The notes under the pieces: model-generated | What the model was told of the DNA's origin: nothing | Seen by the model: the letters and a program-made list of their open reading frames with translations, nothing else | Database searches by the model: none | Assembly (NCBI RefSeq): GCF_020463795.1 | Contig: NZ_CP080025.1 | Location: 3,779,501-3,843,500 of the forward strand | Direction: 5' to 3' | Length of the DNA: 64,000 nt | Source: Echinicola marina | Lineage (GTDB): Bacteria > Bacteroidota > Bacteroidia > Cytophagales > Cyclobacteriaceae | Position numbers and translations under genes: made by a program | Shown: piece after piece, positions 1-64,000 of the stretch | Position numbering within the stretch: position 1 is the stretch's first letter | How the letters are laid out: each line of letters begins with the position of its first letter

Positions 1-527
1 TATTGCAAGCTGATATAAAGGGGGAATGGAGAGATTATGTATTTGCAGGCGGAAATGGTTCTACCTCTATGTTTTTTTATCCGAGGAGAAGTGTGAGAAA
101 TCAGCGGTATAAATTGATTCAAAACTTATTGTATACTAGGGAAAACCCGAAATATTTATTTTATGCCAATCATCTCAATGAACATTTTGCTGGTGGAGTG
201 GAAGAAACAGAGCTTGAAAATGCAATTCCAAGGGTGAAAGCAGCCTACGCAACTTGGAAACAACCTCCGGAATTTGAGTTATATGATCTTCAAAACGATC
301 CCTATGAGTTTAACAACTTGATTGATGAAGGTGATTTTCAAATGGTAAAAGAAGAATTAATAGCGGCTTTGAAGAATTGGCAAATCGAAACAAATGACCC
401 TTTGGCAAAACCCGAAGTTTTACAGCGATTTGTAGCAGAAATGGATTCGGTAAACGCCAACTATCCGAATCATTCCTACACAAAAGTTAAGGGCTTCAAG
501 TGGAATTACCTGAAATATTTCAAATAG
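1..527 (+). CDS. Sulfatase, C-terminal fragment (5' end outside window)
   Basis: The reading frame is already open at the left edge, so only about the last 175 residues of a larger protein are visible. They carry the usual C-terminal pattern of S1-type sulfatases: a short strand with ELYDLQNDPYEFNNL, where the peptide returns to the active-site sheet, followed by a helix and a charged tail. The catalytic Cys/Ser motif and metal ligands lie upstream and cannot be checked. The neighbours (epimerase, GH2, esterase, two more sulfatases) fit removal of sulfate esters from a polysaccharide. The family call is fairly secure; the substrate is unknown. Confidence 0.8.
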   Translation, partial: LQADIKGEWRDYVFAGGNGSTSMFFYPRRSVRNQRYKLIQNLLYTRENPKYLFYANHLNEHFAGGVEETELENAIPRVKAAYATWKQPPEFELYDLQNDPYEFNNLIDEGDFQMVKEELIAALKNWQIETNDPLAKPEVLQRFVAEMDSVNANYPNHSYTKVKGFKWNYLKYFK

Positions 528-656
528 CACTAAAGTAAACCAACTTTCTAAAATTAGTTATTGGCTAGCACCTTCCCTTATTCAAGGGGATTGGGAAAAA
601 GGCAGGAAGTCTCTTGACCAGTGTTTGGGTTAAAAACATCTGGGGGAATTCCTATG

Positions 657-670
657 TCCTAAGTTTAGGA
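657..670. promoter_or_regulatory. Short palindrome upstream of the epimerase gene
   Basis: TCCTAA and TTAGGA flank a central GT, about 47 bases before the epimerase start codon. It could be a regulator site or chance; there is no T-run, so it is not a convincing terminator. The rest of 528-717 holds only a weak 5-bp hairpin (575-588). Confidence 0.25.
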
Positions 671-717
671 TTTCTTTACGACCCCTTCAATCATCAATCG
701 AAACAAAATTATATAAA

Positions 718-1884
718 ATGGATCAGGATAAATTAGAACACTATAGTCAGTTTTATCAAGAGGCACTTTTGGAAAATATCATTCCATTTTGGGAGCAAAA
801 TTCTCCAGACAGGAAAAATGGTGGGTATTTTACTTGTTTGGACAGGAGGGGAAAGGTTTTTGATACAGACAAGTTTGTCTGGCTTCAGGGAAGACAAGCT
901 TGGATGTTTGCTTCTCTTTATCAGAAAGTTGAACCAAGGGAAGATTGGTTAGAGCTTTCCCGATTGGGGATTGATTTTCTCGATAGATATGGTAGTGATC
1001 ATAATGGTCAGTTTTACTTTTCTTTGACCAGGGAAGGTAAACCTTTAGTGCAACCGTACAATATCTTCTCAGACTGTTTTGCTGCTATGGCTTTTGGGAA
1101 ATATGGTTTGGTTTCTGGTGATTTGCAATGTACTGAAAGAGCAGTGGATATTTTTAATCAGATTCTTTCTCGACAAGAAAACCCCAAGGGGATTTATAAT
1201 AAAGCATTTCCAGGAACGAGACCTTTGAAGAATTTTGCTTTGCCCATGATCTTAAGCAATCTTTGCTTGGAGCTCGAATCTCTGCTGAACAAAAGTCAAG
1301 TAGAAGAAACTTTAGATCATTGTATCAATGAAGTAATGGAAAATTTCCTTGACAATGATACTTTACTGGTATATGAAAACAGGACCATGGAAAATGGTTT
1401 TTCGGATAGTTTTGAAGGGAGACTGTTGAATCCTGGTCATGCCATTGAGGCCATGTGGTTTATGATGGACATAGCCAAGAGAAGGAGCAGCCAACAGCTT
1501 GCAGTCAAAGCAGTTGAAGTTATGCTTAAGCAATTGGAATATGGATGGGATGGGGAATTTGGTGGGATATATTACTTCTTGGATGCAAAAGGGCACCCTC
1601 TCCAACAACTGGAATGGGATCAAAAGCTTTGGTGGGTACATTTGGAAACCTTGGTGGCTTTGGCCAAGGGCTATAAAATGACCGGTGATACGCGCTGTGC
1701 CAAATGGTTTGTAAAGGTTCATGAATATGCATGGAACCGGTTTTATGACAAGGAAAACGGCGAGTGGTTTGGCTATTTGAACCGGAGAGGAGAAGTGTTG
1801 CTAGACCTTAAAGGTGGCAAATGGAAAGGATGTTTTCATGTTCCAAGGGCCTTGTTACAAGTATGGAAGACCTTGGAAAAGTAG
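718..1884 (+). CDS. AGE-family N-acylglucosamine 2-epimerase / sugar isomerase
   Basis: This 388-residue protein has the length of renin-binding-protein/AGE (alpha/alpha)6-barrel enzymes, which interconvert N-acylglucosamine and N-acylmannosamine, or in related branches epimerise or isomerise cellobiose, mannose or glucose. Visible family motifs are FVWLQGRQAW near residue 55, LNPGHAIEAMW in the middle and FHVPRALLQ at the C-terminus. The histidines of NPGH and FHVPR match the catalytic pair known for the family. There is no signal peptide, so it should act in the cytoplasm on imported sugar. It lies between a sulfatase and a GH2 gene. Which sugar it uses cannot be told from sequence. Confidence 0.85.
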   Translation: MDQDKLEHYSQFYQEALLENIIPFWEQNSPDRKNGGYFTCLDRRGKVFDTDKFVWLQGRQAWMFASLYQKVEPREDWLELSRLGIDFLDRYGSDHNGQFYFSLTREGKPLVQPYNIFSDCFAAMAFGKYGLVSGDLQCTERAVDIFNQILSRQENPKGIYNKAFPGTRPLKNFALPMILSNLCLELESLLNKSQVEETLDHCINEVMENFLDNDTLLVYENRTMENGFSDSFEGRLLNPGHAIEAMWFMMDIAKRRSSQQLAVKAVEVMLKQLEYGWDGEFGGIYYFLDAKGHPLQQLEWDQKLWWVHLETLVALAKGYKMTGDTRCAKWFVKVHEYAWNRFYDKENGEWFGYLNRRGEVLLDLKGGKWKGCFHVPRALLQVWKTLEK

Positions 1885-2053
1885 CAAAAATAGGAAACAG
1901 TATTCAGTCCTAATTTTAAGATGTAAAAATTTGTTTTTCAGCTGGTTATTGTTGTGGTGCTTGGGAAGGGTGGAACGGATATCATATCAAGGATCGCCCG
2001 ACCAGTATGCACCCGACCAAATAATAAATTGGAAGTATTTATATTTAATAGAC

Positions 2054-2069
2054 TCGAAGATGTCTTCGA
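2054..2069. promoter_or_regulatory. Palindromic site upstream of the GH2 gene
   Basis: TCGAAGA and TCTTCGA are perfect inverted arms around a TG centre, 89 bases before the GH2 start and just upstream of the promoter-like elements at 2099-2128. The tiny centre makes a DNA operator more likely than an RNA hairpin. Confidence 0.35.
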
Positions 2070-2098
2070 AAGCTGTTAACAATCCACAATTGATTTAT

Positions 2099-2128
2099 TT
2101 TGGCATTAACTGTATAAAAATACATTTA
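2099..2128 (+). promoter_or_regulatory. Bacteroidota-type promoter candidate for the GH2 gene
   Basis: TTTG at 2099-2102 and TACATTTA at 2121-2128 resemble the -33 (TTTG) and -7 (TAnnTTTG, one mismatch) elements of Bacteroidota promoters, with an 18-base spacer. The implied leader to the start codon at 2159 is about 25 bases. AT-rich DNA gives such matches by chance, so this is tentative. Confidence 0.35.
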
Positions 2129-2158
2129 CTAGCTTATAAACCTGATACGTGAAAATCT

Positions 2159-4597
2159 ATGAAATATAATAGTTTAGCTCTGTTACTGTTTATGTTTTGT
2201 TTCCATTATTCAAATGCCCAAACAAGAGAAATCAGGCAACTTGAATCTTGGAGATTTTTCAAGGGTGAAAACATAAATGCTTTCAAGACTGACTTTGATG
2301 ATTCTAAATGGGAAACTGTCACCGTTCCACACGACTGGGCAATTTATGGTCCATTTGACAAGGAAGTGGACAAGCAGACCGTTAGGATTGAGCAGAACAA
2401 TGAAAAAGAAGCAACAGAAAAAACCGGAAGGACGGGAGCATTACCCTTTACAGGCGTAGGTTGGTACAGGACGATGTTGGAGCTTTCTGAGGAGGATTTG
2501 GGCAAGCAAGTGTTGCTGACTTTTGATGGTGCCATGAGCAATGCAGAAGTTTTTGTGAATGGAAAACAGATAGGAAATAGGCCCTATGGTTACAGTTATT
2601 TCTATTTTGACATATCAGATTATATAAGACCTGCTAGAGAAAATATTGTAGCAGTTAGGCTTAAAAACCAGGAATTTTCTTCCCGTTGGTATCCAGGAGC
2701 TGGTCTGTACAGAAAAGTTCAACTGATCCTAAAAGATCAGACAAGTTTCCAGCATTGGGGGCACTCTATCACCACGCCTTATATCAGTGATGATTTGGCT
2801 AAGGTAAACATCAAGTCCAAAGTACAGGGAAAGGACATTATAATTAAAACCAAAATTATCAATGCGGATGGTACGGAAGTAGCACATAATACTTTTTCTG
2901 AGCGTTTTGGGGATGAGCTAGCACAAAGCATTGCAGTGGAAAATCCGCAATTATGGGATATTGATCATCCCTATCTTTATACTGCAGAATTGGAGCTTTA
3001 CCAAGGGGATGTGCTCAAAGATAAAGAATCGATCAGGTTTGGCATCAGAAAAATTAGTTACAGCGCAGAAAGGGGTTTTGAGTTAAACGGTGAAAAAGTA
3101 AAATTCAAAGGAGTCTGTTTGCACCATGACCTTGGACCATTAGGTACAGCGGTCAATAAAGCTGCTTTAAAAAGACAATTGACCATTCTTAAAGATATGG
3201 GGTGTAATGCTGTCCGGTCAGCACACAATATGCCATCTATCGAACAACTGGAGCTTTGTGATGAAATGGGATTATTGTTTTTGGCAGAAAGTTTTGATGA
3301 ATGGAAAAAGCCAAAGGTAAAAAATGGTTATAATAAGTTTTTTGACGAATGGGCTGAAAAGGATGTGGTGAATTTAGTTCAGGCGACGCGCAATCATCCC
3401 AGTATCATCATGTGGAGTGCGGGGAATGAGGTTCCTGATCAATGGGGCAGTGAAGGAGTGAAAAGACTGAGGTGGCTGCAAGACATTTTTCATAGAGAAG
3501 ATCCCACCAGGCCGGTAACCGTTGGTATGGATCAGGTGAAATCGGTAATGGAAAGTGGTTTTGGAGCCATTTTGGATGTTCCGGGGCTTAATTACCGTAC
3601 CCATTTATATGAAGAAGCCTATGAGCGATTCCCACAGGGCTTTATTCTTGGATCCGAGACAGCTTCCACCGTAAGTTCAAGAGGAGTTTATAAGTTTCCG
3701 GTAGAAAAGGGCCATAGTAAAGTATATGATGATGGGCAAAGCTCATCTTATGACTTGGAATATTGTAACTGGTCCAATATCCCTGAAGATGATTTTGTTC
3801 TGCAGGATGATAAAGCTTGGGTTTTGGGAGAATTTGTTTGGACGGGATTTGATTATTTGGGAGAGCCTACACCATATGATACTTACTGGCCTTCGCGTAG
3901 TTCCTATTTTGGCATCAGTGATCTGGCAGGCTTGCCAAAAGATCGCTATTACCTGTATAGGAGCCGTTGGAACACAGAAGCTGAAACTTTGCACATTTTA
4001 CCCCACTGGAATTGGGAAGGACGGGAGGGAGAAGTTACCCCTGTTTTTGTGTATACCAACTATAATAGTGCTGAATTATTTGTCAATGGAAAAAGCCAAG
4101 GAGTCCAATATAAAAGTGACCAATCTAAATTACACCGGTACCGCTTGATGTGGATGGATGTAAAGTATGAGCCTGGCACCATCAAAGTAATTGCTTTTGA
4201 TGATCAGGGAAATCCTGTTGCGGAGCAAACTAGGGTTACGGCTGGGAAACCTCACCATATTCAACTGCAAGCCGATAGAAAATCCATTCAAGCAGATGGG
4301 AAGGATATTAGTTTTGTTACCGCAACTATAGTGGATAAAGATGGAAACCCATGTCCAAAAGCGGCGCATCAATTGGATTTTGAAGTAAGAGGAAATGGAA
4401 AATTCAGAGCAGTATGTAATGGTGACCCTACCTCTTTGGAATTGTTTCATCTGCCTACAATGAAAGCTTTCAGCGGGAAGTTGGTAGTATTGGTACAGTC
4501 TAGTACAGAGGAGGGGGAAATAGAATTAACGGTAAGTGGTAAAGGCCTACATAAAGAAAGGCTTATGATATCGTCAAGGTATGGTTTAGATAAATAA
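2159..4597 (+). CDS. Glycoside hydrolase family 2 (beta-galactosidase type), exported
   Basis: An 812-residue protein with a signal peptide ending near SNAQ. It has the GH2 order: sugar-binding jelly roll (about 25-190, including GVGWYRTML and SRWYPGAGLYRKV), Ig-like domain (about 195-300), then a TIM barrel (about 305-600). The expected acid/base is Glu424 in SAGNEV and the expected nucleophile Glu500 in LGSETAS; both are present. C-terminal beta domains resemble DUF4982 and the GH2 C5 domain. Such enzymes cleave terminal beta-galactose, beta-glucuronide or related residues in the periplasm. The specificity cannot be read here. It sits in a row with esterase and sulfatase genes and probably has its own promoter just upstream. 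Confidence 0.9.
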   Translation: MKYNSLALLLFMFCFHYSNAQTREIRQLESWRFFKGENINAFKTDFDDSKWETVTVPHDWAIYGPFDKEVDKQTVRIEQNNEKEATEKTGRTGALPFTGVGWYRTMLELSEEDLGKQVLLTFDGAMSNAEVFVNGKQIGNRPYGYSYFYFDISDYIRPARENIVAVRLKNQEFSSRWYPGAGLYRKVQLILKDQTSFQHWGHSITTPYISDDLAKVNIKSKVQGKDIIIKTKIINADGTEVAHNTFSERFGDELAQSIAVENPQLWDIDHPYLYTAELELYQGDVLKDKESIRFGIRKISYSAERGFELNGEKVKFKGVCLHHDLGPLGTAVNKAALKRQLTILKDMGCNAVRSAHNMPSIEQLELCDEMGLLFLAESFDEWKKPKVKNGYNKFFDEWAEKDVVNLVQATRNHPSIIMWSAGNEVPDQWGSEGVKRLRWLQDIFHREDPTRPVTVGMDQVKSVMESGFGAILDVPGLNYRTHLYEEAYERFPQGFILGSETASTVSSRGVYKFPVEKGHSKVYDDGQSSSYDLEYCNWSNIPEDDFVLQDDKAWVLGEFVWTGFDYLGEPTPYDTYWPSRSSYFGISDLAGLPKDRYYLYRSRWNTEAETLHILPHWNWEGREGEVTPVFVYTNYNSAELFVNGKSQGVQYKSDQSKLHRYRLMWMDVKYEPGTIKVIAFDDQGNPVAEQTRVTAGKPHHIQLQADRKSIQADGKDISFVTATIVDKDGNPCPKAAHQLDFEVRGNGKFRAVCNGDPTSLELFHLPTMKAFSGKLVVLVQSSTEEGEIELTVSGKGLHKERLMISSRYGLDK

Positions 4598-4663
4598 TTT
4601 GTTTATGAAAATTGAGTTGTTTTAGACTTTGTTGAAACTGTTTGAAATAAATATTAGGTGATA

Positions 4664-6742
4664 ATGCAAAGAATATTTTTCTTAGTAATAACATTGTTTA
4701 TAAGTTGTTTTAACTGTCCTTGTTCACTGGCTCAAAGACCTATAAGGGTAGCATGTATTGGCAATTCGGTAACCTATGGAGCAGGAATTAAAGATAGAGA
4801 GCAGAATTCTTATCCTGCCCAATTGCAAAAGCTGCTAGGGGAAGCTTATACTGTAAAGAATTTTGGACATAGCGGTGCCACTTTACTTAGAAATGGACAT
4901 AATCCCTACCATTTAACTGATCAATATGCTGAGGCCTTATCATTCGAACCTGATATAGCTGTGATTCATTTGGGGTTGAATGATACTGATCCAAGGAACT
5001 GGCCCAATTATCAATTAGATTTTGAAGGGGATTATTCACAGTTGATCGATACTTTGAGAAGTGTAAATCCAAAGATTGAAATTCATATAGCCAGTTTGAG
5101 CCCTATATTTAGTGGACATCCAAGGTTCAAGTCAGGTACGCGAGAATGGCACTATGAAATTCGACAAAAAATCCAATGGCTAGCAAAAGCCAACAATGTG
5201 CAATTAATGGATCTATATCAGCCGTTTGTTACGCGCCCAGATCTATTCCCTGATAATATCCATCCAAATATGGCTGGTGCAAAGATGATGGCAGACTTGG
5301 TGCATTCCTATTTGAAAAAGGACTTTGGAGGGCTGGAAATGCCATCGATTTTTGCAAATGGTATGGTACTGCAACGTGGAGACAGTACTGCTATTTTTGG
5401 TAAAGGGGATCCAGATAAGATTGTGACGGTTAAGTTTCAAGAAAAAACCAAGGAAGTTTTTGTAGATCAAGATGGCAAATGGATAGTTTACCTGGAGGAT
5501 ATGCCTGTAGGAGGCCCTTATGAACTGAAGGTACAGCAAGCAAATCAAACCTTACACTTTTCTGAAGTTTGGATAGGTGATGTTTGGTTATGTATGGGGC
5601 AGTCCAATATGGCTTTTCCCTTAAAATCATCTTTTTCTTGGGAGGAAGAACGTAAGCAGGAAAGCAATAAGAATTTGCACCTGTTTCAGTTGAAGCCGTT
5701 TAGAGAAACTGACAATCGGGCTTGGGACAGTTTAGCGCTACATAAGGTAAATGAACTGACATATTTTGAAGGGAAATGGAATGCAGATAGACCTGATTTT
5801 TCGGCTGTTGCCTATCATTTTGGTAAAATCCTCCAAGAGGAAACCGCGGTGCCCATAGGTTTGGTACAGCTGGCGTTGGGAGGAGCTCCCATAGAGGCAT
5901 TTATAGATAGGATAACTTTGGAACAGGATGACCTGCTAGTGGATATGTTGGATAATTGGGAAACTTCAGATTTTATCATGCCTTGGGTGAGGGAGAGGGC
6001 AGCAGTGAACATATCCAATAAGCTTGATAAGCAGCAACGCCATCCTTATGAGCCAGCATATATTTATGATGCTGGTTTACAGCCAATCATGCCATTTGGT
6101 TTTAAAGGGCTTGTATGGTACCAAGGAGAAAGTAATGCCCATAATGCAGATCTTTACGCAAGACTTTTTCGAACAATGGTCAAGAGCTATCGGGAGAAAT
6201 GGAATAATTCAGCGTTTCCTGTTTATTATGTACAGCTGCCAGGAATGTCAAGACCATCATGGCCTTATTTTAGGTCTATGCAATATGCATTGAGTCAGAA
6301 CGTCCCCAATACTGGAATGGCAGTAAGCTTGGATTTGGGCGACTCATTGGATGTTCATCCAAAAGCCAAAGAAGAAGTAGGCAGAAGGTTGGCTTTGCAA
6401 GCATTAGTAAATACTTATGGGGCAGATTTGCTGGCTGATGGGCCGGAATTGAATAAGGTGGTGAAAGAAGGGGATATGCTGGCTTTATCCTTCCAAAATG
6501 ATGAAGGACTAAGAACCAAAGATGGAAGAACTGCGGTCTTGGGATTTGCAGTAATGGATTTTCGGGGAAAGAGATTGATATTGGAAGGAGAAATTGTAGG
6601 AAATAAGGTGCTTTTACAAGTTCCTAATAACTTTTTTGTCCACAAGGTGCTTTATGGCTTTGCTCCCTTTGGCCCTGCCAATTTAGTCAATAAAGCTGGC
6701 TTGCCGATGGGGACGCTTGTGTATAGATTGTGTGATGAATAG
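4664..6742 (+). CDS. Two-domain esterase: GDSL/SGNH plus sialate-O-acetylesterase (SASA) type
   Basis: Start placed at ATG 4664, which gives a clean signal peptide ending at SLAQ; an in-frame GTG two codons earlier is less likely. The first domain (about 25-215) is SGNH-type, with Ser in CIGNSVTYG, GLNDT, and the catalytic DNIHP block near residue 200. The second (about 225-690) is SASA-like, with CMGQSNM and WYQGESNAHN. Both classes remove acetyl esters from sugars, so one polypeptide has two predicted deacetylase centres. It lies 66 bases after the GH2 gene, presumably co-transcribed, and should act in the periplasm on acetylated side groups before glycosidases or sulfatases can cut. Confidence 0.85.
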   Translation: MQRIFFLVITLFISCFNCPCSLAQRPIRVACIGNSVTYGAGIKDREQNSYPAQLQKLLGEAYTVKNFGHSGATLLRNGHNPYHLTDQYAEALSFEPDIAVIHLGLNDTDPRNWPNYQLDFEGDYSQLIDTLRSVNPKIEIHIASLSPIFSGHPRFKSGTREWHYEIRQKIQWLAKANNVQLMDLYQPFVTRPDLFPDNIHPNMAGAKMMADLVHSYLKKDFGGLEMPSIFANGMVLQRGDSTAIFGKGDPDKIVTVKFQEKTKEVFVDQDGKWIVYLEDMPVGGPYELKVQQANQTLHFSEVWIGDVWLCMGQSNMAFPLKSSFSWEEERKQESNKNLHLFQLKPFRETDNRAWDSLALHKVNELTYFEGKWNADRPDFSAVAYHFGKILQEETAVPIGLVQLALGGAPIEAFIDRITLEQDDLLVDMLDNWETSDFIMPWVRERAAVNISNKLDKQQRHPYEPAYIYDAGLQPIMPFGFKGLVWYQGESNAHNADLYARLFRTMVKSYREKWNNSAFPVYYVQLPGMSRPSWPYFRSMQYALSQNVPNTGMAVSLDLGDSLDVHPKAKEEVGRRLALQALVNTYGADLLADGPELNKVVKEGDMLALSFQNDEGLRTKDGRTAVLGFAVMDFRGKRLILEGEIVGNKVLLQVPNNFFVHKVLYGFAPFGPANLVNKAGLPMGTLVYRLCDE

Positions 6743-7330
6743 TTAGACCATCAATTGTTATTTTGTTAAGGAATTAAGAGGGAAGATTATAGCACCTTGA
6801 AGTCTTGTATGATTTTGGCAAAAGGAGTCAAATATTCTGGATGGCTATGTTGATATCATCGTCATTTTACTGCTTTTATGGACTTTTAAAATGGCTTGAT
6901 TTGCTTCTTGATCCAATTATTTATGGCGTTTTTCCGCAAGAGACTTTAAATACACAGAGAAATCCATGTTATGGGACGGTCCTTTTATTTCTTTGTCATT
7001 ATATAGCGGCATGGAACTTCTTGAACTGTAGCATATGCATGGATAAAAATAGTATTTGATTAAAGCAAGTTTTTGTTGTGTTATTCACGATCAATTGATT
7101 TCTGTTATGGTTATTATTGTTTGATTTTGCCAATATTTACGAAATGTTGGCAGCGATTATAGGGTAATTACCCATTCCCGATCAATTGCAGAGTATTTTT
7201 AGTAGGATTTGATTTTGTTCCGCAGATAAAATGTCCGAGGCGATAGTTTTGGACGGTTAGCAAATCAAAACACCTAAATCTGCAATAGATTTTACAGCAT
7301 AATACTTTGTTTTATATTAATGACGCCAGC
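6743..7330. other. 588-bp intergenic region with palindromes
   Basis: No convincing gene. An 84-codon frame at 6805-7059 has atypical composition and no recognisable feature, and is taken as chance. The region holds a perfect 12-bp palindrome GGGTAATTACCC (7162-7173), a palindrome ATCAATTGAT (7090-7099), and a 10-base direct repeat CGATCAATTG at 7088-7097 and 7179-7188. These lie 150-240 bases before the sulfatase start and may be regulatory. Confidence 0.4.
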
Positions 7331-8884
7331 ATGAAAAAGATTTCACTTGTAATTTTATTAACACTACTTCTAGGCTCAGTCTACAGTCAAGAAAAGCCAA
7401 ACATTCTTGTCATCATGGGAGATGACATTGGATATTGGAACCTGAGTTACAATAACAGAGGAATGATGGGCTATAGCACGCCCAATATTGATAAATTGGC
7501 AGCAGGAGGAGCTACATTTACTGATTATTATGCAGAACAATCCTGCACAGCAGGAAGGGCCGCATTTATTACAGGACAAATGCCTGTTAGGACAGGGATG
7601 ACTAAGGTGGGGATTCCAGGAGCTACTTTAGGTATACAACCTGAAGATCCTACATTGGCAGAATTACTAAAGCCTTTGGGATATGCTACAGGGCAATTTG
7701 GAAAAAACCACTTAGGAGACCTTGATGAATTTTTGCCTACCAACCATGGTTTTGATGAGTTTTTCGGGAACCTGTACCATTTGAATGCAGAAGAAACGCC
7801 AGAGAATTCTTATTATCCCAAGAACCCAGAATTTAGGAAGAAATTCGGACCTAGAGGAGTTATAAAGAGTTCTGCCGATGGCAGCGTAGAAGATACTGGC
7901 CCATTGACCAAAAAGAGAATGGAGACGATTGACCAGGAAGTACTGAATGCAACTACTGATTTTATTGATCGTCAGGTTGATGCCGACAAACCGTTTTTTG
8001 TATGGTTCAATACCACTAGAATGCACTATGTGACCCATGTACCAGAGGAGTATGAGGGCAAAACTGGCTTAAGTGAATATGCAGATGGTATGGTGCAGCA
8101 CGATGACCAGATCGGCCAATTACTGGATAAATTGGAAGAGTTAGGGGTAGATGACAATACCATTATTATCTACACAACTGATAATGGACCACATTTTAAT
8201 ATGTGGCCTGATGGTGGAGTCACGCCATTCAGAGGAGAGAAAAATACCAACTGGGAAGGTGGCTACAGATTGCCTTGTATTATTAAATGGCCAGGTAAAA
8301 TCCCTGCAGGCTCAGTCTTTAATGAAATTGTAGCTGGAAACGATTGGTTACCTACTTTGATGGCTGCTGTTGGGGACGACCAAATCAAAGAAAAATTAAT
8401 GGATGGTTACCAAATTGGGGACATGACCTATAAGGTTCACTTGGATGGTTATAATATATTGCCCTTCCTGACTGGAAAAAAAGAAGTGAGCAAAGATCAG
8501 TATGGAGCTACTAATTGGCCACGAAGGGAGTTTTTCTATTGGAATGATGACGGACAATTGGTGGCCATGCGCTATGATCGTTGGAAATTGGTATTCATGG
8601 AACAGCAGTCTTCCAAGTTTGGAGTATGGATGTACCCATTCGTTCAGTTGAGAATTCCTTTGATATTTGACCTTAGGATGGATCCATTTGAGCGTGCTCA
8701 ACACAACGCCAATAGTTATTATGAATGGATGGAAGGTATTGTACAATTTGCAGGCGGTGCATCCCAAGCCATAGCAGGCAAGATGATTTCCTCATTTCAG
8801 GAATACCCTCCAAGACAAAAACCTGCTTCCTTTAACTTGGACGAAGTGATGGAATCTTTAACAGCAGGTCAAAAAGGAAATTAA
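7331..8884 (+). CDS. S1-type sulfatase, exported (first of a tandem pair)
   Basis: Start set at ATG 7331, where a normal signal peptide begins (MKKISLVILLTLL, cleavage near VYSQ); an in-frame ATG 24 bases upstream adds an unlikely leader. Residues about 25-40 give KPNILVIMGDDIG, the metal-binding start of the alkaline-phosphatase fold. Cys72 in QSCTAGR fits the C-x-A-x-R signal for conversion to formylglycine. GQFGKNHLGD, TDNGPH and a C-terminal substrate subdomain are present. It removes sulfate esters from sugars in the periplasm. The gene at 8996 is a close paralogue with identical motifs. No formylglycine-generating maturase is in the window, so it must be encoded elsewhere. Between the two genes is a small AT-rich hairpin (8921-8938). 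Confidence 0.9.
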   Translation: MKKISLVILLTLLLGSVYSQEKPNILVIMGDDIGYWNLSYNNRGMMGYSTPNIDKLAAGGATFTDYYAEQSCTAGRAAFITGQMPVRTGMTKVGIPGATLGIQPEDPTLAELLKPLGYATGQFGKNHLGDLDEFLPTNHGFDEFFGNLYHLNAEETPENSYYPKNPEFRKKFGPRGVIKSSADGSVEDTGPLTKKRMETIDQEVLNATTDFIDRQVDADKPFFVWFNTTRMHYVTHVPEEYEGKTGLSEYADGMVQHDDQIGQLLDKLEELGVDDNTIIIYTTDNGPHFNMWPDGGVTPFRGEKNTNWEGGYRLPCIIKWPGKIPAGSVFNEIVAGNDWLPTLMAAVGDDQIKEKLMDGYQIGDMTYKVHLDGYNILPFLTGKKEVSKDQYGATNWPRREFFYWNDDGQLVAMRYDRWKLVFMEQQSSKFGVWMYPFVQLRIPLIFDLRMDPFERAQHNANSYYEWMEGIVQFAGGASQAIAGKMISSFQEYPPRQKPASFNLDEVMESLTAGQKGN

Positions 8885-8995
8885 TGTTGGAATAATTATT
8901 AATGTGAGTAGACATAGTGGTATTTGATTTTTCAAATAGATAGAAGAGAGGCTTAAATAAAATTATTTATATGAGAATTCATAAACACTAATACT

Positions 8996-10501
8996 ATGAA
9001 AAAAACAACACTAATAATTTTATTTTCCCTGGTTTTTGGGGCATTAAGCGCCCAAGACAAACCCAATATCTTGGTGATTTGGGGAGATGATATTGGCTGG
9101 TCGAATGTTAGTTTCAATAACAACGGAATGATGGGGTATAAAACACCCAATATCGATCGAATAGCAAATGAAGGTGCTTCATTTACTGATTGGTACGGTC
9201 AGCAATCTTGTACGGCTGGGCGAGCAGCATTTATCTTAGGCCAGCATCCTTTTAGAACGGGTTTATTGACCATAGGAATGCCTGGTTCTAAGCATGGTGT
9301 CAAAGAAACTCAGCCTACCATTGCTGACTTGCTTAAGCCACAAGGATATGCTACTGGTCAATTTGGTAAGAACCATTTGGGAGATCAGGATGAACACCTT
9401 CCTACCAACCATGGTTTTGACGAGTTCTTTGGTAACCTTTATCACTTGAATGCTGAAGAAGAGCTAGAAGGGTATTATTATCCAAAGGATGCAGAGTTTC
9501 GTAAAAAGTTTGGTCCTCGTGGTGTGATTCATAGTACAGCGGACGGTAAAGTGGAAGATACGGGACCGTTGACCAGACAACGAATGGAAACGGTGGATGA
9601 TGAGTTTGAGAATGCTGCAGTTGAATTTATCAAAAAAGCACATGAAGATGGTAAGCCTTTCTTTGTATGGATGAATTCAACACGGTGCCACGTTTGGACA
9701 CACTTGAAGCCGGAAAGTGATGGTAAGACAGGTATTGGTCTATATCCTGATGCTATGGTAGAGCACGATTTAGCGGTAGGTCGTTTATTGGACTTACTTG
9801 ATGAATTAGGCATTGCTGATAATACCATTGTCATGTATTCTACTGATAATGGTGCAGAGAAAGCGACTTGGCCTGATGGTGGTTCTACTCCATTCAGAGG
9901 TGAGAAAGGTACGACATGGGAAGGAGGTTTTCGCGTACCTACAGCCATTCGTTGGCCTGGAGTGATCAAGCCAGGCACGGTTTACAATGATGTTTTTTCT
10001 CATGAAGACATGATGCCAACCTTATTGGCAGCTGCGGGAGAACCTAATATCAAGGAGAAAGTATTGAATGGGTATCAGGCAAATGGCAAGACATTTAAGC
10101 AACACCTGGATGGTTACAATATGATGCCATATTTCAAAGGTGAAGTGGAAGAGTCTCCCCGAAAGGAAATATTCTATTTTGATGCTGGTGCGAATATGAA
10201 TGCGATTCGTTATGGTAATTGGAAATTGCACTTTACCATTATGGAAGGAGATATAACTGAGGCCTATAGAAAATCACCAAGTTGGCCATATGTAATCAAC
10301 CTTCGGGCTGATCCTTACGAAGTATCACCTGATTCCCGAATGTATGTAAGGTGGTATGCAGAAAATATGTGGCTTTTTGTACCTGCTCAGCAATATGCTG
10401 CTCAGTTCCTGGCTACATTTAAAGATTTCCCTCCTCAAACAGGGTCTTCTTTATCCATAGATAAGGTAGTTCAGCAAATGACCGCACCTCCTAGAAATTA
10501 A
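8996..10501 (+). CDS. S1-type sulfatase, exported (second of a tandem pair)
   Basis: A 501-residue paralogue of the preceding sulfatase. Signal peptide ends near LSAQ; KPNILVIWGDDIG starts the metal site; Cys72 in QSCTAGR is the predicted formylglycine position, the same number as in the paralogue. Long stretches are nearly identical between the two (for example around GQFGKNHLGD, PTNHGFDEFFGNLYHLNAEE and RKKFGPRGVI), while the 40 residues after the active site and the C-terminal 130 residues differ. This suggests duplication followed by specificity change. A hairpin with a T-run follows the stop codon. Substrate unknown. Confidence 0.9.
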   Translation: MKKTTLIILFSLVFGALSAQDKPNILVIWGDDIGWSNVSFNNNGMMGYKTPNIDRIANEGASFTDWYGQQSCTAGRAAFILGQHPFRTGLLTIGMPGSKHGVKETQPTIADLLKPQGYATGQFGKNHLGDQDEHLPTNHGFDEFFGNLYHLNAEEELEGYYYPKDAEFRKKFGPRGVIHSTADGKVEDTGPLTRQRMETVDDEFENAAVEFIKKAHEDGKPFFVWMNSTRCHVWTHLKPESDGKTGIGLYPDAMVEHDLAVGRLLDLLDELGIADNTIVMYSTDNGAEKATWPDGGSTPFRGEKGTTWEGGFRVPTAIRWPGVIKPGTVYNDVFSHEDMMPTLLAAAGEPNIKEKVLNGYQANGKTFKQHLDGYNMMPYFKGEVEESPRKEIFYFDAGANMNAIRYGNWKLHFTIMEGDITEAYRKSPSWPYVINLRADPYEVSPDSRMYVRWYAENMWLFVPAQQYAAQFLATFKDFPPQTGSSLSIDKVVQQMTAPPRN

Positions 10502-10526
10502 TGTTAAAATGTGAAGGTTAAGTTGA

Positions 10527-10561
10527 GTGAATGTCCAGTTATATGGATATTCACTTTTTTT
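10527..10561 (+). terminator. Intrinsic terminator after the tandem sulfatases
   Basis: GTGAATGTCC (10527-10536) pairs with GGATATTCAC (10545-10554), one G-U wobble, 8-base loop, followed by seven T (10555-10561). It lies 25 bases after the sulfatase stop. It also covers the GTG of the longer reading of the next gene, which supports the ATG at 10581. Confidence 0.75.
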
Positions 10562-10580
10562 AACGATAATCTATATTTCT

Positions 10581-11621
10581 ATGAATAAGATATTCATTCT
10601 TTATATTTCACTGGGATATATTTGCTTTGCGTGTTCAGGTCCCCAACAGGAAGAGATTGATACTACTTTAGAGCACAATGAAGGTAATATCAGTGGGGCA
10701 ACCATGCTATTATCTTCCTGGGAAATGAAACCTCGAAAGAGAATTATGGAATGGGTAGAACAGGTAACAGATTCTTTGTCCTTGGATTATATACCAGAAT
10801 CAGATAGGATCGCTGTTTTTGATAATGATGGAACCCTTTGGACCGAACAACCCATGTATTTCCAATTGGCCTTTGCCATTGATGAAATCAAAAGAATGGC
10901 TCCTGATCATCCGGAATGGACCGATAAGGGACTGTTTAAGCCTCTTTTGGAAGGTGATGTACAAGGTTTTTTGGCAGGGGGAGAAGAGTCCTTATTGGCT
11001 TTGCTAAAGGCCAGCCACACAGGAATGACCACAGAAGAGTTTGACCAAAGGGTCAAAACATGGATGAAAACTGCCACACATCCTGATACAGGAAAGCACT
11101 ATAATGAGATGGTTTTTCAGCCCATGCTTGAATTATTGGACTATTTGCAGGCCAATGGTTTCAAAACGTTTATCGTTTCTGGCGGAGGAATAGATTTTAT
11201 GAGGGCATGGGCGGAGGAAGCTTATGGAATTCCTCCTTATCAAATTGTCGGATCTGTAGGAGGCTTGTCCTATGAAATGGAAGGAGAAAAGCCTGTATTG
11301 AATAAGTTGCCTGAGTTATATTTTAATGATGATAAAGCAGGCAAGCCAGTGGGAATCTCTAGAAATATAGGAAAGCGGCCTGTATTTGCTGCAGGAAATA
11401 GTGATGGCGATTATGAAATGCTTCAATATACTTCCACAGGTCATGGCAAAAGATTCGGAATGTATATTCATCATACTGATTCTGTCAGAGAATATGCCTA
11501 TGATCGTGAATCTCATATTGGGAAATTGGATAAGGGGCTGGATGATGCAGAAAAATACAATTGGTTGGTGGTGGACATGGCCAAAGACTGGAAAGTGATT
11601 TATCCCTATAATAAAAAATAA
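10581..11621 (+). CDS. Exported HAD-superfamily phosphatase
   Basis: Start set at ATG 10581, which follows the terminator and opens a hydrophobic leader (MNKIFILYISLGYICFACSG, possibly a lipoprotein although the lipobox is imperfect). HAD motif I is FDNDGTLW with Asp81 and Asp83; motif II is the Ser of FIVSGGG near residue 212; motif IV is AAGNSDGDYEM near residue 275. An alpha-helical cap lies between motifs I and II. This resembles the phosphoserine-phosphatase-like branch; the real substrate is unknown. Export is unusual for HAD enzymes but known for bacterial acid phosphatases. It sits between sulfatases and the MoxR/Bat operon, 39 bases before moxR, so it could be co-transcribed with either only if the upstream terminator leaks. 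Confidence 0.8.
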   Translation: MNKIFILYISLGYICFACSGPQQEEIDTTLEHNEGNISGATMLLSSWEMKPRKRIMEWVEQVTDSLSLDYIPESDRIAVFDNDGTLWTEQPMYFQLAFAIDEIKRMAPDHPEWTDKGLFKPLLEGDVQGFLAGGEESLLALLKASHTGMTTEEFDQRVKTWMKTATHPDTGKHYNEMVFQPMLELLDYLQANGFKTFIVSGGGIDFMRAWAEEAYGIPPYQIVGSVGGLSYEMEGEKPVLNKLPELYFNDDKAGKPVGISRNIGKRPVFAAGNSDGDYEMLQYTSTGHGKRFGMYIHHTDSVREYAYDRESHIGKLDKGLDDAEKYNWLVVDMAKDWKVIYPYNKK

Positions 11622-11660
11622 GGAGAGAGTAACCTATAGATCAATTAAAGAAAAGGGTTT

Positions 11661-12626
11661 ATGAGTAATTTAGAGCGTATTCAGCAACTACACCAACAAA
11701 TGTCATCATCAATCATTGGCCAAGACGAATTGATTCACCGCCTGATATTGGTTTTGTTGGCGGATGGAAATATGTTGTTGGAAGGATTGCCAGGATTGGC
11801 TAAAACCCGGGCCATTAAATCCTTGGCAAAAGCGCTTGAGTGTGGATTAAGTAGGATTCAGTTTACCCCAGACTTGCTTCCCTCAGATGTGACGGGGACA
11901 GAAATTTATCAACCTGAATCAAAGGAGAAGTTTATTTTTCAGCAAGGACCTATTTTTAGTAACCTGATCCTAGCAGATGAGATCAACAGGGCCCCTGCAA
12001 AGGTACAATTAGCCTTGTTGGAAGCGATGGAAGAAAGACAGGTTTCAGTAGCAGGAAAGACCTATCCGATGGATCCGCTTTTTATGGTTATGGCTACACA
12101 GAACCCTGTAGAACAGGAAGGAACCTATCCGCTTCCTGAAGCCCAGATGGATAGATTTTTGATGCATGTCATGATTGATTATCCATCTGACTCAGCTGAA
12201 TTGGAGATTTTGCGCTTAAATCGCTCCGAGCAAAAAAAACAGAAAGAACAGGAAAGCACACCTTTATCCCCGGAAATAATTTTCGAAGCCAGAAAAGAAA
12301 TTGCAGCAGTGACCATTTCCGAAAATATGGAAAAGTACATTGTAGACATCATTTCGGCAACGCGCTATCCTAAAAAGTACAGCGAAGAATTAGCTACTTG
12401 GATAGACTTTGGTGCCAGTCCTAGGGGAAGTATAGCCATTGACCGGGCATGCAGAACACATGCCTGGATGGAGGGAAGGGACTTTGTTTCTCCGGAGGAC
12501 ATCAGGGCAGTAGTCCATGACTGTCTTCGCCATCGCCTGATCCTGAGTTATGAGGCCAATGCAGATGGCATTACCGCGGATAATGTGCTGGAGACTGTAC
12601 TGAAAGAGGTAGCTGTAGTTGCATAA
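11661..12626 (+). CDS. MoxR-family AAA+ ATPase
   Basis: A 321-residue cytoplasmic ATPase. Walker A is GLPGLAKT (42-49), Walker B is LILADEIN near residue 105, followed by the MoxR signature APAKVQLALLEAMEERQV; sensor 1 is MATQNPVEQEGTYPLPEAQMDRF, and a lid domain with FGASPRGSIAIDRA follows. MoxR proteins are chaperone-like ATPases that work with von Willebrand A (VWA) domain proteins, here encoded directly downstream (DUF58, BatA, BatB). It begins the operon; 12 bases separate it from the DUF58 gene. The family is certain; the physiological role (aerotolerance or envelope stress in other Bacteroidota) is by analogy. Confidence 0.93.
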   Translation: MSNLERIQQLHQQMSSSIIGQDELIHRLILVLLADGNMLLEGLPGLAKTRAIKSLAKALECGLSRIQFTPDLLPSDVTGTEIYQPESKEKFIFQQGPIFSNLILADEINRAPAKVQLALLEAMEERQVSVAGKTYPMDPLFMVMATQNPVEQEGTYPLPEAQMDRFLMHVMIDYPSDSAELEILRLNRSEQKKQKEQESTPLSPEIIFEARKEIAAVTISENMEKYIVDIISATRYPKKYSEELATWIDFGASPRGSIAIDRACRTHAWMEGRDFVSPEDIRAVVHDCLRHRLILSYEANADGITADNVLETVLKEVAVVA

Positions 12627-12638
12627 AAATTGGAGTGA

Positions 12639-13577
12639 ATGGCTAAGTCAAAAGAGACCTTTCCAAAAGATGTATTTATTTCCCTAAAGGAGCTTCTAGG
12701 GATGGAGCATCTTGCCATGCATTTTAGTTTATTGGCCAGAAAGCAAAAAGTCAACAGTATATTGGGGGGAAAACATGCTTCCAAATTAAGAGGAAGGGGT
12801 TTGGATTTTGAGGAAGTGCGAAATTATGTGAACGGTGATGATATCCGGAATATTGATTGGAAAGTAACTGCCCGTACCCATCAGACGCATACACGGGTAT
12901 TTACAGAAGAAAAAGAAAAGCCAGCATTAATAATCGTCGACCAATCCAAATCCATGCTGTTTGGCTCACAGCAATACACTAAATCCGTCGTGGCAGCCCG
13001 ATTGGCCGCAATGGTGGCCTTTAGGGTTTTAAAACAAGGTGACAGGGTCGGGAGAGTAATTTTTGCAGATAATGGAGTAGACATTATTTTCCCTAAGAGA
13101 GACAGAAAAAATATCTTGAGGTTTTTTGAAATGATCGTTAGCCGGAATCATGAATTGGCCGATTCTGCACCGGTAATGTTTGAGGAGGCACTACAAGAAA
13201 CGATCAAAAAAGTAAGAAATATGGTGACCCATGATTTTTTGGTGGTGGTTATCAGTGATTTTTTGAGGTATTCTCCACAACTGACAAAGTTTATCACACA
13301 AATAGCCCAGCACAATGATGTTTTATTGGCTAAAGTAACTGGTCCTATGGAATGGGAAATCCCCCATATCAAATTTGTAGCAGGAGATAATCATAGTCAA
13401 GTGGCTATCGATGGGAAAAAAAAGAATACAAGGGATGACCTACAAAATCGGTTTAAAACTGATTTTACTAAGTTTAAAGGGGAAATGAAAAGACATAGAG
13501 TTCCCCTCTTCAGTATCAATACAGTGGCACCCGTAGATGTGCAGTTAAAAGAGATTTTTAAAGGGACAGGTAAATGA
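12639..13577 (+). CDS. DUF58 / VWA-like protein of the Bat operon
   Basis: A 312-residue protein with the DUF58 hallmark RGRGLDFEEVRNYVNGDD-IRNIDW (about residues 50-75) and a VWA-like fold with VDQSKSM near residue 105, a DxSxS metal-site motif. No membrane segment is evident. DUF58 proteins typically pair with MoxR ATPases. Its stop overlaps the next start (ATGA at 13574-13577), indicating translational coupling. Confidence 0.9.
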   Translation: MAKSKETFPKDVFISLKELLGMEHLAMHFSLLARKQKVNSILGGKHASKLRGRGLDFEEVRNYVNGDDIRNIDWKVTARTHQTHTRVFTEEKEKPALIIVDQSKSMLFGSQQYTKSVVAARLAAMVAFRVLKQGDRVGRVIFADNGVDIIFPKRDRKNILRFFEMIVSRNHELADSAPVMFEEALQETIKKVRNMVTHDFLVVVISDFLRYSPQLTKFITQIAQHNDVLLAKVTGPMEWEIPHIKFVAGDNHSQVAIDGKKKNTRDDLQNRFKTDFTKFKGEMKRHRVPLFSINTVAPVDVQLKEIFKGTGK

Positions 13578-14080
13578 GGAATGTATTGCAATTGGATAGC
13601 TTGCCCACAAATGATACCACCGCCGTAGCTCAATTATTACATGGGGCTGAACTTTATGAACCTGCGGCAGTGGATTTCAGCTTTGAAACCATAGGATGGT
13701 GGGGGCTTGGTTTGCTCTTACTGTTGGTGACTTTGATACTGGGTTATTTTGGTCTCAGAAGGTATTGGAAGAATAAATATAGAAGAGAGGCATTGGATAG
13801 GATCAAAAGGGTAGCAGAGGAAGAACAGCTTACGACGGAGGTTTTTGTAGTATTAAAAAATACAGCTATAAAAGCCTTTGGTCGTAGAAGGGTGGGGGGA
13901 CTCTATGATCATGATTGGTTAGCTTTTTTGGAAAAAACAGGAAAGCAAGTGAATTTTTTGGATAGGGAAGAGGAGCTTTTGACAGCCTTGTATAGAAATG
14001 TGCTCTTGAGCAATGAGGGGAAAAGAAAGCTTATGGTCAACGCAGAAAAATGGGTGAAAACGCATGCCAGACAACTTTGA
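13574..14080 (+). CDS. Single-pass membrane protein of the Bat operon (DUF4381-like)
   Basis: A 168-residue protein with one strong transmembrane helix near residues 35-58 (WWGLGLLLLLVTLILGYFGL), then a basic stretch and a helical cytoplasmic domain. The position between DUF58 and BatA and the layout match small DUF4381-type proteins of these operons; assignment rests mostly on context. It overlaps the upstream gene by 4 bases and the downstream gene by 17, so all are likely translated together. Specific function unknown. Confidence 0.75.
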   Translation: MRNVLQLDSLPTNDTTAVAQLLHGAELYEPAAVDFSFETIGWWGLGLLLLLVTLILGYFGLRRYWKNKYRREALDRIKRVAEEEQLTTEVFVVLKNTAIKAFGRRRVGGLYDHDWLAFLEKTGKQVNFLDREEELLTALYRNVLLSNEGKRKLMVNAEKWVKTHARQL

Positions 14081-15068
14081 AATAGGAAATATATGGGCTT
14101 TGTACCTGCTGCCGGTTCCGCTTTTGGTGTATTGGCTGCTACCGCCTATCCGGATAAAAAGTTCTTCTATTAATTTGCCCACCTATCCTAAATTGCTGGA
14201 TCAAACAGGTCAAAAGCCACGAAAGGCCGCAATGGTCCAAAGGAAAGGAATTGTTTCTTGGTTTTACCTGATATTGATTTGGTGTTTGCTATTGGCTGCC
14301 CTGTCTTCCCCACAATTGGTGGGGAAGCCTGAATTGAAAGTAAAGACCTCCCGGAGTTTCTTGATTGCCGCTGATATTTCGTTCAGTATGGCCACTGATG
14401 ATTGGATGATAGATGGAGAAAAAGTTCGCCGATGGGATGCGGTCAAAGCAGTGATGCATGATTTTATAGCACAAAGAAAGGGAGATAGGATGGGCTTGTT
14501 ATTTTTTGGCTCCAGTGCTTATATTCAGGCTCCTTTTACCCCAGATCTACAAACTGTAGATCAATTGCTAGAGGAAGCTGATGTAGGAATGGCTGGGCAA
14601 ATGACCAACATTGGCAAAGCTATTTCAAAAGGAGCTACACTTTTTGAAAAAGATACCATTGAAACCAAGGTCATGCTACTACTGACAGATGGTGTAGATG
14701 CTGGGACTGATATTTTGCCCCTTGATGCAGCAGATATGGCGAGGAGAGATTCTATCATTATTTACACCATCGGTATCGGAGATCCTTTTAGTAATCAGAG
14801 TGACCTGGATGAGGACACCTTGAAAGAAATTGCCGAAATGACCGGCGGACAATATTTTAGGGCCATTGATACGGAGCGGTTAAACGAAATTTATGAAGAA
14901 CTGAACAAGTTGGAGCCGATAGAATATGAGGAGGAGGAAAACAGACCCGAAACATTACTATATATCTACCCACTTGGCATAGCCTTGGCGCTGATGCTAC
15001 TTGGGATGCTGGTAGGTAATATGGGCAGCACCATAAAAAGAATGCAAAGAAAGGATGCTTATGTTTGA
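14064..15068 (+). CDS. batA: BatA-like VWA-domain membrane protein
   Basis: 334 residues: N-terminal hydrophobic helix (about 8-27), second helix (about 65-82), a periplasmic or cytosolic VWA domain (about 98-285), and a C-terminal helix (about 300-320). The metal-ion-dependent adhesion motif starts at Asp104 in DISFS, with TNIGKAI and LLTDGVD supplying the other ligands. This is the organisation of BatA in the Bacteroides aerotolerance operon. It overlaps the next gene by 14 bases. Confidence 0.88.
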   Translation: MPDNFEIGNIWALYLLPVPLLVYWLLPPIRIKSSSINLPTYPKLLDQTGQKPRKAAMVQRKGIVSWFYLILIWCLLLAALSSPQLVGKPELKVKTSRSFLIAADISFSMATDDWMIDGEKVRRWDAVKAVMHDFIAQRKGDRMGLLFFGSSAYIQAPFTPDLQTVDQLLEEADVGMAGQMTNIGKAISKGATLFEKDTIETKVMLLLTDGVDAGTDILPLDAADMARRDSIIIYTIGIGDPFSNQSDLDEDTLKEIAEMTGGQYFRAIDTERLNEIYEELNKLEPIEYEEEENRPETLLYIYPLGIALALMLLGMLVGNMGSTIKRMQRKDAYV

Positions 15069-16779
15069 TGAGGTTTTACCGATTGATGTGGAAGTTTTTC
15101 ATTTCCTTAGGCCTCAATGGTTATGGACGATAGTACCGGCATTAGTTTTCTTTATTTGGGGCATCCTGAGTATTAAGAGTGGGGTGAAATGGAAAAAAGT
15201 CATTGCTCCTCATCTGAGGGCCTATGTTATTCAAAAGGGGACTGAGCGGATGAAAATCCTCATGCACAGTTTACTTTTTTTAGGGTTTTGTTTGGGGAGC
15301 TTGGCAATGGCAGGACCTACTTGGAAAAAGGTAGAAGTGCCCGGCCAGGAATTGGAAACGCCTTTGGTGATTTGTTTGGATTTGTCCCAGAGCATGATGG
15401 CGGAAGATATGCAGCCCAATAGGCTTGAAAGGGCCAAGTTTAAAATCAATGACTTTTTGGACCAAAACCCTCAAGCGAGGGTCTCATTGCTGGCTTTTTC
15501 GGGTACTGCCCATACAGTGGTTCCTTTGACAAGGGATTATGATATTATCAGAAGTCATTTGGAAGGTCTGTCTCCCTCCATCATGCCCGTTCAAGGATCT
15601 GATTTAGGGGCAGCTTTGGCCTTGGCTGACTCCATCATTAAAGTTACTTCAGCTCCAGGGACAATTTTGATCATGTCCGATGATTTTGAGGATCAGGAAT
15701 TTGATGAAATCCAAAGGTTGGCCAGTACTTCAGGTAATCTGCTAGAAATACTGGTATACAATACCCCAATGGGGGCTGCCGTGCCTTCCCCTTCAGGAAG
15801 AGGGAATTTAAAAGTAAATGGAAAAGAGGTGGTTTCTGTAATGAATCGCCAAATTGTCCAAAAATTCAATTCCCTGGAAAAGGTAACAGTAACGCCCTTG
15901 ACCTTGGACGATAGTGATGTAGAGGCTATCTCAAAGAAGGTAAGAGCTAATTTGATCTTTACAGAAAAGCCCGAAGAAAAAGCTGATCAATGGCAGGATA
16001 GAGGACTATTGCTGATCATACCGATGATTTTGATTTTTCTAATGTGGTTTCGAAAAGGATGGGTGCTCTATGCTTTGCTTTTGATTACTTTTTCTTCTTG
16101 TGGAAAGGTAAATAGCTTTGATGACCTGTGGTTTACGGCCGATTATCAAGGTCAATTGCTCAGCAATAAGGGGGAATTTGAGAAGGCCGCCGAAAAATAC
16201 AATGATCCCATGAGAAAGGGTGTAGCCTATTTTAAATCGGGAAAATATACTGAAGCGATTCAGGCCTTTGCCAAAGATACTACAGCAGAAGGAGCTTATA
16301 ACTTAGGCCTAGCCTATTATAAGAATGGAGACTTGACAGCAGCTTGGGCTGCATTTGGTTTGGCCACCGAAATGGACCCGAATATGGAGCAGGCAATTGC
16401 CAATATGGAAGCCATGAGCAAAATGATGTCGGGTACAAGTGAAGTAGATCCTCAGGAGGCACAAGAAGCAGAAAACGGTACTGCAGACAATACCCAAGAA
16501 AATGACAGTATGGAAGATTTGGGAGGAGGTGGACAGGAAGCCACCGAGGAGGATATGAAGGAGGAAAGATTATCCGAAACAGTCAATACAGATGTGAGGA
16601 AAGCAAAAGAGCTGGAAGAAGTTCCAGATGATATTGGCGCTCACCAACAAGAAACTAATAATCAAAAAGTATTGCTGCAGAAGGTGGATGATGATCCTGC
16701 CTTATTTATGAAAAGAAAATTTGAATACCAGTTAAAAAACGGAAAGGTAAAGCCGAGTGCTGATGAAAAGGCTTATTAA
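15055..16779 (+). CDS. BatB-BatC fusion: VWA membrane protein plus TPR domain
   Basis: Residues 1-335 resemble BatB: two N-terminal membrane helices, a VWA domain with DLSQS at 109-113, and a third helix near 315-330. A second hydrophobic stretch then ends in LLLITFSSCG with Cys349, resembling a lipoprotein signal, followed by TPR-like repeats (about 365-460, including GAYNLGLAYYKNGDLTAAWAAFG) and an acidic Gln/Glu-rich tail, as in BatC. In Bacteroides the two parts are separate genes. No stop or frameshift separates them here. The partner genes on both sides overlap, so it belongs to the same coupled operon. Confidence 0.85.
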   Translation: MLMFDEVLPIDVEVFHFLRPQWLWTIVPALVFFIWGILSIKSGVKWKKVIAPHLRAYVIQKGTERMKILMHSLLFLGFCLGSLAMAGPTWKKVEVPGQELETPLVICLDLSQSMMAEDMQPNRLERAKFKINDFLDQNPQARVSLLAFSGTAHTVVPLTRDYDIIRSHLEGLSPSIMPVQGSDLGAALALADSIIKVTSAPGTILIMSDDFEDQEFDEIQRLASTSGNLLEILVYNTPMGAAVPSPSGRGNLKVNGKEVVSVMNRQIVQKFNSLEKVTVTPLTLDDSDVEAISKKVRANLIFTEKPEEKADQWQDRGLLLIIPMILIFLMWFRKGWVLYALLLITFSSCGKVNSFDDLWFTADYQGQLLSNKGEFEKAAEKYNDPMRKGVAYFKSGKYTEAIQAFAKDTTAEGAYNLGLAYYKNGDLTAAWAAFGLATEMDPNMEQAIANMEAMSKMMSGTSEVDPQEAQEAENGTADNTQENDSMEDLGGGGQEATEEDMKEERLSETVNTDVRKAKELEEVPDDIGAHQQETNNQKVLLQKVDDDPALFMKRKFEYQLKNGKVKPSADEKAY

Positions 16780-18100
16780 ATACATATTGATAGTTTATGG
16801 AATATGTCTTGGACTTCTATTGTCCTTGCCCAGTAAGGGCCAACAGGTATGGGCAGAAGTTCATTTAAACCAATCGACTGTTTATGTAGGCCAACCGGTC
16901 ACTGTGGGCATCAAGGTGTATACCTCTACTTGGTTTACCCGTGGCATTGATTTGGGAAATCTTCAGGTAAATGGAGCTTTTACGACCTATTTTAGACCCG
17001 TGAGTGGTTCCATTAGTAAAAATGGTATGACCTATTCGAATGTGGAGCTGATATATCATGTATTCCCTTATAAAGAAGAGAATATCGTTTTTCCAAGTCT
17101 TGATATTTCTGTTGAAACCCCTCCCGAGGGTGATTATAAGGGGGTAAAAATGGAATTGCAAACTGAGCAAAAACTGATCAAGGTAAAACCTGTTCCTCCT
17201 GGTTTTGAAACAAATGATTGGTTAGTGGCAGGTGGTTTGACTGTGGATGGAAGTTGGAGTGGGAGCCTCAATGATGTAAAGGTGGGGGACGTTCTTGAGC
17301 GCAAAATAGTAAGAACAGCCTCAGGAACCATGTCCAGATTGATACCGCCCATTAATTGGGATACTGTTCCAGGCTTGGGACTATATCCCGATAGAACCAG
17401 CTTAAATGATAATAAGGGGAAGACATCCATCAGTGCTTCTCGCACTGAGGCAATGAAATATCTTTTTGAGAAGGAGGGAGAGATTACGATTCCAGAAATG
17501 GTTTTTCATTGGTACAATCCTTATCAGGATAAACTTTACAAAAGAACCCTAAAATCGGTGAAAATTGAGGTCAAGGCCAACCCAAACATGGGGATTTTGA
17601 CAACGATTAAAGACTCCCTTGCTTCTCAGGAAGCACAGCTGCTGATGGATACAGTGGAAAAAAAGCCTTTTACATGGCTAGGTTTTTCTTGGAAGCAATT
17701 GCTGATCTTGTGTGTAATACTGTTTGTGCTGGTATTCTTTGTTGTAAAAATAACCAGGAACTTGATCAACTGGAACAGGACTAGGCAGCAGGCTTACTTG
17801 CATTCGGAAAGGTATTATTGGGATTTGTTCTTGCATGCAGCCAAGAAAAATCAATCCAAAGAAACGCTCAAGTCTATTTATAGGTGGATTGACGAATTGG
17901 ATCTGAAGGAACCAAGTTTGAAATATTTTATTAAAAACTATGGGACGTCTCAACTAAAGGAAAAGCTGGCGACGTCAAATGGAAAAATTGAAATAGCTTT
18001 CTTCAGTCATCACTTAAATGATTTTAAACTATCAAGGAAGCGTTATTTGCAGGGAAAAGGAAAAGTTTTCAGGCCTTCAAGGTCCTGGGTGAATCCTTAA
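16763..18100 (+). CDS. batD: BatD-like exported membrane protein
   Basis: Start set at ATG 16763 (a GTG two codons upstream is also open). A signal peptide is followed by beta-rich domains (EVHLNQSTVYVGQPVTVGIKVYT), a transmembrane helix near residues 312-335 (LLILCVILFVLVFFVV) and a basic helical cytoplasmic tail. This is the BatD layout. It overlaps batBC by 17 bases. No BatE-like gene follows; a terminator lies about 80 bases downstream, so the operon ends here. Confidence 0.85.
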   Translation: MKRLIKYILIVYGICLGLLLSLPSKGQQVWAEVHLNQSTVYVGQPVTVGIKVYTSTWFTRGIDLGNLQVNGAFTTYFRPVSGSISKNGMTYSNVELIYHVFPYKEENIVFPSLDISVETPPEGDYKGVKMELQTEQKLIKVKPVPPGFETNDWLVAGGLTVDGSWSGSLNDVKVGDVLERKIVRTASGTMSRLIPPINWDTVPGLGLYPDRTSLNDNKGKTSISASRTEAMKYLFEKEGEITIPEMVFHWYNPYQDKLYKRTLKSVKIEVKANPNMGILTTIKDSLASQEAQLLMDTVEKKPFTWLGFSWKQLLILCVILFVLVFFVVKITRNLINWNRTRQQAYLHSERYYWDLFLHAAKKNQSKETLKSIYRWIDELDLKEPSLKYFIKNYGTSQLKEKLATSNGKIEIAFFSHHLNDFKLSRKRYLQGKGKVFRPSRSWVNP

Positions 18101-18181
18101 ATTATTTTTTGTGATTGGACTTGAATGGGGATAGGTATAAAAAACTGTTTTAAGTCATTTTAGTATAAGATTATGTTCATA

Positions 18182-18208
18182 AAAGGGCTTTTGCCCTTTG
18201 ACTTTTTT
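18182..18208 (+). terminator. Intrinsic terminator of the MoxR/Bat operon
   Basis: AAAGGGC (18182-18188) and GCCCTTT (18193-18199) form a 7-bp stem with a TTTT loop, followed by GAC and six T (18203-18208). It lies 82 bases after the batD stop and before 6-phosphogluconate dehydrogenase. Confidence 0.75.
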
Positions 18209-18235
18209 GGAAATAGCACAAAGGCAAATGTTTTA

Positions 18236-18269
18236 TTGATGAAATAATGCTAAGGGTTTATTATCTTTA
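18236..18269 (+). promoter_or_regulatory. Weak promoter candidate for gnd
   Basis: TTG at 18236-18238 and TATCTTTA at 18262-18269 (one mismatch to TAnnTTTG) are spaced 23 bases apart, slightly long. They lie after the Bat terminator and about 83 bases before the gnd start. Tentative. Confidence 0.25.
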
Positions 18270-18351
18270 ACGCTCCCAAAAACCTAAATAATTTCCCTGG
18301 AATTGGGTTTTTCAATTGATAGGGAACTAATAAATAACTAACAACATAAAT

Positions 18352-19806
18352 ATGAAGGATTTAGCAGATATCGGGCTGATAGGATTGGCGGTAATGGGTG
18401 AAAACTTGGTCTTAAATATGGAGAGCAAGGGTTTTACAGTAGCTGTATTTAACCGTTCTACAGAAAAGGTAGATAAATTTATTGAAGGAAGAGGAGCAGG
18501 GAAAAAGTTTATAGGTACCCATTCTATAAAACAGCTTGTCGAGTCATTGGAAACACCTCGAAAAGTAATGATGCTAGTGAAAGCAGGAGATCCTGTTGAC
18601 CATTTTATTGATCAGATAATTCCTCATTTAGAACCTGGTGATATTATAATAGATGGAGGTAATTCTTATTATGAAGACACCATTAGAAGAACCAAGTATG
18701 TAGAGAGCAAAGGATTTAAGTTCATTGGTACGGGGGTTTCTGGTGGAGAAATCGGAGCATTGCGTGGTCCATCCATGATGCCCGGAGGAAGCAAAGAGGC
18801 ATGGCCTGAGGTAAAAGAGATCTTTCAGGCTATTTCTGCAAAAGTGGATGGAGGGGTCCCTTGTTGTGATTGGGTAGGTGCAGATGGTGCGGGCCACTAT
18901 GTGAAAATGATCCATAATGGCATCGAGTATGGAGATATGCAAATCATCAATGAAGCTTATCAGTTTATGAAGGATGTGCTTAAAATGTCCTATGATGAGA
19001 TGCATGCCACATTTAAGAAGTGGAATGAGGAGGAATTGGATTCTTATTTGATAGAGATTACTGCAGATATCATGGCTTATAAGGACACTGACGGTGAGCC
19101 TATGGTAGAGAAAATCTTGGATACAGCGGGGCAAAAGGGCACAGGTAAGTGGACTGGTATTGATGCGATGCACTTAGGAGTTCCTTTGACTTTGATCGCG
19201 GAATCAGTTTTCTCTCGTTTCCTATCTGCTCAGAAAGACCTAAGAGTCCAAGCTTCTAAGGTATTTAAGCCAACAGAAGTGAACTTTGATGGCGATAAAG
19301 CCAAAATGTTGGATGACCTTAAAATGGCATTGTATGGGGCAAAGATCATTTCTTATGCCCAAGGCTATAATTTGTTGATGGAAGCATCTAAGGCTTATAA
19401 CTGGGAGTTGAACTATGGTGATATTGCCTTGATGTGGCGAGGTGGTTGCATCATTCGTTCAGCCTTTTTGGGAGACATCAAAAAGGCCTTTGACAAATCA
19501 CCAGATCTCCCTCATTTATTATTGGATTCTTTCTTTAAGGAGAAAGTAGAGGCGGCTCAGCAGGGTTGGAGGAATGTTTGTGCTACCGCAGTAATGAACG
19601 GTATTCCAGTACCTACCATTGCTTCAGCATTGTGTTATTTTGACGGCTTCAAATCAGAGCGGCTGCCTGCCAATTTACTACAAGCACAGAGAGATTATTT
19701 TGGAGCGCACACATATGAGCGTATTGATAAGCCAAGAGGTGAGTTCTTCCATACCAATTGGACGGGAGAAGGTGCGGATACAGTGTCTACGGCCTATAAC
19801 AGCTAA
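18352..19806 (+). CDS. gnd: 6-phosphogluconate dehydrogenase, decarboxylating
   Basis: 484 residues, the standard length of the long dimeric form. It oxidises 6-phosphogluconate to ribulose 5-phosphate with NADP in the cytoplasm (oxidative pentose phosphate pathway). The N-terminal nucleotide fold has GLIGLAVMGENL (residues 8-19) followed by FNRST. The signature GAGHYVKMIHNGIEYGDMQ carries Lys185 and Glu192, equivalent to the catalytic Lys and Glu of the family. GTGKWT and the C-terminal YFGAHTYER tail are present. It stands alone between two terminators, with convergent DUF983 downstream. Confidence 0.96.
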   Translation: MKDLADIGLIGLAVMGENLVLNMESKGFTVAVFNRSTEKVDKFIEGRGAGKKFIGTHSIKQLVESLETPRKVMMLVKAGDPVDHFIDQIIPHLEPGDIIIDGGNSYYEDTIRRTKYVESKGFKFIGTGVSGGEIGALRGPSMMPGGSKEAWPEVKEIFQAISAKVDGGVPCCDWVGADGAGHYVKMIHNGIEYGDMQIINEAYQFMKDVLKMSYDEMHATFKKWNEEELDSYLIEITADIMAYKDTDGEPMVEKILDTAGQKGTGKWTGIDAMHLGVPLTLIAESVFSRFLSAQKDLRVQASKVFKPTEVNFDGDKAKMLDDLKMALYGAKIISYAQGYNLLMEASKAYNWELNYGDIALMWRGGCIIRSAFLGDIKKAFDKSPDLPHLLLDSFFKEKVEAAQQGWRNVCATAVMNGIPVPTIASALCYFDGFKSERLPANLLQAQRDYFGAHTYERIDKPRGEFFHTNWTGEGADTVSTAYNS

Positions 19807-19841
19807 TATTTATTGTTTAAAGCAAAAATGACTTTGTAAAA

Positions 19842-19873
19842 GAAAAAGGGGAAGCAACAGTTTCCCCTTTTTC
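19842..19873. terminator. Bidirectional terminator between gnd and the DUF983 gene
   Basis: GAAAAAGGGGAA (19842-19853) and TTCCCCTTTTTC (19862-19873) form a perfect 12-bp stem with an 8-base loop. The A-run and T-run flanking the GC core allow it to work in both directions between these convergent genes. Confidence 0.8.
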
Positions 19874-19898
19874 TTACCATTGATATTTGACAAGGGGA

Positions 19899-20231
19899 TT
19901 ATATAATATGCATCCAAATTACCCTGGACATTTTATAATTAAATGACCATAGCAAAATTATTGGTGCAATTAGTAAGTAAATAAGATATTTGTCATTGAT
20001 TCCTAGGGTCAGATAGAGAAGAAAAGAAATAGCAGCTTCTAATACACATAGCGCATAACTGACGTACATAGCCCCAAAGAAAAACCCGGGTTCCTTTTCA
20101 AATCGGTGCTGGCAATTTGGGCAGTGTTGATGCATTTTTGGGATGAAGAAGAAACCCAGCAAACCGGTATTTTCAAATACTTCTCCTTTTTGACATACAG
20201 GACATTTTTTCTTTAAGATATTGCTGATCAT
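19899..20231 (-). CDS. DUF983 zinc-ribbon membrane protein
   Basis: A 110-residue protein starting with a four-cysteine zinc ribbon (CPVCQKGEVF and HQHCPNCQHRF), then EPGFFFGAMYVSYALCVLE and two to three transmembrane helices. This is the DUF983 pattern. Function is not established. A TAnnTTTG match on the minus strand (20255-20262) could be its -7 promoter element, giving a leader of about 20 bases; no matching -33 element is visible. Confidence 0.88.
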   Translation of the reverse strand: MISNILKKKCPVCQKGEVFENTGLLGFFFIPKMHQHCPNCQHRFEKEPGFFFGAMYVSYALCVLEAAISFLLYLTLGINDKYLIYLLIAPIILLWSFNYKMSRVIWMHII

Positions 20232-20328
20232 AATTGGGATAGTATATTTTTGAACAAAATTAACTAGTATTGGTGTGTCGTATATGATATATATGTTGCA
20301 GGTATTTGGATAAATAGGACATAAGTGT

Positions 20329-21207
20329 ATGAGCTTACTTAATGTATTGCACCTAGATAAATTTGAAAAAGAGGTTTTGCCTGATTTCTATTGTAATACT
20401 TTTAAGGATCATTTGACTCTTCATAAGGATGAGATAACTGTACCCCATAAGCATGATTTTTTTCTTACAGTCCTATTTACAAAGGGGAAAGGGTCACATG
20501 AAATTGACTTTGAGCAGTACCCTATAGAGCCTGGTACTGTTTTCATGTTAAATCCTGGTCAATCTCATCATTGGGAGTTGTCGAAGGATACTGATGGATA
20601 TATATTTTTCCATTCGAAAGAATTCTTTGATGCTGCTTTTACCGATAATACCATTTATGATTTTCCCTTTTTTTACTCTTTATTGAATCCCTCAAAATTG
20701 TCTCTTAAGCTAGGAGAGATAGATTATATTTCCGATTTGTTTCAAAGTGTTTATTTGGCCAATAAAGAGGAGGATTACCTCAAAAAATCCAAAATCATTT
20801 CACTATTAAACCTGATTTATATTGAGTTAAGCAGGCTGTACTTAAAAAATACAGTAGCTAAATTATCAAAGGCACGAACCTATTCTGTACATCTCAGGGA
20901 ATTGGAATTATTGATAGAAGCTAATTATAAAAATGAAAAATCTGTTGGGAGCTATGCTGATATGATGCACTTAACATCAAGGCATCTCAACAGGTTGACC
21001 AAGGAGGCTATAGGAAAGTCTCCCTCAGAATTGATAATTGACCGAGTAATACTTGAGGCCAAAAGGTTATTAAGTCATTCCAAGACAAGTCTGGCTTTGA
21101 TAGCTGAAGATCTGGGTTATGAGGATTATGCTTATTTTTCGCGTTTGTTTAGTAAAATAGTAGGGATAAGTCCATCAAAATTTCAAAGGAATTATCATAA
21201 TAAATAG
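20329..21207 (+). CDS. AraC-family transcriptional regulator
   Basis: 292 residues. The N-terminal half is a cupin sensor domain (HKHDFFLTVLFTKGKGSHEIDFEQYPIEPGTVFMLNPGQSHHW, about 38-80). The C-terminal 100 residues hold two helix-turn-helix motifs, ending in the family signature IAEDLGYEDYAYFSRLFSKIVGISPSKFQRNY. It lies between DUF983 (divergent, about 100 bases away) and a convergent LacI regulator. It could control the flanking glycan genes or respond to a sugar, but no target site can be assigned. Confidence 0.9.
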   Translation: MSLLNVLHLDKFEKEVLPDFYCNTFKDHLTLHKDEITVPHKHDFFLTVLFTKGKGSHEIDFEQYPIEPGTVFMLNPGQSHHWELSKDTDGYIFFHSKEFFDAAFTDNTIYDFPFFYSLLNPSKLSLKLGEIDYISDLFQSVYLANKEEDYLKKSKIISLLNLIYIELSRLYLKNTVAKLSKARTYSVHLRELELLIEANYKNEKSVGSYADMMHLTSRHLNRLTKEAIGKSPSELIIDRVILEAKRLLSHSKTSLALIAEDLGYEDYAYFSRLFSKIVGISPSKFQRNYHNK

Positions 21208-21275
21208 TTGAAGGAATATTTTGTAAATGGTTTCTACCTTTTGCTAGTTTTGTTTCTTTCAATAGAATAATATTA

Positions 21276-22292
21276 TTAAGAGCTTTCTCTTATGATTAAT
21301 TGTGGTCGAATTATTTCTTCACGTCTGGAGCAGTATTTTTCTTCATCGTTAATTTCATTCATGATAAGTTCAGCTGCTAATTTTCCCATTTCGAAAGAAG
21401 GTTGAGCCATTGTGGTTAGCGAGGGGGTAACAAATCTTCCAATATCATCGTTTCCAAAACCTACTATAGCAAGTTCTTGTGGAATGCTAATATTTAATTT
21501 TTTAGCAGCTGCCATGACACCAATGGCTAAAATATCGGCAAAACAAAAAATTGCGTCTGGTTTTTTCTCTAAAGACCAAAATTTCCTGAGTGCTTTTTCA
21601 GCTGATTGATAATCAAAACTATCAATAGTAATAATTAAATTTTCTTTATCGGTGACATTGTTTTGCTGAAGTGCTTGCTGAAACCCCTTCAAACGTTGTT
21701 TACAAACCCCTAAAGAGATTGGCCCTCCCAAATAGGCTATATTTTTTTTGCCTGAATCAATTAAATGTTGAACGAGTTCAAAAGCCCCATTAAAATCATC
21801 TGTTATTACCTTCTGGGTATCGAGGTCAGTACTTGATCGCTCAAACTGAAGTACTGGAATTCCTCGTTTCAATATGTTATTAATATGATTGTAGTTTATT
21901 GTTTCTTTTGAGAGTGCAATCAAAATCCCGTCAACTCGACTATTGGCCAATGTCTCAACAATCTCTATTTCTTTTTTTACTGATTCTGCCGACTGAAAAA
22001 TCATTACCTTATAGCCATGGTGATAGGCTACACTTTCTATTCCTGAAATGGAATTGGACCAAAATTGCCTGTTTATGGTAGGTACCACCACCCCTAGTAT
22101 CTTGGATTTTTTGCTGCTAAGACTACTGGCCAATAGGTTGGGATGGTAATCCATTTCTTTGGCCATCTCCAAAACCGCTTGTTTGGTTTCTCTTTTTATT
22201 TCTGTAGAATCTCGAAGAGCCCTGGAAACAGTAGCTACAGAGACATTTAGGCGATATGCAATGTCTCTGATAGTGGTTACTTTTTTACTCAT
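21276..22292 (-). CDS. LacI-family transcriptional regulator
   Basis: 338 residues. The N-terminal helix-turn-helix is TIRDIAYRLNVSVATVSRALRD (about 6-28), followed by the hinge helix region HPNLLASSLSSKKSKILGVVVPTI and a periplasmic-binding-protein-like sensor domain (about 62-335) with typical blocks such as DAIFCFADILAIGVMAAAKKLNI. It is divergent from the susC gene at 22590, and a palindrome of LacI type lies between them. It most likely represses the downstream locus until a sugar ligand is present, and probably its own gene. Confidence 0.92.
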   Translation of the reverse strand: MSKKVTTIRDIAYRLNVSVATVSRALRDSTEIKRETKQAVLEMAKEMDYHPNLLASSLSSKKSKILGVVVPTINRQFWSNSISGIESVAYHHGYKVMIFQSAESVKKEIEIVETLANSRVDGILIALSKETINYNHINNILKRGIPVLQFERSSTDLDTQKVITDDFNGAFELVQHLIDSGKKNIAYLGGPISLGVCKQRLKGFQQALQQNNVTDKENLIITIDSFDYQSAEKALRKFWSLEKKPDAIFCFADILAIGVMAAAKKLNISIPQELAIVGFGNDDIGRFVTPSLTTMAQPSFEMGKLAAELIMNEINDEEKYCSRREEIIRPQLIIRESS

Positions 22293-22499
22293 GGTTGAAG
22301 AAGCCTTTGAGGTGGAATATTGTTAATGGTCTTCAACTGTTATCATGTTAAAGAGCCCATTAAATATAATATTTTGCTGAAACTAGATAAGGGAAAATAA
22401 TAAGAAAATACGATTATTCGCTTTTTGCTGATAAAATAACGAAAATTAAGTCTGTTGATTTTGTTGTAAAACAATGGGTTTGTTGCTGAATTCGTAAAT

Positions 22500-22523
22500 G
22501 TAACCGTTATCGGTAACGGTTAC
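22500..22523. promoter_or_regulatory. Probable LacI-family operator
   Basis: GTAACCGTTA (22500-22509) and TAACGGTTAC (22514-22523) are perfect 10-base inverted arms around TCGG. The site lies between the divergent lacI and susC genes, 67 bases before the susC ATG at 22590 and 207 bases before lacI. LacI-type sites are usually palindromes with a central CG, which fits. No second full copy was seen in intergenic DNA of the window. Confidence 0.75.
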
Positions 22524-22589
22524 GGTGTAAAAATGAAAAAAATATTGAAAAATCGCTAATTTAATACTGAGTTGTGGGGTATATTGTGA

Positions 22590-25500
22590 ATGAAATTGAT
22601 TCTAAGGAACAATTTTAGTAACCCAGTTTTAACCAAAATAACCAATCTAATGGAGCAAAAATTACTGAAGCTCTCAGCATGCGCACTGATGATATGCTGG
22701 TTTCAGGTACTCTCTTATGCAGCCAATGGTAGGGAGCTCTCCGAGTCTTCCGAGTTTTTCCAAACGGCAGAAAAGACGGTAACCGGAAAAATCACTGATG
22801 AGTCAGGCCAGCCCCTTCCGGGTGCAGGTGTACTTTTAAAGGGTACTTCGACGGGAATCATCACGGATATGGAAGGCGAGTATAAAATCACTATACCAGA
22901 TAGCAATCCCAATCCTGTTTTGGTGTTTTCCTTTATCGGTTTCGAATCTCAGGAAGTGCCAGTAGGCAATAAGACACAACTCAACATCACCCTTTCGGAA
23001 AAATTATCGGCCTTGGAAGAGGTAGTGGTGGTCGGATATGGAACTCAAAAAAAGAGCGACCTTACAGGCGCTGTAGCAACCGTTTCGGGTCGGGATATTG
23101 CCCAAAGGAAGACGTCCCAGATTTCCCAGGCCCTTCAAGGGGCAGTGCCAGGGGTCATGGTAACCAGAAACAATAATGCTCCGGGGGCCTCTGCCAGTAT
23201 CCGCATCAGGGGGATCACCACCATCGGGAACAGCAACCCGTTGATCATCATGGATGGGGTTCCAGTCAACAGCATCGATGATATCAATTCGAATGACATA
23301 GAAAGTATTTCTGTGCTTAAAGATGCGGCATCGGCCTCCATTTATGGTGCCAGGGCTGCTGCAGGGGTGATTGTGGTCACCACCAAAAGGGCAAAAAAGG
23401 GCGACCTCAGCCTTACCTATAATGTGGAATACGGAGCTGAAGTTCCGACCACTGTGCCGGAATATGTGGATATCACCCGTTATATGGAGGTAGTGAATGA
23501 ACTGAGATGGAACGATAACGGGAACAATGCGAATGAATATCCAATGTACACCCAGGAGCAGGTTGAAAATTACCTTCAGCTCAATTCGGAAAATCCTGAC
23601 CTATATCCGATTACCGATTGGGTGGATTTGATTTTGAAGAAACAGGCTCCTCGGCAGCATCATTCCATCAATATAGCCGGTGGTGGAGATGCTATCAAGA
23701 CCAAGGCCTCGGTGGTTTACGATAAGTTCGGCGCATTGTACATGGGCAGGGATTTTGAACGGATCACCTCTCGGATCAATACCGATGGGAAAATCACCGA
23801 TAAGTTGGGCGTAACAGCAGATATCTTTTTTAGGAGAGAAGTTCAAAACCTACCAAGTATGGATCCAATTTATAACATGTGGATATCTGCGCCTGTCTTT
23901 GCTGCAGAATGGAGCGATGGAAGGGTAGGAGAAGGAAAAAGCGGCCACAATATCTATGGACAGCTCAAATATGGTGGATTCAGAAAAAGCTGGGAAAACC
24001 AGATTGGCGGTAGACTGGCTGCAAGTTATGAAGTGGTTGATGGACTTCAGCTGAAGGCGGTTCTTTCACCGAATTTTAATTTTTACAAGGGCAAGAATTT
24101 TCAGAAAAGGGTTCCTTACTATGCCTATGATGACCCTACTGTCTATTTGGGCACCTTGCAGTGGGCTGCCTCTACCGGACTTTCTGAATCACGGAATGAC
24201 AATACCCAGGTAACCACGCAGTTTCTGGCTAATTATGACAAGAAGTTTGGCAAGCATGCTTTGAATATCTTAGTGGGTAACGAAAGTTTTACTGCAAGGT
24301 ATGAAAGCTTAAGTGCTTCAAGAGGGCAGTATACCTTGGACAATTTTCCTTATTTGGATCTAGGACCGCTCGATTTCCGGAACAACGGAGGAAACGCCTA
24401 TGAAAATGCCTACAATTCCTATTTTGGTAGACTTACCTATAACTACGCAGAAAAATATTTTCTACAAGGAAATATCCGCTACGATGGCTCATCAAGGTTC
24501 GCCAAAGCGTATAGATGGGGATCTTTCCCTTCTTTTTCTGCAGGTTGGGCACTTTCTGAAGAGGGCTTTTTAAAAGATAATGAAACCATATCCTTCTTGA
24601 AATTGAGGGCTTCTTATGGTACCCTTGGGAACGAGAGAATAGGTAATTACCCTTACCAGGCCTCTATCGGCTTTGCCAACCCACTGTTCCATCAGGGAAG
24701 CAATGTGGTGTCTGCCCAATCTGCAGCTCAATGGCAATACGCCATTCCTGATATCAGCTGGGAGAAGACGGTTTCATATAATATTGGAGTGGATGCCAAC
24801 TTTTTCAATTACCGGTTGATGCTATCAGGGGAGTATTTCAAGAAAACGACAAAAGGGATGCTTTTGCCTCTGGAAATTCCCGATTATATCGGTTTTGACA
24901 ATCCTGACCAAAATACCGGAGAAATGTACACCAATGGTTGGGAACTGGATCTTAGCTGGAGTGATGATATCGGAGAGCTGGGATATTCCATAGGGCTAAA
25001 TGTTTCCGATTTTGTATCCACCATGGGAGATTTGGGAGGAATCCAGTTCCTGGGCAGTCAGGTGAGAATGGAAGGAAGCCAGTTCAGTGAATGGTACGGC
25101 TATGTTTCAGAGGGTCTTTTTCAAACACAAGAAGAGGTGGACAATTCACCGGTTCTCAACAGTTCCGTAAAACCAGGCGACGTAAAATATAAAGATATCA
25201 GTGGTCCAAATGGAGAACCTGATGGAAAGATCTCTCCAGAGTACGATAGGGTTTTGCTGGGAGGAAGTTTGCCAAGGTACATGTACGGAGGGAATATCCG
25301 TCTTGATTATAAGCAATTTGATTTTGGACTGGTCATCCAAGGGGTAGGTAAGCAGAACTCCAGGATGTCCGGGCTGATGGTTCAGCCATTACCCGAAAAC
25401 TGGGGCAATATTCCGAAAATCATTGAAGGAAATTATTGGAGCATGTATAACACTGTAGAACAAAATGCTGATGCTCGCTATCCCAGGTTATCCAGAAACA

Positions 25501-25757
25501 GTGAAAGTAACAATTTTGCCATGTCAGATTTTTGGTTTATCAACGGAGGATATATGAGATTGAAGAATATTTCGCTTGGCTATACGCTTCCAACCGAGGT
25601 AACGGGGAGAGTAGGTGTGAAAAACATGCGCGTTTATTTCAATGCCAGTGATGTCTTTACGATAAACAATTATCCTAAAGGTTGGGATCCTGAGGTTTCC
25701 CTGACTGGCTATCCTATCACGTCTTCTTTTGTATTAGGAGCAAACATTCAATTTTAA
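22590..25757 (+). CDS. SusC-like TonB-dependent outer-membrane transporter
   Basis: 1055 residues. A long leader precedes the hydrophobic core (LLKLSACALMICWFQVLSYA); ATG 22650 would give a shorter, conventional signal peptide, so the start is uncertain. A carboxypeptidase-regulatory-like domain (about 60-135, VTGKITDESGQPLPGAGVLLKGT) is followed by the SusC TonB-box region EVVVVGYGTQKKSDLTGAV, the plug (about 150-260, ending GVIVVTTKR) and a 22-strand-type barrel ending in FVLGANIQF. It imports oligosaccharides together with the SusD lipoprotein encoded next. There is no STN domain, in agreement with control by LacI rather than FecR/ECF. Confidence 0.95.
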   Translation: MKLILRNNFSNPVLTKITNLMEQKLLKLSACALMICWFQVLSYAANGRELSESSEFFQTAEKTVTGKITDESGQPLPGAGVLLKGTSTGIITDMEGEYKITIPDSNPNPVLVFSFIGFESQEVPVGNKTQLNITLSEKLSALEEVVVVGYGTQKKSDLTGAVATVSGRDIAQRKTSQISQALQGAVPGVMVTRNNNAPGASASIRIRGITTIGNSNPLIIMDGVPVNSIDDINSNDIESISVLKDAASASIYGARAAAGVIVVTTKRAKKGDLSLTYNVEYGAEVPTTVPEYVDITRYMEVVNELRWNDNGNNANEYPMYTQEQVENYLQLNSENPDLYPITDWVDLILKKQAPRQHHSINIAGGGDAIKTKASVVYDKFGALYMGRDFERITSRINTDGKITDKLGVTADIFFRREVQNLPSMDPIYNMWISAPVFAAEWSDGRVGEGKSGHNIYGQLKYGGFRKSWENQIGGRLAASYEVVDGLQLKAVLSPNFNFYKGKNFQKRVPYYAYDDPTVYLGTLQWAASTGLSESRNDNTQVTTQFLANYDKKFGKHALNILVGNESFTARYESLSASRGQYTLDNFPYLDLGPLDFRNNGGNAYENAYNSYFGRLTYNYAEKYFLQGNIRYDGSSRFAKAYRWGSFPSFSAGWALSEEGFLKDNETISFLKLRASYGTLGNERIGNYPYQASIGFANPLFHQGSNVVSAQSAAQWQYAIPDISWEKTVSYNIGVDANFFNYRLMLSGEYFKKTTKGMLLPLEIPDYIGFDNPDQNTGEMYTNGWELDLSWSDDIGELGYSIGLNVSDFVSTMGDLGGIQFLGSQVRMEGSQFSEWYGYVSEGLFQTQEEVDNSPVLNSSVKPGDVKYKDISGPNGEPDGKISPEYDRVLLGGSLPRYMYGGNIRLDYKQFDFGLVIQGVGKQNSRMSGLMVQPLPENWGNIPKIIEGNYWSMYNTVEQNADARYPRLSRNSESNNFAMSDFWFINGGYMRLKNISLGYTLPTEVTGRVGVKNMRVYFNASDVFTINNYPKGWDPEVSLTGYPITSSFVLGANIQF

Positions 25758-25768
25758 TTTTGACCACC

Positions 25769-27457
25769 ATGAAAACAACTAAAATTATATATCTCTTCGG
25801 TCTATTGGGTTTTTCAGCCTGTGCTGATCTGGACTTGAATCCTCTATCGGAAGGATCAAGTGAGGCTTGGTATTCCAATGAGACCGAAATTGAAATGTCG
25901 GTAAACGATTTTTACAGGTCGGTTTTTTGGCCATCTTTAAGTGACGAGTGGACTGATGATTATACCCGGAGAGAGGCACTCACTCCCATCACCAATGCGA
26001 CTATCAATGGTGAATGGGGAACAATAACCTCTATTTGGGCCAATACCTATAAAGTCATCGCCCGGGCCAATACCGTTTTGGCCAATTTAGATAAGGTTCA
26101 GGGCACCGTACCCCAGCAGACGATTGACGAGTTTGAAGGAAATGCCCGGTTTGTCAGGGCCCAAAAGTATGCAGAGCTTGTTTTCCTTTTTGGTGATGTG
26201 GTTTATTCAACAGATGTGCTGAGTCTGGATGAGGTTTTCGATTTGTCCAGAACAGCTAAAAATGAGGTAAAAGAAGCTGTTTACAGTGATTTCGATATAG
26301 CATCCCAAAAACTTCCTGATTCCTATGGTTCCAGTGAAAACAAAAAGGCCACACAGGGAGCTGCATACGCCATGAAAGCTAGGTTTGCCCTGCAAATGGG
26401 GGATTGGGCGATTGCCAAGGAAGCAGCCAAAGCCTGTATGGATTTAGGGGTTTATGAACTCTATCCTGATTTTGATGAACTGTTTCTTACCAGGACCAGA
26501 AATCCCGCTGAAGTTATTTTTGCCATTCCGAGATCCAGAGAGCTGAATGAAACGTGGTATGTCAGGGACTTTCTGCCCAGAAATGCCGGTGGATGGGGTG
26601 GCGCTCAGGCTCCCTCTTGGGATTTGTTTTCAGCCTTCCTCTGTACCGATGGCCTCCCTATAGATGAATCGCCTTTGTATGATCCCCATAATCCTTTCGA
26701 AAACAGGGATCCCAGATGTGCTTCTACCATTGTGGAGTTTCAGTCCGTTCACCTTAATTTTACCTACCAACCCCATCCTGATTCCCTGACGGTTATGAAT
26801 TATAATACGGGGTCCAGGCAGGCCAACAATGACACCAAGTCAGTGGCAGCTTATGCCTCCTTTAATGGATTGCTTCTGCAAAAAGGGGTTGATGAGGATT
26901 GGTTACCCAATTTCAATGCAGAGAACGATAGGATATTGATGCGATATGCGGATGTGCTTTTGATGTATGCTGAGGCAAAAATCGAACTGAATGAAATCGA
27001 TCAGTCTGTCTATGATGCGATCAACAGGGTACGTGCAAGGTCCTACAAAGTGGATCCAAGCAATATCAATGCTTATCCTGCAGTTACTTCAACCGATCAA
27101 AGTGAGTTGAGAAGGACGATTAAAATGGAGAGAAGAATGGAATTGGCCTTTGAAGATATCAGGTATAGTGATATTATCAGGTGGAGAATAGCTGAGAAGG
27201 CCCTTAATCAGAATATCTACGGCCTGCTAGATGTGGCAGATTTGAAGGCAAAGGTGGTAGATCAAAACCTGTGGTTTTTCCCTATGACTCCTGAAATTGA
27301 TGAAAACGGTTTGGCAGATCTGTCCCCTATGTATGAGGCCGGTTTGGTCAAGCGCTTGGCCATAAGGAGTTTTGATGCCTCCAGACAGTATTTATGGCCT
27401 ATTCCTACAAAGGAGATTTTGATCAATAAAAACTTGGAACAAAATCCAGGCTATTAA
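25769..27457 (+). CDS. SusD/RagB-like glycan-binding outer-membrane lipoprotein
   Basis: Start set at ATG 25769 (a TTG three codons upstream is also open), 11 bases after susC. The lipoprotein signal MKTTKIIYLFGLLGFSAC places Cys18 for lipidation. DLDLNPLS, the FVRAQKYAELVFLFGDVVY helix block, ALQMGDWAIAKEAAKACMD and the C-terminal YLWPIPTKEILINKNLEQNPGY are all typical of the family. It caps the SusC barrel and captures glycan at the cell surface. Confidence 0.95.
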   Translation: MKTTKIIYLFGLLGFSACADLDLNPLSEGSSEAWYSNETEIEMSVNDFYRSVFWPSLSDEWTDDYTRREALTPITNATINGEWGTITSIWANTYKVIARANTVLANLDKVQGTVPQQTIDEFEGNARFVRAQKYAELVFLFGDVVYSTDVLSLDEVFDLSRTAKNEVKEAVYSDFDIASQKLPDSYGSSENKKATQGAAYAMKARFALQMGDWAIAKEAAKACMDLGVYELYPDFDELFLTRTRNPAEVIFAIPRSRELNETWYVRDFLPRNAGGWGGAQAPSWDLFSAFLCTDGLPIDESPLYDPHNPFENRDPRCASTIVEFQSVHLNFTYQPHPDSLTVMNYNTGSRQANNDTKSVAAYASFNGLLLQKGVDEDWLPNFNAENDRILMRYADVLLMYAEAKIELNEIDQSVYDAINRVRARSYKVDPSNINAYPAVTSTDQSELRRTIKMERRMELAFEDIRYSDIIRWRIAEKALNQNIYGLLDVADLKAKVVDQNLWFFPMTPEIDENGLADLSPMYEAGLVKRLAIRSFDASRQYLWPIPTKEILINKNLEQNPGY

Positions 27458-27471
27458 ACCTTAAAAAAACG

Positions 27472-27508
27472 GCAGCCCAAATTTGGTTTTACGGATCATT
27501 TGGGCTGC
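27472..27508 (+). promoter_or_regulatory. Intergenic hairpin after susD (attenuator-like)
   Basis: GCAGCCCAAAT (27472-27482) and ATTTGGGCTGC (27498-27508) form a perfect 11-bp stem with a 15-base loop. No T-run follows, so it is likelier to set mRNA decay or partial attenuation after the highly expressed susCD pair than to stop transcription completely. Confidence 0.6.
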
Positions 27509-27568
27509 TACTTCTGCCATAGTATTGACCATTATTCAACCTTTAAACTGACCTATAAAAGCGTACAA

Positions 27569-29230
27569 ATGGAGTACCTCGATTATATAACGATAATTGT
27601 TTTCACCCTGATCATTTTAATGGTGGGGCTGTCCTTTGGAAAGCGGGGGGGAGATATGAAATCCTTTTTTGCTGCCGGAGGGGAAGTACCCTGGGGCATC
27701 AATGGTCTATCGCTGTTTATGAGCTTCTTTTCGGCAGGTACCTTTGTTGTATGGGGCTCCATTGCATATGAATACGGTTTGGTGGCCATCACCATCCAGA
27801 TGATGATGTGCCTAAGTGGCTTTTTGGTAGGATATTTTATTGCTCCGAAGTGGAGAAAAACAGGTGTTTTGACCGTAGCAGAATATCTGACAAAGAGATT
27901 TGGTGAAAAAGTACAAAAGTACTACACTTACCTGTTTTTATTTATCTCTTTGGGCTATACAGGGGCATTTTTGTACCCAGTGGCTAAAATTGTCAATGTA
28001 AGTACAGGCTTGGATATCTACCATTCCATATTGATTTTGGGAGGGATAATCATGGTTTATACAGCAGTGGGAGGCTTATGGGCAGTGGTGGTTACAGATG
28101 TTTTACAGTTTGTCATACTGACTTCGGCGGTATTGATTGTCATCCCTTTGTCATTGGATGAGATCAATGGAATCGATACCTTGATTTCCAAAGCTCCGGA
28201 TGGCTTTTTTCAGGTGTTCAATGGTGAATACACTCCCTTGTTTATTTTCGCCTTTTGTTTTTATAACCTGGTATTTATTGGCGGGAACTGGGCCTATGTA
28301 CAGCGGTATACCACGACTAAAAATTCAAAATCAGCCAGTAAGGTTGGCTATCTCTTTGGAGGATTATACCTGATCAGTCCCCTCATCTGGATGCTTCCTC
28401 CAATGGTATATAAAATCCTTGACCCCTCCCTGAGCGGATTGGAGTCTGAAGGAGCCTATTTATTGATGTGCAAAGAAGTACTACCCGTGGGGATGCTGGG
28501 GCTGATGCTAGGAGGGATGATCTTTGCCACGGCCAGCTCGGTCAATACTTCTTTGAACCTGGCGGCAGCCGTATTGACCAATGATGTTTATAAGCCCTTG
28601 AGGCCACATCTTTCCGAGAAAAAATTAATGGGTTTTGCCCGTCTTTCCACCTTGCTCTTTGGGGCAGGTACCATCATGATTGCCTTTTTGGTACCTATGG
28701 CCGGGGGAATAGTGGAGGTGGTTTTAAGCATAGGAGCCGTGACCGCCGGGGCTTTGTATGGTCCGGCGATATGGTCCTTGTTTTCCAAGCGCCTTACTGG
28801 AGCTTCCATTTTGCAAATAACCCTCGTCAGTTTAATCATCAATTTGTTTTTCAAGTTTGTGACGCCTTGGGCGATGGATTTTTCCTTGGACAGGAGCGAA
28901 GAGATGCTTTTGGGGATTTTGCTCCCGGTGATACTTTTGGCCGGCTACGAAGTTTATGCCCTGATAGTGGGACAGGCTTCATCGGTGATCCCAGAACTGA
29001 GCTCCGGCAATAAGGAGGAAAGTGATCCCAGCAGTGAGCAAAACATGTACGGCCTCAAAGTGATCTCCATTGCCCTGTATTCCATAGGTCTGGTGCTTTT
29101 GGTACTCACGGTTTGGGCAGCACATGCGGCCATATATTTAGCCATCATGGGGACTTTTATCATCACATTGGGAGTGGGACTGAGCAGGGTAAAAAAAATA
29201 CAAAAATCGAGTGTTAAAAAAACAATATGA
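27569..29230 (+). CDS. Sodium:solute symporter (SSS family)
   Basis: Start set at ATG 27569; the longer frame begins inside the hairpin and would add a non-hydrophobic leader before helix 1. About 550 residues with 13-14 predicted transmembrane helices, beginning DYITIIVFTLIILMVGLSFG. The family's characteristic ILGGIIMVYTAVGGLWAVVVTDVLQF block is present near residue 170. It should import a sugar, uronate or related product across the inner membrane using sodium. Its stop overlaps the FAD oxidoreductase start (ATGA), suggesting that the imported compound is the oxidoreductase substrate. Confidence 0.9.
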   Translation: MEYLDYITIIVFTLIILMVGLSFGKRGGDMKSFFAAGGEVPWGINGLSLFMSFFSAGTFVVWGSIAYEYGLVAITIQMMMCLSGFLVGYFIAPKWRKTGVLTVAEYLTKRFGEKVQKYYTYLFLFISLGYTGAFLYPVAKIVNVSTGLDIYHSILILGGIIMVYTAVGGLWAVVVTDVLQFVILTSAVLIVIPLSLDEINGIDTLISKAPDGFFQVFNGEYTPLFIFAFCFYNLVFIGGNWAYVQRYTTTKNSKSASKVGYLFGGLYLISPLIWMLPPMVYKILDPSLSGLESEGAYLLMCKEVLPVGMLGLMLGGMIFATASSVNTSLNLAAAVLTNDVYKPLRPHLSEKKLMGFARLSTLLFGAGTIMIAFLVPMAGGIVEVVLSIGAVTAGALYGPAIWSLFSKRLTGASILQITLVSLIINLFFKFVTPWAMDFSLDRSEEMLLGILLPVILLAGYEVYALIVGQASSVIPELSSGNKEESDPSSEQNMYGLKVISIALYSIGLVLLVLTVWAAHAAIYLAIMGTFIITLGVGLSRVKKIQKSSVKKTI

Positions 29231-31515
29231 ATCATAAAATGGAGATAGGTACTGCTTCCAAAGAAAAAAGAAATACGCATCGGGTAAACATGGAACCTGA
29301 TTTGGTCATTGCAGGTGGTGGTTTGGCAGGAACATGCTGTGCTATTACCGCCGCAAGGGAAGGACTCAAGGTCTGTTTGGTCCAGGATAGGCCTGTTTTG
29401 GGGGGAAATGCTTCATCTGAAGTGCGGCTGTGGATTTTGGGCGCAACCTCACACATGGGCAACAACAACCGTTGGGCAAGGGAAGGTGGGGTCATCGATG
29501 AAATATTGGTCGAAAACCTTTACCGCAACCCTGAAGGCAATCCAATTATTTTGGATACTATTCTTTTGGAAAAAGTCACCGAGGAAAATAATATCACCCT
29601 TTTACTCAACACCTGTGTTCATGAGCTTGAAAAGAAAGAAGGGGACCAGATTGATTTTATCCGTGCTTTCTGTAGCCAAAACTCTACGGAATATGTCCTA
29701 AGAGCACCTTTGTATGTGGATGCTACCGGGGATGGGCTGTTGGGGTTTCTGGCCGGAGCAGCCTTTAGAATGGGAGCAGAAATCAAAGAGGAGTTTGGAG
29801 AATTGTTTGCCCCGGATGCCAGTTATGGTGAACTGTTGGGCCACTCCATCTATTTCTACACCAAAGATGTGGGTAGGCCAGTGAAATACATGGCGCCGAG
29901 TTTTGCAAAAAAGGATATCACCGAGTTGCCAAGGTTTAAAACCTTTAACCTAAGGGAAGATGGTTGCCGTTTGTGGTGGGTGGAGTATGGTGGGAGGAGT
30001 AATACTATCCTGGCCAGTGAGGAGATCAAGTGGGAATTATGGCGCATTGTCTACGGGATATGGAACCATGTGAAGAATTCTGGTGAGTATGATGGGGTGG
30101 AAAACCTGACTTTGGAGTGGGTGGGTACAGTACCTGGTAAGCGGGAAAGCAGGAGGTTTGAAGGGGACTATATCATGACACAAAGGGATGTAGTGGAGCA
30201 GCGGGAGCATTTTGATGCCGTTTCATTTGGTGGCTGGGCGCTGGACCTGCATCCTGCAGACGGTGTGTATAGCCAAAATCCTGGCTGTACCCAATGGCAT
30301 TCAAAGGGGGTATATCAAATCCCTTTCCGAAGCATGTACAGCCGAAACATCAAAAACCTTTTTCTCGGGGGAAGACTGCTTAGTGCCAGCCATGTAGCTT
30401 TTGGGTCTACCAGGGTGATGGCCACCTGTGCCCATAATGGGCAAGCCCTGGGGATGGCTGCAAAGATATGTCGGGAAAAGAGCATATTACCACATGAAAT
30501 TATTCCCAAAGATCACCTTTCCTCACTTCAGGACAGTCTATTGGCCACAGGGCATTATATCCCCAATAAGCCATTGGGCAATGAGAGAAATGTGCTCAGC
30601 AGTGCACACCTTACTGTAAGCAGTGAGTATGCATTGAAAGGATTGCCCTTTGATGGGCCATGGAAGCCGCTGGAGTTTTCCATTGGACAATTGCTCCCTT
30701 TCGAGCAAATTAAGATTCCGGCCATGAATTTCCGTGTCAGGGCTTCACAGGCGACGGTGTTAGAGGTGGAATTACGTAAAAGCAGCAAGGCAGGCAATTT
30801 TACCCCCGATGAGGTGATCGCAAAGCAACAGGTACAGTTGGTAGCGGGAGAACAATGTGTGACGTTGGATTTTGACTATGAAAATACCACATCCCAGTAC
30901 TTATTCGTCTGCCTGATGGCAAATGATGTTTTGGAAGTAAAGTGCAGCAATAGCCGCCTGACCGGTGTTTTGTCCATTTCCAATAAATACAATAAATCGG
31001 TGGCTACAAGTAGCCTGCAATCCCCGCCTGAAAACATCGGCATAGATCAGTTCGAATTTTGGGTACCGGAGAGAAGACCGAAGGGGCATAATCTGGCTTT
31101 TGAACTGGAAGTTCCCCTCAAACCATTCGGGGCCATCAATATACTCCCGGGAGTGTTTAGGCCTACGACCAAAGTAAATGCCTGGGTGGCCTCTTTGAAT
31201 GATGCAAACCCCACGCTTCAAATTGCATGGAAAGAAAAACAAAGTATCAAAGAACTGAAATTGTTTTTTGACACGGACTATGACCATCCCATGGAATCTA
31301 CTTTAATGGGCCATCCGGAAAGTGAAATCCCATTTTGTGTAAAAAGCTATCGTATTTTAGATAAACGTGGAGAAATCCTTTACCAAAAGGAGGATAACCA
31401 TCAGACGGTGAATACCATAAGATTTGACGGTTTGGAATTGGATCAACTGACGATTGAGCTAGACCATCCTTCAAAGGATGTGCCTGCAGCGCTGTTTGGA
31501 CTTATTGCCCAATAA
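29227..31515 (+). CDS. FAD-dependent oxidoreductase (PF12831 type), apparently cytoplasmic
   Basis: 762 residues without a signal peptide. The FAD-binding Rossmann motif is DLVIAGGGLAGTCCAITAA (about 25-43), followed by LVQDRPVLGGNASSE. Further conserved blocks are VDATGDG, WVGTVPGKRESRRFEGDY and IPFRSMYSRNIKNLFLGGR (about 365-385), and GSTRVMATCAHNGQALGMAA. These match the FAD-dependent oxidoreductase family often found in glycan loci. About 300 C-terminal residues form beta-rich domains of unknown role. Translation is coupled to the upstream symporter. A related protein at 40334 carries a signal peptide instead. The substrate is unknown; a carbohydrate or carbohydrate acid is inferred from context only. 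Confidence 0.85.
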   Translation: MNHKMEIGTASKEKRNTHRVNMEPDLVIAGGGLAGTCCAITAAREGLKVCLVQDRPVLGGNASSEVRLWILGATSHMGNNNRWAREGGVIDEILVENLYRNPEGNPIILDTILLEKVTEENNITLLLNTCVHELEKKEGDQIDFIRAFCSQNSTEYVLRAPLYVDATGDGLLGFLAGAAFRMGAEIKEEFGELFAPDASYGELLGHSIYFYTKDVGRPVKYMAPSFAKKDITELPRFKTFNLREDGCRLWWVEYGGRSNTILASEEIKWELWRIVYGIWNHVKNSGEYDGVENLTLEWVGTVPGKRESRRFEGDYIMTQRDVVEQREHFDAVSFGGWALDLHPADGVYSQNPGCTQWHSKGVYQIPFRSMYSRNIKNLFLGGRLLSASHVAFGSTRVMATCAHNGQALGMAAKICREKSILPHEIIPKDHLSSLQDSLLATGHYIPNKPLGNERNVLSSAHLTVSSEYALKGLPFDGPWKPLEFSIGQLLPFEQIKIPAMNFRVRASQATVLEVELRKSSKAGNFTPDEVIAKQQVQLVAGEQCVTLDFDYENTTSQYLFVCLMANDVLEVKCSNSRLTGVLSISNKYNKSVATSSLQSPPENIGIDQFEFWVPERRPKGHNLAFELEVPLKPFGAINILPGVFRPTTKVNAWVASLNDANPTLQIAWKEKQSIKELKLFFDTDYDHPMESTLMGHPESEIPFCVKSYRILDKRGEILYQKEDNHQTVNTIRFDGLELDQLTIELDHPSKDVPAALFGLIAQ

Positions 31516-31528
31516 ACGAGTACTTAAA

Positions 31529-33901
31529 ATGACCTTTCTTAATTGTAGAAAACTATTCCAGCATCCATCAAAAGCTATAGTGGGCTGCTTTTCATTCCTT
31601 AAATGTAAAAGTACCTTACCGCTGTTGTTTTGTGGTATTGTAATCCTGTCTGGATCTGCACATTCCAGCTTGGCCCAAGGTGTTCAGAAGGATATACTTG
31701 GGCTTGAAAATAACAACCATAGCTTTAAAATAGACCCTTCCAATGGCTCTTTTTGGATTTTGGATCAGGACAGAAAAGAAGTTTTGCGCAAACACCCGAT
31801 TTCCGGAATACTGATCGGAGAGGTGGGACAAAAGGTGAGTGATGCCCATCTTCTTGAAAGCCATAAAACCGGGGAAGACCAGCTTGACGTAAAGGTGAAA
31901 AATGGAGCCGGTTTGGTGCTTCACGGTAGGATTGTACTTTCGGACCATTATCTCCATATCAAGATATGGGATGCCGACCCTTCCCAAAAAGTAAATGCAG
32001 CGATACGAAGTGCCAGTATGTCCCCGGTATATGGTTTGGGCGATTACGGTGGATATGAGGGGAAAACCAATATTTTCGGTTATAGCAATGAACATTTTAT
32101 CAATGACAAGACAAAATCCCATAATTGGAACCACTACCGGTTTGTTTCCACCTTTGCCGTATTTCCAGCTCACGGTTTAGCTCAGGTGGTCTTTGGGAAA
32201 GGGGAAAAAAGTGTCACCATCAATCAACAGGAAAATAAGATGGGCCTGTCCAAAGAAAAAGAATTCAATGCCTATTTTTTCTTTGGGGAGATGGACACCA
32301 TTTATAAAACCTACTCCCAGGTCAGGGAAAACAACGGGTATCCTTCCAAAAAGCCCAAGTTTGATTTCTTCGAACTGGGTTATGAAGCTTTTGGTGCTTT
32401 GGGCTGGAATACCTATCAATCGTCCGTTCAGGAGGATATCAATAAATACCTTGAGAAAGGCTTTCCGATAAAATGGGCTGTGGTAGGTAGTGGTTTTTGG
32501 AAAGGGGAGCGGAGAAGCCCCAAAGAGGGCAGTACCACGGCTTTTGGAATTTGGGACAGCATTCCGGCAGAAAAACGGGAAGACGGTCTGCCCAATCCCC
32601 GATATCCGCAGGTGGAAGGGCTCAAGGGCTTTTTTAAAGAAAGAGATATCAAACTGCTACTGGGAAGCCGGATCAATTTTAAGGCTTTACCTGCAGATGG
32701 AGGCAATTATTCTCCTGAAAATGATGGCAAATATGTTTTGGAAGGATTGAAAAATGGCTATTTCATCAAAAATCCGGAAGGCAAAGCACAGGTTTTTGAT
32801 GTGAATTTTCCGCAAGGAAAGACCTATTTGCTGGACACCGACAAGCCTGATGCCGTGGATTGGTTTGTCAATAAATATTCACTTTGGGGAGTAGATGGGA
32901 TTAAAGAAGATCTGATGCTCCAAGATGGGGTTTTGTTGGGAAATGATGCCAAACAAAACAAAGTAAACGAGGTGCTGATGGATCGAGAGCAGCTTGTCAT
33001 GGTGAGAAATTCGGCTTATGGTGTTCCTGGAGATGTGTTGCGCTTAGAAGATACCAAATACGGTTTTGACCAGGACAGAACTCCCATTAATGCCCTAAGT
33101 TATGCTTATAGTGGTGTCGGGAACGTGTATCCGGATATTGTGGCAGGGAAGTACCTGAAAAGTCCCTTGACCGAAGATCAAAAGCGGTATTTTGTGAGGA
33201 ATGCCATGTTGGCGGCCGTGATGCCGGTCATGTCCATGGGCTATGGGCCTTGGCATTTGGATAATGGAGGATATGAAAATGTGGTTAAAAAAGCCGTTGA
33301 TGCTCATTACTCCTTGGTGCCTTATATTTATAGTGAGGTGGTCAGGGGATATGAAACAGGATTCCCCTTTGCCATGACCCCACTTCCTTTGGCATTCCCT
33401 GATGATAGCAATACCTATGATCTGGCAAATAATACCAAGAGACAATACAGTTGGCTGATCGGTGAATCCCTTTTGGCTACACCACTTTTCGGCAATGATT
33501 ACGCCGAGGCCAGCAAAAGGGATGTGTACCTGCCCAAGGGAAAATGGATGGATTGGGAAACCAAAAAGGTGCTGGATGGGGGAAAAACCTATACCAATTA
33601 TCCTTTCCCGGATGAGAAAGTGCCGCTTTTTATAGGAGGAAAAGACTGCCTAGTATTACGTAAAGATCAAGCACTGTATTGCTATTATTTTCCCTTGAAT
33701 TTTAAAGGAGAATCCTATCGCTTTGTTTTTCCGGATGGCCTATCTGAAGCTACCGTTCATACTCCCAAAGCGGGCAGCAGGTCATTTAGCTTGACTACCA
33801 ACGAAAATACCACGGGAAAGCTTACTTGGGACGAAGAGATGAAAGCGTATTATTTTGAAATCGAAAAAGGAAAGTCATATCAAATCCAAGCAACTGAATA
33901 A
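31529..33901 (+). CDS. Glycoside hydrolase family 31-like enzyme, exported
   Basis: Start set at ATG 31529 after the upstream stop; the longer frame overlaps the FAD gene. The signal peptide is long and basic, ending near SLAQG. After an N-terminal beta domain, a TIM barrel (about 275-640) carries KGFPIKWAVVGSGFW and GVDGIKEDLML, where Asp461 lines up with the GH31 nucleophile although the usual WxDMNE motif is not present. Asp508 in RLEDTKYGFD is in the position of the acid/base. The C-terminal part (YSLVPYIYSEV, SLLATPLFG, VYLPKGKWMDWETKKVLDGG) is classic GH31. It likely removes an alpha-linked residue in the periplasm; specificity is unusual and unassigned. Confidence 0.82.
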   Translation: MTFLNCRKLFQHPSKAIVGCFSFLKCKSTLPLLFCGIVILSGSAHSSLAQGVQKDILGLENNNHSFKIDPSNGSFWILDQDRKEVLRKHPISGILIGEVGQKVSDAHLLESHKTGEDQLDVKVKNGAGLVLHGRIVLSDHYLHIKIWDADPSQKVNAAIRSASMSPVYGLGDYGGYEGKTNIFGYSNEHFINDKTKSHNWNHYRFVSTFAVFPAHGLAQVVFGKGEKSVTINQQENKMGLSKEKEFNAYFFFGEMDTIYKTYSQVRENNGYPSKKPKFDFFELGYEAFGALGWNTYQSSVQEDINKYLEKGFPIKWAVVGSGFWKGERRSPKEGSTTAFGIWDSIPAEKREDGLPNPRYPQVEGLKGFFKERDIKLLLGSRINFKALPADGGNYSPENDGKYVLEGLKNGYFIKNPEGKAQVFDVNFPQGKTYLLDTDKPDAVDWFVNKYSLWGVDGIKEDLMLQDGVLLGNDAKQNKVNEVLMDREQLVMVRNSAYGVPGDVLRLEDTKYGFDQDRTPINALSYAYSGVGNVYPDIVAGKYLKSPLTEDQKRYFVRNAMLAAVMPVMSMGYGPWHLDNGGYENVVKKAVDAHYSLVPYIYSEVVRGYETGFPFAMTPLPLAFPDDSNTYDLANNTKRQYSWLIGESLLATPLFGNDYAEASKRDVYLPKGKWMDWETKKVLDGGKTYTNYPFPDEKVPLFIGGKDCLVLRKDQALYCYYFPLNFKGESYRFVFPDGLSEATVHTPKAGSRSFSLTTNENTTGKLTWDEEMKAYYFEIEKGKSYQIQATE

Positions 33902-36202
33902 ATGTATAAAGTAAAGACATTCATATTAACGTTCGTGGTGTTTGTTGGTGGAGCCACTGCTACATTTTGCCAACAAAACAATCTAGCCGTATTGGGGGAG
34001 GTTGAAGCAAGTACCGACGAAGAAGGGGAGCAAGTAAGTCAAGTAATAGATGGACTTAAAGCGTCTGGAAACGGATGGAAAATAAGTGGAAATGAGGAGG
34101 CCTCATGGATCATGGTCAGACTGCCCGGAGCTACTGAAATAAGTACTTTAATGGTGGCGTTTGACAGTTTTCAGACTCCATTAACTTCTTTTAAAATCCA
34201 AGTGATGCATAATGGTCAATGGAGAGATATCAAAAACGTGACTGAAAATGATGCATTTACGGTTCGCGTAAATCCTGAAAAGCCCATTTTGGCTGACCGC
34301 ATCCGCTTGTATACGGAAGAAAAAAGTGAAGCAGTCATTTCAGAGATTGAAATTTATGGGCAAGAGTATGTGGACAGTTCAGTGGAAGAGGTACCAAGAA
34401 TTTTGGTCAACCAAAGTGGCTATAACCTTCATCGGACAAAACGGTTTTCCATGCCCTCTGCTGAAGAAGGAACAAGGTTTCATGTCAAAAGCAACAGCGA
34501 CGACAAGGTACTTTATAGTGGAGAAATTAATGCTGGGATAGGGGATATTACCGATTTTGAACCTCGTTCAAGCGAAGAGTTCTATATTGAGTCCGCAGAG
34601 GAACGTTCCTATCCGTTTAGAATCGGGATCAATTGGCTGGAGCGTATCAGTTATCGAAACATGGTGGATTTTATGATCGGAGCCAGGCATTATGTGGGCA
34701 CTACGGATCAAATACGGCCTTTGTCCTGGGCCTGGAGAGATGGTGATTTTTTTAATTGGGCGGAGCAAAGTTTGGTTACCATGTTCTTGGCCAATCCCTC
34801 TGTGTTTAAAGATATGGAACAGACCATTCGGTATGTCCCCAACAGTGACTTTGATGATAAGTACCTGGGCAAATGGGGGAAGCTGCTTCCCTATGACGAA
34901 AATACCCCGGATCTTGTCCAGCTGATCCATTGGGATGCAGATGTGAAAATTTCCCAGCAATTGGAACATGAAATGCAGAAGTGCGAACTGGCCTATTTTC
35001 TTTACGCTTGGCCATACTTAGAGGGGTGGTTGCCCAGACAGAATTTCGAAGTCGTCTATGACTATCTGAAAGAAAAGTGGACTAAAAGTGAAGTGGGAGA
35101 TTATTCCACTACAAAATACGATCAAAGTACCGACCATAATCTTCTGTCTCTAAAAACTTCCATAGGCACAACAAAAGGGGAAATGCCTCCGGGTTATTCC
35201 GTGATACCTAATCTGATGATGTACGAAGTGGCAAAAGATCAGGGGGAGCAAGATGCCGATAAATATTTCCATGCTGCCTATCAGCAAATGGAATGGCTGA
35301 TCGAGTACTTGGATTGGCAGGATCCGATGGTGACAAAGGGCCAGCGGATGTCCGAACATGTGACCATGCGAGCCTTTGCCTATTTTTACCATGAATATCC
35401 CGACAGGGCCCCGAAAGGATTACACAAAAAGGTGGAAGAATGGGCAAAAGTGGCACTGGCAAGATCAGACAATTACTGGGATTTTAGAAAATACAGCGAA
35501 AAGGAATGGACACCGCCAAGTTGGAATGAAACAGGCAATGTATTGGGGTTTCCGGCAGCGGCGCTTTCTGCTATGTCTATATTGGAAGACAATGAACTGA
35601 TTGCTGAACTGGAAATATTGGTTTGGTCGCACTTTGATAATGCATTTGGTAGAAACCCCACAGGAAGACATTTTTCATACAATGGGCCGGAAGAAATAGA
35701 AGGAGTGGACAAAGGTTGGTACAGCATGCACAAGGGGGGGATTGGCTTATTGGAGGAAGTCAAATTCGTCTTTGATGGCTCCCCAAAATCTTTCCATTAT
35801 CCTAACCATCCGGAAGTTGGGAATTTAGGGTGGACGGAAGGATGGGTGCAGTTCAATACCGCTTATAATCTTAGCATGGCCTATTTGGCAAAGTATTACA
35901 GCAGTGTAAACCTTTTGCAGCAAAAGAACCAAATCATTGTCTCCCTAAAAGCCCCTGTTAATTTCCATCAGGAAAAGCGTGAAACAGCAGCTGTAAGATT
36001 GACCAATGAGCAGGGGCAAAGCATTGTGGTCACTGTGACTGAACATGATCCATATATGGATGAACTCAAAACAAATCTTAGGATCAAAAAAGGGATGCTG
36101 AAGATTGGTGATCAAAAACTTCCTGTCCGTAAGGGTGGAAAATTAACAGCCTCTTATGGCTATGGTTTTATGCAATCCGAAAACAGCCTAACTGTCCAAT
36201 AA
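33902..36202 (+). CDS. Exported F5/8C plus CelD_N-like plus six-hairpin-type protein
   Basis: 766 residues; the start codon directly follows the preceding stop. A signal peptide (to about 23) is followed by an F5/8 type C-like beta sandwich (about 25-155, TEISTLMVAFDSFQTPLTSFKIQVM), then an Ig-like domain resembling the cellulase N-terminal domain (about 160-260, RILVNQSGYNLHRTKRF). The remainder looks like an (alpha/alpha)6 barrel, with FGRNPTGRHF and FNTAYNLSMAYLAKYY near the C-terminus recalling GH9. The GH9 DAGD motif is not visible; SWAWRDGDF occurs instead. A glycosidase or lyase role is plausible but unproven. Next gene starts 7 bases later. Confidence 0.6.
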   Translation: MYKVKTFILTFVVFVGGATATFCQQNNLAVLGEVEASTDEEGEQVSQVIDGLKASGNGWKISGNEEASWIMVRLPGATEISTLMVAFDSFQTPLTSFKIQVMHNGQWRDIKNVTENDAFTVRVNPEKPILADRIRLYTEEKSEAVISEIEIYGQEYVDSSVEEVPRILVNQSGYNLHRTKRFSMPSAEEGTRFHVKSNSDDKVLYSGEINAGIGDITDFEPRSSEEFYIESAEERSYPFRIGINWLERISYRNMVDFMIGARHYVGTTDQIRPLSWAWRDGDFFNWAEQSLVTMFLANPSVFKDMEQTIRYVPNSDFDDKYLGKWGKLLPYDENTPDLVQLIHWDADVKISQQLEHEMQKCELAYFLYAWPYLEGWLPRQNFEVVYDYLKEKWTKSEVGDYSTTKYDQSTDHNLLSLKTSIGTTKGEMPPGYSVIPNLMMYEVAKDQGEQDADKYFHAAYQQMEWLIEYLDWQDPMVTKGQRMSEHVTMRAFAYFYHEYPDRAPKGLHKKVEEWAKVALARSDNYWDFRKYSEKEWTPPSWNETGNVLGFPAAALSAMSILEDNELIAELEILVWSHFDNAFGRNPTGRHFSYNGPEEIEGVDKGWYSMHKGGIGLLEEVKFVFDGSPKSFHYPNHPEVGNLGWTEGWVQFNTAYNLSMAYLAKYYSSVNLLQQKNQIIVSLKAPVNFHQEKRETAAVRLTNEQGQSIVVTVTEHDPYMDELKTNLRIKKGMLKIGDQKLPVRKGGKLTASYGYGFMQSENSLTVQ

Positions 36203-36208
36203 GAGGAA

Positions 36209-37735
36209 ATGGAAGTTACCATAGATAAAACTTGCCCAAAGTCATTAATGCATAGCCTCATGCTTGTCTTTTTTCTTGTACTTGTTCTGCTGGGGTACAG
36301 CAGCTTGGCACAAACCGGTAAAAAAGCAATTGTTCCCAGTGCTAAAGCCAAAAGGAGTTATACTTTATTGCCTTTGGGGGATTCCATTACCGAGGGAGGA
36401 AGTTCCTTTTCCTCTTACTTATACCCCTTATGGGAGCAGCTTTTTACGGAAGGCTATCAGGTTGAGTTTATTGGCCCAAATAACAGCCCCTCCAGAATAG
36501 GAGGGATAGCCCATGCAGGTTTTGGAGGGAAAACTACGGAGTTTCTGGCGCAGCAGATTGATAGTATTTACCATCAATATCCTGCTGACATTGTATTGCT
36601 GCACAGTGGACATAACCATTTTTCTGAAGAAAAACCGATAGCCCAGATCATTGAAGCGCAAAGTACCATTATCCATAAAATTAAGAGGATAAATCCAGAT
36701 GCCATTATTATGGTGGCTCAGGTCATTGAAAGTGGTAAGCTTCCAAAATATGCCTATCTGCCATCGCTTAATGCTGCCACTGCTTCCATGGTAAAGACAT
36801 TGGAAGAGCAGTATGACGGCCTTTACTTAGTGGACCAGGCAACTGGATTTTTATGGAAAGAGCATACTGTAACGGATAAGGTACATCCCAATAAGGCCGG
36901 GGCTGAAATAATGGCAAAGAATTGGTTCAATGCCCTGAGAGAGGTTTTAAAAGCTCCCAAATGGTCATTGAAGCCAACTTTGGTTACCTATAAGGAGGTG
37001 GAAAACAGGGATTTAAAACTTCATATTTTTACTAAGAAACCAGGCAATATAGAAAAGAAGAAGCCCTGTATCCTGTTTTTCTTTGGTGGAGGATGGAAGG
37101 TGGGATCTCCCCTACAATTTTATAGAGAATGTGCGCATTTTGCCGAAAAAGGTTTTGTGGCCATCAGTGCAGACTATCGCATCGATTATCTGGATAAGTC
37201 CACCATCTTTGATTGTATCAGTGATGCCAAGTCTGCGGTCCGTTGGGTGAGGGAAAACGCGGAAGAGTTGGGAATAGATGCCGATAAAATAGCGGTGGCC
37301 GGTGCCTCAGCAGGAGGATATCTGGCTGCTGCCACTGCTACGGTTGATGGTTATGATAAAGCAGGGGAAAATCTGGTGATAAGTTCCCGGCCAAATCTGA
37401 ATATCCTTTATTATCCGGTAATAGACAACGCACCTGGGGGATATGGTTCTGATGAGATGAAAGCAAATTACAAAGCAATCTCTCCCCTGTACTGTTTGGA
37501 TCAAGAAGCTCCGCCTAGTCTTATTTTATTGGGAAGTGAAGACCCTTATTTGTCCGTCAATAATGCAGAGAAATACATAGACCAATTGAAAGCATTTGGT
37601 ATCAAAGGAAAGCTAAAAGTTTATAGGGGAGCCGGCCACCCCATCTTTTATTACCGTAAGGGTGTGGGAGAGGCTTATTTCCACACTCTTAGGGATACAG
37701 AAGCCTTCCTGAAAAAACAGGGCTATTTCTATTGA
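36209..37735 (+). CDS. Two-domain esterase: GDSL/SGNH plus alpha/beta-hydrolase
   Basis: 508 residues with an N-terminal export signal (hydrophobic MLVFFLVLVLLGYSSLAQ; ATG 36248 is an alternative start). Domain 1 (about 45-245) is SGNH-type, with LPLGDSITEGG, LHSGHNHF and VHPNKAGAE supplying Ser, Asn/Gly and His. Domain 2 (about 265-505) is an alpha/beta-hydrolase of the carbohydrate-esterase/BD-FAE type: FFFGGGW oxyanion region, nucleophile in GASAGG, acid in LGSEDPYL and His in GAGHPIF. Two different ester-cleaving centres on one chain suggest a substrate with both acetyl and another ester, or two acetyl positions. Confidence 0.83.
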   Translation: MEVTIDKTCPKSLMHSLMLVFFLVLVLLGYSSLAQTGKKAIVPSAKAKRSYTLLPLGDSITEGGSSFSSYLYPLWEQLFTEGYQVEFIGPNNSPSRIGGIAHAGFGGKTTEFLAQQIDSIYHQYPADIVLLHSGHNHFSEEKPIAQIIEAQSTIIHKIKRINPDAIIMVAQVIESGKLPKYAYLPSLNAATASMVKTLEEQYDGLYLVDQATGFLWKEHTVTDKVHPNKAGAEIMAKNWFNALREVLKAPKWSLKPTLVTYKEVENRDLKLHIFTKKPGNIEKKKPCILFFFGGGWKVGSPLQFYRECAHFAEKGFVAISADYRIDYLDKSTIFDCISDAKSAVRWVRENAEELGIDADKIAVAGASAGGYLAAATATVDGYDKAGENLVISSRPNLNILYYPVIDNAPGGYGSDEMKANYKAISPLYCLDQEAPPSLILLGSEDPYLSVNNAEKYIDQLKAFGIKGKLKVYRGAGHPIFYYRKGVGEAYFHTLRDTEAFLKKQGYFY

Positions 37736-37825
37736 ATGCTTTTGTTTTTCTCATTAAGTCAAGATGATTTGGATGGAATGAAGCTTGGTTTGATTTAATA
37801 CAATTTGACATAACCCCATAAGAAT

Positions 37826-40312
37826 ATGAATTATAGAAATCTAATAGTTGTTACATTATTTTTTTGTTTGATTGCCAATATAGGATGCCAATCCAATGAG
37901 GACAAACAAAATAGAGGGGCATCATTCAGGCAATTCAGCGGTATTTACCCTCATTTGGCTTATTATAATGATGAAGGAGAGTGTGGTACAGGGGCGGTGG
38001 TTCCATGGGCCGGTGGGCTTTGGGTGATCACTTATGGACCCCATATGCCTTATGGATCTTCGGATAAACTATATGAAGTGACCCCTGGATTGGAACAGAT
38101 TGTCCATAAGGAAAGTATAGGAGGAACACCTGCCAATAGGATGATTCATGAAGAAAGTAAGCAGCTGTTTATTGGTCCTTATGCAATAGATGAGGAGGGA
38201 AAGCCAAGGGTGATATCTTATGATAAAATGCCTGGAAGGCATACTGGAAATGCTCGACACCTGACAGATCCAGAAAATAAAATCTACTATGGAACCATGG
38301 AAGAAGGATTTTATGAAGTGGATGTGGAGAGTTTAGAGGTAAAAGAACTATATGTGGATGGTAATCAGGTGAGGAGAAAGGGCGAGGAACCGCAGTTTAG
38401 TCCCTTGCTACCAGGAGCGCATGGAAAGGGCTTGTATTCTGGGCAGGGTGTAATGGTCTTTTCCAATAATGGGGAAGATGTGCCGGAGGCCAAAAGACAA
38501 TTTGATATTGAAGCAGGGGCCTTGGCAGAGTGGGATGGAAAGAACTGGAAATTGGTGCGAAGAAACCAATTTGTCGAAATTACCGGTCCTGGAGGGATTT
38601 ATGGTAATTCAAATCCGGAAACAGATCCTATTTGGGCTACAGGATGGGATCACAGATCTGTTTTACTTGGTGTAAGGGACAATAAGAAAGGTTGGGAGTT
38701 TTTTAGACTTCCGAAGGCTTCACATTCTTACGATGGGGCACATGGATGGAATACAGAATGGCCAAGAATTAGAGATATAGGAACTCAAAATGATCCTGAT
38801 TACCTAATGACTATGCACGGTTTATTTTGGGATTTCCCTAAAACATTTAGCGTTGGAAATACTAAAGGGATAAGACCCAGGTCAGCCTATTTGAAGGTTA
38901 TAGGCGATTACACCAGATGGAACGATCAGTTGGTGTTTGGTTGTGATGACTCTGCCCAAAAAGAGTTTTTGAACAAAAGAAACGTCAAAGGAAGCATTGA
39001 AGGTCCAGGCCAGTCCAATTCCAATCTTTGGTTTACAAGCATGGACAAGCCAGATCAGTTGGGACCAAATACAGCTGAGGGATCACTTTATATCAATGAA
39101 AATATTAAAGCAGGAGAAGCATCAGATCCATTTTTATTCGCAGGTTGGGACCAACGTATAGCATGGGTTGATAATAATGGAACATCCTCTGTCAATCTTA
39201 CTTTTCAGGTTGATATCAGTGGTAATGGAGAATGGCAAGATCTTAAAGAAGTGGAAGTCCCAGCAAATAGCTCTGTGGATGTTTCATTTGAAAAAGAGGA
39301 AAAAGGGGAATGGATTAGGGTAATAGCTGATAAATCAACTAAAGGAACGGTGTTTTTTACTTACACAGACAACAGTCGATTTGACAGGTCTGATAAAGGA
39401 ATGTTTGAGGGGATGGCCAGTATTGAGGAAGAAAGTTATAATGCAGGACTGCTTTATGGTTTAGGAGATAATAGAAGAAGTTTGGGGATTTTGGCAGGAA
39501 ATGTTGAGCAGGGGAAATTTCAAAAAACAGCTTATTATGAATTGGATGGAAATATGAACTTGCTGAAAAAGGAAGATCCGAAAACATCTGATTTCATCGA
39601 AAATAAATTTGCCATTCCTAAAGAGGTGGTAAGTGTTGAAGAAAGTTCTGTGCTGGTAATTGACGACTTGGGTCGAAGATGGAGATTCCCTTTGGGAGAT
39701 GCTCAGTTTGATAAGCTTACCAATAATGGTATTCAGCGGATTGCCAGAGAAGTAGCTACAGAGAGAGATCTGATGAATTTACATGGAACATTCTATGAAT
39801 TACCAGCCGAAAATGCAGATGGTTTTGCAAAGGTAAGGCCTGTATCTTCCCATAATTTGGCAGTGTATGATTATGCCTCTTATAGGGGATTATTGGTGAT
39901 GACCGGGATTGATCCTGAAATTGGGAATTCAGAACACGTGATTGTTTCTGAAGACGGAAAAGCTGCAGTATGGGCAGGAGTAATTGATGATTTATGGGAG
40001 TTGGGCAAGCCTATGGGGCAAGGAGGACCATGGAAAAACACTAAGGTTCAGGCTAATGAAAGTTCTGATCCATATTTGATAGGGTTTTATGATAAGAAGT
40101 CAATGACATTGTCTCATGATGCAGCTCAACCTGTTAACTTTACTGTAGAAGTAGAACCTATTGGACATGGTCCGTGGATGGAATATAAGACTTTTGAAGT
40201 AAAGCCAGGGGAGAAGCTGGAATATGTGTTCCCTGATGATTTCCAAGTAAGATGGATTCGATTTAGCGTTGATCAGGATTGCAAGGCTACCAGCTGGTTA
40301 GATTATAAATAA
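37826..40312 (+). CDS. Unrecognised lipoprotein with internal module duplication
   Basis: 828 residues. The leader ends in LIANIGCQS, a probable lipoprotein signal. The family was not recognised. Residues about 30-320 have short repeating beta patterns (GGLWVITYG, KIYYGTMEEGFYEVD, PIWATGWDHRSVLLG), suggesting a propeller. A roughly 180-residue module then occurs twice, at about 328-515 and 650-828: both copies contain HG.F...P, a later RP.S segment, SDP[FY]L, a beta-sandwich and a closing W-I-R strand. Charged and aromatic content suggests sugar binding or hydrolysis, but no catalytic motif can be named. It precedes the exported FAD oxidoreductase by 21 bases, so the two are probably made together. 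Confidence 0.7.
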   Translation: MNYRNLIVVTLFFCLIANIGCQSNEDKQNRGASFRQFSGIYPHLAYYNDEGECGTGAVVPWAGGLWVITYGPHMPYGSSDKLYEVTPGLEQIVHKESIGGTPANRMIHEESKQLFIGPYAIDEEGKPRVISYDKMPGRHTGNARHLTDPENKIYYGTMEEGFYEVDVESLEVKELYVDGNQVRRKGEEPQFSPLLPGAHGKGLYSGQGVMVFSNNGEDVPEAKRQFDIEAGALAEWDGKNWKLVRRNQFVEITGPGGIYGNSNPETDPIWATGWDHRSVLLGVRDNKKGWEFFRLPKASHSYDGAHGWNTEWPRIRDIGTQNDPDYLMTMHGLFWDFPKTFSVGNTKGIRPRSAYLKVIGDYTRWNDQLVFGCDDSAQKEFLNKRNVKGSIEGPGQSNSNLWFTSMDKPDQLGPNTAEGSLYINENIKAGEASDPFLFAGWDQRIAWVDNNGTSSVNLTFQVDISGNGEWQDLKEVEVPANSSVDVSFEKEEKGEWIRVIADKSTKGTVFFTYTDNSRFDRSDKGMFEGMASIEEESYNAGLLYGLGDNRRSLGILAGNVEQGKFQKTAYYELDGNMNLLKKEDPKTSDFIENKFAIPKEVVSVEESSVLVIDDLGRRWRFPLGDAQFDKLTNNGIQRIAREVATERDLMNLHGTFYELPAENADGFAKVRPVSSHNLAVYDYASYRGLLVMTGIDPEIGNSEHVIVSEDGKAAVWAGVIDDLWELGKPMGQGGPWKNTKVQANESSDPYLIGFYDKKSMTLSHDAAQPVNFTVEVEPIGHGPWMEYKTFEVKPGEKLEYVFPDDFQVRWIRFSVDQDCKATSWLDYK

Positions 40313-40333
40313 ACAATATATCCAAAATAGATT

Positions 40334-42112
40334 ATGATGAAGCAATATCTCTTTGCAGTAATTTTTACTTTGTTGGCTATAACTACTGGATATGGCCGGC
40401 AAAATGGTGTTTTGATAGAAGCGGAAAGCTTTGATGATTTAGGGGATTGGTTGGTAGACCCGCAGTTTGTCGAACAAATGGGATCTCCCTATTTGCTAGC
40501 ACATGGCATGGGGGAGCCCGTGTCAAATGCCTCTACGAGCTTTAAAATCAAGGATAAAGGGGCATACCATATTTGGGTAAGGAGTAAGAACTGGGCTCCA
40601 GGGGACTGGAAAGCTCCAGGAAGGTTTCAATTGGCTGTAAATGGTAATGTACTGTCAAGTGAATTAGGAACCCAAGCAGGTTGGGGTTGGGAGTATGTAG
40701 GTATGGCTGAATTAAAGAAAAAGACTGTTGAGCTAGAGTTAATTGATTTGACAGGCTTTGATGGAAGATGTGATGCCATTTATTTTTCTCAATCAAGGGA
40801 CGATGTTCCCCCTAGAGCTGGAAAGTCCTTGGCTGAATGGAGGAAAAGTGCCAAAGGTGAAAGTGACCAGCCAGCTGTAGTGGAAGAATATGATTTGGTG
40901 GTAGTTGGAGGTGGAATTGCCGGTTGTGCAGCAGCCATTGCCGCAGCGGAGCAAGGTCTGGAAGTTGCTCTGATTCATGATAGACCTGTATTGGGCGGAA
41001 ATGCCAGTAGTGAAATTCGCGTGCATACATTAGGGATTTATGGCAATTTTGAAAGAATCCTCAAAATGCTGGATACGGAACATTATCCAAATGGCTCGCC
41101 AGAAGCTTATAGGGATGAAGATAAGCGTCATCAAAATATATCAAAATATAAGAATATAGCGCTATACACCAATTGGAGAGCTTATGATGCTTTGGCCGAG
41201 GGAAATACCATTACAGCGGTAGATGCAAGGCACACCTCAGCAGGAAAAAGAATCCGTTTCAAGGCACCTCGTTTTGTCGATTCAACAGGAGATGGCTGGA
41301 TAGGCTATTGGGCTGGTGCAGAGTTTTCCTACGGTAGGGAAGCTGTAGATCAATATGGTGAGGCTTATGAAGAATGGGGAGAGTTGTGGTCTCCCAATAA
41401 AGCAGATGGATTCGTAATGGGTTCATCTGTGCTTTGGAGAACTTATCAAGCGGATAAAGCTTATGAATTCCCTAAAGTACCTTGGGCAGAAGAAGTAGCT
41501 ATGGGACATGAAGCAAAAGCTGGTACATGGAAGTGGGAGCTTTCCCGTTTGGATTATCACCAAATAGAGGATGCAGAAGAAATCAGGGATCATATGCTAA
41601 AAGCTATCTATGGATCCTTTGCCAATCAAAAGGAGTTGCCAGGCATGGAAAAACTTAAATTTGAGTGGATTTCTTATTTAGTTGGGAAAAGAGAGTCCAG
41701 AAGGTTGGTAGGAGATTATATTTTTACTTTTAATGATGTAACGGAGCAAAGAAAGTTTTCTGATGCTGTGGTAATGGAAGAAAGGGAAGTGGACGTGCAT
41801 TACCAACAAAATCTAAAAGATGCTTCAAAACCTGATTTTCTGTCAGAGGCCATATTTTACAGAACACCAATGTATTATATCCCTTATAGAAGCTTATATT
41901 CCAAAAATATCAGTAACCTATTTATGGCAGGGCGTAATTTCAGCTGTTCTCATATCGGCTTAGGAGGTCCAAGGGTAATGAGGACTACTGGTCAAATGGG
42001 GGCTGCAGTGGGCTTTGCTGCTGCCATTTGTGCCAAATACCAATGTGATCCTAGGTCTGTTTATGAGGATCATTTGGACGAATATTTAGAGTTAATAGAA
42101 AAGCAAAAGTGA
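40334..42112 (+). CDS. Exported FAD-dependent oxidoreductase with N-terminal carbohydrate-binding-like domain
   Basis: 592 residues; ATG at 40334 or 40337. A signal peptide (about 1-22, ending near GYGRQ) is followed by a beta-sandwich (about 25-160, VLIEAESFDDLGDW, GAYHIWVRSKNWAPGDW, CDAIYFS) like those in sugar-binding modules. The FAD domain begins at YDLVVVGGGIAGCAAA (about 185-200), followed by LIHDRPVLGGNASSEIR. WISYLVGKRESRRLVGDY, IPYRSLYSKNISNLFMAGRN and GGPRVMRTTGQMGAAVGFAA match the cytoplasmic relative at 29227. Export by a Sec-type signal without a twin arginine is unusual for a flavoenzyme. Its stop overlaps the next gene's GTG. Confidence 0.83.
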   Translation: MMKQYLFAVIFTLLAITTGYGRQNGVLIEAESFDDLGDWLVDPQFVEQMGSPYLLAHGMGEPVSNASTSFKIKDKGAYHIWVRSKNWAPGDWKAPGRFQLAVNGNVLSSELGTQAGWGWEYVGMAELKKKTVELELIDLTGFDGRCDAIYFSQSRDDVPPRAGKSLAEWRKSAKGESDQPAVVEEYDLVVVGGGIAGCAAAIAAAEQGLEVALIHDRPVLGGNASSEIRVHTLGIYGNFERILKMLDTEHYPNGSPEAYRDEDKRHQNISKYKNIALYTNWRAYDALAEGNTITAVDARHTSAGKRIRFKAPRFVDSTGDGWIGYWAGAEFSYGREAVDQYGEAYEEWGELWSPNKADGFVMGSSVLWRTYQADKAYEFPKVPWAEEVAMGHEAKAGTWKWELSRLDYHQIEDAEEIRDHMLKAIYGSFANQKELPGMEKLKFEWISYLVGKRESRRLVGDYIFTFNDVTEQRKFSDAVVMEEREVDVHYQQNLKDASKPDFLSEAIFYRTPMYYIPYRSLYSKNISNLFMAGRNFSCSHIGLGGPRVMRTTGQMGAAVGFAAAICAKYQCDPRSVYEDHLDEYLELIEKQK

Positions 42113-43203
42113 AGTGCTATTATAGAAAATTAATGCTTTTTACTTTCCCCTTTTTGCTCTTATTGGGTTTTGAGGGGAAAGAACTTTTTAAACCTCTTTT
42201 TATGGAACTAACCTTAAAAAGCCAAGAAAATTATGATGGTATCTCTATAGGGAGTTATTCGGAAGACGATTATATTGAACCAATTAATATTGAATTGTAC
42301 AATTTTCATGGAATTCCTGCTTTTTATAGTTCTGAATTTGCTACTGCAGTATGTGAAGATAAAATATGTGAATTATTGCATATCAAGTTGTTTTGGGATT
42401 TGACAGGTAATTATATTGGTTATGACACACTCGCAGGCCATCCTCTGACCAAATTTGACCATGAACCATTTGAAAAGGAGGATTATATAAAATTACATGA
42501 ATTGCTCATGAATGATGGAACTATCTTAAAGTTCAAAAGAAAGGATGAGCTAATCGATAAGAAGATTTTGAGGCCTTCTGATGTAATTGATGGTACTACA
42601 GGTGCCACTGCTTTGGAAATAAAAGAAGAGGTGGTAAAGGGGGCACTTTATACCTCTTATACGCTTTGGCATATTGCACATAAAGGGGAAATACAAAACC
42701 TGCTCAATGAGCAAACTAAAAAGTCGTATACTAAAGAACTTGCCATTGAAATGATGAACTCCGATCGAGACAGCTATCGAATTTTTGCGGTAGATCAGTT
42801 AAGCGTAGATGAGCTTTCGGAAAATATCCCCTTTTTGATCATTGGCTTGAAGCAAGGTAATCCCCTTTTAAGGAAAACAATATTACAAAAGGTGCCTAGC
42901 CCACTTTGGAATGACTTGGATTTCCAGGCAAAGGTCTGCAGTTTGTATGGGCTTTTGGATGTCAATTCAAGGTTTTATTTGCTTCAAAGCTTGAAGGAAG
43001 TTGCCCTTGTTTATTCGCATAGTTTGGAAGAGCTCTCCAAGTATTTAAATAAAATGTCTAAGAATCAGCTGTTGGAATATTTGGAACTTGTGAGCAACTC
43101 AGGGGAGTTAAGCAATTCTTTGAAAACCAATTTGTCAGAATTTGCACGTAGTGAAAACAGGTATGGCTATCTTGTGATGGATTCAGGAATAGTAGAGGAT
43201 TAA
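42109..43203 (+). CDS. Protein with degenerate FMN-binding-like motif and helical repeats
   Basis: 364 residues if the GTG at 42109, overlapping the preceding TGA (GTGA), is used; ATG 42133 is an alternative. A hydrophobic N-terminus (LMLFTFPFLLLLGF) suggests export. Residues about 40-200 include WDLTGNYIGYD, LTKFDHEPFEKEDY and DGTTGATALEI (161-171). The latter resembles the D-x-x-S-G-A-T-x-T motif of FMN_bind domains, but the final Thr/Ser that would carry covalent FMN is replaced by Leu. The C-terminal half (about 205-350) is alpha-helical, HEAT-like. Translational coupling to the exported FAD oxidoreductase suggests a partner role. Family not firmly recognised. Confidence 0.6.
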   Translation: MKCYYRKLMLFTFPFLLLLGFEGKELFKPLFMELTLKSQENYDGISIGSYSEDDYIEPINIELYNFHGIPAFYSSEFATAVCEDKICELLHIKLFWDLTGNYIGYDTLAGHPLTKFDHEPFEKEDYIKLHELLMNDGTILKFKRKDELIDKKILRPSDVIDGTTGATALEIKEEVVKGALYTSYTLWHIAHKGEIQNLLNEQTKKSYTKELAIEMMNSDRDSYRIFAVDQLSVDELSENIPFLIIGLKQGNPLLRKTILQKVPSPLWNDLDFQAKVCSLYGLLDVNSRFYLLQSLKEVALVYSHSLEELSKYLNKMSKNQLLEYLELVSNSGELSNSLKTNLSEFARSENRYGYLVMDSGIVED

Positions 43204-43266
43204 ATCTTAAAGTCTATAGAATGAATTAAAGACTATTTTGTTTCAAAAATCCCTGTTTAAAGAAAA

Positions 43267-43312
43267 AAAAGAGCTTTTCCCTAATTATAAATTACTGGGG
43301 AAAAGCTCTTTT
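43267..43312. terminator. Bidirectional terminator between convergent genes
   Basis: AAAAGAGCTTTTCCC (43267-43281) and GGGAAAAGCTCTTTT (43298-43312) are perfect 15-base arms with a 16-base loop. A- and T-rich ends flank both sides, fitting termination from the plus-strand locus and the minus-strand GH95 gene. Confidence 0.85.
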
Positions 43313-43328
43313 ATAAGCTTAAATCAAT

Positions 43329-45620
43329 TTATTTTTTAAAGGTCAATTCCAGGCTTTCATTGACTTTCATGGCTTTGGAGAATACATTCCCTTTGGTTAG
43401 GGCTTGTCCATTTACTTTGCAATCTTCTCCAAATGGGTTGATGATTTTTAAGGTTCCGCCTTTTGGTGAGTTGATGACAGCCTGTATTTCATCATGATTT
43501 ATTTTTTCTGCACTAATTTCAAAATTACCTTGTGCCAAGAATCCATTAAAAGAGGCTTTTTCCCAATCTTTTGGAATGGCCGGGAAAAGACGGATAAAGT
43601 CTTCATGGCTTTGTAACAACATTTCCTGTAGTCCCGCGGCAAATGCAAAGTTACCCTCAAGGGTAAACGGACGGTAGTTTAAATTAGAATAGCCTTTGCC
43701 GGATTGGTCGCCGTTGACATGGAAGCTATTAGGCAAACAGAAGCTGCTGGCGAAAATCTTCAATGTTTCTGCAGCGCCTTCACCATCTAAGGCCCTTGCC
43801 TGTAAATTGCCGAGCCAGCTGAAGGAATAGCCTACCCAGGCAGAAGATCCAACAGTCTTTAGGTTTTCTAAAGTATTCTTGATGATGGTTTGGGCTTTGT
43901 CACCATCTGACCAGTTGATCATGCTTAGCGGGTGAATGGCCATTAAGTGAGAGAAATGACGATGAGAAGAGTTAAGTGCTTCTCCAGGTGCCACCATCAT
44001 CCCTGTTTCATCGATAGCATAGTCCGGCCATTCGGCCAAGATAGCTTCCCATTTTTTAGCTTCATTGTCAAGGCCAAGTTCTCTGGCCAATTCAGCGGCC
44101 TTGGTATAGGCAAATCGGATATTGGCCAAGTCAAAATTGGTAGTTTCACCAAACCATGCCCTGCGGCTATTATTGTGCATTTCTGGCGAAGCACTGATAG
44201 GGAGCTTTCTCTTTCCATCTTCGGTTTTTTCCGAAATTTCATCTAAGTAGATCGCCACTTCTTTGAACCATGGGTAAGCTTCTTCTTTTAGAAATTCCCT
44301 ATCCATGCTGTACCTCCAGTGGAGGTAGAAATGATGGGATAGCCAGGCCGATACAGTTGGGCCAAATGCATATTGGATCCAGCCACCCATTGGGGCTCCG
44401 GTCAAGGTGCCTACTCCAGGAACGTTTATGCCATTGGTTTCAAAATAGGTCTCTGTATAGGTTTTGAAGGTGGGATAATTTTCCCATAACCAGTTTAAAT
44501 AACCTTTGGCCAGATCCAAATGGTTGGAAGTATAACTCGGCCAATAGCTTAACTGGGTATTAAGGTCGTGGTGAAAATCACCTTTCCAAGGTGGTAGCTT
44601 GCCATTGTCCGCAGTCCATACCGCTTGTAGGGATATTGGAGGTGTGTTTTCTCTAGCAGCTGCGCCAAATTTATATTGTTCCAAGTACCATTGTTTTTGA
44701 AGAATGCTATCAGGCACCTGAAGGCTTGATTTGTTCCAGTACTTTGCCCACCAGTCAAGATGGCTGGGAATGGATGCGTCAAAACCTTCTGCAATGGCCT
44801 CTGTTGTTATTTTTTTTGCATCTTTTTCATTGTTGGTTAAATTGGTAGTAATCGACCAACAGCCTTCTATTCCATTGGAAGTATTTTCCCATCTAACGGT
44901 AATTTGATATTCAAAACCATCCCATCCAGGTTGTATATAGACAATTTCAGAAGGTGATTGCATTATTGTTCCTTGAGGATAGCCTAGTCTTCTGAGGTCA
45001 TTTCTTGCAATAGGTTGATCTTTTTTTGATTCCGACTCCAAGTTATAGGTAGGAGCAATCATATTAGGGATTAAATCTTTGACATCCTTTCCTTCCAGTT
45101 TGAACCAGCCTATGGGACGGTCAGCATGGACAAAGGTGCTTAAAGTAGCTCCGGAACTCCATTCTATCTTTACTGTGGCACTTGCAATGTCCAAGCGGCT
45201 ACTGGTTACTTTACCCAGCTTTTCGGTGGCAAATTCCAAGGCTGCTCCCCGGATCTTGGATGGTGCCGGTGCACGGTTATAAGGGACATCGAATAGTTCT
45301 TGTACCTTTTTATATTCATCTTTTTCCCATTGTTCCTTTACCCAAGAGAATTTATATTCTTCTCCATCCAGATTTTCCATTTTTCTCAAATCCCAAAGGT
45401 CTACATGGTCCAATGACATGCGTAATTTGTCCTGGTTTTGCCAAACCAATGCACCAATTTCCCCATTGCCCAGTGGAAGTCCCTCATCCCAGGTAGTAGG
45501 GATATAACTGAAATTAAGGTTATATGGCTGTAGGTCTTTGTGGATGTTTATTGTCTCTTTTTCCGGCAGGGAACAAGAAATTAACAATAAATAAAAAATA
45601 AGTAAAGGTAAACTTTTCAT
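43329..45620 (-). CDS. GH95-family alpha-L-fucosidase/galactosidase-type lipoprotein
   Basis: 763 residues. The leader MKSLPLLIFYLLLISC has a good lipobox with Cys16, so it is probably surface- or periplasm-anchored. The N-terminal beta domain begins WDEGLPLGNGEIGALVW, the GH95 hallmark. The (alpha/alpha)6 catalytic region contains NTQLSYWPSYTSNHLDLA, LPISASPEMHNNSRRAWFGETTNFD and SSHRHFSHLMAIHPLSMI, again typical. C-terminal beta strands follow. GH95 enzymes remove alpha-L-fucose or alpha-L-galactose by inversion. It is transcribed towards the FAD locus, divergently from the RND pump. Specificity is not determinable. Confidence 0.88.
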   Translation of the reverse strand: MKSLPLLIFYLLLISCSLPEKETINIHKDLQPYNLNFSYIPTTWDEGLPLGNGEIGALVWQNQDKLRMSLDHVDLWDLRKMENLDGEEYKFSWVKEQWEKDEYKKVQELFDVPYNRAPAPSKIRGAALEFATEKLGKVTSSRLDIASATVKIEWSSGATLSTFVHADRPIGWFKLEGKDVKDLIPNMIAPTYNLESESKKDQPIARNDLRRLGYPQGTIMQSPSEIVYIQPGWDGFEYQITVRWENTSNGIEGCWSITTNLTNNEKDAKKITTEAIAEGFDASIPSHLDWWAKYWNKSSLQVPDSILQKQWYLEQYKFGAAARENTPPISLQAVWTADNGKLPPWKGDFHHDLNTQLSYWPSYTSNHLDLAKGYLNWLWENYPTFKTYTETYFETNGINVPGVGTLTGAPMGGWIQYAFGPTVSAWLSHHFYLHWRYSMDREFLKEEAYPWFKEVAIYLDEISEKTEDGKRKLPISASPEMHNNSRRAWFGETTNFDLANIRFAYTKAAELARELGLDNEAKKWEAILAEWPDYAIDETGMMVAPGEALNSSHRHFSHLMAIHPLSMINWSDGDKAQTIIKNTLENLKTVGSSAWVGYSFSWLGNLQARALDGEGAAETLKIFASSFCLPNSFHVNGDQSGKGYSNLNYRPFTLEGNFAFAAGLQEMLLQSHEDFIRLFPAIPKDWEKASFNGFLAQGNFEISAEKINHDEIQAVINSPKGGTLKIINPFGEDCKVNGQALTKGNVFSKAMKVNESLELTFKK

Positions 45621-45781
45621 ATATATGCGTTAGTTAATGAAACTTTTTAAATGTTTTCTAAATATAGTGCATTTGGTCTAATTTAATGATGTGTAAGAAA
45701 TAAAACTTTATGATATGAGGAATAAAGCTTAATGTATATTCCTAAATATGGCTTCATTTATACATTCCTTTGGATTTTAAG

Positions 45782-45805
45782 GAAATCTTAAGATTTCTCT
45801 AAGAT
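45782..45805 (+). promoter_or_regulatory. Palindrome and direct repeats upstream of the RND pump
   Basis: GAAATCTTAAGATTTC (45782-45797) is a perfect 16-bp palindrome. It overlaps two TAAGAT direct repeats (45789-45794 and 45800-45805) spaced 11 bases apart, one helical turn, the arrangement preferred by OmpR-family regulators. A TAnnTTTG match lies 19 bases downstream (45825-45832) with no -33 element, as expected for an activated promoter. Confidence 0.5.
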
Positions 45806-45822
45806 AGGCTTTAGTTAGAGAT

Positions 45823-45850
45823 AATATTTTTGACACGTAACAAAAATATT
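45823..45850 (+). promoter_or_regulatory. Inverted repeat just before the RND pump start codon
   Basis: AATATTTTTG (45823-45832) and CAAAAATATT (45841-45850) are perfect 10-base inverted arms with an 8-base spacer, ending 6 bases before ATG 45857. The left arm contains a -7-like TATTTTTG. It may be an operator or a hairpin in the mRNA leader covering the start. Confidence 0.5.
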
Positions 45851-45856
45851 TTCTTG

Positions 45857-48800
45857 ATGCTGCAGAAGCTTATTCAATATAGCTTAAATCATAAGCTGAT
45901 AATTTTACTGTTGACCTTGGGGATTATTGGTTTTGGAGTTTATTCCTTGTCCCATATCCCTTTGGGAGCGGTACCCGATATCACCAATAATCAAGTACAA
46001 ATCATTACTACTTCTAAGAACTTGGCCACTGAAGATGTGGAAAAGTTTTTGACCTATCCAGTAGAATTGGAAATGGCCAATCTCCCCAATGTGAAAGAGA
46101 TCAGGTCAATTTCTAAATTCGGGCTTTCCGTAGTGACGGTGGTATTTGAGGACAAGGCGGGGACTTATCTGCCAAGACAGTTAATAGCTGAAAAACTGAA
46201 AAGTGCTGAAGAAAGGATCCCCAATGGTTTTGGAGTGCCTTTTATGGGGCCCATCTCTACTGGTTTGGGAGAAATTTATCAATACATCATTGATGTGGAA
46301 CCAGGATATGAAGATCAATATTCCATCACAGATATACGGACTATTCAAGATTGGTTGATAAGGAGACAGCTCTCAGGGATTCCAGGAGTGGTGGAGGTCA
46401 ACACATGGGGGGGCTACCTAAAGCAATATGAAGTGGCTGTGGACCCATCGAAATTGAGGGCAATGAAAATACCATTGCGTGATGTTTATTCGGTTTTGGA
46501 AAAGAACAACAGCATTGCCGGTGGGTCCTATATAGAAAAAACCGAAGAAAGTTATTTTGTGCGTGGTGAGGGACTGGTTGGAAGTTTAGAAGATATTGAA
46601 AATATCGTCATTGAAAACAGGAATGGTGTGCCCATTTATATCAGTGATATAGCAAAGGTACAGTTTGGCCATGCCAATCGTTTTGGCGCCATCACCGGGA
46701 ATGGAGAAGGTGAAAAAGTGTTGGGTCAAGTGATGATGCTAAAGGGCGCTGATTCACAGGCTGTGATCAATGCGGTGAACCAAAGAGTAGAAGAAATAAA
46801 ATCTTCTCTTCCTCCAGGAATTGTGATCAATCCATTTTTGGAAAGAAGTGATCTAATAGACAAAACGACTTTTACGATTGCAGAAAACTTGATTTTGGGT
46901 TGTCTTATCGTAGTGTTTGTGGTGGTTTTGCTTTTGGGAAATTTGCGATCCGGTTTGGTAGTAGCTTCTGTTATACCACTTTGTTTGCTTTTTGCGCTGT
47001 CTTTGATGTATTTGACCGGAGTGGATGCCAACCTCATGAGTTTAGGTGCCATAGATTTTGGGATCATCATTGATGGCGCGGTCATCATTGTTGAATTTAT
47101 CGCTTATCAAATTACCTCCCAAAATATAGCTCTGAGCCAATTGGAAGGAAAGGATCGGCAGGCTAAAATAGACCAAATCACCTATAAGGGAGCATCAAAG
47201 ATGATGCATTCCGCGGTGTTTGGACAGTTAATCATCATCATCGTTTTTATTCCCATCCTTTCCTTGGTCAATGTGGAAGGAAAGATGTTCCGGCCTATGG
47301 CCCTGGTGTTTTGCTATGCCTTGATTGGAGCGATGTTATTATGTTTTACATACGTCCCAGTTATGGCCTCTATGTTTATTAAGCCTAGTGCATCTACTAA
47401 ACCAGGCTTTTCCCAGAAGTTCATCAACTGGGTGTACTCTTTTTACCGACCAACTGTATTGTTTGCTTTAAGAAACAAAAAGATGGTACTGGCTGCATCA
47501 GGTGTATTGCTGATCACCAGTGTTTTTATTTTCAGTCGGATGGGAGGAGAGTTTGTCCCTACTTTGGATGAGGGGGATTTTGTCATCCAACCAGTGCTTA
47601 AGACAGGGACTTCACTGGAAAAGACCATAGAAACGACTACCAAAATGGAAAAGATACTGTTGGAATTTCCTGAAGTAGATCAAGTGGTCAGCCGTATTGG
47701 AGCAGCAGAAGTACCCACAGACCCAATGAGCATGGAAGAAAGCGACGTAATTATCAAATTACGACCAAAGGATGAATGGGTCAATGCAGAAAGTAAAGAC
47801 GAGTTGGCAGAAGCCTTTAAGGCCAAACTGGCCATTTTACCAGGGATAGATTTTGAATTTACCCAACCCATAGAAATGCGTTTCAATGAATTGATCACTG
47901 GAGTCAGGGCAGATTTGGCCATCAAGATTTTTGGTGAGGATTTGGATATCCTTTATGAAAAAGCCCTGGAAGTGGAAGAAGCCATAAAAGATGTGGAAGG
48001 GGCTTCTGATATTATCGTAGAGAAGACGGCAGGGCTTCCCCAGATGACTGTAAAATACGATAGGGCTAAAATTGCCAAATATGGATTAAATGTATCGGAT
48101 TTGAATGATTTGATAAGTATGGGCTTTGCGGGACTTCCTGCCGGGATGGTATTTGAAGGAGAAAAACAGTTCGATTTGGTCTTAAGGTTCGATCAGTCCA
48201 AACGACAAAGTTTGGAGGATATCCAAACGGCTTCTGTTCAACTTCCCAATGGTAAGAGTTTGCCTTTGAGTGAATTTGCCAATATAGCTTATACCACCGG
48301 TCCGGCGAAGATTTCCAGAGACGATACCAAGAGAAGGATTGTAATAGGGGTTAATGTGAGAAACCGGGATTTGGAATCAGTGGTAAAGGATGTACAGGAA
48401 ATTATAGACAAACAGGTTGATTTGCCAAGTGGCTATAATGTAACTTACGGTGGTCAGTTTGAAAATCTCCGTACCGCCAAAGAAAGGTTGATGATCGCGG
48501 TGCCCATTGCCTTATTGCTCATATTTTTGATGCTTTATTTTGCCTTTAATTCGGTGAAAGAAGCCCTGATCATATACAGTGCCATTCCGCTGGCAGCGGT
48601 AGGCGGAATATTTCTGTTATATCTCAGGGATTTGCCATTTAGTATTTCTGCGGGAGTAGGCTTTATTGCGCTTTTTGGTATAGCAGTGCTCAATGGAATC
48701 GTGCTAATAGAAGAATTTAAAGAGTTGCGTGCAAATGGGATAAAAAATGTCCACAAGGCAGTTATGATCGGAACTCGAAAAAGACTAAGGCCAGTGCTAC

Positions 48801-50188
48801 TGACCGCCTCTGCTGCGGCATTGGGATTCTTGCCCATGGCCATTTCCCAATCTGCCGGGGCAGAAGTGCAAAGGCCACTGGCTACCGTGGTGGTTGGTGG
48901 CTTGGTTTCAGCCACATTGTTGACACTCTTGGTGGTTCCTGTTCTTTATACTTTGTTTACAGAAAACAATAGACCACTCAAGCTTTCTACAAAAAAAATG
49001 GTGAAAATGCTATTGATTGTCGGAGTGGTGATGGGGATATTCCCTACCTCCTTTGCTCAAGAAACTGCCATTAGCCTGGATGAGGCCATTGACCTTTCCA
49101 TAAGCAATAACAGTGAACTGAAAGCTGCCAGGTATGAGCTGGAAGCACAGGAACAGTTGAAAGGCGCCGCTTGGGATTTGGACAAACCAGTGCTGTATTA
49201 TCAATTTGATGAAAACAATATTGCAGAAAATGGCCATCCCCTTAAAGTATGGGGAGTGGATCAAAGCCTCAAGTTTCCGACAGTTTATGGCGCACAATCC
49301 AAATGGAGAAAAAGCCGGTATTATCTACAGGAAAAAAGCTACCAACTTGATGAGTACAGGGTGAAGCAGGAGATTTCAAAAGCCTATTATACGGCAGTCT
49401 ATTATAAGCAATTAATACGTAATTATAATTATTTGGATAGTCTCTATGCCCAATTCGAACAAGCCGCGCAAAGTCGCTTTGAATATGGAGAGTCCAATAT
49501 GTTGGAAAAGTTGACAGCAGAAAGTAAGTCCAGGGAAATCACTGTCTTGATGGAGCAGAGCAAAGACAATTTTCGCCAGGCCTTGATTGTGCTTAATAGC
49601 TGGATTCAAGGAGATGAATATTTTACCGTATCAATGGACAGTTTGAGCATGTTGCAAAGTCCTGAGACTTATACTAACCATCCAGGTTTGGAATTCCATC
49701 AGCAATTGGTTTTATCCAAGGAAAATGAATTTAAGCTTGAAAAACAAAAGCTTCTACCTGACTTACAATTCTCCCTTTTTCAGGGAAGTAATCAGTATAA
49801 GGAATCAAAAGTATATAAAGGTTTTCAGGCGGGAATAGCTGTACCACTTTGGTTTGGTGCCCAAAGAGCCGAAATTAAAGCGGCCAAAACAGCAATGCTG
49901 GCAGCAACCGAGCAACAAGAAAATTATGAGATCCAACTGGAAGCCAAGTACCAAGGTTTGGAACAGGAAATTTCTAAATTCAAAAAAGCCATCAATTATT
50001 ACCAAGAGGAAGGCAGGAGCTTATCACTTGGGCTGATCAAAAATGCACAACTTGCCTATAGCAATGGAGAAATTAATTTTTTGCAGTATATCCAGTTGCT
50101 GGAAAATGCAAGAAATATTGAGATCAATTATTTGGAAAACCTATGGCAGTATAATTTGGTATTGCTGGAAGCCAATTACTTATTATAA
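45857..50188 (+). CDS. CusA/CzcA-type heavy-metal RND pump fused to TolC-like outer-membrane factor
   Basis: Start set at ATG 45857; the TTG upstream lies in the promoter region. Residues 1 to about 1040 form a 12-helix RND proton antiporter of the heavy-metal class, with the DFGIIIDGAVIIVE motif at about 400-413, the family's proton relay. Residues about 1048-1443 start with an internal signal-peptide-like segment (MVKMLLIVGVVMGIFPTSFAQ) followed by a TolC/CzcC-like helical domain (ISLDEAIDLSISNNSELKAARYELEAQ). The fused form is known in Bacteroidota. With the adaptor next door it should expel a metal cation or similar toxic solute from periplasm and cytoplasm. Which metal cannot be told. 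Confidence 0.92.
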   Translation: MLQKLIQYSLNHKLIILLLTLGIIGFGVYSLSHIPLGAVPDITNNQVQIITTSKNLATEDVEKFLTYPVELEMANLPNVKEIRSISKFGLSVVTVVFEDKAGTYLPRQLIAEKLKSAEERIPNGFGVPFMGPISTGLGEIYQYIIDVEPGYEDQYSITDIRTIQDWLIRRQLSGIPGVVEVNTWGGYLKQYEVAVDPSKLRAMKIPLRDVYSVLEKNNSIAGGSYIEKTEESYFVRGEGLVGSLEDIENIVIENRNGVPIYISDIAKVQFGHANRFGAITGNGEGEKVLGQVMMLKGADSQAVINAVNQRVEEIKSSLPPGIVINPFLERSDLIDKTTFTIAENLILGCLIVVFVVVLLLGNLRSGLVVASVIPLCLLFALSLMYLTGVDANLMSLGAIDFGIIIDGAVIIVEFIAYQITSQNIALSQLEGKDRQAKIDQITYKGASKMMHSAVFGQLIIIIVFIPILSLVNVEGKMFRPMALVFCYALIGAMLLCFTYVPVMASMFIKPSASTKPGFSQKFINWVYSFYRPTVLFALRNKKMVLAASGVLLITSVFIFSRMGGEFVPTLDEGDFVIQPVLKTGTSLEKTIETTTKMEKILLEFPEVDQVVSRIGAAEVPTDPMSMEESDVIIKLRPKDEWVNAESKDELAEAFKAKLAILPGIDFEFTQPIEMRFNELITGVRADLAIKIFGEDLDILYEKALEVEEAIKDVEGASDIIVEKTAGLPQMTVKYDRAKIAKYGLNVSDLNDLISMGFAGLPAGMVFEGEKQFDLVLRFDQSKRQSLEDIQTASVQLPNGKSLPLSEFANIAYTTGPAKISRDDTKRRIVIGVNVRNRDLESVVKDVQEIIDKQVDLPSGYNVTYGGQFENLRTAKERLMIAVPIALLLIFLMLYFAFNSVKEALIIYSAIPLAAVGGIFLLYLRDLPFSISAGVGFIALFGIAVLNGIVLIEEFKELRANGIKNVHKAVMIGTRKRLRPVLLTASAAALGFLPMAISQSAGAEVQRPLATVVVGGLVSATLLTLLVVPVLYTLFTENNRPLKLSTKKMVKMLLIVGVVMGIFPTSFAQETAISLDEAIDLSISNNSELKAARYELEAQEQLKGAAWDLDKPVLYYQFDENNIAENGHPLKVWGVDQSLKFPTVYGAQSKWRKSRYYLQEKSYQLDEYRVKQEISKAYYTAVYYKQLIRNYNYLDSLYAQFEQAAQSRFEYGESNMLEKLTAESKSREITVLMEQSKDNFRQALIVLNSWIQGDEYFTVSMDSLSMLQSPETYTNHPGLEFHQQLVLSKENEFKLEKQKLLPDLQFSLFQGSNQYKESKVYKGFQAGIAVPLWFGAQRAEIKAAKTAMLAATEQQENYEIQLEAKYQGLEQEISKFKKAINYYQEEGRSLSLGLIKNAQLAYSNGEINFLQYIQLLENARNIEINYLENLWQYNLVLLEANYLL

Positions 50189-50195
50189 ATAGATT

Positions 50196-51359
50196 ATGAG
50201 AAAAATTTCAAGATATATTGTTGCTGGGATTTGCCTATTAACGGGGGCTTTTTTAATGGCAGCTTGCGGCAATGCCGATAAAGTAGGGCTAGAAGAAGAA
50301 GGAGCGGAATTAGGATTGCAATCCAATGAATTATTATTGACAGAAGCACAGCTGAAGGCCAATGATTTTGAGATTTCAGGATTCGTTGAGAAACCGTTTT
50401 ATCAAACCGTGAAGGCCAATGGAATGTTGGATGTTCCACCAGAAAATAAGGTAGTTGTCAGTGCTTATTTTGGTGGCTTTGTGAAGGAACTGAAACTCTT
50501 GCCCGGCCAAAAAGTACAGAAAGGTCAAGTGTTGTTTAGTCTCGAAAATCCTGAATTTATTGCTTTACAGCAAGAGTACCTGGAAACAAAAAGTCAAATA
50601 GCTTATTTAAAGGCTGATTTTGAGCGCCAAATAGAGCTGGTAAAAACAAAGGTGAGCTCCGAAAAGAAATACCTTAAAGCAGAAGCAGACTATTTGCTGA
50701 TGAAATCCCGATATGAGGCATTGGCTAAGCGCATGGCACTTATGGGGCTAAATGCAGAGCAGTTAGAGGGAAGCAGTATTACTTCCACGATCAATATAAA
50801 AGCTCCCATTTCAGGATATATCACTTCCATTTCAACAGAGAAAGGAAAATACTTGAATTCGTCTGATGTGGCATTGACCATCATTGATAATGATCATCTC
50901 CATTTAGAATTAAATGTGTTTGAAAAGGATGCTTGGAAGATCAAGGAAGGACAGGCAGTTGGATTCTCATTACAGGACAATCCTGGTCAGCTATATACCG
51001 GTAAGGTGCATTTAGTGGGTAAGGCGGTATCCGAAGAGGACCGGAGCATAGCGGTGCATGTACACCTTGATGATGAGGAAGCTTATCGGAATTTTGTTCC
51101 AGGTATGTATGCAGAAGCCAAGGTCCAAATAGATGCTATTGATGAAAAAGCCTTGCCGGAAACAGCTATTGTTCAAAAGGGGGAGAAGTATTTTGTGCTG
51201 CTTCAAATGGCCGAATCCAATGGGGAAACTAAGTTCATGGAGAAATTGGTGATTCCTGGACAAAAAGAAGCTGGCTATATAGCAGTGAAAAATGCGGGGG
51301 ATTTTAAGGAAGGCTCCGTGTTTTTGACAAAGGGGGCCTTTAATTTGATTAAAGAATAG
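50196..51359 (+). CDS. RND efflux periplasmic adaptor (CusB/CzcB type), lipoprotein
   Basis: 387 residues, 7 bases after the pump gene. The signal ends in GAFLMAAC with Cys24 for lipidation. VVVSAYFGGFVKELKLLPGQKVQKGQVLFSLENPEF is the first half of the lipoyl/biotinyl-like domain, followed by a short coiled-coil hairpin (about 120-180) and the second half IKAPISGYITSISTEKGKYL; beta-barrel and membrane-proximal domains follow. No His/Met-rich metal-binding tail is visible. It bridges the pump and the TolC-like domain. Confidence 0.92.
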   Translation: MRKISRYIVAGICLLTGAFLMAACGNADKVGLEEEGAELGLQSNELLLTEAQLKANDFEISGFVEKPFYQTVKANGMLDVPPENKVVVSAYFGGFVKELKLLPGQKVQKGQVLFSLENPEFIALQQEYLETKSQIAYLKADFERQIELVKTKVSSEKKYLKAEADYLLMKSRYEALAKRMALMGLNAEQLEGSSITSTINIKAPISGYITSISTEKGKYLNSSDVALTIIDNDHLHLELNVFEKDAWKIKEGQAVGFSLQDNPGQLYTGKVHLVGKAVSEEDRSIAVHVHLDDEEAYRNFVPGMYAEAKVQIDAIDEKALPETAIVQKGEKYFVLLQMAESNGETKFMEKLVIPGQKEAGYIAVKNAGDFKEGSVFLTKGAFNLIKE

Positions 51360-51969
51360 GATTTAAGGTAAATCAACTGAAAAATATCAGCGGAGGGACT
51401 GTAAAAAATTAGAAACGAATTATATAGGTCGTTTATTAGGCTGTTGATTGTTGGTTTTGTGTTCTAACAGTCAGTTTTACAGTGTTTTATTGCTGTGGTT
51501 GAGAGCACACGTTAATGGTGGTTATTAACTTATGGTGAGCTTTCTTTTAAGGATGAATAAATGAACTAATTACTTAAATAGAATTAAAAACAAGAAAAAC
51601 GAGTAAATATTACTGAGTTTTTATCAAATTTACTGGATTTGTCTTTAGGCTAAGTTTAAGAAAGACATAATTAATTACTTGGTGCATTCGCAATGTTGCA
51701 CGTAACCAAACATTGTAAAGTTCTTATTGTTTCTGATCTTCTCTTAAGGTACGGGGTTGTTTTATATGAACACTTAGCTTTTTTTCCGAAAACTTTGGGG
51801 AGAGCTATTGGAGAAAGGAACAAACTTTACCTGAGAGAAGTAAGAGCTTAGCTTTTAGAGGCTTCCGACTAAGGAAATAATATATCTAATTAATCCCAAT
51901 TCGTTTCTCCAGAGTTACAGGTAGCATTTATAAGCTTCAATATTTGTAAAACCAGTTGATAAAAACACG
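51360..51969. other. 610-bp AT-rich intergenic region, no gene recognised
   Basis: No open frame with coding character, no tRNA-like fold and no strong terminator was found on either strand. It presumably contains the end of the efflux operon and the promoter for the MdoB-like gene; no promoter element could be chosen with confidence. Confidence 0.5.
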
Positions 51970-53934
51970 ATGAATAAAAAAAGGTTAATTTCTAGCAGGT
52001 TTTCTGTTTTCATAGGATTTACAGGGCTATTTCTGCTACTCTCATTTGTATTAAGAGTGCTTTTGTTTTTATGGGCAGGGAATGAAGTGGATTCATCCAT
52101 TATCGCTGTCATAAAAACTATTTTAATAGGGATGTTTTATGATTTTGGAACTGTTTCATTTTTCCTGATAGTTTATGCCTTTTACCTGATCTCGCTTCCC
52201 GAGAAGCTTATTGGTAGTTTGTTGGATAAGATATTGACCTATATAGGGCTAATAGTGAACCTATTAATAATTTACTTTTCATTCTTTGCGGAATTGACCT
52301 TTTGGGAAGAGTTTCAGACCAGATTTAACTTCATTGCGGTAGATTATCTTATTTATACTTATGAGGTGATTGATAATATAAATGAATCTTATCCTATACC
52401 TTTATTAATAAGTGGAATATTGGTTTTGGTAGGTTTAACAGTATTTTGTTTCAGTAAAATACAATTGTTTAGAGCGACTTTTAGTGAAAAGACAACTATT
52501 GCTAATCGGGGGATAATGGCCGTCATAGTATTAGTATCATTTTTTCTTTTTTCCTTTTTTGTTGATAATCAGGATGCCGAATGGTCCTCAAACCGCTACA
52601 ATAACGAGATCAGCAAGGCAGGGATATATTCTTTTTTTGCGGCTTTCAGAAACAATGAAATGGAATATGATGCTTTTTATGCTTCTAAAACCCTTGAATC
52701 GGCCAATGATATTGTCAGGAAAAAATTGGCTCAATCAAAAGTTGAGTTTTTAGCAGATAATGGAGTGTTTAGAAAAGTCATCAATGATACTGAGAAAGAG
52801 ATCCGACCCAATATCATCCTCATATGTGTGGAGAGTTTAAGCGCGAGCTTTATGAAGACTTTTGGGAATAATGAGGGACTGACGCCTCATTTGGATAGTT
52901 TGGCTGGGAGAAGTATATTTTTCAACAACCTTTTTGCTACCGGAACAAGGACAGTGCGTGGAATGGAAGCCATAAGCCTGTCTATTCCTCCTACACCTGG
53001 GAGGAGTATTGTTAAAAGACCAAAAAATGCAGGTTTGTTTACCATTAATGAGGTTTTCAAGGAAAAGGGCTATGAGAGTTATTTTTATTATGGAGGGGAT
53101 GGTTATTTTGACAATATGAATGCTTTTTTCAGCGGTAATGGATTCAATATAATAGATAGGGGAAGGGGCTATATACCAGAATATGAAATAAAGACTTCCA
53201 GAGAATTGATTTCAGATGAAGAAGTTAATTTTGAAAATGCTTGGGGGATCAGTGATGAAGATCTTTTTAAGCAGGTCATTGAGCATGCTGATCAGAGAAA
53301 ATCATCGGACAAACCTTTCTTCAATTTTGTGATGACTACTTCCAATCACAGGCCTTATACTTTTCCAGAGGGAAGAATAGACTTGCCCCAAGGTTCAAGG
53401 TCTGCTGCTGTGAAGTATACTGATTTTGCTATTCATGATTTTATCCAAAAAGCTTCCAAAAAACCTTGGTTCAAAAATACAGTTTTTATTGTGATGGCTG
53501 ATCACTGTGCGAGCAGTGCAGGAAAGTGGGAATTAAATATTGAGAATTACCGTATTCCTGCTTTGGTTTATAACCTTCCAGGATATGAACCTATGAAGAT
53601 AGATAAGCTGTGTTCACAAATTGATGTTTTTCCCACTGTATTCGGAATGATGGGTTGGGAGTATAATAGCAATCTGTTTGGACTAAATGTATTGGAGCTT
53701 AAGCCAGAAGAAGAGAGAGCTTTTATTGGAAATTATAGAAAACTTGGTCTGTTGAAAAGAGATAAGCTATTGGTATTGGATGATCAGAGGAAAAGCAATT
53801 TTTACCAGTGGGATGATCAAACATTTAAATTGGAAAAATTGCCCGTGGATATTGATTATCTTGATGAAACCATTGCGTATTATCAATTGGCATCTTACCT
53901 CTATAAACATGATGGACTTAAAGTAAATCAATAG
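51970..53934 (+). CDS. MdoB/LTA-synthase-like membrane phosphatase or phosphoglycerol transferase
   Basis: 654 residues: five N-terminal transmembrane helices (about 12-190) followed by an extracytoplasmic alkaline-phosphatase/sulfatase-fold domain (about 275-600). RPNIILICVESLSASFMKTFG begins the metal site. FATGTRTVRGMEAISLS supplies a Thr in the nucleophile position, as in LtaS/OpgB rather than the Cys of sulfatases. FFNFVMTTSNHRPYTFP and VFIVMADHCAS complete the metal ligands. It likely transfers or removes phosphoglycerol or phosphoethanolamine-like groups on envelope glycans or lipids. It is 58 bases before a two-component system. Confidence 0.83.
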   Translation: MNKKRLISSRFSVFIGFTGLFLLLSFVLRVLLFLWAGNEVDSSIIAVIKTILIGMFYDFGTVSFFLIVYAFYLISLPEKLIGSLLDKILTYIGLIVNLLIIYFSFFAELTFWEEFQTRFNFIAVDYLIYTYEVIDNINESYPIPLLISGILVLVGLTVFCFSKIQLFRATFSEKTTIANRGIMAVIVLVSFFLFSFFVDNQDAEWSSNRYNNEISKAGIYSFFAAFRNNEMEYDAFYASKTLESANDIVRKKLAQSKVEFLADNGVFRKVINDTEKEIRPNIILICVESLSASFMKTFGNNEGLTPHLDSLAGRSIFFNNLFATGTRTVRGMEAISLSIPPTPGRSIVKRPKNAGLFTINEVFKEKGYESYFYYGGDGYFDNMNAFFSGNGFNIIDRGRGYIPEYEIKTSRELISDEEVNFENAWGISDEDLFKQVIEHADQRKSSDKPFFNFVMTTSNHRPYTFPEGRIDLPQGSRSAAVKYTDFAIHDFIQKASKKPWFKNTVFIVMADHCASSAGKWELNIENYRIPALVYNLPGYEPMKIDKLCSQIDVFPTVFGMMGWEYNSNLFGLNVLELKPEEERAFIGNYRKLGLLKRDKLLVLDDQRKSNFYQWDDQTFKLEKLPVDIDYLDETIAYYQLASYLYKHDGLKVNQ

Positions 53935-53992
53935 TGAAGGTGCTGTTCAACAAGAAGAAATAGTTCCAGTTAAATAAAAATGGAAATAGCCC

Positions 53993-54661
53993 ATGAATTT
54001 ACTGATTATAGAAGATGAGCCAGGTATTGTGAGATTCTTAAAGCAAGGCTTTGAAGAGGAGGGATATCTGGTAGAATCTGCAACTGATGGTGCTCAGGGC
54101 CTGGACATGGCCCTTTCCAATGATTATAATATTATCCTGCTGGACTGGATGATTCCGTCTATAAGTGGTATAGAGGTCTGTAGGTCATTTAGGAAACATA
54201 ACAGCAAAACCCCCATCATCTTTCTTACTGCAAAGGATGAAGTGACTGATGTGATTTTTGGACTTCAAGCTGGCGCAAATGATTATATCAAAAAGCCCTT
54301 TCACTTTGAAGAATTATTGGAAAGGGTAAAAGTCCAGTTAAGACCGGTCAGTGGAGAGCATGAAAAATTTTCTGTGGGCAATATCCATATGGATATCGGA
54401 ACACATCAAGTATTTAAAAATGGGGAAGTGGTCTACCTGACCCAGAAGGAATTTGCGCTTTTGGAATACTTACTGAGGAATAAGGGGAAAGTCTGCCGTA
54501 GGACACAGATTATAGAGCAGGTATGGGATATCAATTTTGACTATAACTCAGGAGTGATAGATGTGTATATCAATGCACTGCGAAAAAAACTCAATTTGGA
54601 GGAAGGAGAGAATTATATCCAAACCATTCGAGGCGTAGGGTATATAGCGAAGGAAATATGA
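53993..54661 (+). CDS. OmpR/PhoB-family response regulator
   Basis: 222 residues. The receiver domain (1-120) has LLIIEDEP, phospho-acceptor Asp51 in IILLDWMIP, Thr in IFLTAKDE and Lys in YIKKPFHFEEL. A winged-helix DNA-binding domain (about 128-220) ends in YNSGVIDVYINALRKKLN and TIRGVGYIAKE. It overlaps the kinase gene by ATGA. Sequence type resembles CusR/CzcR-like regulators. It is a candidate to bind the direct repeats before the RND pump. Confidence 0.93.
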   Translation: MNLLIIEDEPGIVRFLKQGFEEEGYLVESATDGAQGLDMALSNDYNIILLDWMIPSISGIEVCRSFRKHNSKTPIIFLTAKDEVTDVIFGLQAGANDYIKKPFHFEELLERVKVQLRPVSGEHEKFSVGNIHMDIGTHQVFKNGEVVYLTQKEFALLEYLLRNKGKVCRRTQIIEQVWDINFDYNSGVIDVYINALRKKLNLEEGENYIQTIRGVGYIAKEI

Positions 54662-56034
54662 AGCTCAACTTCAAAAATAGGATTGCCTTTTATTACCTGA
54701 TAGCTACCTCCGCGGTGAGTGTATTGGCTTTCGGCTTTATTTACTTTATTGTTCAGAAAACTGTTTATGAAAGCCTTGATCAGGACCTGACCTTTGAAGC
54801 GAACAAGCACTTATTGGAAATAGCCGTTGAGGGAGACACCATCTACTTTACCCATAAGAAAGAATGGGAGGAAATTGAGCATAAAGAAGTGCAGATCAAT
54901 CCGGTTTTTTTGCAGCTAATGGGCTTGGATGGACAGGTGATGGATAAGTCTCCCAACTTAAAGGAAGATCATTTGGATATGCAGCAGCAGGTCTCTTTGG
55001 GGCACCATTATGACACCAGACTAAATAACAGGCCGATCAGGCAAGTGCATATTGGTATTCAAAAAGAAGGGCAATTGAAAGGGTATATTGTCGCAGCAGT
55101 TCCCTTGGAGGCTTCTATCATGGTATTGTCAAATTTGATGAAAACTTTACTGATATTGTTTCCTGTTTCAATATGGGTGTTGTTTCTTATATCCAGGTAC
55201 CTTGCAGGAAAGAGCATTGCGCCTATAGCTAGCATTATCTCTACTACCAATAGCATAACCAAAAACAATTTGGCAGAAAGGGTGCCATTGCCCAATAATA
55301 AAGATGAATTATTTGAACTGTCCACCTCCATTAACGGGCTTTTGGATAGGATAGGGGCGGCACTTGAGCGGGAAAAACAGTTTACTTCAGATGCCTCCCA
55401 TGAACTGAGAACGCCTTTGGCCGCGCTGAGGGGAACCTTGGAGGTCCTGGTCAGAAAGAAACGGAATATTGAGGATTATGAAGAGAAGATTTATGATAGC
55501 CTTCAAGAAGTAGACCGGATGTCAAAAATAGTGGAACAGCTATTGTTCCTGGCCAGGAATGATTTGAATCAGGCCATTAAAGGACAGGGAAAGGTTGCAA
55601 TTGCCGTATTGGTAGATGAGATTTTGGGTAGGTACCAAAGTCAAATAAGGCAAAAGAAAATCAGTATTTCCCTGACTTCAGATCAATCAGGAGACTTTTT
55701 GGTTCCTTACTATTATGGCAATTTAATGCTGGATAACCTGATCAATAATGCCATCAAATATAGCCATGATAGGGGCAAGATTGATATTAAACTTCAGTAT
55801 GTGGCTGGGCAGTGTCATTGTTATATCAAAGATGAGGGAATAGGTATCAGGGAGGAAGATCTGCCCGTCATCTTCAATCCCTTTTTTAGATCACAACCCT
55901 TGGAGCATAAAGAAGTAAATGGTAATGGCTTAGGCTTATCCATCGTAAAGAAGGCCGCGGAAGCCATTCAAGCTAAAATCGACGTTCATAGTAAATTTGG
56001 AAAAGGGACTTGGGTACATTTGGTGTTTGAGTGA
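54658..56034 (+). CDS. Membrane sensor histidine kinase
   Basis: 458 residues. Two transmembrane helices (about 12-33 and 160-180) enclose a periplasmic sensor of about 125 residues. A HAMP segment follows, then the dimerisation box FTSDASHELRTPLAALRG with His248, and the ATPase domain with LMLDNLINNAIKYS, IKDEGIGI and GNGLGLSIVKKAAE. It should phosphorylate the response regulator encoded directly upstream. The signal is unknown; proximity to a metal-type efflux system suggests metal or envelope stress. Confidence 0.93.
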   Translation: MKLNFKNRIAFYYLIATSAVSVLAFGFIYFIVQKTVYESLDQDLTFEANKHLLEIAVEGDTIYFTHKKEWEEIEHKEVQINPVFLQLMGLDGQVMDKSPNLKEDHLDMQQQVSLGHHYDTRLNNRPIRQVHIGIQKEGQLKGYIVAAVPLEASIMVLSNLMKTLLILFPVSIWVLFLISRYLAGKSIAPIASIISTTNSITKNNLAERVPLPNNKDELFELSTSINGLLDRIGAALEREKQFTSDASHELRTPLAALRGTLEVLVRKKRNIEDYEEKIYDSLQEVDRMSKIVEQLLFLARNDLNQAIKGQGKVAIAVLVDEILGRYQSQIRQKKISISLTSDQSGDFLVPYYYGNLMLDNLINNAIKYSHDRGKIDIKLQYVAGQCHCYIKDEGIGIREEDLPVIFNPFFRSQPLEHKEVNGNGLGLSIVKKAAEAIQAKIDVHSKFGKGTWVHLVFE

Positions 56035-56255
56035 GGATGCAAGTATTCAAAGATGAGTAATGTTTGCTTATGATGTAAGTTTTCAGAATATTGAAGCATA
56101 TTTGATTTTATGTATATCAGCAGTTGTGGCAGTTAAGATTAAAAGAGATGCTGAACGATTGTTTAAACTAAAACAATACTTGCTTCAATCTTCAGTTCTA
56201 CCAGGTAGTTAGACAGGCTTCCGACCACTTCATCATTAGACAATATTGACTTTAT

Positions 56256-58118
56256 ATGGATATTAGAGGGATTTTTCCGACCAGGTATTTGACAGTATTT
56301 TTGATTTTTATGCTCTTTGCTTCAATGCTTACAGCAAAAGAGTTACCCAATATTTTATGGTTAAGTAGTGAGGATAATAGCCCCTTTGCAGGATGCTATG
56401 GCGATGAATTTGCGACTACACCAAATATGGACAAATTGGCCAGTGAAGGTTTTTTATATACACATGCCTATGCCAATGCACCGGTGTGTGCCCCAGCCCG
56501 AAATACCATCATTACAGGTGTGTATGCCAATTCAGGAGGGCATCAGCATATGAGGAGCAATTACCCCAAGTCAAATATGATTAAAATGCTCCCGGAACTC
56601 TTAAGGGAAGCGGGGTATTATTGCACCAATAATTCCAAAGAGGATTATAATATAGCCAAAAGCCAAACAAGAGGGATTTGGGATGAAAGCTCCACAAAGG
56701 CCCATTACAAAAACAGGGCTGAGGGACAACCTTTTTTCGCAGTGTTTAATTGTAATATCAGTCATGAAAGTAGTATTCACCAATCCATCCCCAAAGAAAA
56801 GTTAAGGCATGATCCTTCCCAGGTGAATTTGCCTCCATATCATCCGGATACACCTGAAATGAGGCACGATTGGGCCCAATATTATGACAAAATAGAGGAT
56901 ATGGATAAGTGGCTTGGTGAGAAATTGGAAGAGCTGGAGCGATCAGGTCTAGCTGAAAATACCATTGTTGTTTATTTTGGAGACCATGGTGGGGTTTTGG
57001 GAAGAAGCAAGCGCTATGTCTATGAAAGTGGTACTAGGGTACCCATGATCATCAGAATACCCAAGAAATATCAATATTTGTTTCCCTCGAAAGAAATAGG
57101 GGATCAGGTGGACCGTCTGGTGAGTTTTGTGGACCTGGCGCCCACCATGATGAGCTTGACCAATCAACAAATTCCCAAATGGATGCAAGGAAAGGCCTTT
57201 TTAGGAAGCCAAAAAACGGAGGAATCATCATATGCTTTTATGTTCAGAGGACGGATGGATGAGCGATATGATATGAGCAGGGCAGTTCGTTCCAAAGGAT
57301 TCAGGTATATCATGAATTATATGCCACATAGGATTTATGGACAGCACTTAAACTACCTTTGGAAAGCCCCCTCCATGCGCTCTTGGGAAAAAGCATATTT
57401 AGATGGTAAATGTGATGAAATGCAGGCTGCATTCTGGAATAAAAAGCCTGTTGAAGAATTGTATAATACGGAAATTGACCCCTGGGAAATAAATAATCTT
57501 GCTGAGAATCCAGCCTATGCAGAGGTATTAAAGGAGATGCGGGAAGAAGCTATCAACTGGAGTCTTCGCATTGGGGATACAGGCTTGATTCCTGAAGCAG
57601 AGAGAAACAGAAGAAATACCATTGGTGGCAGCCATTATGATTATATGAGGACGGTTCCGGACCAATGGAAGGTTTGGATGGAAGTTGCGCAAATAGCCGC
57701 ACGAGGAAACATCGAAAACATCGATCAATTAATGGATTTCCTTAACAGCGATGATAGTGTTATCCGTTATTGGGGGGCCATGGGGATGTTGATTTTGGGG
57801 GAACAAGCCGCTCCTAAGTCTTTAGAAATTATACAATTGCTCCCAGATGAGTCGGATGAGGTGACAGTAACACTTTCCGAATGTCTTTATGGGCTGGGTT
57901 TTTATAATGAGGGCCTCAAATATTTAAAGCAAGGACTCAAATCGCCTTATTTGTTTGCAAGGGTCCAAGCCCTGAACAGTATAGATATGTTGGGCATTCC
58001 ACAAGAAATGATCAAGAAAGACATCACCTTGATGGAGGAATTGTATGGGAATGAGACAGAAAACAGGTACGATTTACGCTTGGTAAGTTGGTTGGAGGAA
58101 AAGTGGTCTGGAAAGTAA
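56256..58118 (+). CDS. S1-type sulfatase with C-terminal HEAT-like repeats
   Basis: 620 residues with a signal peptide ending near LTAKE. LPNILWLSSEDNSPFAGCYGDEFATTPNMDKLASEG starts the metal site, and Cys78 in PVCAPARNTIITG is the predicted formylglycine in a C-x-P-x-R motif. The pattern resembles heparan N-sulfatase-like enzymes, so O- or N-sulfate removal are both possible. YFGDHGGVLGRSKRYVYESGTRVPMIIR gives the second metal-site block. Residues about 480-600 are helical repeats (DDSVIRYWGAMGMLILGEQA, FARVQALNSIDMLG) of HEAT type, not part of the core fold. It stands apart from the other sulfatases. Confidence 0.9.
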   Translation: MDIRGIFPTRYLTVFLIFMLFASMLTAKELPNILWLSSEDNSPFAGCYGDEFATTPNMDKLASEGFLYTHAYANAPVCAPARNTIITGVYANSGGHQHMRSNYPKSNMIKMLPELLREAGYYCTNNSKEDYNIAKSQTRGIWDESSTKAHYKNRAEGQPFFAVFNCNISHESSIHQSIPKEKLRHDPSQVNLPPYHPDTPEMRHDWAQYYDKIEDMDKWLGEKLEELERSGLAENTIVVYFGDHGGVLGRSKRYVYESGTRVPMIIRIPKKYQYLFPSKEIGDQVDRLVSFVDLAPTMMSLTNQQIPKWMQGKAFLGSQKTEESSYAFMFRGRMDERYDMSRAVRSKGFRYIMNYMPHRIYGQHLNYLWKAPSMRSWEKAYLDGKCDEMQAAFWNKKPVEELYNTEIDPWEINNLAENPAYAEVLKEMREEAINWSLRIGDTGLIPEAERNRRNTIGGSHYDYMRTVPDQWKVWMEVAQIAARGNIENIDQLMDFLNSDDSVIRYWGAMGMLILGEQAAPKSLEIIQLLPDESDEVTVTLSECLYGLGFYNEGLKYLKQGLKSPYLFARVQALNSIDMLGIPQEMIKKDITLMEELYGNETENRYDLRLVSWLEEKWSGK

Positions 58119-58382
58119 GTATTCGAATCGGTTAGTTTGATTGGTTTTCACAAAATTTGATAAATGTAACGTTTTTTAACGTTCAGCTTTAACGCGTATT
58201 TAACCCCTAGCAATGCCGTATATATCCCGTGTTTAACCCGTGTTTCTATCTATATTGTTTTAGGTCAATGTACAGGAAGCTACCATGATCATAGCAGTGC
58301 ATAAAACATCAACTACTTTGCTGGGATCGGTCTCTCACCTACAAGATCCAAGGTGAATAATGGTTTCAGCTGCTCCTAAATA
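58119..58382. repeat. Convergent spacer with short helical-phase direct repeats
   Basis: No gene. TAACGTT occurs at 58167-58173 and 58177-58183, and CCCGTGTTT at 58226-58234 and 58237-58245, an 11-base period. A weak 6-bp hairpin (TCACCT/AGGTGA, 58335-58356) lies near the end of the minus-strand gene. No strong terminator is present. Confidence 0.4.
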
Positions 58383-58763
58383 CTAAATCAGGAAACCAAT
58401 GAGCTTGGCTTTTCTTTTGAAGGGCCTCAATTTCTTTTTGACTGATTTTTGGTACTTCTTGAACTTGTCTTCACCCAGGATATCCTTAAAAATTTTGCTG
58501 TTATCTTCTTTGACCCTCATGAACTTTTTGGTCTTTTCTTCTGGGGAATCATTACCTTTTGCGATTTCAAATAAATCATCAACCGCGTTTTTGTTGGTTG
58601 CTTTCAGCTTATCTTTTTTGTCTGAACTCAGGTCCAAACCTTCGAAGCTGTTCATTGCACCTAAAATTTCATTTTTGCTTACCTCACTTTCTTGGGCAAG
58701 CAGAGGTGGGGTGCAAATGAGTAAAGCAAATAAAGCAGGGAGGAACATTATTAGTTTTTTCAT
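58383..58763 (-). CDS. Small exported lysine-rich helical protein
   Basis: 126 residues. A signal peptide (MKKLIMFLPALFALLICTPPLLAQ) is followed by a mature part of about 100 residues that is almost all helix and rich in Lys, Asp and Glu (LDLSSDKKDKLKATNKNAVDDLF, LGEDKFKKYQKSVKKKLRPFK). The layout recalls small Spy/CpxP-like periplasmic proteins, with an LxxxQ-like helix absent, so this is only a resemblance. No family was recognised. It is convergent with the sulfatase and divergent from the ECF sigma gene. Confidence 0.65.
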   Translation of the reverse strand: MKKLIMFLPALFALLICTPPLLAQESEVSKNEILGAMNSFEGLDLSSDKKDKLKATNKNAVDDLFEIAKGNDSPEEKTKKFMRVKEDNSKIFKDILGEDKFKKYQKSVKKKLRPFKRKAKLIGFLI

Positions 58764-59059
58764 AATAGAGGAAATTTTGCTTACAGTGAATATACAAATA
58801 TCTGATTTTTAATTAGATATAGTGATGGTTTTTATTCTGTAGCTTAATTATATTCTATTTTTTTATTGTATTTCCTCAGGTGTATGAAAAGAGATTTCAT
58901 AGGAATATTATTGGTTAATTTTATTTAAACTTTTTACATTTATGGGATAATTTATTTTTTAAAATTAAAAACATATAGTTATTTGTGTTGTTAAAAGTGT
59001 TTTTTATGATATTTGGTGTTAATGTTTGTTTTGATCAATGGTTGCTTATTGAGTGAATT
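58764..59059. other. AT-rich divergent intergenic region
   Basis: About 300 bases of very AT-rich DNA between the minus-strand small exported protein and the ECF sigma gene. It should hold both promoters, but no element stands out; no gene or hairpin was recognised. Confidence 0.4.
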
Positions 59060-59617
59060 TTGGGACAAATCGAAAATCTTACCATATCGAATTTAAAGAA
59101 GAAAACAGAGGAGGGCTTTGATCATTTATATCATAGATATTACGAAGACCTGGTAAATTACGCATTTACTTTTCTGTTGGATTCCGGCGAGGCAGAAGAT
59201 CTTGTTCAGAATCTCTTTATACATTTTTGGGAGAATCTGGATAGTTTTCAATTGAAAGGTACACTGGACGGATTTTTTTATACTGCAGTAAAGAACAGGT
59301 GTTTGAACAAGTTGAAAAGTATTGATGTCTATGATAAGCACAAAATCCTATATATAGAGGCCATGTTGGTGCATCTATCAAGGGAAGAAGAAATCGATAA
59401 AAGTGTACTTGAAGAAGAATTATTAATGGCCATAAATAATCTGCCAGTACAGGCAAGGGAAATCATTGTATTGAAATACTTCAAAGGCCAAAAAATAGCA
59501 GAAATAGCAGAAACACTTAACCTTTCTGAAAATACTGTAAAAACACAATTGAAGCGGGGTAAATCCAAGTTGAGGAATGAAATGAACCCTAAATTGTTTT
59601 CTATATTTTTCTTCTGA
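59060..59617 (+). CDS. ECF-type RNA polymerase sigma factor (SusC-linked family)
   Basis: 185 residues from a TTG codon; an in-frame stop lies two codons upstream and no ATG is available early, so an alternative start codon is likely. Region 2 is FDHLYHRYYEDLVNYAFTFLLDSGEAEDLVQNLFIHFWENLDSF (about 18-60, given here as the block from FDHLY to LDSF), and region 4 is LPVQAREIIVLKYFKGQKIAEIAETLNLSENTVKTQLKRGKSKLR (about 128-175, again from LPVQ to KLR). It is followed by a FecR gene and an STN-containing SusC, the standard outer-membrane-signalled sigma system for glycan genes. Confidence 0.9.
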   Translation: MGQIENLTISNLKKKTEEGFDHLYHRYYEDLVNYAFTFLLDSGEAEDLVQNLFIHFWENLDSFQLKGTLDGFFYTAVKNRCLNKLKSIDVYDKHKILYIEAMLVHLSREEEIDKSVLEEELLMAINNLPVQAREIIVLKYFKGQKIAEIAETLNLSENTVKTQLKRGKSKLRNEMNPKLFSIFFF

Positions 59618-59835
59618 TAATTATTTAGCCCAATTCCTTTACCTTGTTACTACTTCCAATCACTACTTTTTAGTACCTCTTTTACATACTATCAAGTGGC
59701 TTAATAATATGCGCTAGTCATAAATTCAGGCTATAAAGTGGGAAGAAATAAACTTATATAAATGATTAGTGTGTCATTTGGCCGAAAAAAAATATATTTT
59801 TTGTCACCCTTTTTTTTAAGTCTCATGTCATTTAA
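59618..59835. other. Spacer between ECF sigma and FecR genes
   Basis: 218 bases without a gene. It contains a 16-bp A/T palindrome AAAAAATATATTTTTT (59787-59802), a run of eight T near 59811, and TGTCATTT twice (59772-59779 and 59826-59833). These may mark a promoter or weak terminator separating sigma from fecR. Confidence 0.35.
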
Positions 59836-60993
59836 GTGATAAAGGACAATAAAATGATAGATTACCTTCTCATTTGGAAAAAAATACATGGGCAACTGTC
59901 TAATGCTGAAGAAAATGAACTTCAGGAATGGATAGCATCAGACAGCAAGCATGCGGAATATTATGCCAGAACCTTGGAATATTATAAATCGGGAAGAGAT
60001 CCCAGGCTGCTACTTAAAGATGATGCATTAGCAAATTTAAAAAGCGGAATAACTTTTAAGAAAGAGAGAGATTTCAAAATTTGGAGATATGCAGCCGTAA
60101 TCCTGCTACTTATTTTTTCCGGGACCATTTTATGGTTAAGTATTGACAATTTCAGTTCTTCCCAACTGCCTGATGAAGAGCTTTTGACAGAGCTGTCCAA
60201 GAATACAGGAAGTGTGCAGCTTTTTACATCGGGAGGCGAACAAATCAACTTTGACAAGGACAGTGTCTTTTCCATCGATGATGAGGAAGCAGCAGTTTCT
60301 GCACTTGGAAATAAGATTGAATATGAAAGCAAAGGTAATACAAAGGGCAAGTCGGCCATGAACATTCTGGTCATTCCAAGAGGAGAATCTTTCAATTTGG
60401 AATTGGCAGATGGAACTAAGGTATGGCTAAATTCAGAGTCTGTAATTAAGTATCCTTCAAAATTTGCAGACCAAATCAGGGAAGTTGAATTTTCCGGTGA
60501 GGCTTATTTTGAAGTGGCAAAGGATGCAAACCGCCCCTTTATTCTCCATTCCCAATCTCAGGAATTACGCGTTTTAGGTACATCCTTTAATGTCACTTCT
60601 TATAAGGACGAGGATAGGATTTTAACCACCTTGATAGAAGGTAGTGTGGCCATACAGCCAGCTTCAGGCGAGCAACTGATACTTCAACCCAACGAACAAA
60701 GTAGCTTGACCAAAGCTACGGGCATGATCGAAAAAAGAACGGTGGAGGTCGAAAACTTTATCGCCTGGAAGGACGGCATTATGCATTTTGATAATATGGA
60801 ACTGCACGAACTGCTCGGTAGGCTATCGAGATGGTATGACATAAAAGTGGAATATGAAAATCAGGCTATTAGGACAAAAAAGTTTACAGGGGAAATCGCC
60901 AGATATGATGACATTTCAGAGTTTTTGAAAATGTTGGAAGCTTCAGGAATTGTAGAATTTAAATTAGATAAAAATGTAGTAACCGTGAAATAA
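59836..60993 (+). CDS. FecR-family anti-sigma factor
   Basis: 385 residues from GTG 59836; ATG 59854 six codons later is an equally good start. A cytoplasmic helical domain (about 1-80, LSNAEENELQEWIASDSKHAEYY) binds the sigma factor. A single transmembrane helix follows (about 85-105, AAVILLLIFSGTILWLSI), then the periplasmic FecR domain (about 170-270, IPRGESFNLELADGTKVWLNSESVIKYPSKF and FEVAKDANRPFILHS) and a C-terminal DUF4974-like domain (MELHELLGRLSRWYDIKVEY). It relays the signal from the SusC protein to the ECF sigma factor. Confidence 0.93.
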   Translation: MIKDNKMIDYLLIWKKIHGQLSNAEENELQEWIASDSKHAEYYARTLEYYKSGRDPRLLLKDDALANLKSGITFKKERDFKIWRYAAVILLLIFSGTILWLSIDNFSSSQLPDEELLTELSKNTGSVQLFTSGGEQINFDKDSVFSIDDEEAAVSALGNKIEYESKGNTKGKSAMNILVIPRGESFNLELADGTKVWLNSESVIKYPSKFADQIREVEFSGEAYFEVAKDANRPFILHSQSQELRVLGTSFNVTSYKDEDRILTTLIEGSVAIQPASGEQLILQPNEQSSLTKATGMIEKRTVEVENFIAWKDGIMHFDNMELHELLGRLSRWYDIKVEYENQAIRTKKFTGEIARYDDISEFLKMLEASGIVEFKLDKNVVTVK

Positions 60994-60996
60994 AAA

Positions 60997-61019
60997 AAGG
61001 AGTGCTCCCAACACTCCTT
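60997..61019 (+). promoter_or_regulatory. Hairpin between fecR and susC
   Basis: AAGGAGTG (60997-61004) and CACTCCTT (61012-61019) form an 8-bp stem with a 7-base loop, starting 4 bases after the fecR stop codon. No uninterrupted T-run follows (GAGTTTGTTTAAAT), so it may attenuate or process rather than fully terminate, separating the anti-sigma level from the SusC level. Confidence 0.6.
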
Positions 61020-61062
61020 GAGTTTGTTTAAATAAATGTTTAACCTTTTACAATTAAAATTT

Positions 61063-64000
61063 ATGTTTAACAAGGATACAATAATACCCAAAAAAATCCG
61101 GAAAAAATATTTCCAAACCTTCTTGTTGACGATGTTGCTGTTAGCAGTCGCGAGTATGGAGGTTTCGGCCAATGTTTTTTCACAGACCTTGACCATGGAC
61201 CTCAATGTCCAAAATGAATCCTTTGAGAGCATTCTCAAGGAAATCAAAAAAAAGAGTAAGTACAAAGTTTTGTACCCCAGTGATTTGTTTGAAGGGCTCC
61301 CCAATATGAGCATCAATGTTCAGAATGCCACCTTGAGCACCATTTTTAACAAATTAATAGTTCCTTATGGCTATAGCTATGTTTTGAGGGATAAGACCAT
61401 TGTTTTTAAAAAAGAAGGTGAAGCACCTCCAAATGAAAGTTTTCAGACCGCTAGGGACCCTATTCTGGTGAAAGGTCGCGTGACCGATGAAAACGGGGAA
61501 GGACTGCCGGGTGCGAATGTACTGATAAAAGGTACTTCCAAAGGTACAGTAACAGATGTAAATGGTGATTATAGTTTATCCGTTCCTTCTGATGCTATCT
61601 TGGAAATCAGCTTCTTGGGATTTGTCAGCAAACAAGTAAATGTAGCCGGGCAGGAAGAAATTAATATTACCCTTTTGCCTGATGTTGAGGCTTTGGATGA
61701 AGTGGTGGTCATCGGTTATGGTAGTGTCAAAAAAAGTGACTTGACCGGAGCAGTGAGTACTGTGGATACCGAAAACTTTGATAAAATAGCGGGTACCTCG
61801 CCATTAAATGCCATTCAGGGTAGGGCCGCCGGTGTATCCATTTCAAGTGGATCAGGTCTGCCTGGATCTGGCTTTAATGTGACGGTCAGGGGAATCGGTT
61901 CGATCAATACCGGAAACGGGAGCGGTTCATCACCCATTTATGTAGTGGACGGTGTGATCACTAATGGTATAGAAAATATCAACCAAAATAATATTGAGTC
62001 AATTTCTGTACTAAAGGATGCCTCTGCTTCAGCCATCTATGGGGCCAGAGCGGCCAATGGCGTTATTTTGGTCACCACCAAAAGAGGAAGAGTAAATGTT
62101 GAACCTCAAATTACCTTTAATGCTTATTGGGGAATAAGCAATGAGAGTAACTTGAAGCATGAACTGTTGAATGCAGACCAGTTTTTGGAGCTTTGGACAG
62201 AGTCTTATGAGAACTCCAATATCCCTTTGGATTGGGAGCAAAGTGATTTGGCTTATTATGAAGGCGTCGATACCAACTGGAAAGACCTGATGCTACAACA
62301 GGGCGGTATACAATCATATGATGTATCGGTAGCAGGAGGTTCTGAGCGTTCCAATTATTTTGTGTCTGCCAATTTAGTAGATCAGGATGGGATGGTAATT
62401 GGTACTGGACAAAAGAAATATACTTTCAGAATCAATACCGATCACAAGATCCGAGATTGGTTCAAATTCGGTAATTCCCTGAACATTAGCTCTAATAAGG
62501 TGCTGGGAGACCAAACCTACTATAGAAAAGCACTAACCAAGGTGCCACTTACAAGAAATAAGGAGGAAGATGGAGACTGGGGGATCATTCACAATCCCGG
62601 ATTGGAGCACTTCTTTGCCAATCCAATATGGGAGGCACAAAATAGCAGCCAGGAAGCCATTTGGAAGGGATTACAGGGAAACCTTTATATCACCGTTTCT
62701 CCGGTGAAAAACCTTGAGTTTACTGTAAGGGGAAGTCTTAACTATTCGGGGAAAAAACAATCTGATTTTGTTCCAGGTGTGCCTCCAGAGTATGGATGGG
62801 GAGGTACTAATGTCAATACCGTTTATAAGGAATCCTATGAAAATGTTTATTGGAGCAATGACTACTTGTTAAAGTACAAACTTGATGTCAAGGACCATGC
62901 TTTTAACTTTTTGTTGGGCTATTCCAGAGAAGAAAATTCTGCAGAAACCCTTTCAGCTCAGCGTACTGGTACGATTAATAATGACATCCGGTATTTGGAT
63001 GCAGGAGATCCTACTAGCCAGATCAATAGTAACTTTTTCAGGGACTGGGCTTTGGTATCCATGTTTGGAAGGCTGAATTATTCCTTCAAGGACAAATACC
63101 TTTTTACCGGTACTATCCGTAGAGATGGTACTTCCAGACTTACGGAGGATAATAGATGGGGAGTTTTTCCTTCAGGTTCTATTGCTTGGAAGATTTCTGA
63201 AGAGGCTTTTTTGGAAAACAGTGCTGTATTGGAAGAATTGAAGTTGCGGGCCAGTTATGGTTCCTTGGGTAATGTAAACTCCATCGGAATATATGGGACC
63301 AGTGCCGCACTTACCAGTGAACGAGCCGTATCGAATAATCAACCTGCTTTGGGTTATACGATGACCTCAGCGGTCAACAGGGACGTGACTTGGGAGTCAG
63401 CCAATAAGGCTAACCTCGGTGTTGATGCCAGTGTAATCAACGGACGTTTTTATGGTTCTCTCGATTACTTTATTGAAAACACCTTTGATATGCTTTTTGC
63501 AGAGCCCATTCCTCGCTCATCTGGATTGTCCGGCTTTCCGGTGATCAATGGGGGCAATGTAAGAAACAAAGGTTTTGAAGTGGTTTTGGGAGCAAGAGGA
63601 GGCAATTCAGATTGGTTTTATGATGTCAGCTTTAACCTGTCCAAAATTAAAAATGAGGTGACTGATTTGGCAGGTAGGGAAGAAATCAATTTGGGCAGTA
63701 GTAGGATCAGTTATAAACATAAGGTAGGAGCACCGGCCCATTCATTTTTTGGCTATAAGTCAGATGGACTTATCCGTGAGGAAAGCGAATTGGACAAATA
63801 TGCTGGAGGGAGCTTCCCCACCAAAAAAGTAGGAGACATCGCCCTGATGGATATCAATGGGTATGATGCAGAGGGAAATTTGACAGGCGAACCTGATGGT
63901 GTGGTGAATGAAGCCGACAGAACCATCATTGGAAGCAGGTACCCTGAATTTTTTTACGGAGGGGTGATTTCCGGAGGTTATAAGAACCTTAGTTTATCCA
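61063..64000 (+). CDS. SusC-like TonB-dependent transporter with STN signalling domain (3' end outside window)
   Basis: Frame open from ATG 61063 to the right edge, 979 codons read without a stop in the lines checked. A basic leader and hydrophobic core (FLLTMLLLAVASMEVSANVFS) form the signal peptide. An STN domain (about 43-125, LTMDLNVQNESFESILKEIKKKSK) links it to the FecR/ECF pair upstream. A carboxypeptidase-regulatory-like domain (about 136-210, VKGRVTDENGEGLPGANVLIKGT), EVVVIGYGSVKKSDLTGAVS and the plug (ending GVILVTTKRG) precede the barrel. The visible end, YGGVISGGYKNLSLS, is typical barrel sequence. A SusD partner is expected just beyond the window. Imports a glycan and senses it. 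Confidence 0.93.
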   Translation, partial: MFNKDTIIPKKIRKKYFQTFLLTMLLLAVASMEVSANVFSQTLTMDLNVQNESFESILKEIKKKSKYKVLYPSDLFEGLPNMSINVQNATLSTIFNKLIVPYGYSYVLRDKTIVFKKEGEAPPNESFQTARDPILVKGRVTDENGEGLPGANVLIKGTSKGTVTDVNGDYSLSVPSDAILEISFLGFVSKQVNVAGQEEINITLLPDVEALDEVVVIGYGSVKKSDLTGAVSTVDTENFDKIAGTSPLNAIQGRAAGVSISSGSGLPGSGFNVTVRGIGSINTGNGSGSSPIYVVDGVITNGIENINQNNIESISVLKDASASAIYGARAANGVILVTTKRGRVNVEPQITFNAYWGISNESNLKHELLNADQFLELWTESYENSNIPLDWEQSDLAYYEGVDTNWKDLMLQQGGIQSYDVSVAGGSERSNYFVSANLVDQDGMVIGTGQKKYTFRINTDHKIRDWFKFGNSLNISSNKVLGDQTYYRKALTKVPLTRNKEEDGDWGIIHNPGLEHFFANPIWEAQNSSQEAIWKGLQGNLYITVSPVKNLEFTVRGSLNYSGKKQSDFVPGVPPEYGWGGTNVNTVYKESYENVYWSNDYLLKYKLDVKDHAFNFLLGYSREENSAETLSAQRTGTINNDIRYLDAGDPTSQINSNFFRDWALVSMFGRLNYSFKDKYLFTGTIRRDGTSRLTEDNRWGVFPSGSIAWKISEEAFLENSAVLEELKLRASYGSLGNVNSIGIYGTSAALTSERAVSNNQPALGYTMTSAVNRDVTWESANKANLGVDASVINGRFYGSLDYFIENTFDMLFAEPIPRSSGLSGFPVINGGNVRNKGFEVVLGARGGNSDWFYDVSFNLSKIKNEVTDLAGREEINLGSSRISYKHKVGAPAHSFFGYKSDGLIREESELDKYAGGSFPTKKVGDIALMDINGYDAEGNLTGEPDGVVNEADRTIIGSRYPEFFYGGVISGGYKNLSLS

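Follow-up and report, generated by a model that had tools for sequence, protein, structure and literature searches.

A SusC/SusD glycan locus of Echinicola marina is predicted to encode an exported flavoenzyme, FAD2, next to a protein of 364 residues which in all likelihood carries covalently bound FMN, and the two proteins most probably exchange electrons. For the whole scheme, in which a periplasmic, sugar-oxidising FAD2 delivers electrons to a covalently flavinylated carrier, the chances appear about even. These proposals are based on sequence: gene order, domain content, the flavinylation motif and how well it is conserved, the way export-type FAD proteins are paired with partner genes, and the presence of apbE in the clusters of some relatives. 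The window, the whole stretch of DNA analysed, comprises 64,000 nucleotides (GCF_020463795.1, contig NZ_CP080025.1, positions 3,779,501 to 3,843,500). Its open reading frames, placed and sized correctly in the initial annotation, include the following features.

21276..22292, minus strand: LacI-type regulator (open reading frame, LacI by inspection only), divergent, upstream of SusC
22590..25757, plus strand: SusC/RagA TonB-dependent receptor (TIGR04056, 907 bits)
25760..27457, plus strand: SusD-like lipoprotein (PF07980, PF14322)
27500..29230, plus strand: SSS Na+/solute symporter (PF00474, TIGR00813)
29227..31515, plus strand: FAD1, 762 aa, predicted cytosolic PF12831 flavoenzyme (309 bits)
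31478..33901, plus strand: GH31-like enzyme with export-like start (PF01055 and PF21365)
33902..36202, plus strand: F5/8C and CelD_N protein (PF00754, PF02927)
36209..37735, plus strand: GDSL and BD-FAE double esterase (PF13472, PF20434)
37826..40312, plus strand: duplicated lipoprotein, 828 aa, weak CBM35 at the C-terminal end
40334..42112, plus strand: FAD2, predicted exported PF12831 flavoenzyme (237 bits at residues 187-582)
42109..43203, plus strand: putative FMN partner, 364 aa, possibly membrane-anchored or secreted; contains an ApbE flavinylation motif and ends in HEAT-like helices
42589..42609, plus strand: flavinylation motif D161-G-T-T-G-A-T167 within the partner (D-x-x-[S/T]-G-A-[S/T])
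43329..45620, minus strand: GH95-family glycosidase, convergent (PF22124, 174 bits)

A SusC/SusD pair accompanied by CAZymes, as detected by Pfam and NCBIfam searches, marks the gene set as a polysaccharide utilisation locus, to which the convergent GH95-family gene possibly belongs as well. The link to a LacI-type regulator proposed before is consistent with the LacI-like gene recognised by inspection divergently upstream, and genes resembling it are present in two related loci (L048 and L125). The claimed coupling of the symporter to a cytoplasmic FAD gene agrees with the PF00474 match and a 4 bp overlap between the SSS and FAD1 genes; the FAD2 and 364-aa genes also overlap by 4 bp. PDB relatives of the symporter are Na+/iodide and Na+/glucose cotransporters, and its true start is probably a downstream in-frame ATG (MEYLDYITI), as judged by inspection.

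The enzymes neighbouring the FAD genes look like ordinary hydrolases and esterases. An altered nucleophile motif had been assigned to the GH31-like enzyme, but this is unsupported, since in one local alignment with 8j50, a solved GH31 alpha-galactosidase, GIKEDLML pairs with GFKFDAGD and the nucleophile aspartate is kept; with PF01055 and PF21365 both over the cut-off, the protein agrees with GH31 in catalytic domain and nucleophile. The six-hairpin-type protein lacking the GH9 motif was matched, as described, only by F5/8C families and CelD_N at E<=0.001 and by no PDB sequence at E<=0.1; presumably it adopts an (alpha/alpha)6 fold, and homologues are encoded close to FAD2 in L066 and next to FAD1 in L067. 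Both domains of the double esterase, GDSL and BD-FAE, were detected. The duplication within the 828-aa lipoprotein was confirmed by an internal repeat (28% identity, 188 columns, E 2e-19), and relatives are found beside FAD2 in three genomes of the same genus (L060, L062, and L064) and in L074. A comparison of this family with a lambda-carrageenase near one FAD-partner pair gave nothing. In related operons, a GH88-like protein of 840 aa matches unsaturated glucuronyl hydrolases (E 0.0013), a match too weak for a uronic-acid substrate to be concluded.

FAD1 and FAD2 both belong to PF12831 (FAD_oxidored, cut-off 27 bits), covering positions 1-415 and 1-413 of the 416 in the profile. Their relatedness, noticed earlier from motif order, was verified by an alignment of 438 columns with 34% identity (E 1e-55). 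By inspection, no signal is visible in FAD1 while FAD2 starts with a Sec-type signal, in agreement with the cytoplasmic and exported locations first assigned, and a sugar-binding-like domain appears to precede the FAD part of FAD2. A PF12831 enzyme with established sugar activity was not found; the best PDB stretches fall in the FAD-binding region. An AlphaFold model of FAD2 from four sequences reached a pLDDT of 39.

According to the preferred reading, the locus would import a complex glycan that is probably acylated and, as relatives suggest, often carries sulfate groups. FAD2 would oxidise a hydroxyl of a glycan fragment in the periplasm and pass the electrons to the adjacent 364-aa protein, whose FMN would be attached by ApbE at Thr167 and which would hand them over to the respiratory chain. 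The fragment would cross the inner membrane via the SSS symporter, and cytosolic FAD1 may work on the imported sugar, performing the same oxidation or its reversal. A sugar is the probable substrate, and oxidation is somewhat favoured over reduction as the direction; FAD1 may or may not act on the same sugar, with neither preferred.

The reverse direction, in which electrons would run from the membrane through the FMN partner to FAD2 for reduction of an unsaturated or keto sugar or of an aglycone, is considered rather unlikely. Flavinylated extracytosolic enzymes similar to fumarate and urocanate reductases are described as running this way (PMC8238504), and the nucleotide-binding stretch of FAD2 is closest in the PDB to flavocytochrome c fumarate reductases. 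This match, however, is confined to some 46 residues where FAD is bound, and a lyase forming unsaturated sugars was not detected among the ten locus proteins by Pfam and NCBIfam. Heme-copper oxidases, present in all 33 partner-bearing genomes, would also speak against reduction, yet 188 of 198 genomes of the phylum sample had one over the cut-off. An aerobic association of the partner was rejected, because an enzyme so nearly universal does not discriminate.

The two FAD proteins might instead belong to no joint pathway, each converting an unrelated side substrate (an inositol or an aglycone, for example) in an ordinary polysaccharide locus, which appears unlikely. The expected conservation of the neighbourhood was found in part: the full set of seven genes was observed in the window alone, but its parts recur elsewhere. 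A FAD1-like cytosolic gene accompanies SSS in 19 of the 20 other loci read. SSS/GH2/FAD1 operons without FAD2 are present in nine loci (20 kb read), and a number of FAD2-partner pairs lack FAD1 in the stretch read, which would fit separate functions. Against these, FAD1 and SSS lie within about 12 kb of FAD2 and the partner in ten other genomes read; in four more, judged by coordinates only and with the SSS gene not read, FAD1-like and FAD2 matches are about 10 kb apart. Both modules occur together in families f1, f11, f19, and f26. It appears, therefore, that two modules often travel together; contrary to what would have refuted the initial annotation, the two FAD genes do share neighbourhoods in related genomes, and sugar oxidation outside and inside the inner membrane, as that annotation had it, is plausible. 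Its further proposal, that redox chemistry opens glycosidic bonds, obtained no direct support: the ten locus proteins showed no 3-keto-glycoside family in NCBIfam (for FAD2 among the best 25 of 62 rows), and the enzymes encoded nearby resemble common hydrolases and esterases. Such cleavage forms no part of the preferred reading.

The association of FAD2 with the partner is closer. Searches yielded 23 partner matches (16 including the window and nine from a second search, two being common to both), all with a FAD gene beside the 364-aa family gene, with one gene between them in G423; these FAD genes were identified by similarity to the window FADs and, for three divergent ones, by Pfam. With 15 further pairs, 38 pairs were available, and in each of them the FAD protein begins, by inspection, with a Sec- or Tat-like segment. 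For 22 of the 38 pairs, partner distances were compared with FAD distances; the two matrices showed a correlation of 0.85, uncorrected for shared ancestry, which none of 2000 permutations reached. A scan of genome contigs with the partner returned two Echinicola loci only. Among 24 FAD2 matches with usable flanks, nine lack a gene of the partner family within 1.5 kb. Of the nine, two are accompanied by a Gfo/Idh protein and seven by no known motif-bearing neighbour, so that some exported members seem independent of the partner.

The ApbE flavinylation motif is given in PMC12052999 as D-x-x-[S/T]-G-A-[S/T], the last residue being modified. DGTTGAT, residues 161-167 of the window partner, is the sole strict match among 46 window frames of at least 150 aa. 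C82, C87, D161, A166, and T167 are among the residues invariant in 15 members of the partner family. All 38 paired partners contain the target threonine, and 27 the strict motif. In nine of the remaining 11, alanine replaces serine or threonine at position 4, and these nine include eight of the nine apbE-linked f11 pairs; the pairs with the best motif are thus mostly not those with apbE nearest to them. The genome of the window encodes a single ApbE (PF02424, 290 bits), and apbE is absent from the window cluster itself.

A relationship of the partner to FMN_bind, proposed initially, was not borne out, as no Pfam family matched the window protein at E<=0.001. PF04205 was matched weakly by three of 15 family members (best E 0.043). 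When the partner profile was compared with 24 FMN_bind domains, the alignment was limited to the ten columns of the motif (P 6.2e-5; five shuffles of the columns gave 0.044-0.59, and masking the motif gave 0.3), and HHalign with NqrC of the same genome gave a probability of 13%. Since the alignment is confined to motif columns, the partner was not filed under FMN_bind; the ApbE target motif appears to be common to both, the domain not detectably so, and the family may represent a new class of ApbE substrates. Its N-terminus contains a hydrophobic segment by inspection, modelled as a helix (residues 3-18) in a low-confidence part. The C-terminal helical part was modelled with pLDDT values of about 72-94, the motif region poorly, and the repeats returned by Foldseek, HEAT-like or designed, did not reach E<=0.001. 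The 364-aa protein could be an unflavinylated HEAT-repeat scaffold for FAD2, its motif serving folding or docking, and the HEAT-like part, the likeness limited to the motif, the missing PF04205 match over the cut-off, and the 11 partners without the strict motif would be compatible with this. Invariance of the target threonine, apbE in the same cluster at several loci, and the finding of an unrelated, likewise motif-bearing protein in the partner's place make it distinctly improbable.

Covalent flavinylation of the partner is the preferred reading. The apbE gene was located within 1.5 kb of nine of 15 FAD2-partner pairs, all nine in family f11 and therefore reflecting few independent events; in G423, apbE is the gene between FAD and partner. 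FAD-partner clusters with apbE were detected in two bacterial families other than that of the window. In two genomes of a third, f5, an exported-type Gfo/Idh/MocA protein replaces the partner beside FAD2, with apbE beside one. In G117, apbE and a motif-bearing Gfo/Idh gene flank FAD2 on either side, whereas the 20 kb read of G104 yielded no apbE. The other frames of at least 250 aa in 43 loci, 405 in total, contain the strict motif once, in a Gfo/Idh/MocA protein that begins Tat-like and is encoded beside an exported FAD2 without the usual partner. Its homologues (22, query included) have the strict motif in 20 of the 21 spanning the site, and six have apbE within 1.5 kb. A redox-neutral FAD2, acting as mutase, epimerase or in elimination with occasional electrons from the FMN partner, is highly improbable: UDP-galactopyranose mutases are among the weak PDB matches, but only in the FAD-binding stretch, and keeping a special partner and apbE for mere priming would be costly.

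Polysaccharide loci are usually read as machines for hydrolysis and uptake. If the oxidative scheme is correct, part of the energy of a glycan would be harvested before uptake, with electrons going straight to carriers of the cell envelope, genes annotated just as FAD-dependent oxidoreductase would gain a testable role, and two substrate families would be added to ApbE. More tentatively, glycan loci of Bacteroidota may hold an undescribed respiratory branch, in which exported PF12831 sugar flavoenzymes or, in other lineages, flavinylated, Tat-exported Gfo/Idh/MocA proteins feed electrons from sugars to the membrane via covalent FMN. The motif-bearing Gfo/Idh/MocA proteins would then be another new class of ApbE substrates, in which a nicotinamide-dependent sugar dehydrogenase is coupled to covalently bound flavin.

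Periplasmic sugar oxidation by a FAD enzyme coupled to respiration is known from the glucoside 3-dehydrogenase of the GMC family with its cytochrome c and hitchhiker subunits. Its FAD family is unrelated to that of the window, and a covalent flavin carrier is proposed here in place of cytochrome c. BT2158 of Bacteroides is described as a periplasmic glycoside 3-dehydrogenase (PMC11300592), and is thus also an exported sugar oxidoreductase in Bacteroidota; f5 has Gfo/Idh/MocA beside FAD2. In contrast, the window enzymes are FAD_oxidored proteins, and families of the 3-keto-glycoside route (BT_2158/BT_2159) were not matched by the ten locus proteins (NCBIfam, E<=0.001; for FAD2 among the best 25 of 62 rows). 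The Gfo/Idh proteins match the NCBIfam model of BT2158 partially, with 88-105 bits at a cut-off of 750. Among the matches listed from open-licence literature (titles and abstract starts), no flavinylated PF12831 or Gfo/Idh system is described. The main texts of PMC8238504 and PMC11334425 mention neither PF12831 nor Gfo, that of PMC8238504 neither sugar nor MocA, and that of PMC11334425 not carbohydrate. NqrC (PF04205) of the same genome has a motif like that of the partner, DGMSGAT, without clear similarity outside it. From the ApbE-flavinylated extracytosolic systems (FMN_bind, DUF2271, DUF3570, flavinylated fumarate and urocanate reductases; PMC8238504, PMC11334425) the window differs by a carrier without recognisable Pfam family, by the PF12831 partner, and by its SusC/SusD glycan locus. 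It resembles them in the motif itself, in a carrier that may be secreted or anchored, in the clustering of apbE in some relatives, and in a flavoenzyme partner predicted to be non-cytosolic.

An ORF check found the genes named in the initial annotation at the positions assigned to them, among them the following three.

29227..31515 (+), FAD1, cytosolic PF12831 flavoenzyme (762 aa), overlapping the SSS symporter gene
40334..42112 (+), FAD2, export-type PF12831 flavoenzyme
42109..43203 (+), partner of FAD2, 364-aa protein with an ApbE flavinylation motif

The domain order is SusC, SusD, SSS symporter, FAD1 (PF12831), GH31-like, F5/8C with CelD_N, and GDSL plus BD-FAE esterase, followed by an 828-aa lipoprotein, FAD2 (PF12831) and the 364-aa protein; a GH95 gene is convergent to the locus. 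Inspection showed a signal-peptide-like start in every gene of the run that begins with SusC and ends with the 364-aa gene, except for SSS and FAD1. The proposed relationship of the two flavoproteins is reflected in 34% identity over 438 aligned columns, the lipoprotein is internally duplicated as described, and the F5/8C protein, reported to be devoid of the GH9 motif, yielded no GH9 domain. The GH31-like protein, thought to have an altered nucleophile, keeps the expected aspartate, and the partner, regarded as FMN_bind-like, has no Pfam match and is not FMN_bind by profile comparison outside the motif either. The genome consists of a single 5.69 Mb contig, and the closest named match to the partner gene is from Echinicola salinicaeni (97% identity, very near records possibly being omitted). 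Downstream of the locus, two sulfatase-domain genes are located (51970-53934 and 56256-58118), and a 1452-aa frame at 45830-50188 resembles by inspection an RND efflux pump fused to a TolC-like outer-membrane protein.

Searches for the partner family covered 59 relatives (E<=0.001) and 395 genomes of the phylum, the latter by means of a 15-row profile (E<=1e-8). It was detected in 12 relatives and in eight phylum genomes, all eight belonging to the class of the window, and pooling yielded 23 distinct matches, window included. A PF12831-type gene, called by similarity or, for three divergent ones, by Pfam, adjoins the partner in all 23; in G423, a genome of family f26, apbE lies between the two. 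From 241 genomes, 25 FAD2-type loci were kept, one of which runs off its contig. In the 24 usable loci, again including the window, the partner is present within 1.5 kb of FAD2 in 15 and missing in nine, of which six encode proteins of family f19 with Tat-like starts and two are from family f5. Two FAD proteins linked to the partner (1,096 aa, L071 10210-13497; 1,056 aa, L109 6519-9686), in which three PF12831 stretches were seen, are apparently enlarged or doubled.

For FAD1, 20 loci outside the window scoring >900 bits were picked from the FAD and partner matches. SSS and FAD1 share a run of genes in 19, whereas the remaining locus is a contig end, and in none of the 20 does the partner adjoin FAD1 instead of FAD2. 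Nine of the 20 (L117-L125) harbor SSS, GH2 and FAD1, eight of them also a GH88-like gene, and neither FAD2 nor partner was found within the 20 kb read. Ten of the genomes read have FAD1 no more than about 12 kb from the FAD2-partner pair (G239, G046, G219, G211, G135, G028, G203, G267, G273, G450), and FAD-match coordinates alone place FAD1 within that distance of FAD2 in four more (G108, G162, G174, G194); the two FAD genes thus often occur together. In G009 and G007, of the same genus, the arrangement is SusC-SusD-sulfatase-lipoprotein-FAD2-partner. The component modules recur elsewhere, but the exact seven-gene set was seen in the window alone. By this comparison of loci across genomes, the locus is thus a combination of two modules: an uptake module that includes cytosolic FAD1, and a second one made up of exported FAD2 and the partner.

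Two further observations concern these arrangements. In L117-L125, the SSS-GH2-FAD1 operon is conserved, SusC/D is present in most, and the GH88-like 840-aa protein lacks a close relative of known structure. In L060 (G001, same genus), the run of lipoprotein, FAD2 and partner lies next to SusC and sulfatase frames that amount to short fragments, a pattern suggestive of an internal deletion.

Alignment of 15 partner members, the others being 21-53% identical to the window protein, revealed C82, C87, W96, G100, L113, F121, L133, D161, A166, T167, and W187 as invariant; helical repeats of HEAT-like type make up the C-terminal part. D161-T167 of the window protein reads DGTTGAT. According to passages of a review, the ApbE motif is D-x-x-[S/T]-G-A-[S/T], its last residue is modified, and seven residues suffice (PMC12052999). 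In 38 partner-FAD pairs, comprising the 23 matches, 13 from FAD2 loci and two from further loci read (batches of 22 and 16), the target Thr is always present and the strict motif occurs in 27. The 11 deviating partners include nine in which position 4 is Ala rather than Ser/Thr (DAKAGAT, DVKAGAT), one DGISSAT, and one DALSGST. The window's genome has a single ApbE, located elsewhere. An apbE-type gene, one identified by Pfam and the rest by similarity to it, is found within 1.5 kb of nine of 15 FAD2-partner pairs, all in family f11; of these nine, only the G174 pair fits the strict motif. Position-4 Ala despite apbE in the cluster is seen in L050, L054, L077, L078, L055, and L079. Eight of the nine Ala variants belong to f11 pairs linked to apbE, so that either ApbE accepts Ala at this position, or the motif carries less weight as evidence in this family; their apbE linkage and the invariant Thr weigh against these adverse variants.

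By inspection, a Sec- or Tat-like segment opens the FAD frame next to the partner in all 38 pairs (for G015 and G010b, in the first of two frames), so it is exported PF12831 enzymes that the partner serves. FAD2 would oxidise a sugar, FMN on Thr167 of the partner would accept the electrons, and FAD1 would work on the imported product. Direction, oxidation versus reduction, is the frailest step, because the flavinylated enzymes of fumarate and urocanate type act as reductases, as stated in part of PMC8238504. Genome-wide occurrence of heme-copper oxidase (33/33 partner-bearing versus 188/198 phylum genomes) is of no help here. A protein with DUF7133 and cytochrome c, one GH2-like gene away from a FAD2-partner pair (L111 15497-17887, G450), is a possible electron acceptor. 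The neighbouring genes seen in relatives (sulfatases, GH2, GH97, lambda-carrageenase, GH43-like) indicate glycans that are sulfated or carry other decorations; they do not name the window's own substrate. In L126 (4746-7727), lambda-carrageenase is located upstream of an exported FAD-partner pair with two small ORFs between, and sulfatase-like genes are further upstream.

Both f5 genomes, G104 and G117 of the same genus, have FAD2 without a partner-family neighbour. The partner's position is independently taken by an adjacent gene for a Gfo/Idh/MocA oxidoreductase in which a plain motif scan detected DGISGAT, the sole strict motif outside the partner among 405 frames of at least 250 aa, not all of them genes, in 43 loci. 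Its start is Tat-like in G104, and the G117 frame has no N-terminus; apbE is immediately downstream of FAD2 in G117 and not detected within 20 kb in G104. Homologues (E<=1e-40, 241 genomes of the order) are present in 22 genomes, one each, including both f5 proteins and one in the window's genome (L175 1489-2742; G000:C1:2765057-2766265). The strict motif is found in 20 of the 21 spanning the site, the last one having DGVSSAT and the 22nd being cut before it. Tat-like starts were seen where inspected (L165-L184 and L175), and apbE lies within 1.5 kb of six of the 22, overlapping the gene start in one case. The motif-bearing family thus comprises candidate flavinylated sugar dehydrogenases. Best matches of five scanned members were to inositol 2-dehydrogenase, with glycoside 3-dehydrogenase models second to third. 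The five did not reach the cut-off for BT_2158. BT2158 itself is described in part of PMC11300592 as periplasmic glycoside 3-dehydrogenase. From these matches and the role of BT2158, the most probable substrate for exported oxidoreductases that are coupled to covalent flavin is therefore a sugar or polyol.

Extracytosolic electron transfer by ApbE-flavinylated proteins is already known. By word search, the main texts of two flavinylation surveys (PMC8238504, PMC11334425) contain neither PF12831 nor Gfo, the former neither "sugar" nor "MocA", and the latter not "carbohydrate"; among the papers listed by literature word search, no title or beginning of an abstract described such a flavinylated system. 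What appears to be new is the carrier family, together with its PF12831 partner and its occurrence in glycan loci. DUF2271 and DUF3570 were found earlier to be ApbE substrates, as reported in part of PMC8238504, and the partner, which has the motif but falls outside FMN_bind, resembles that case.
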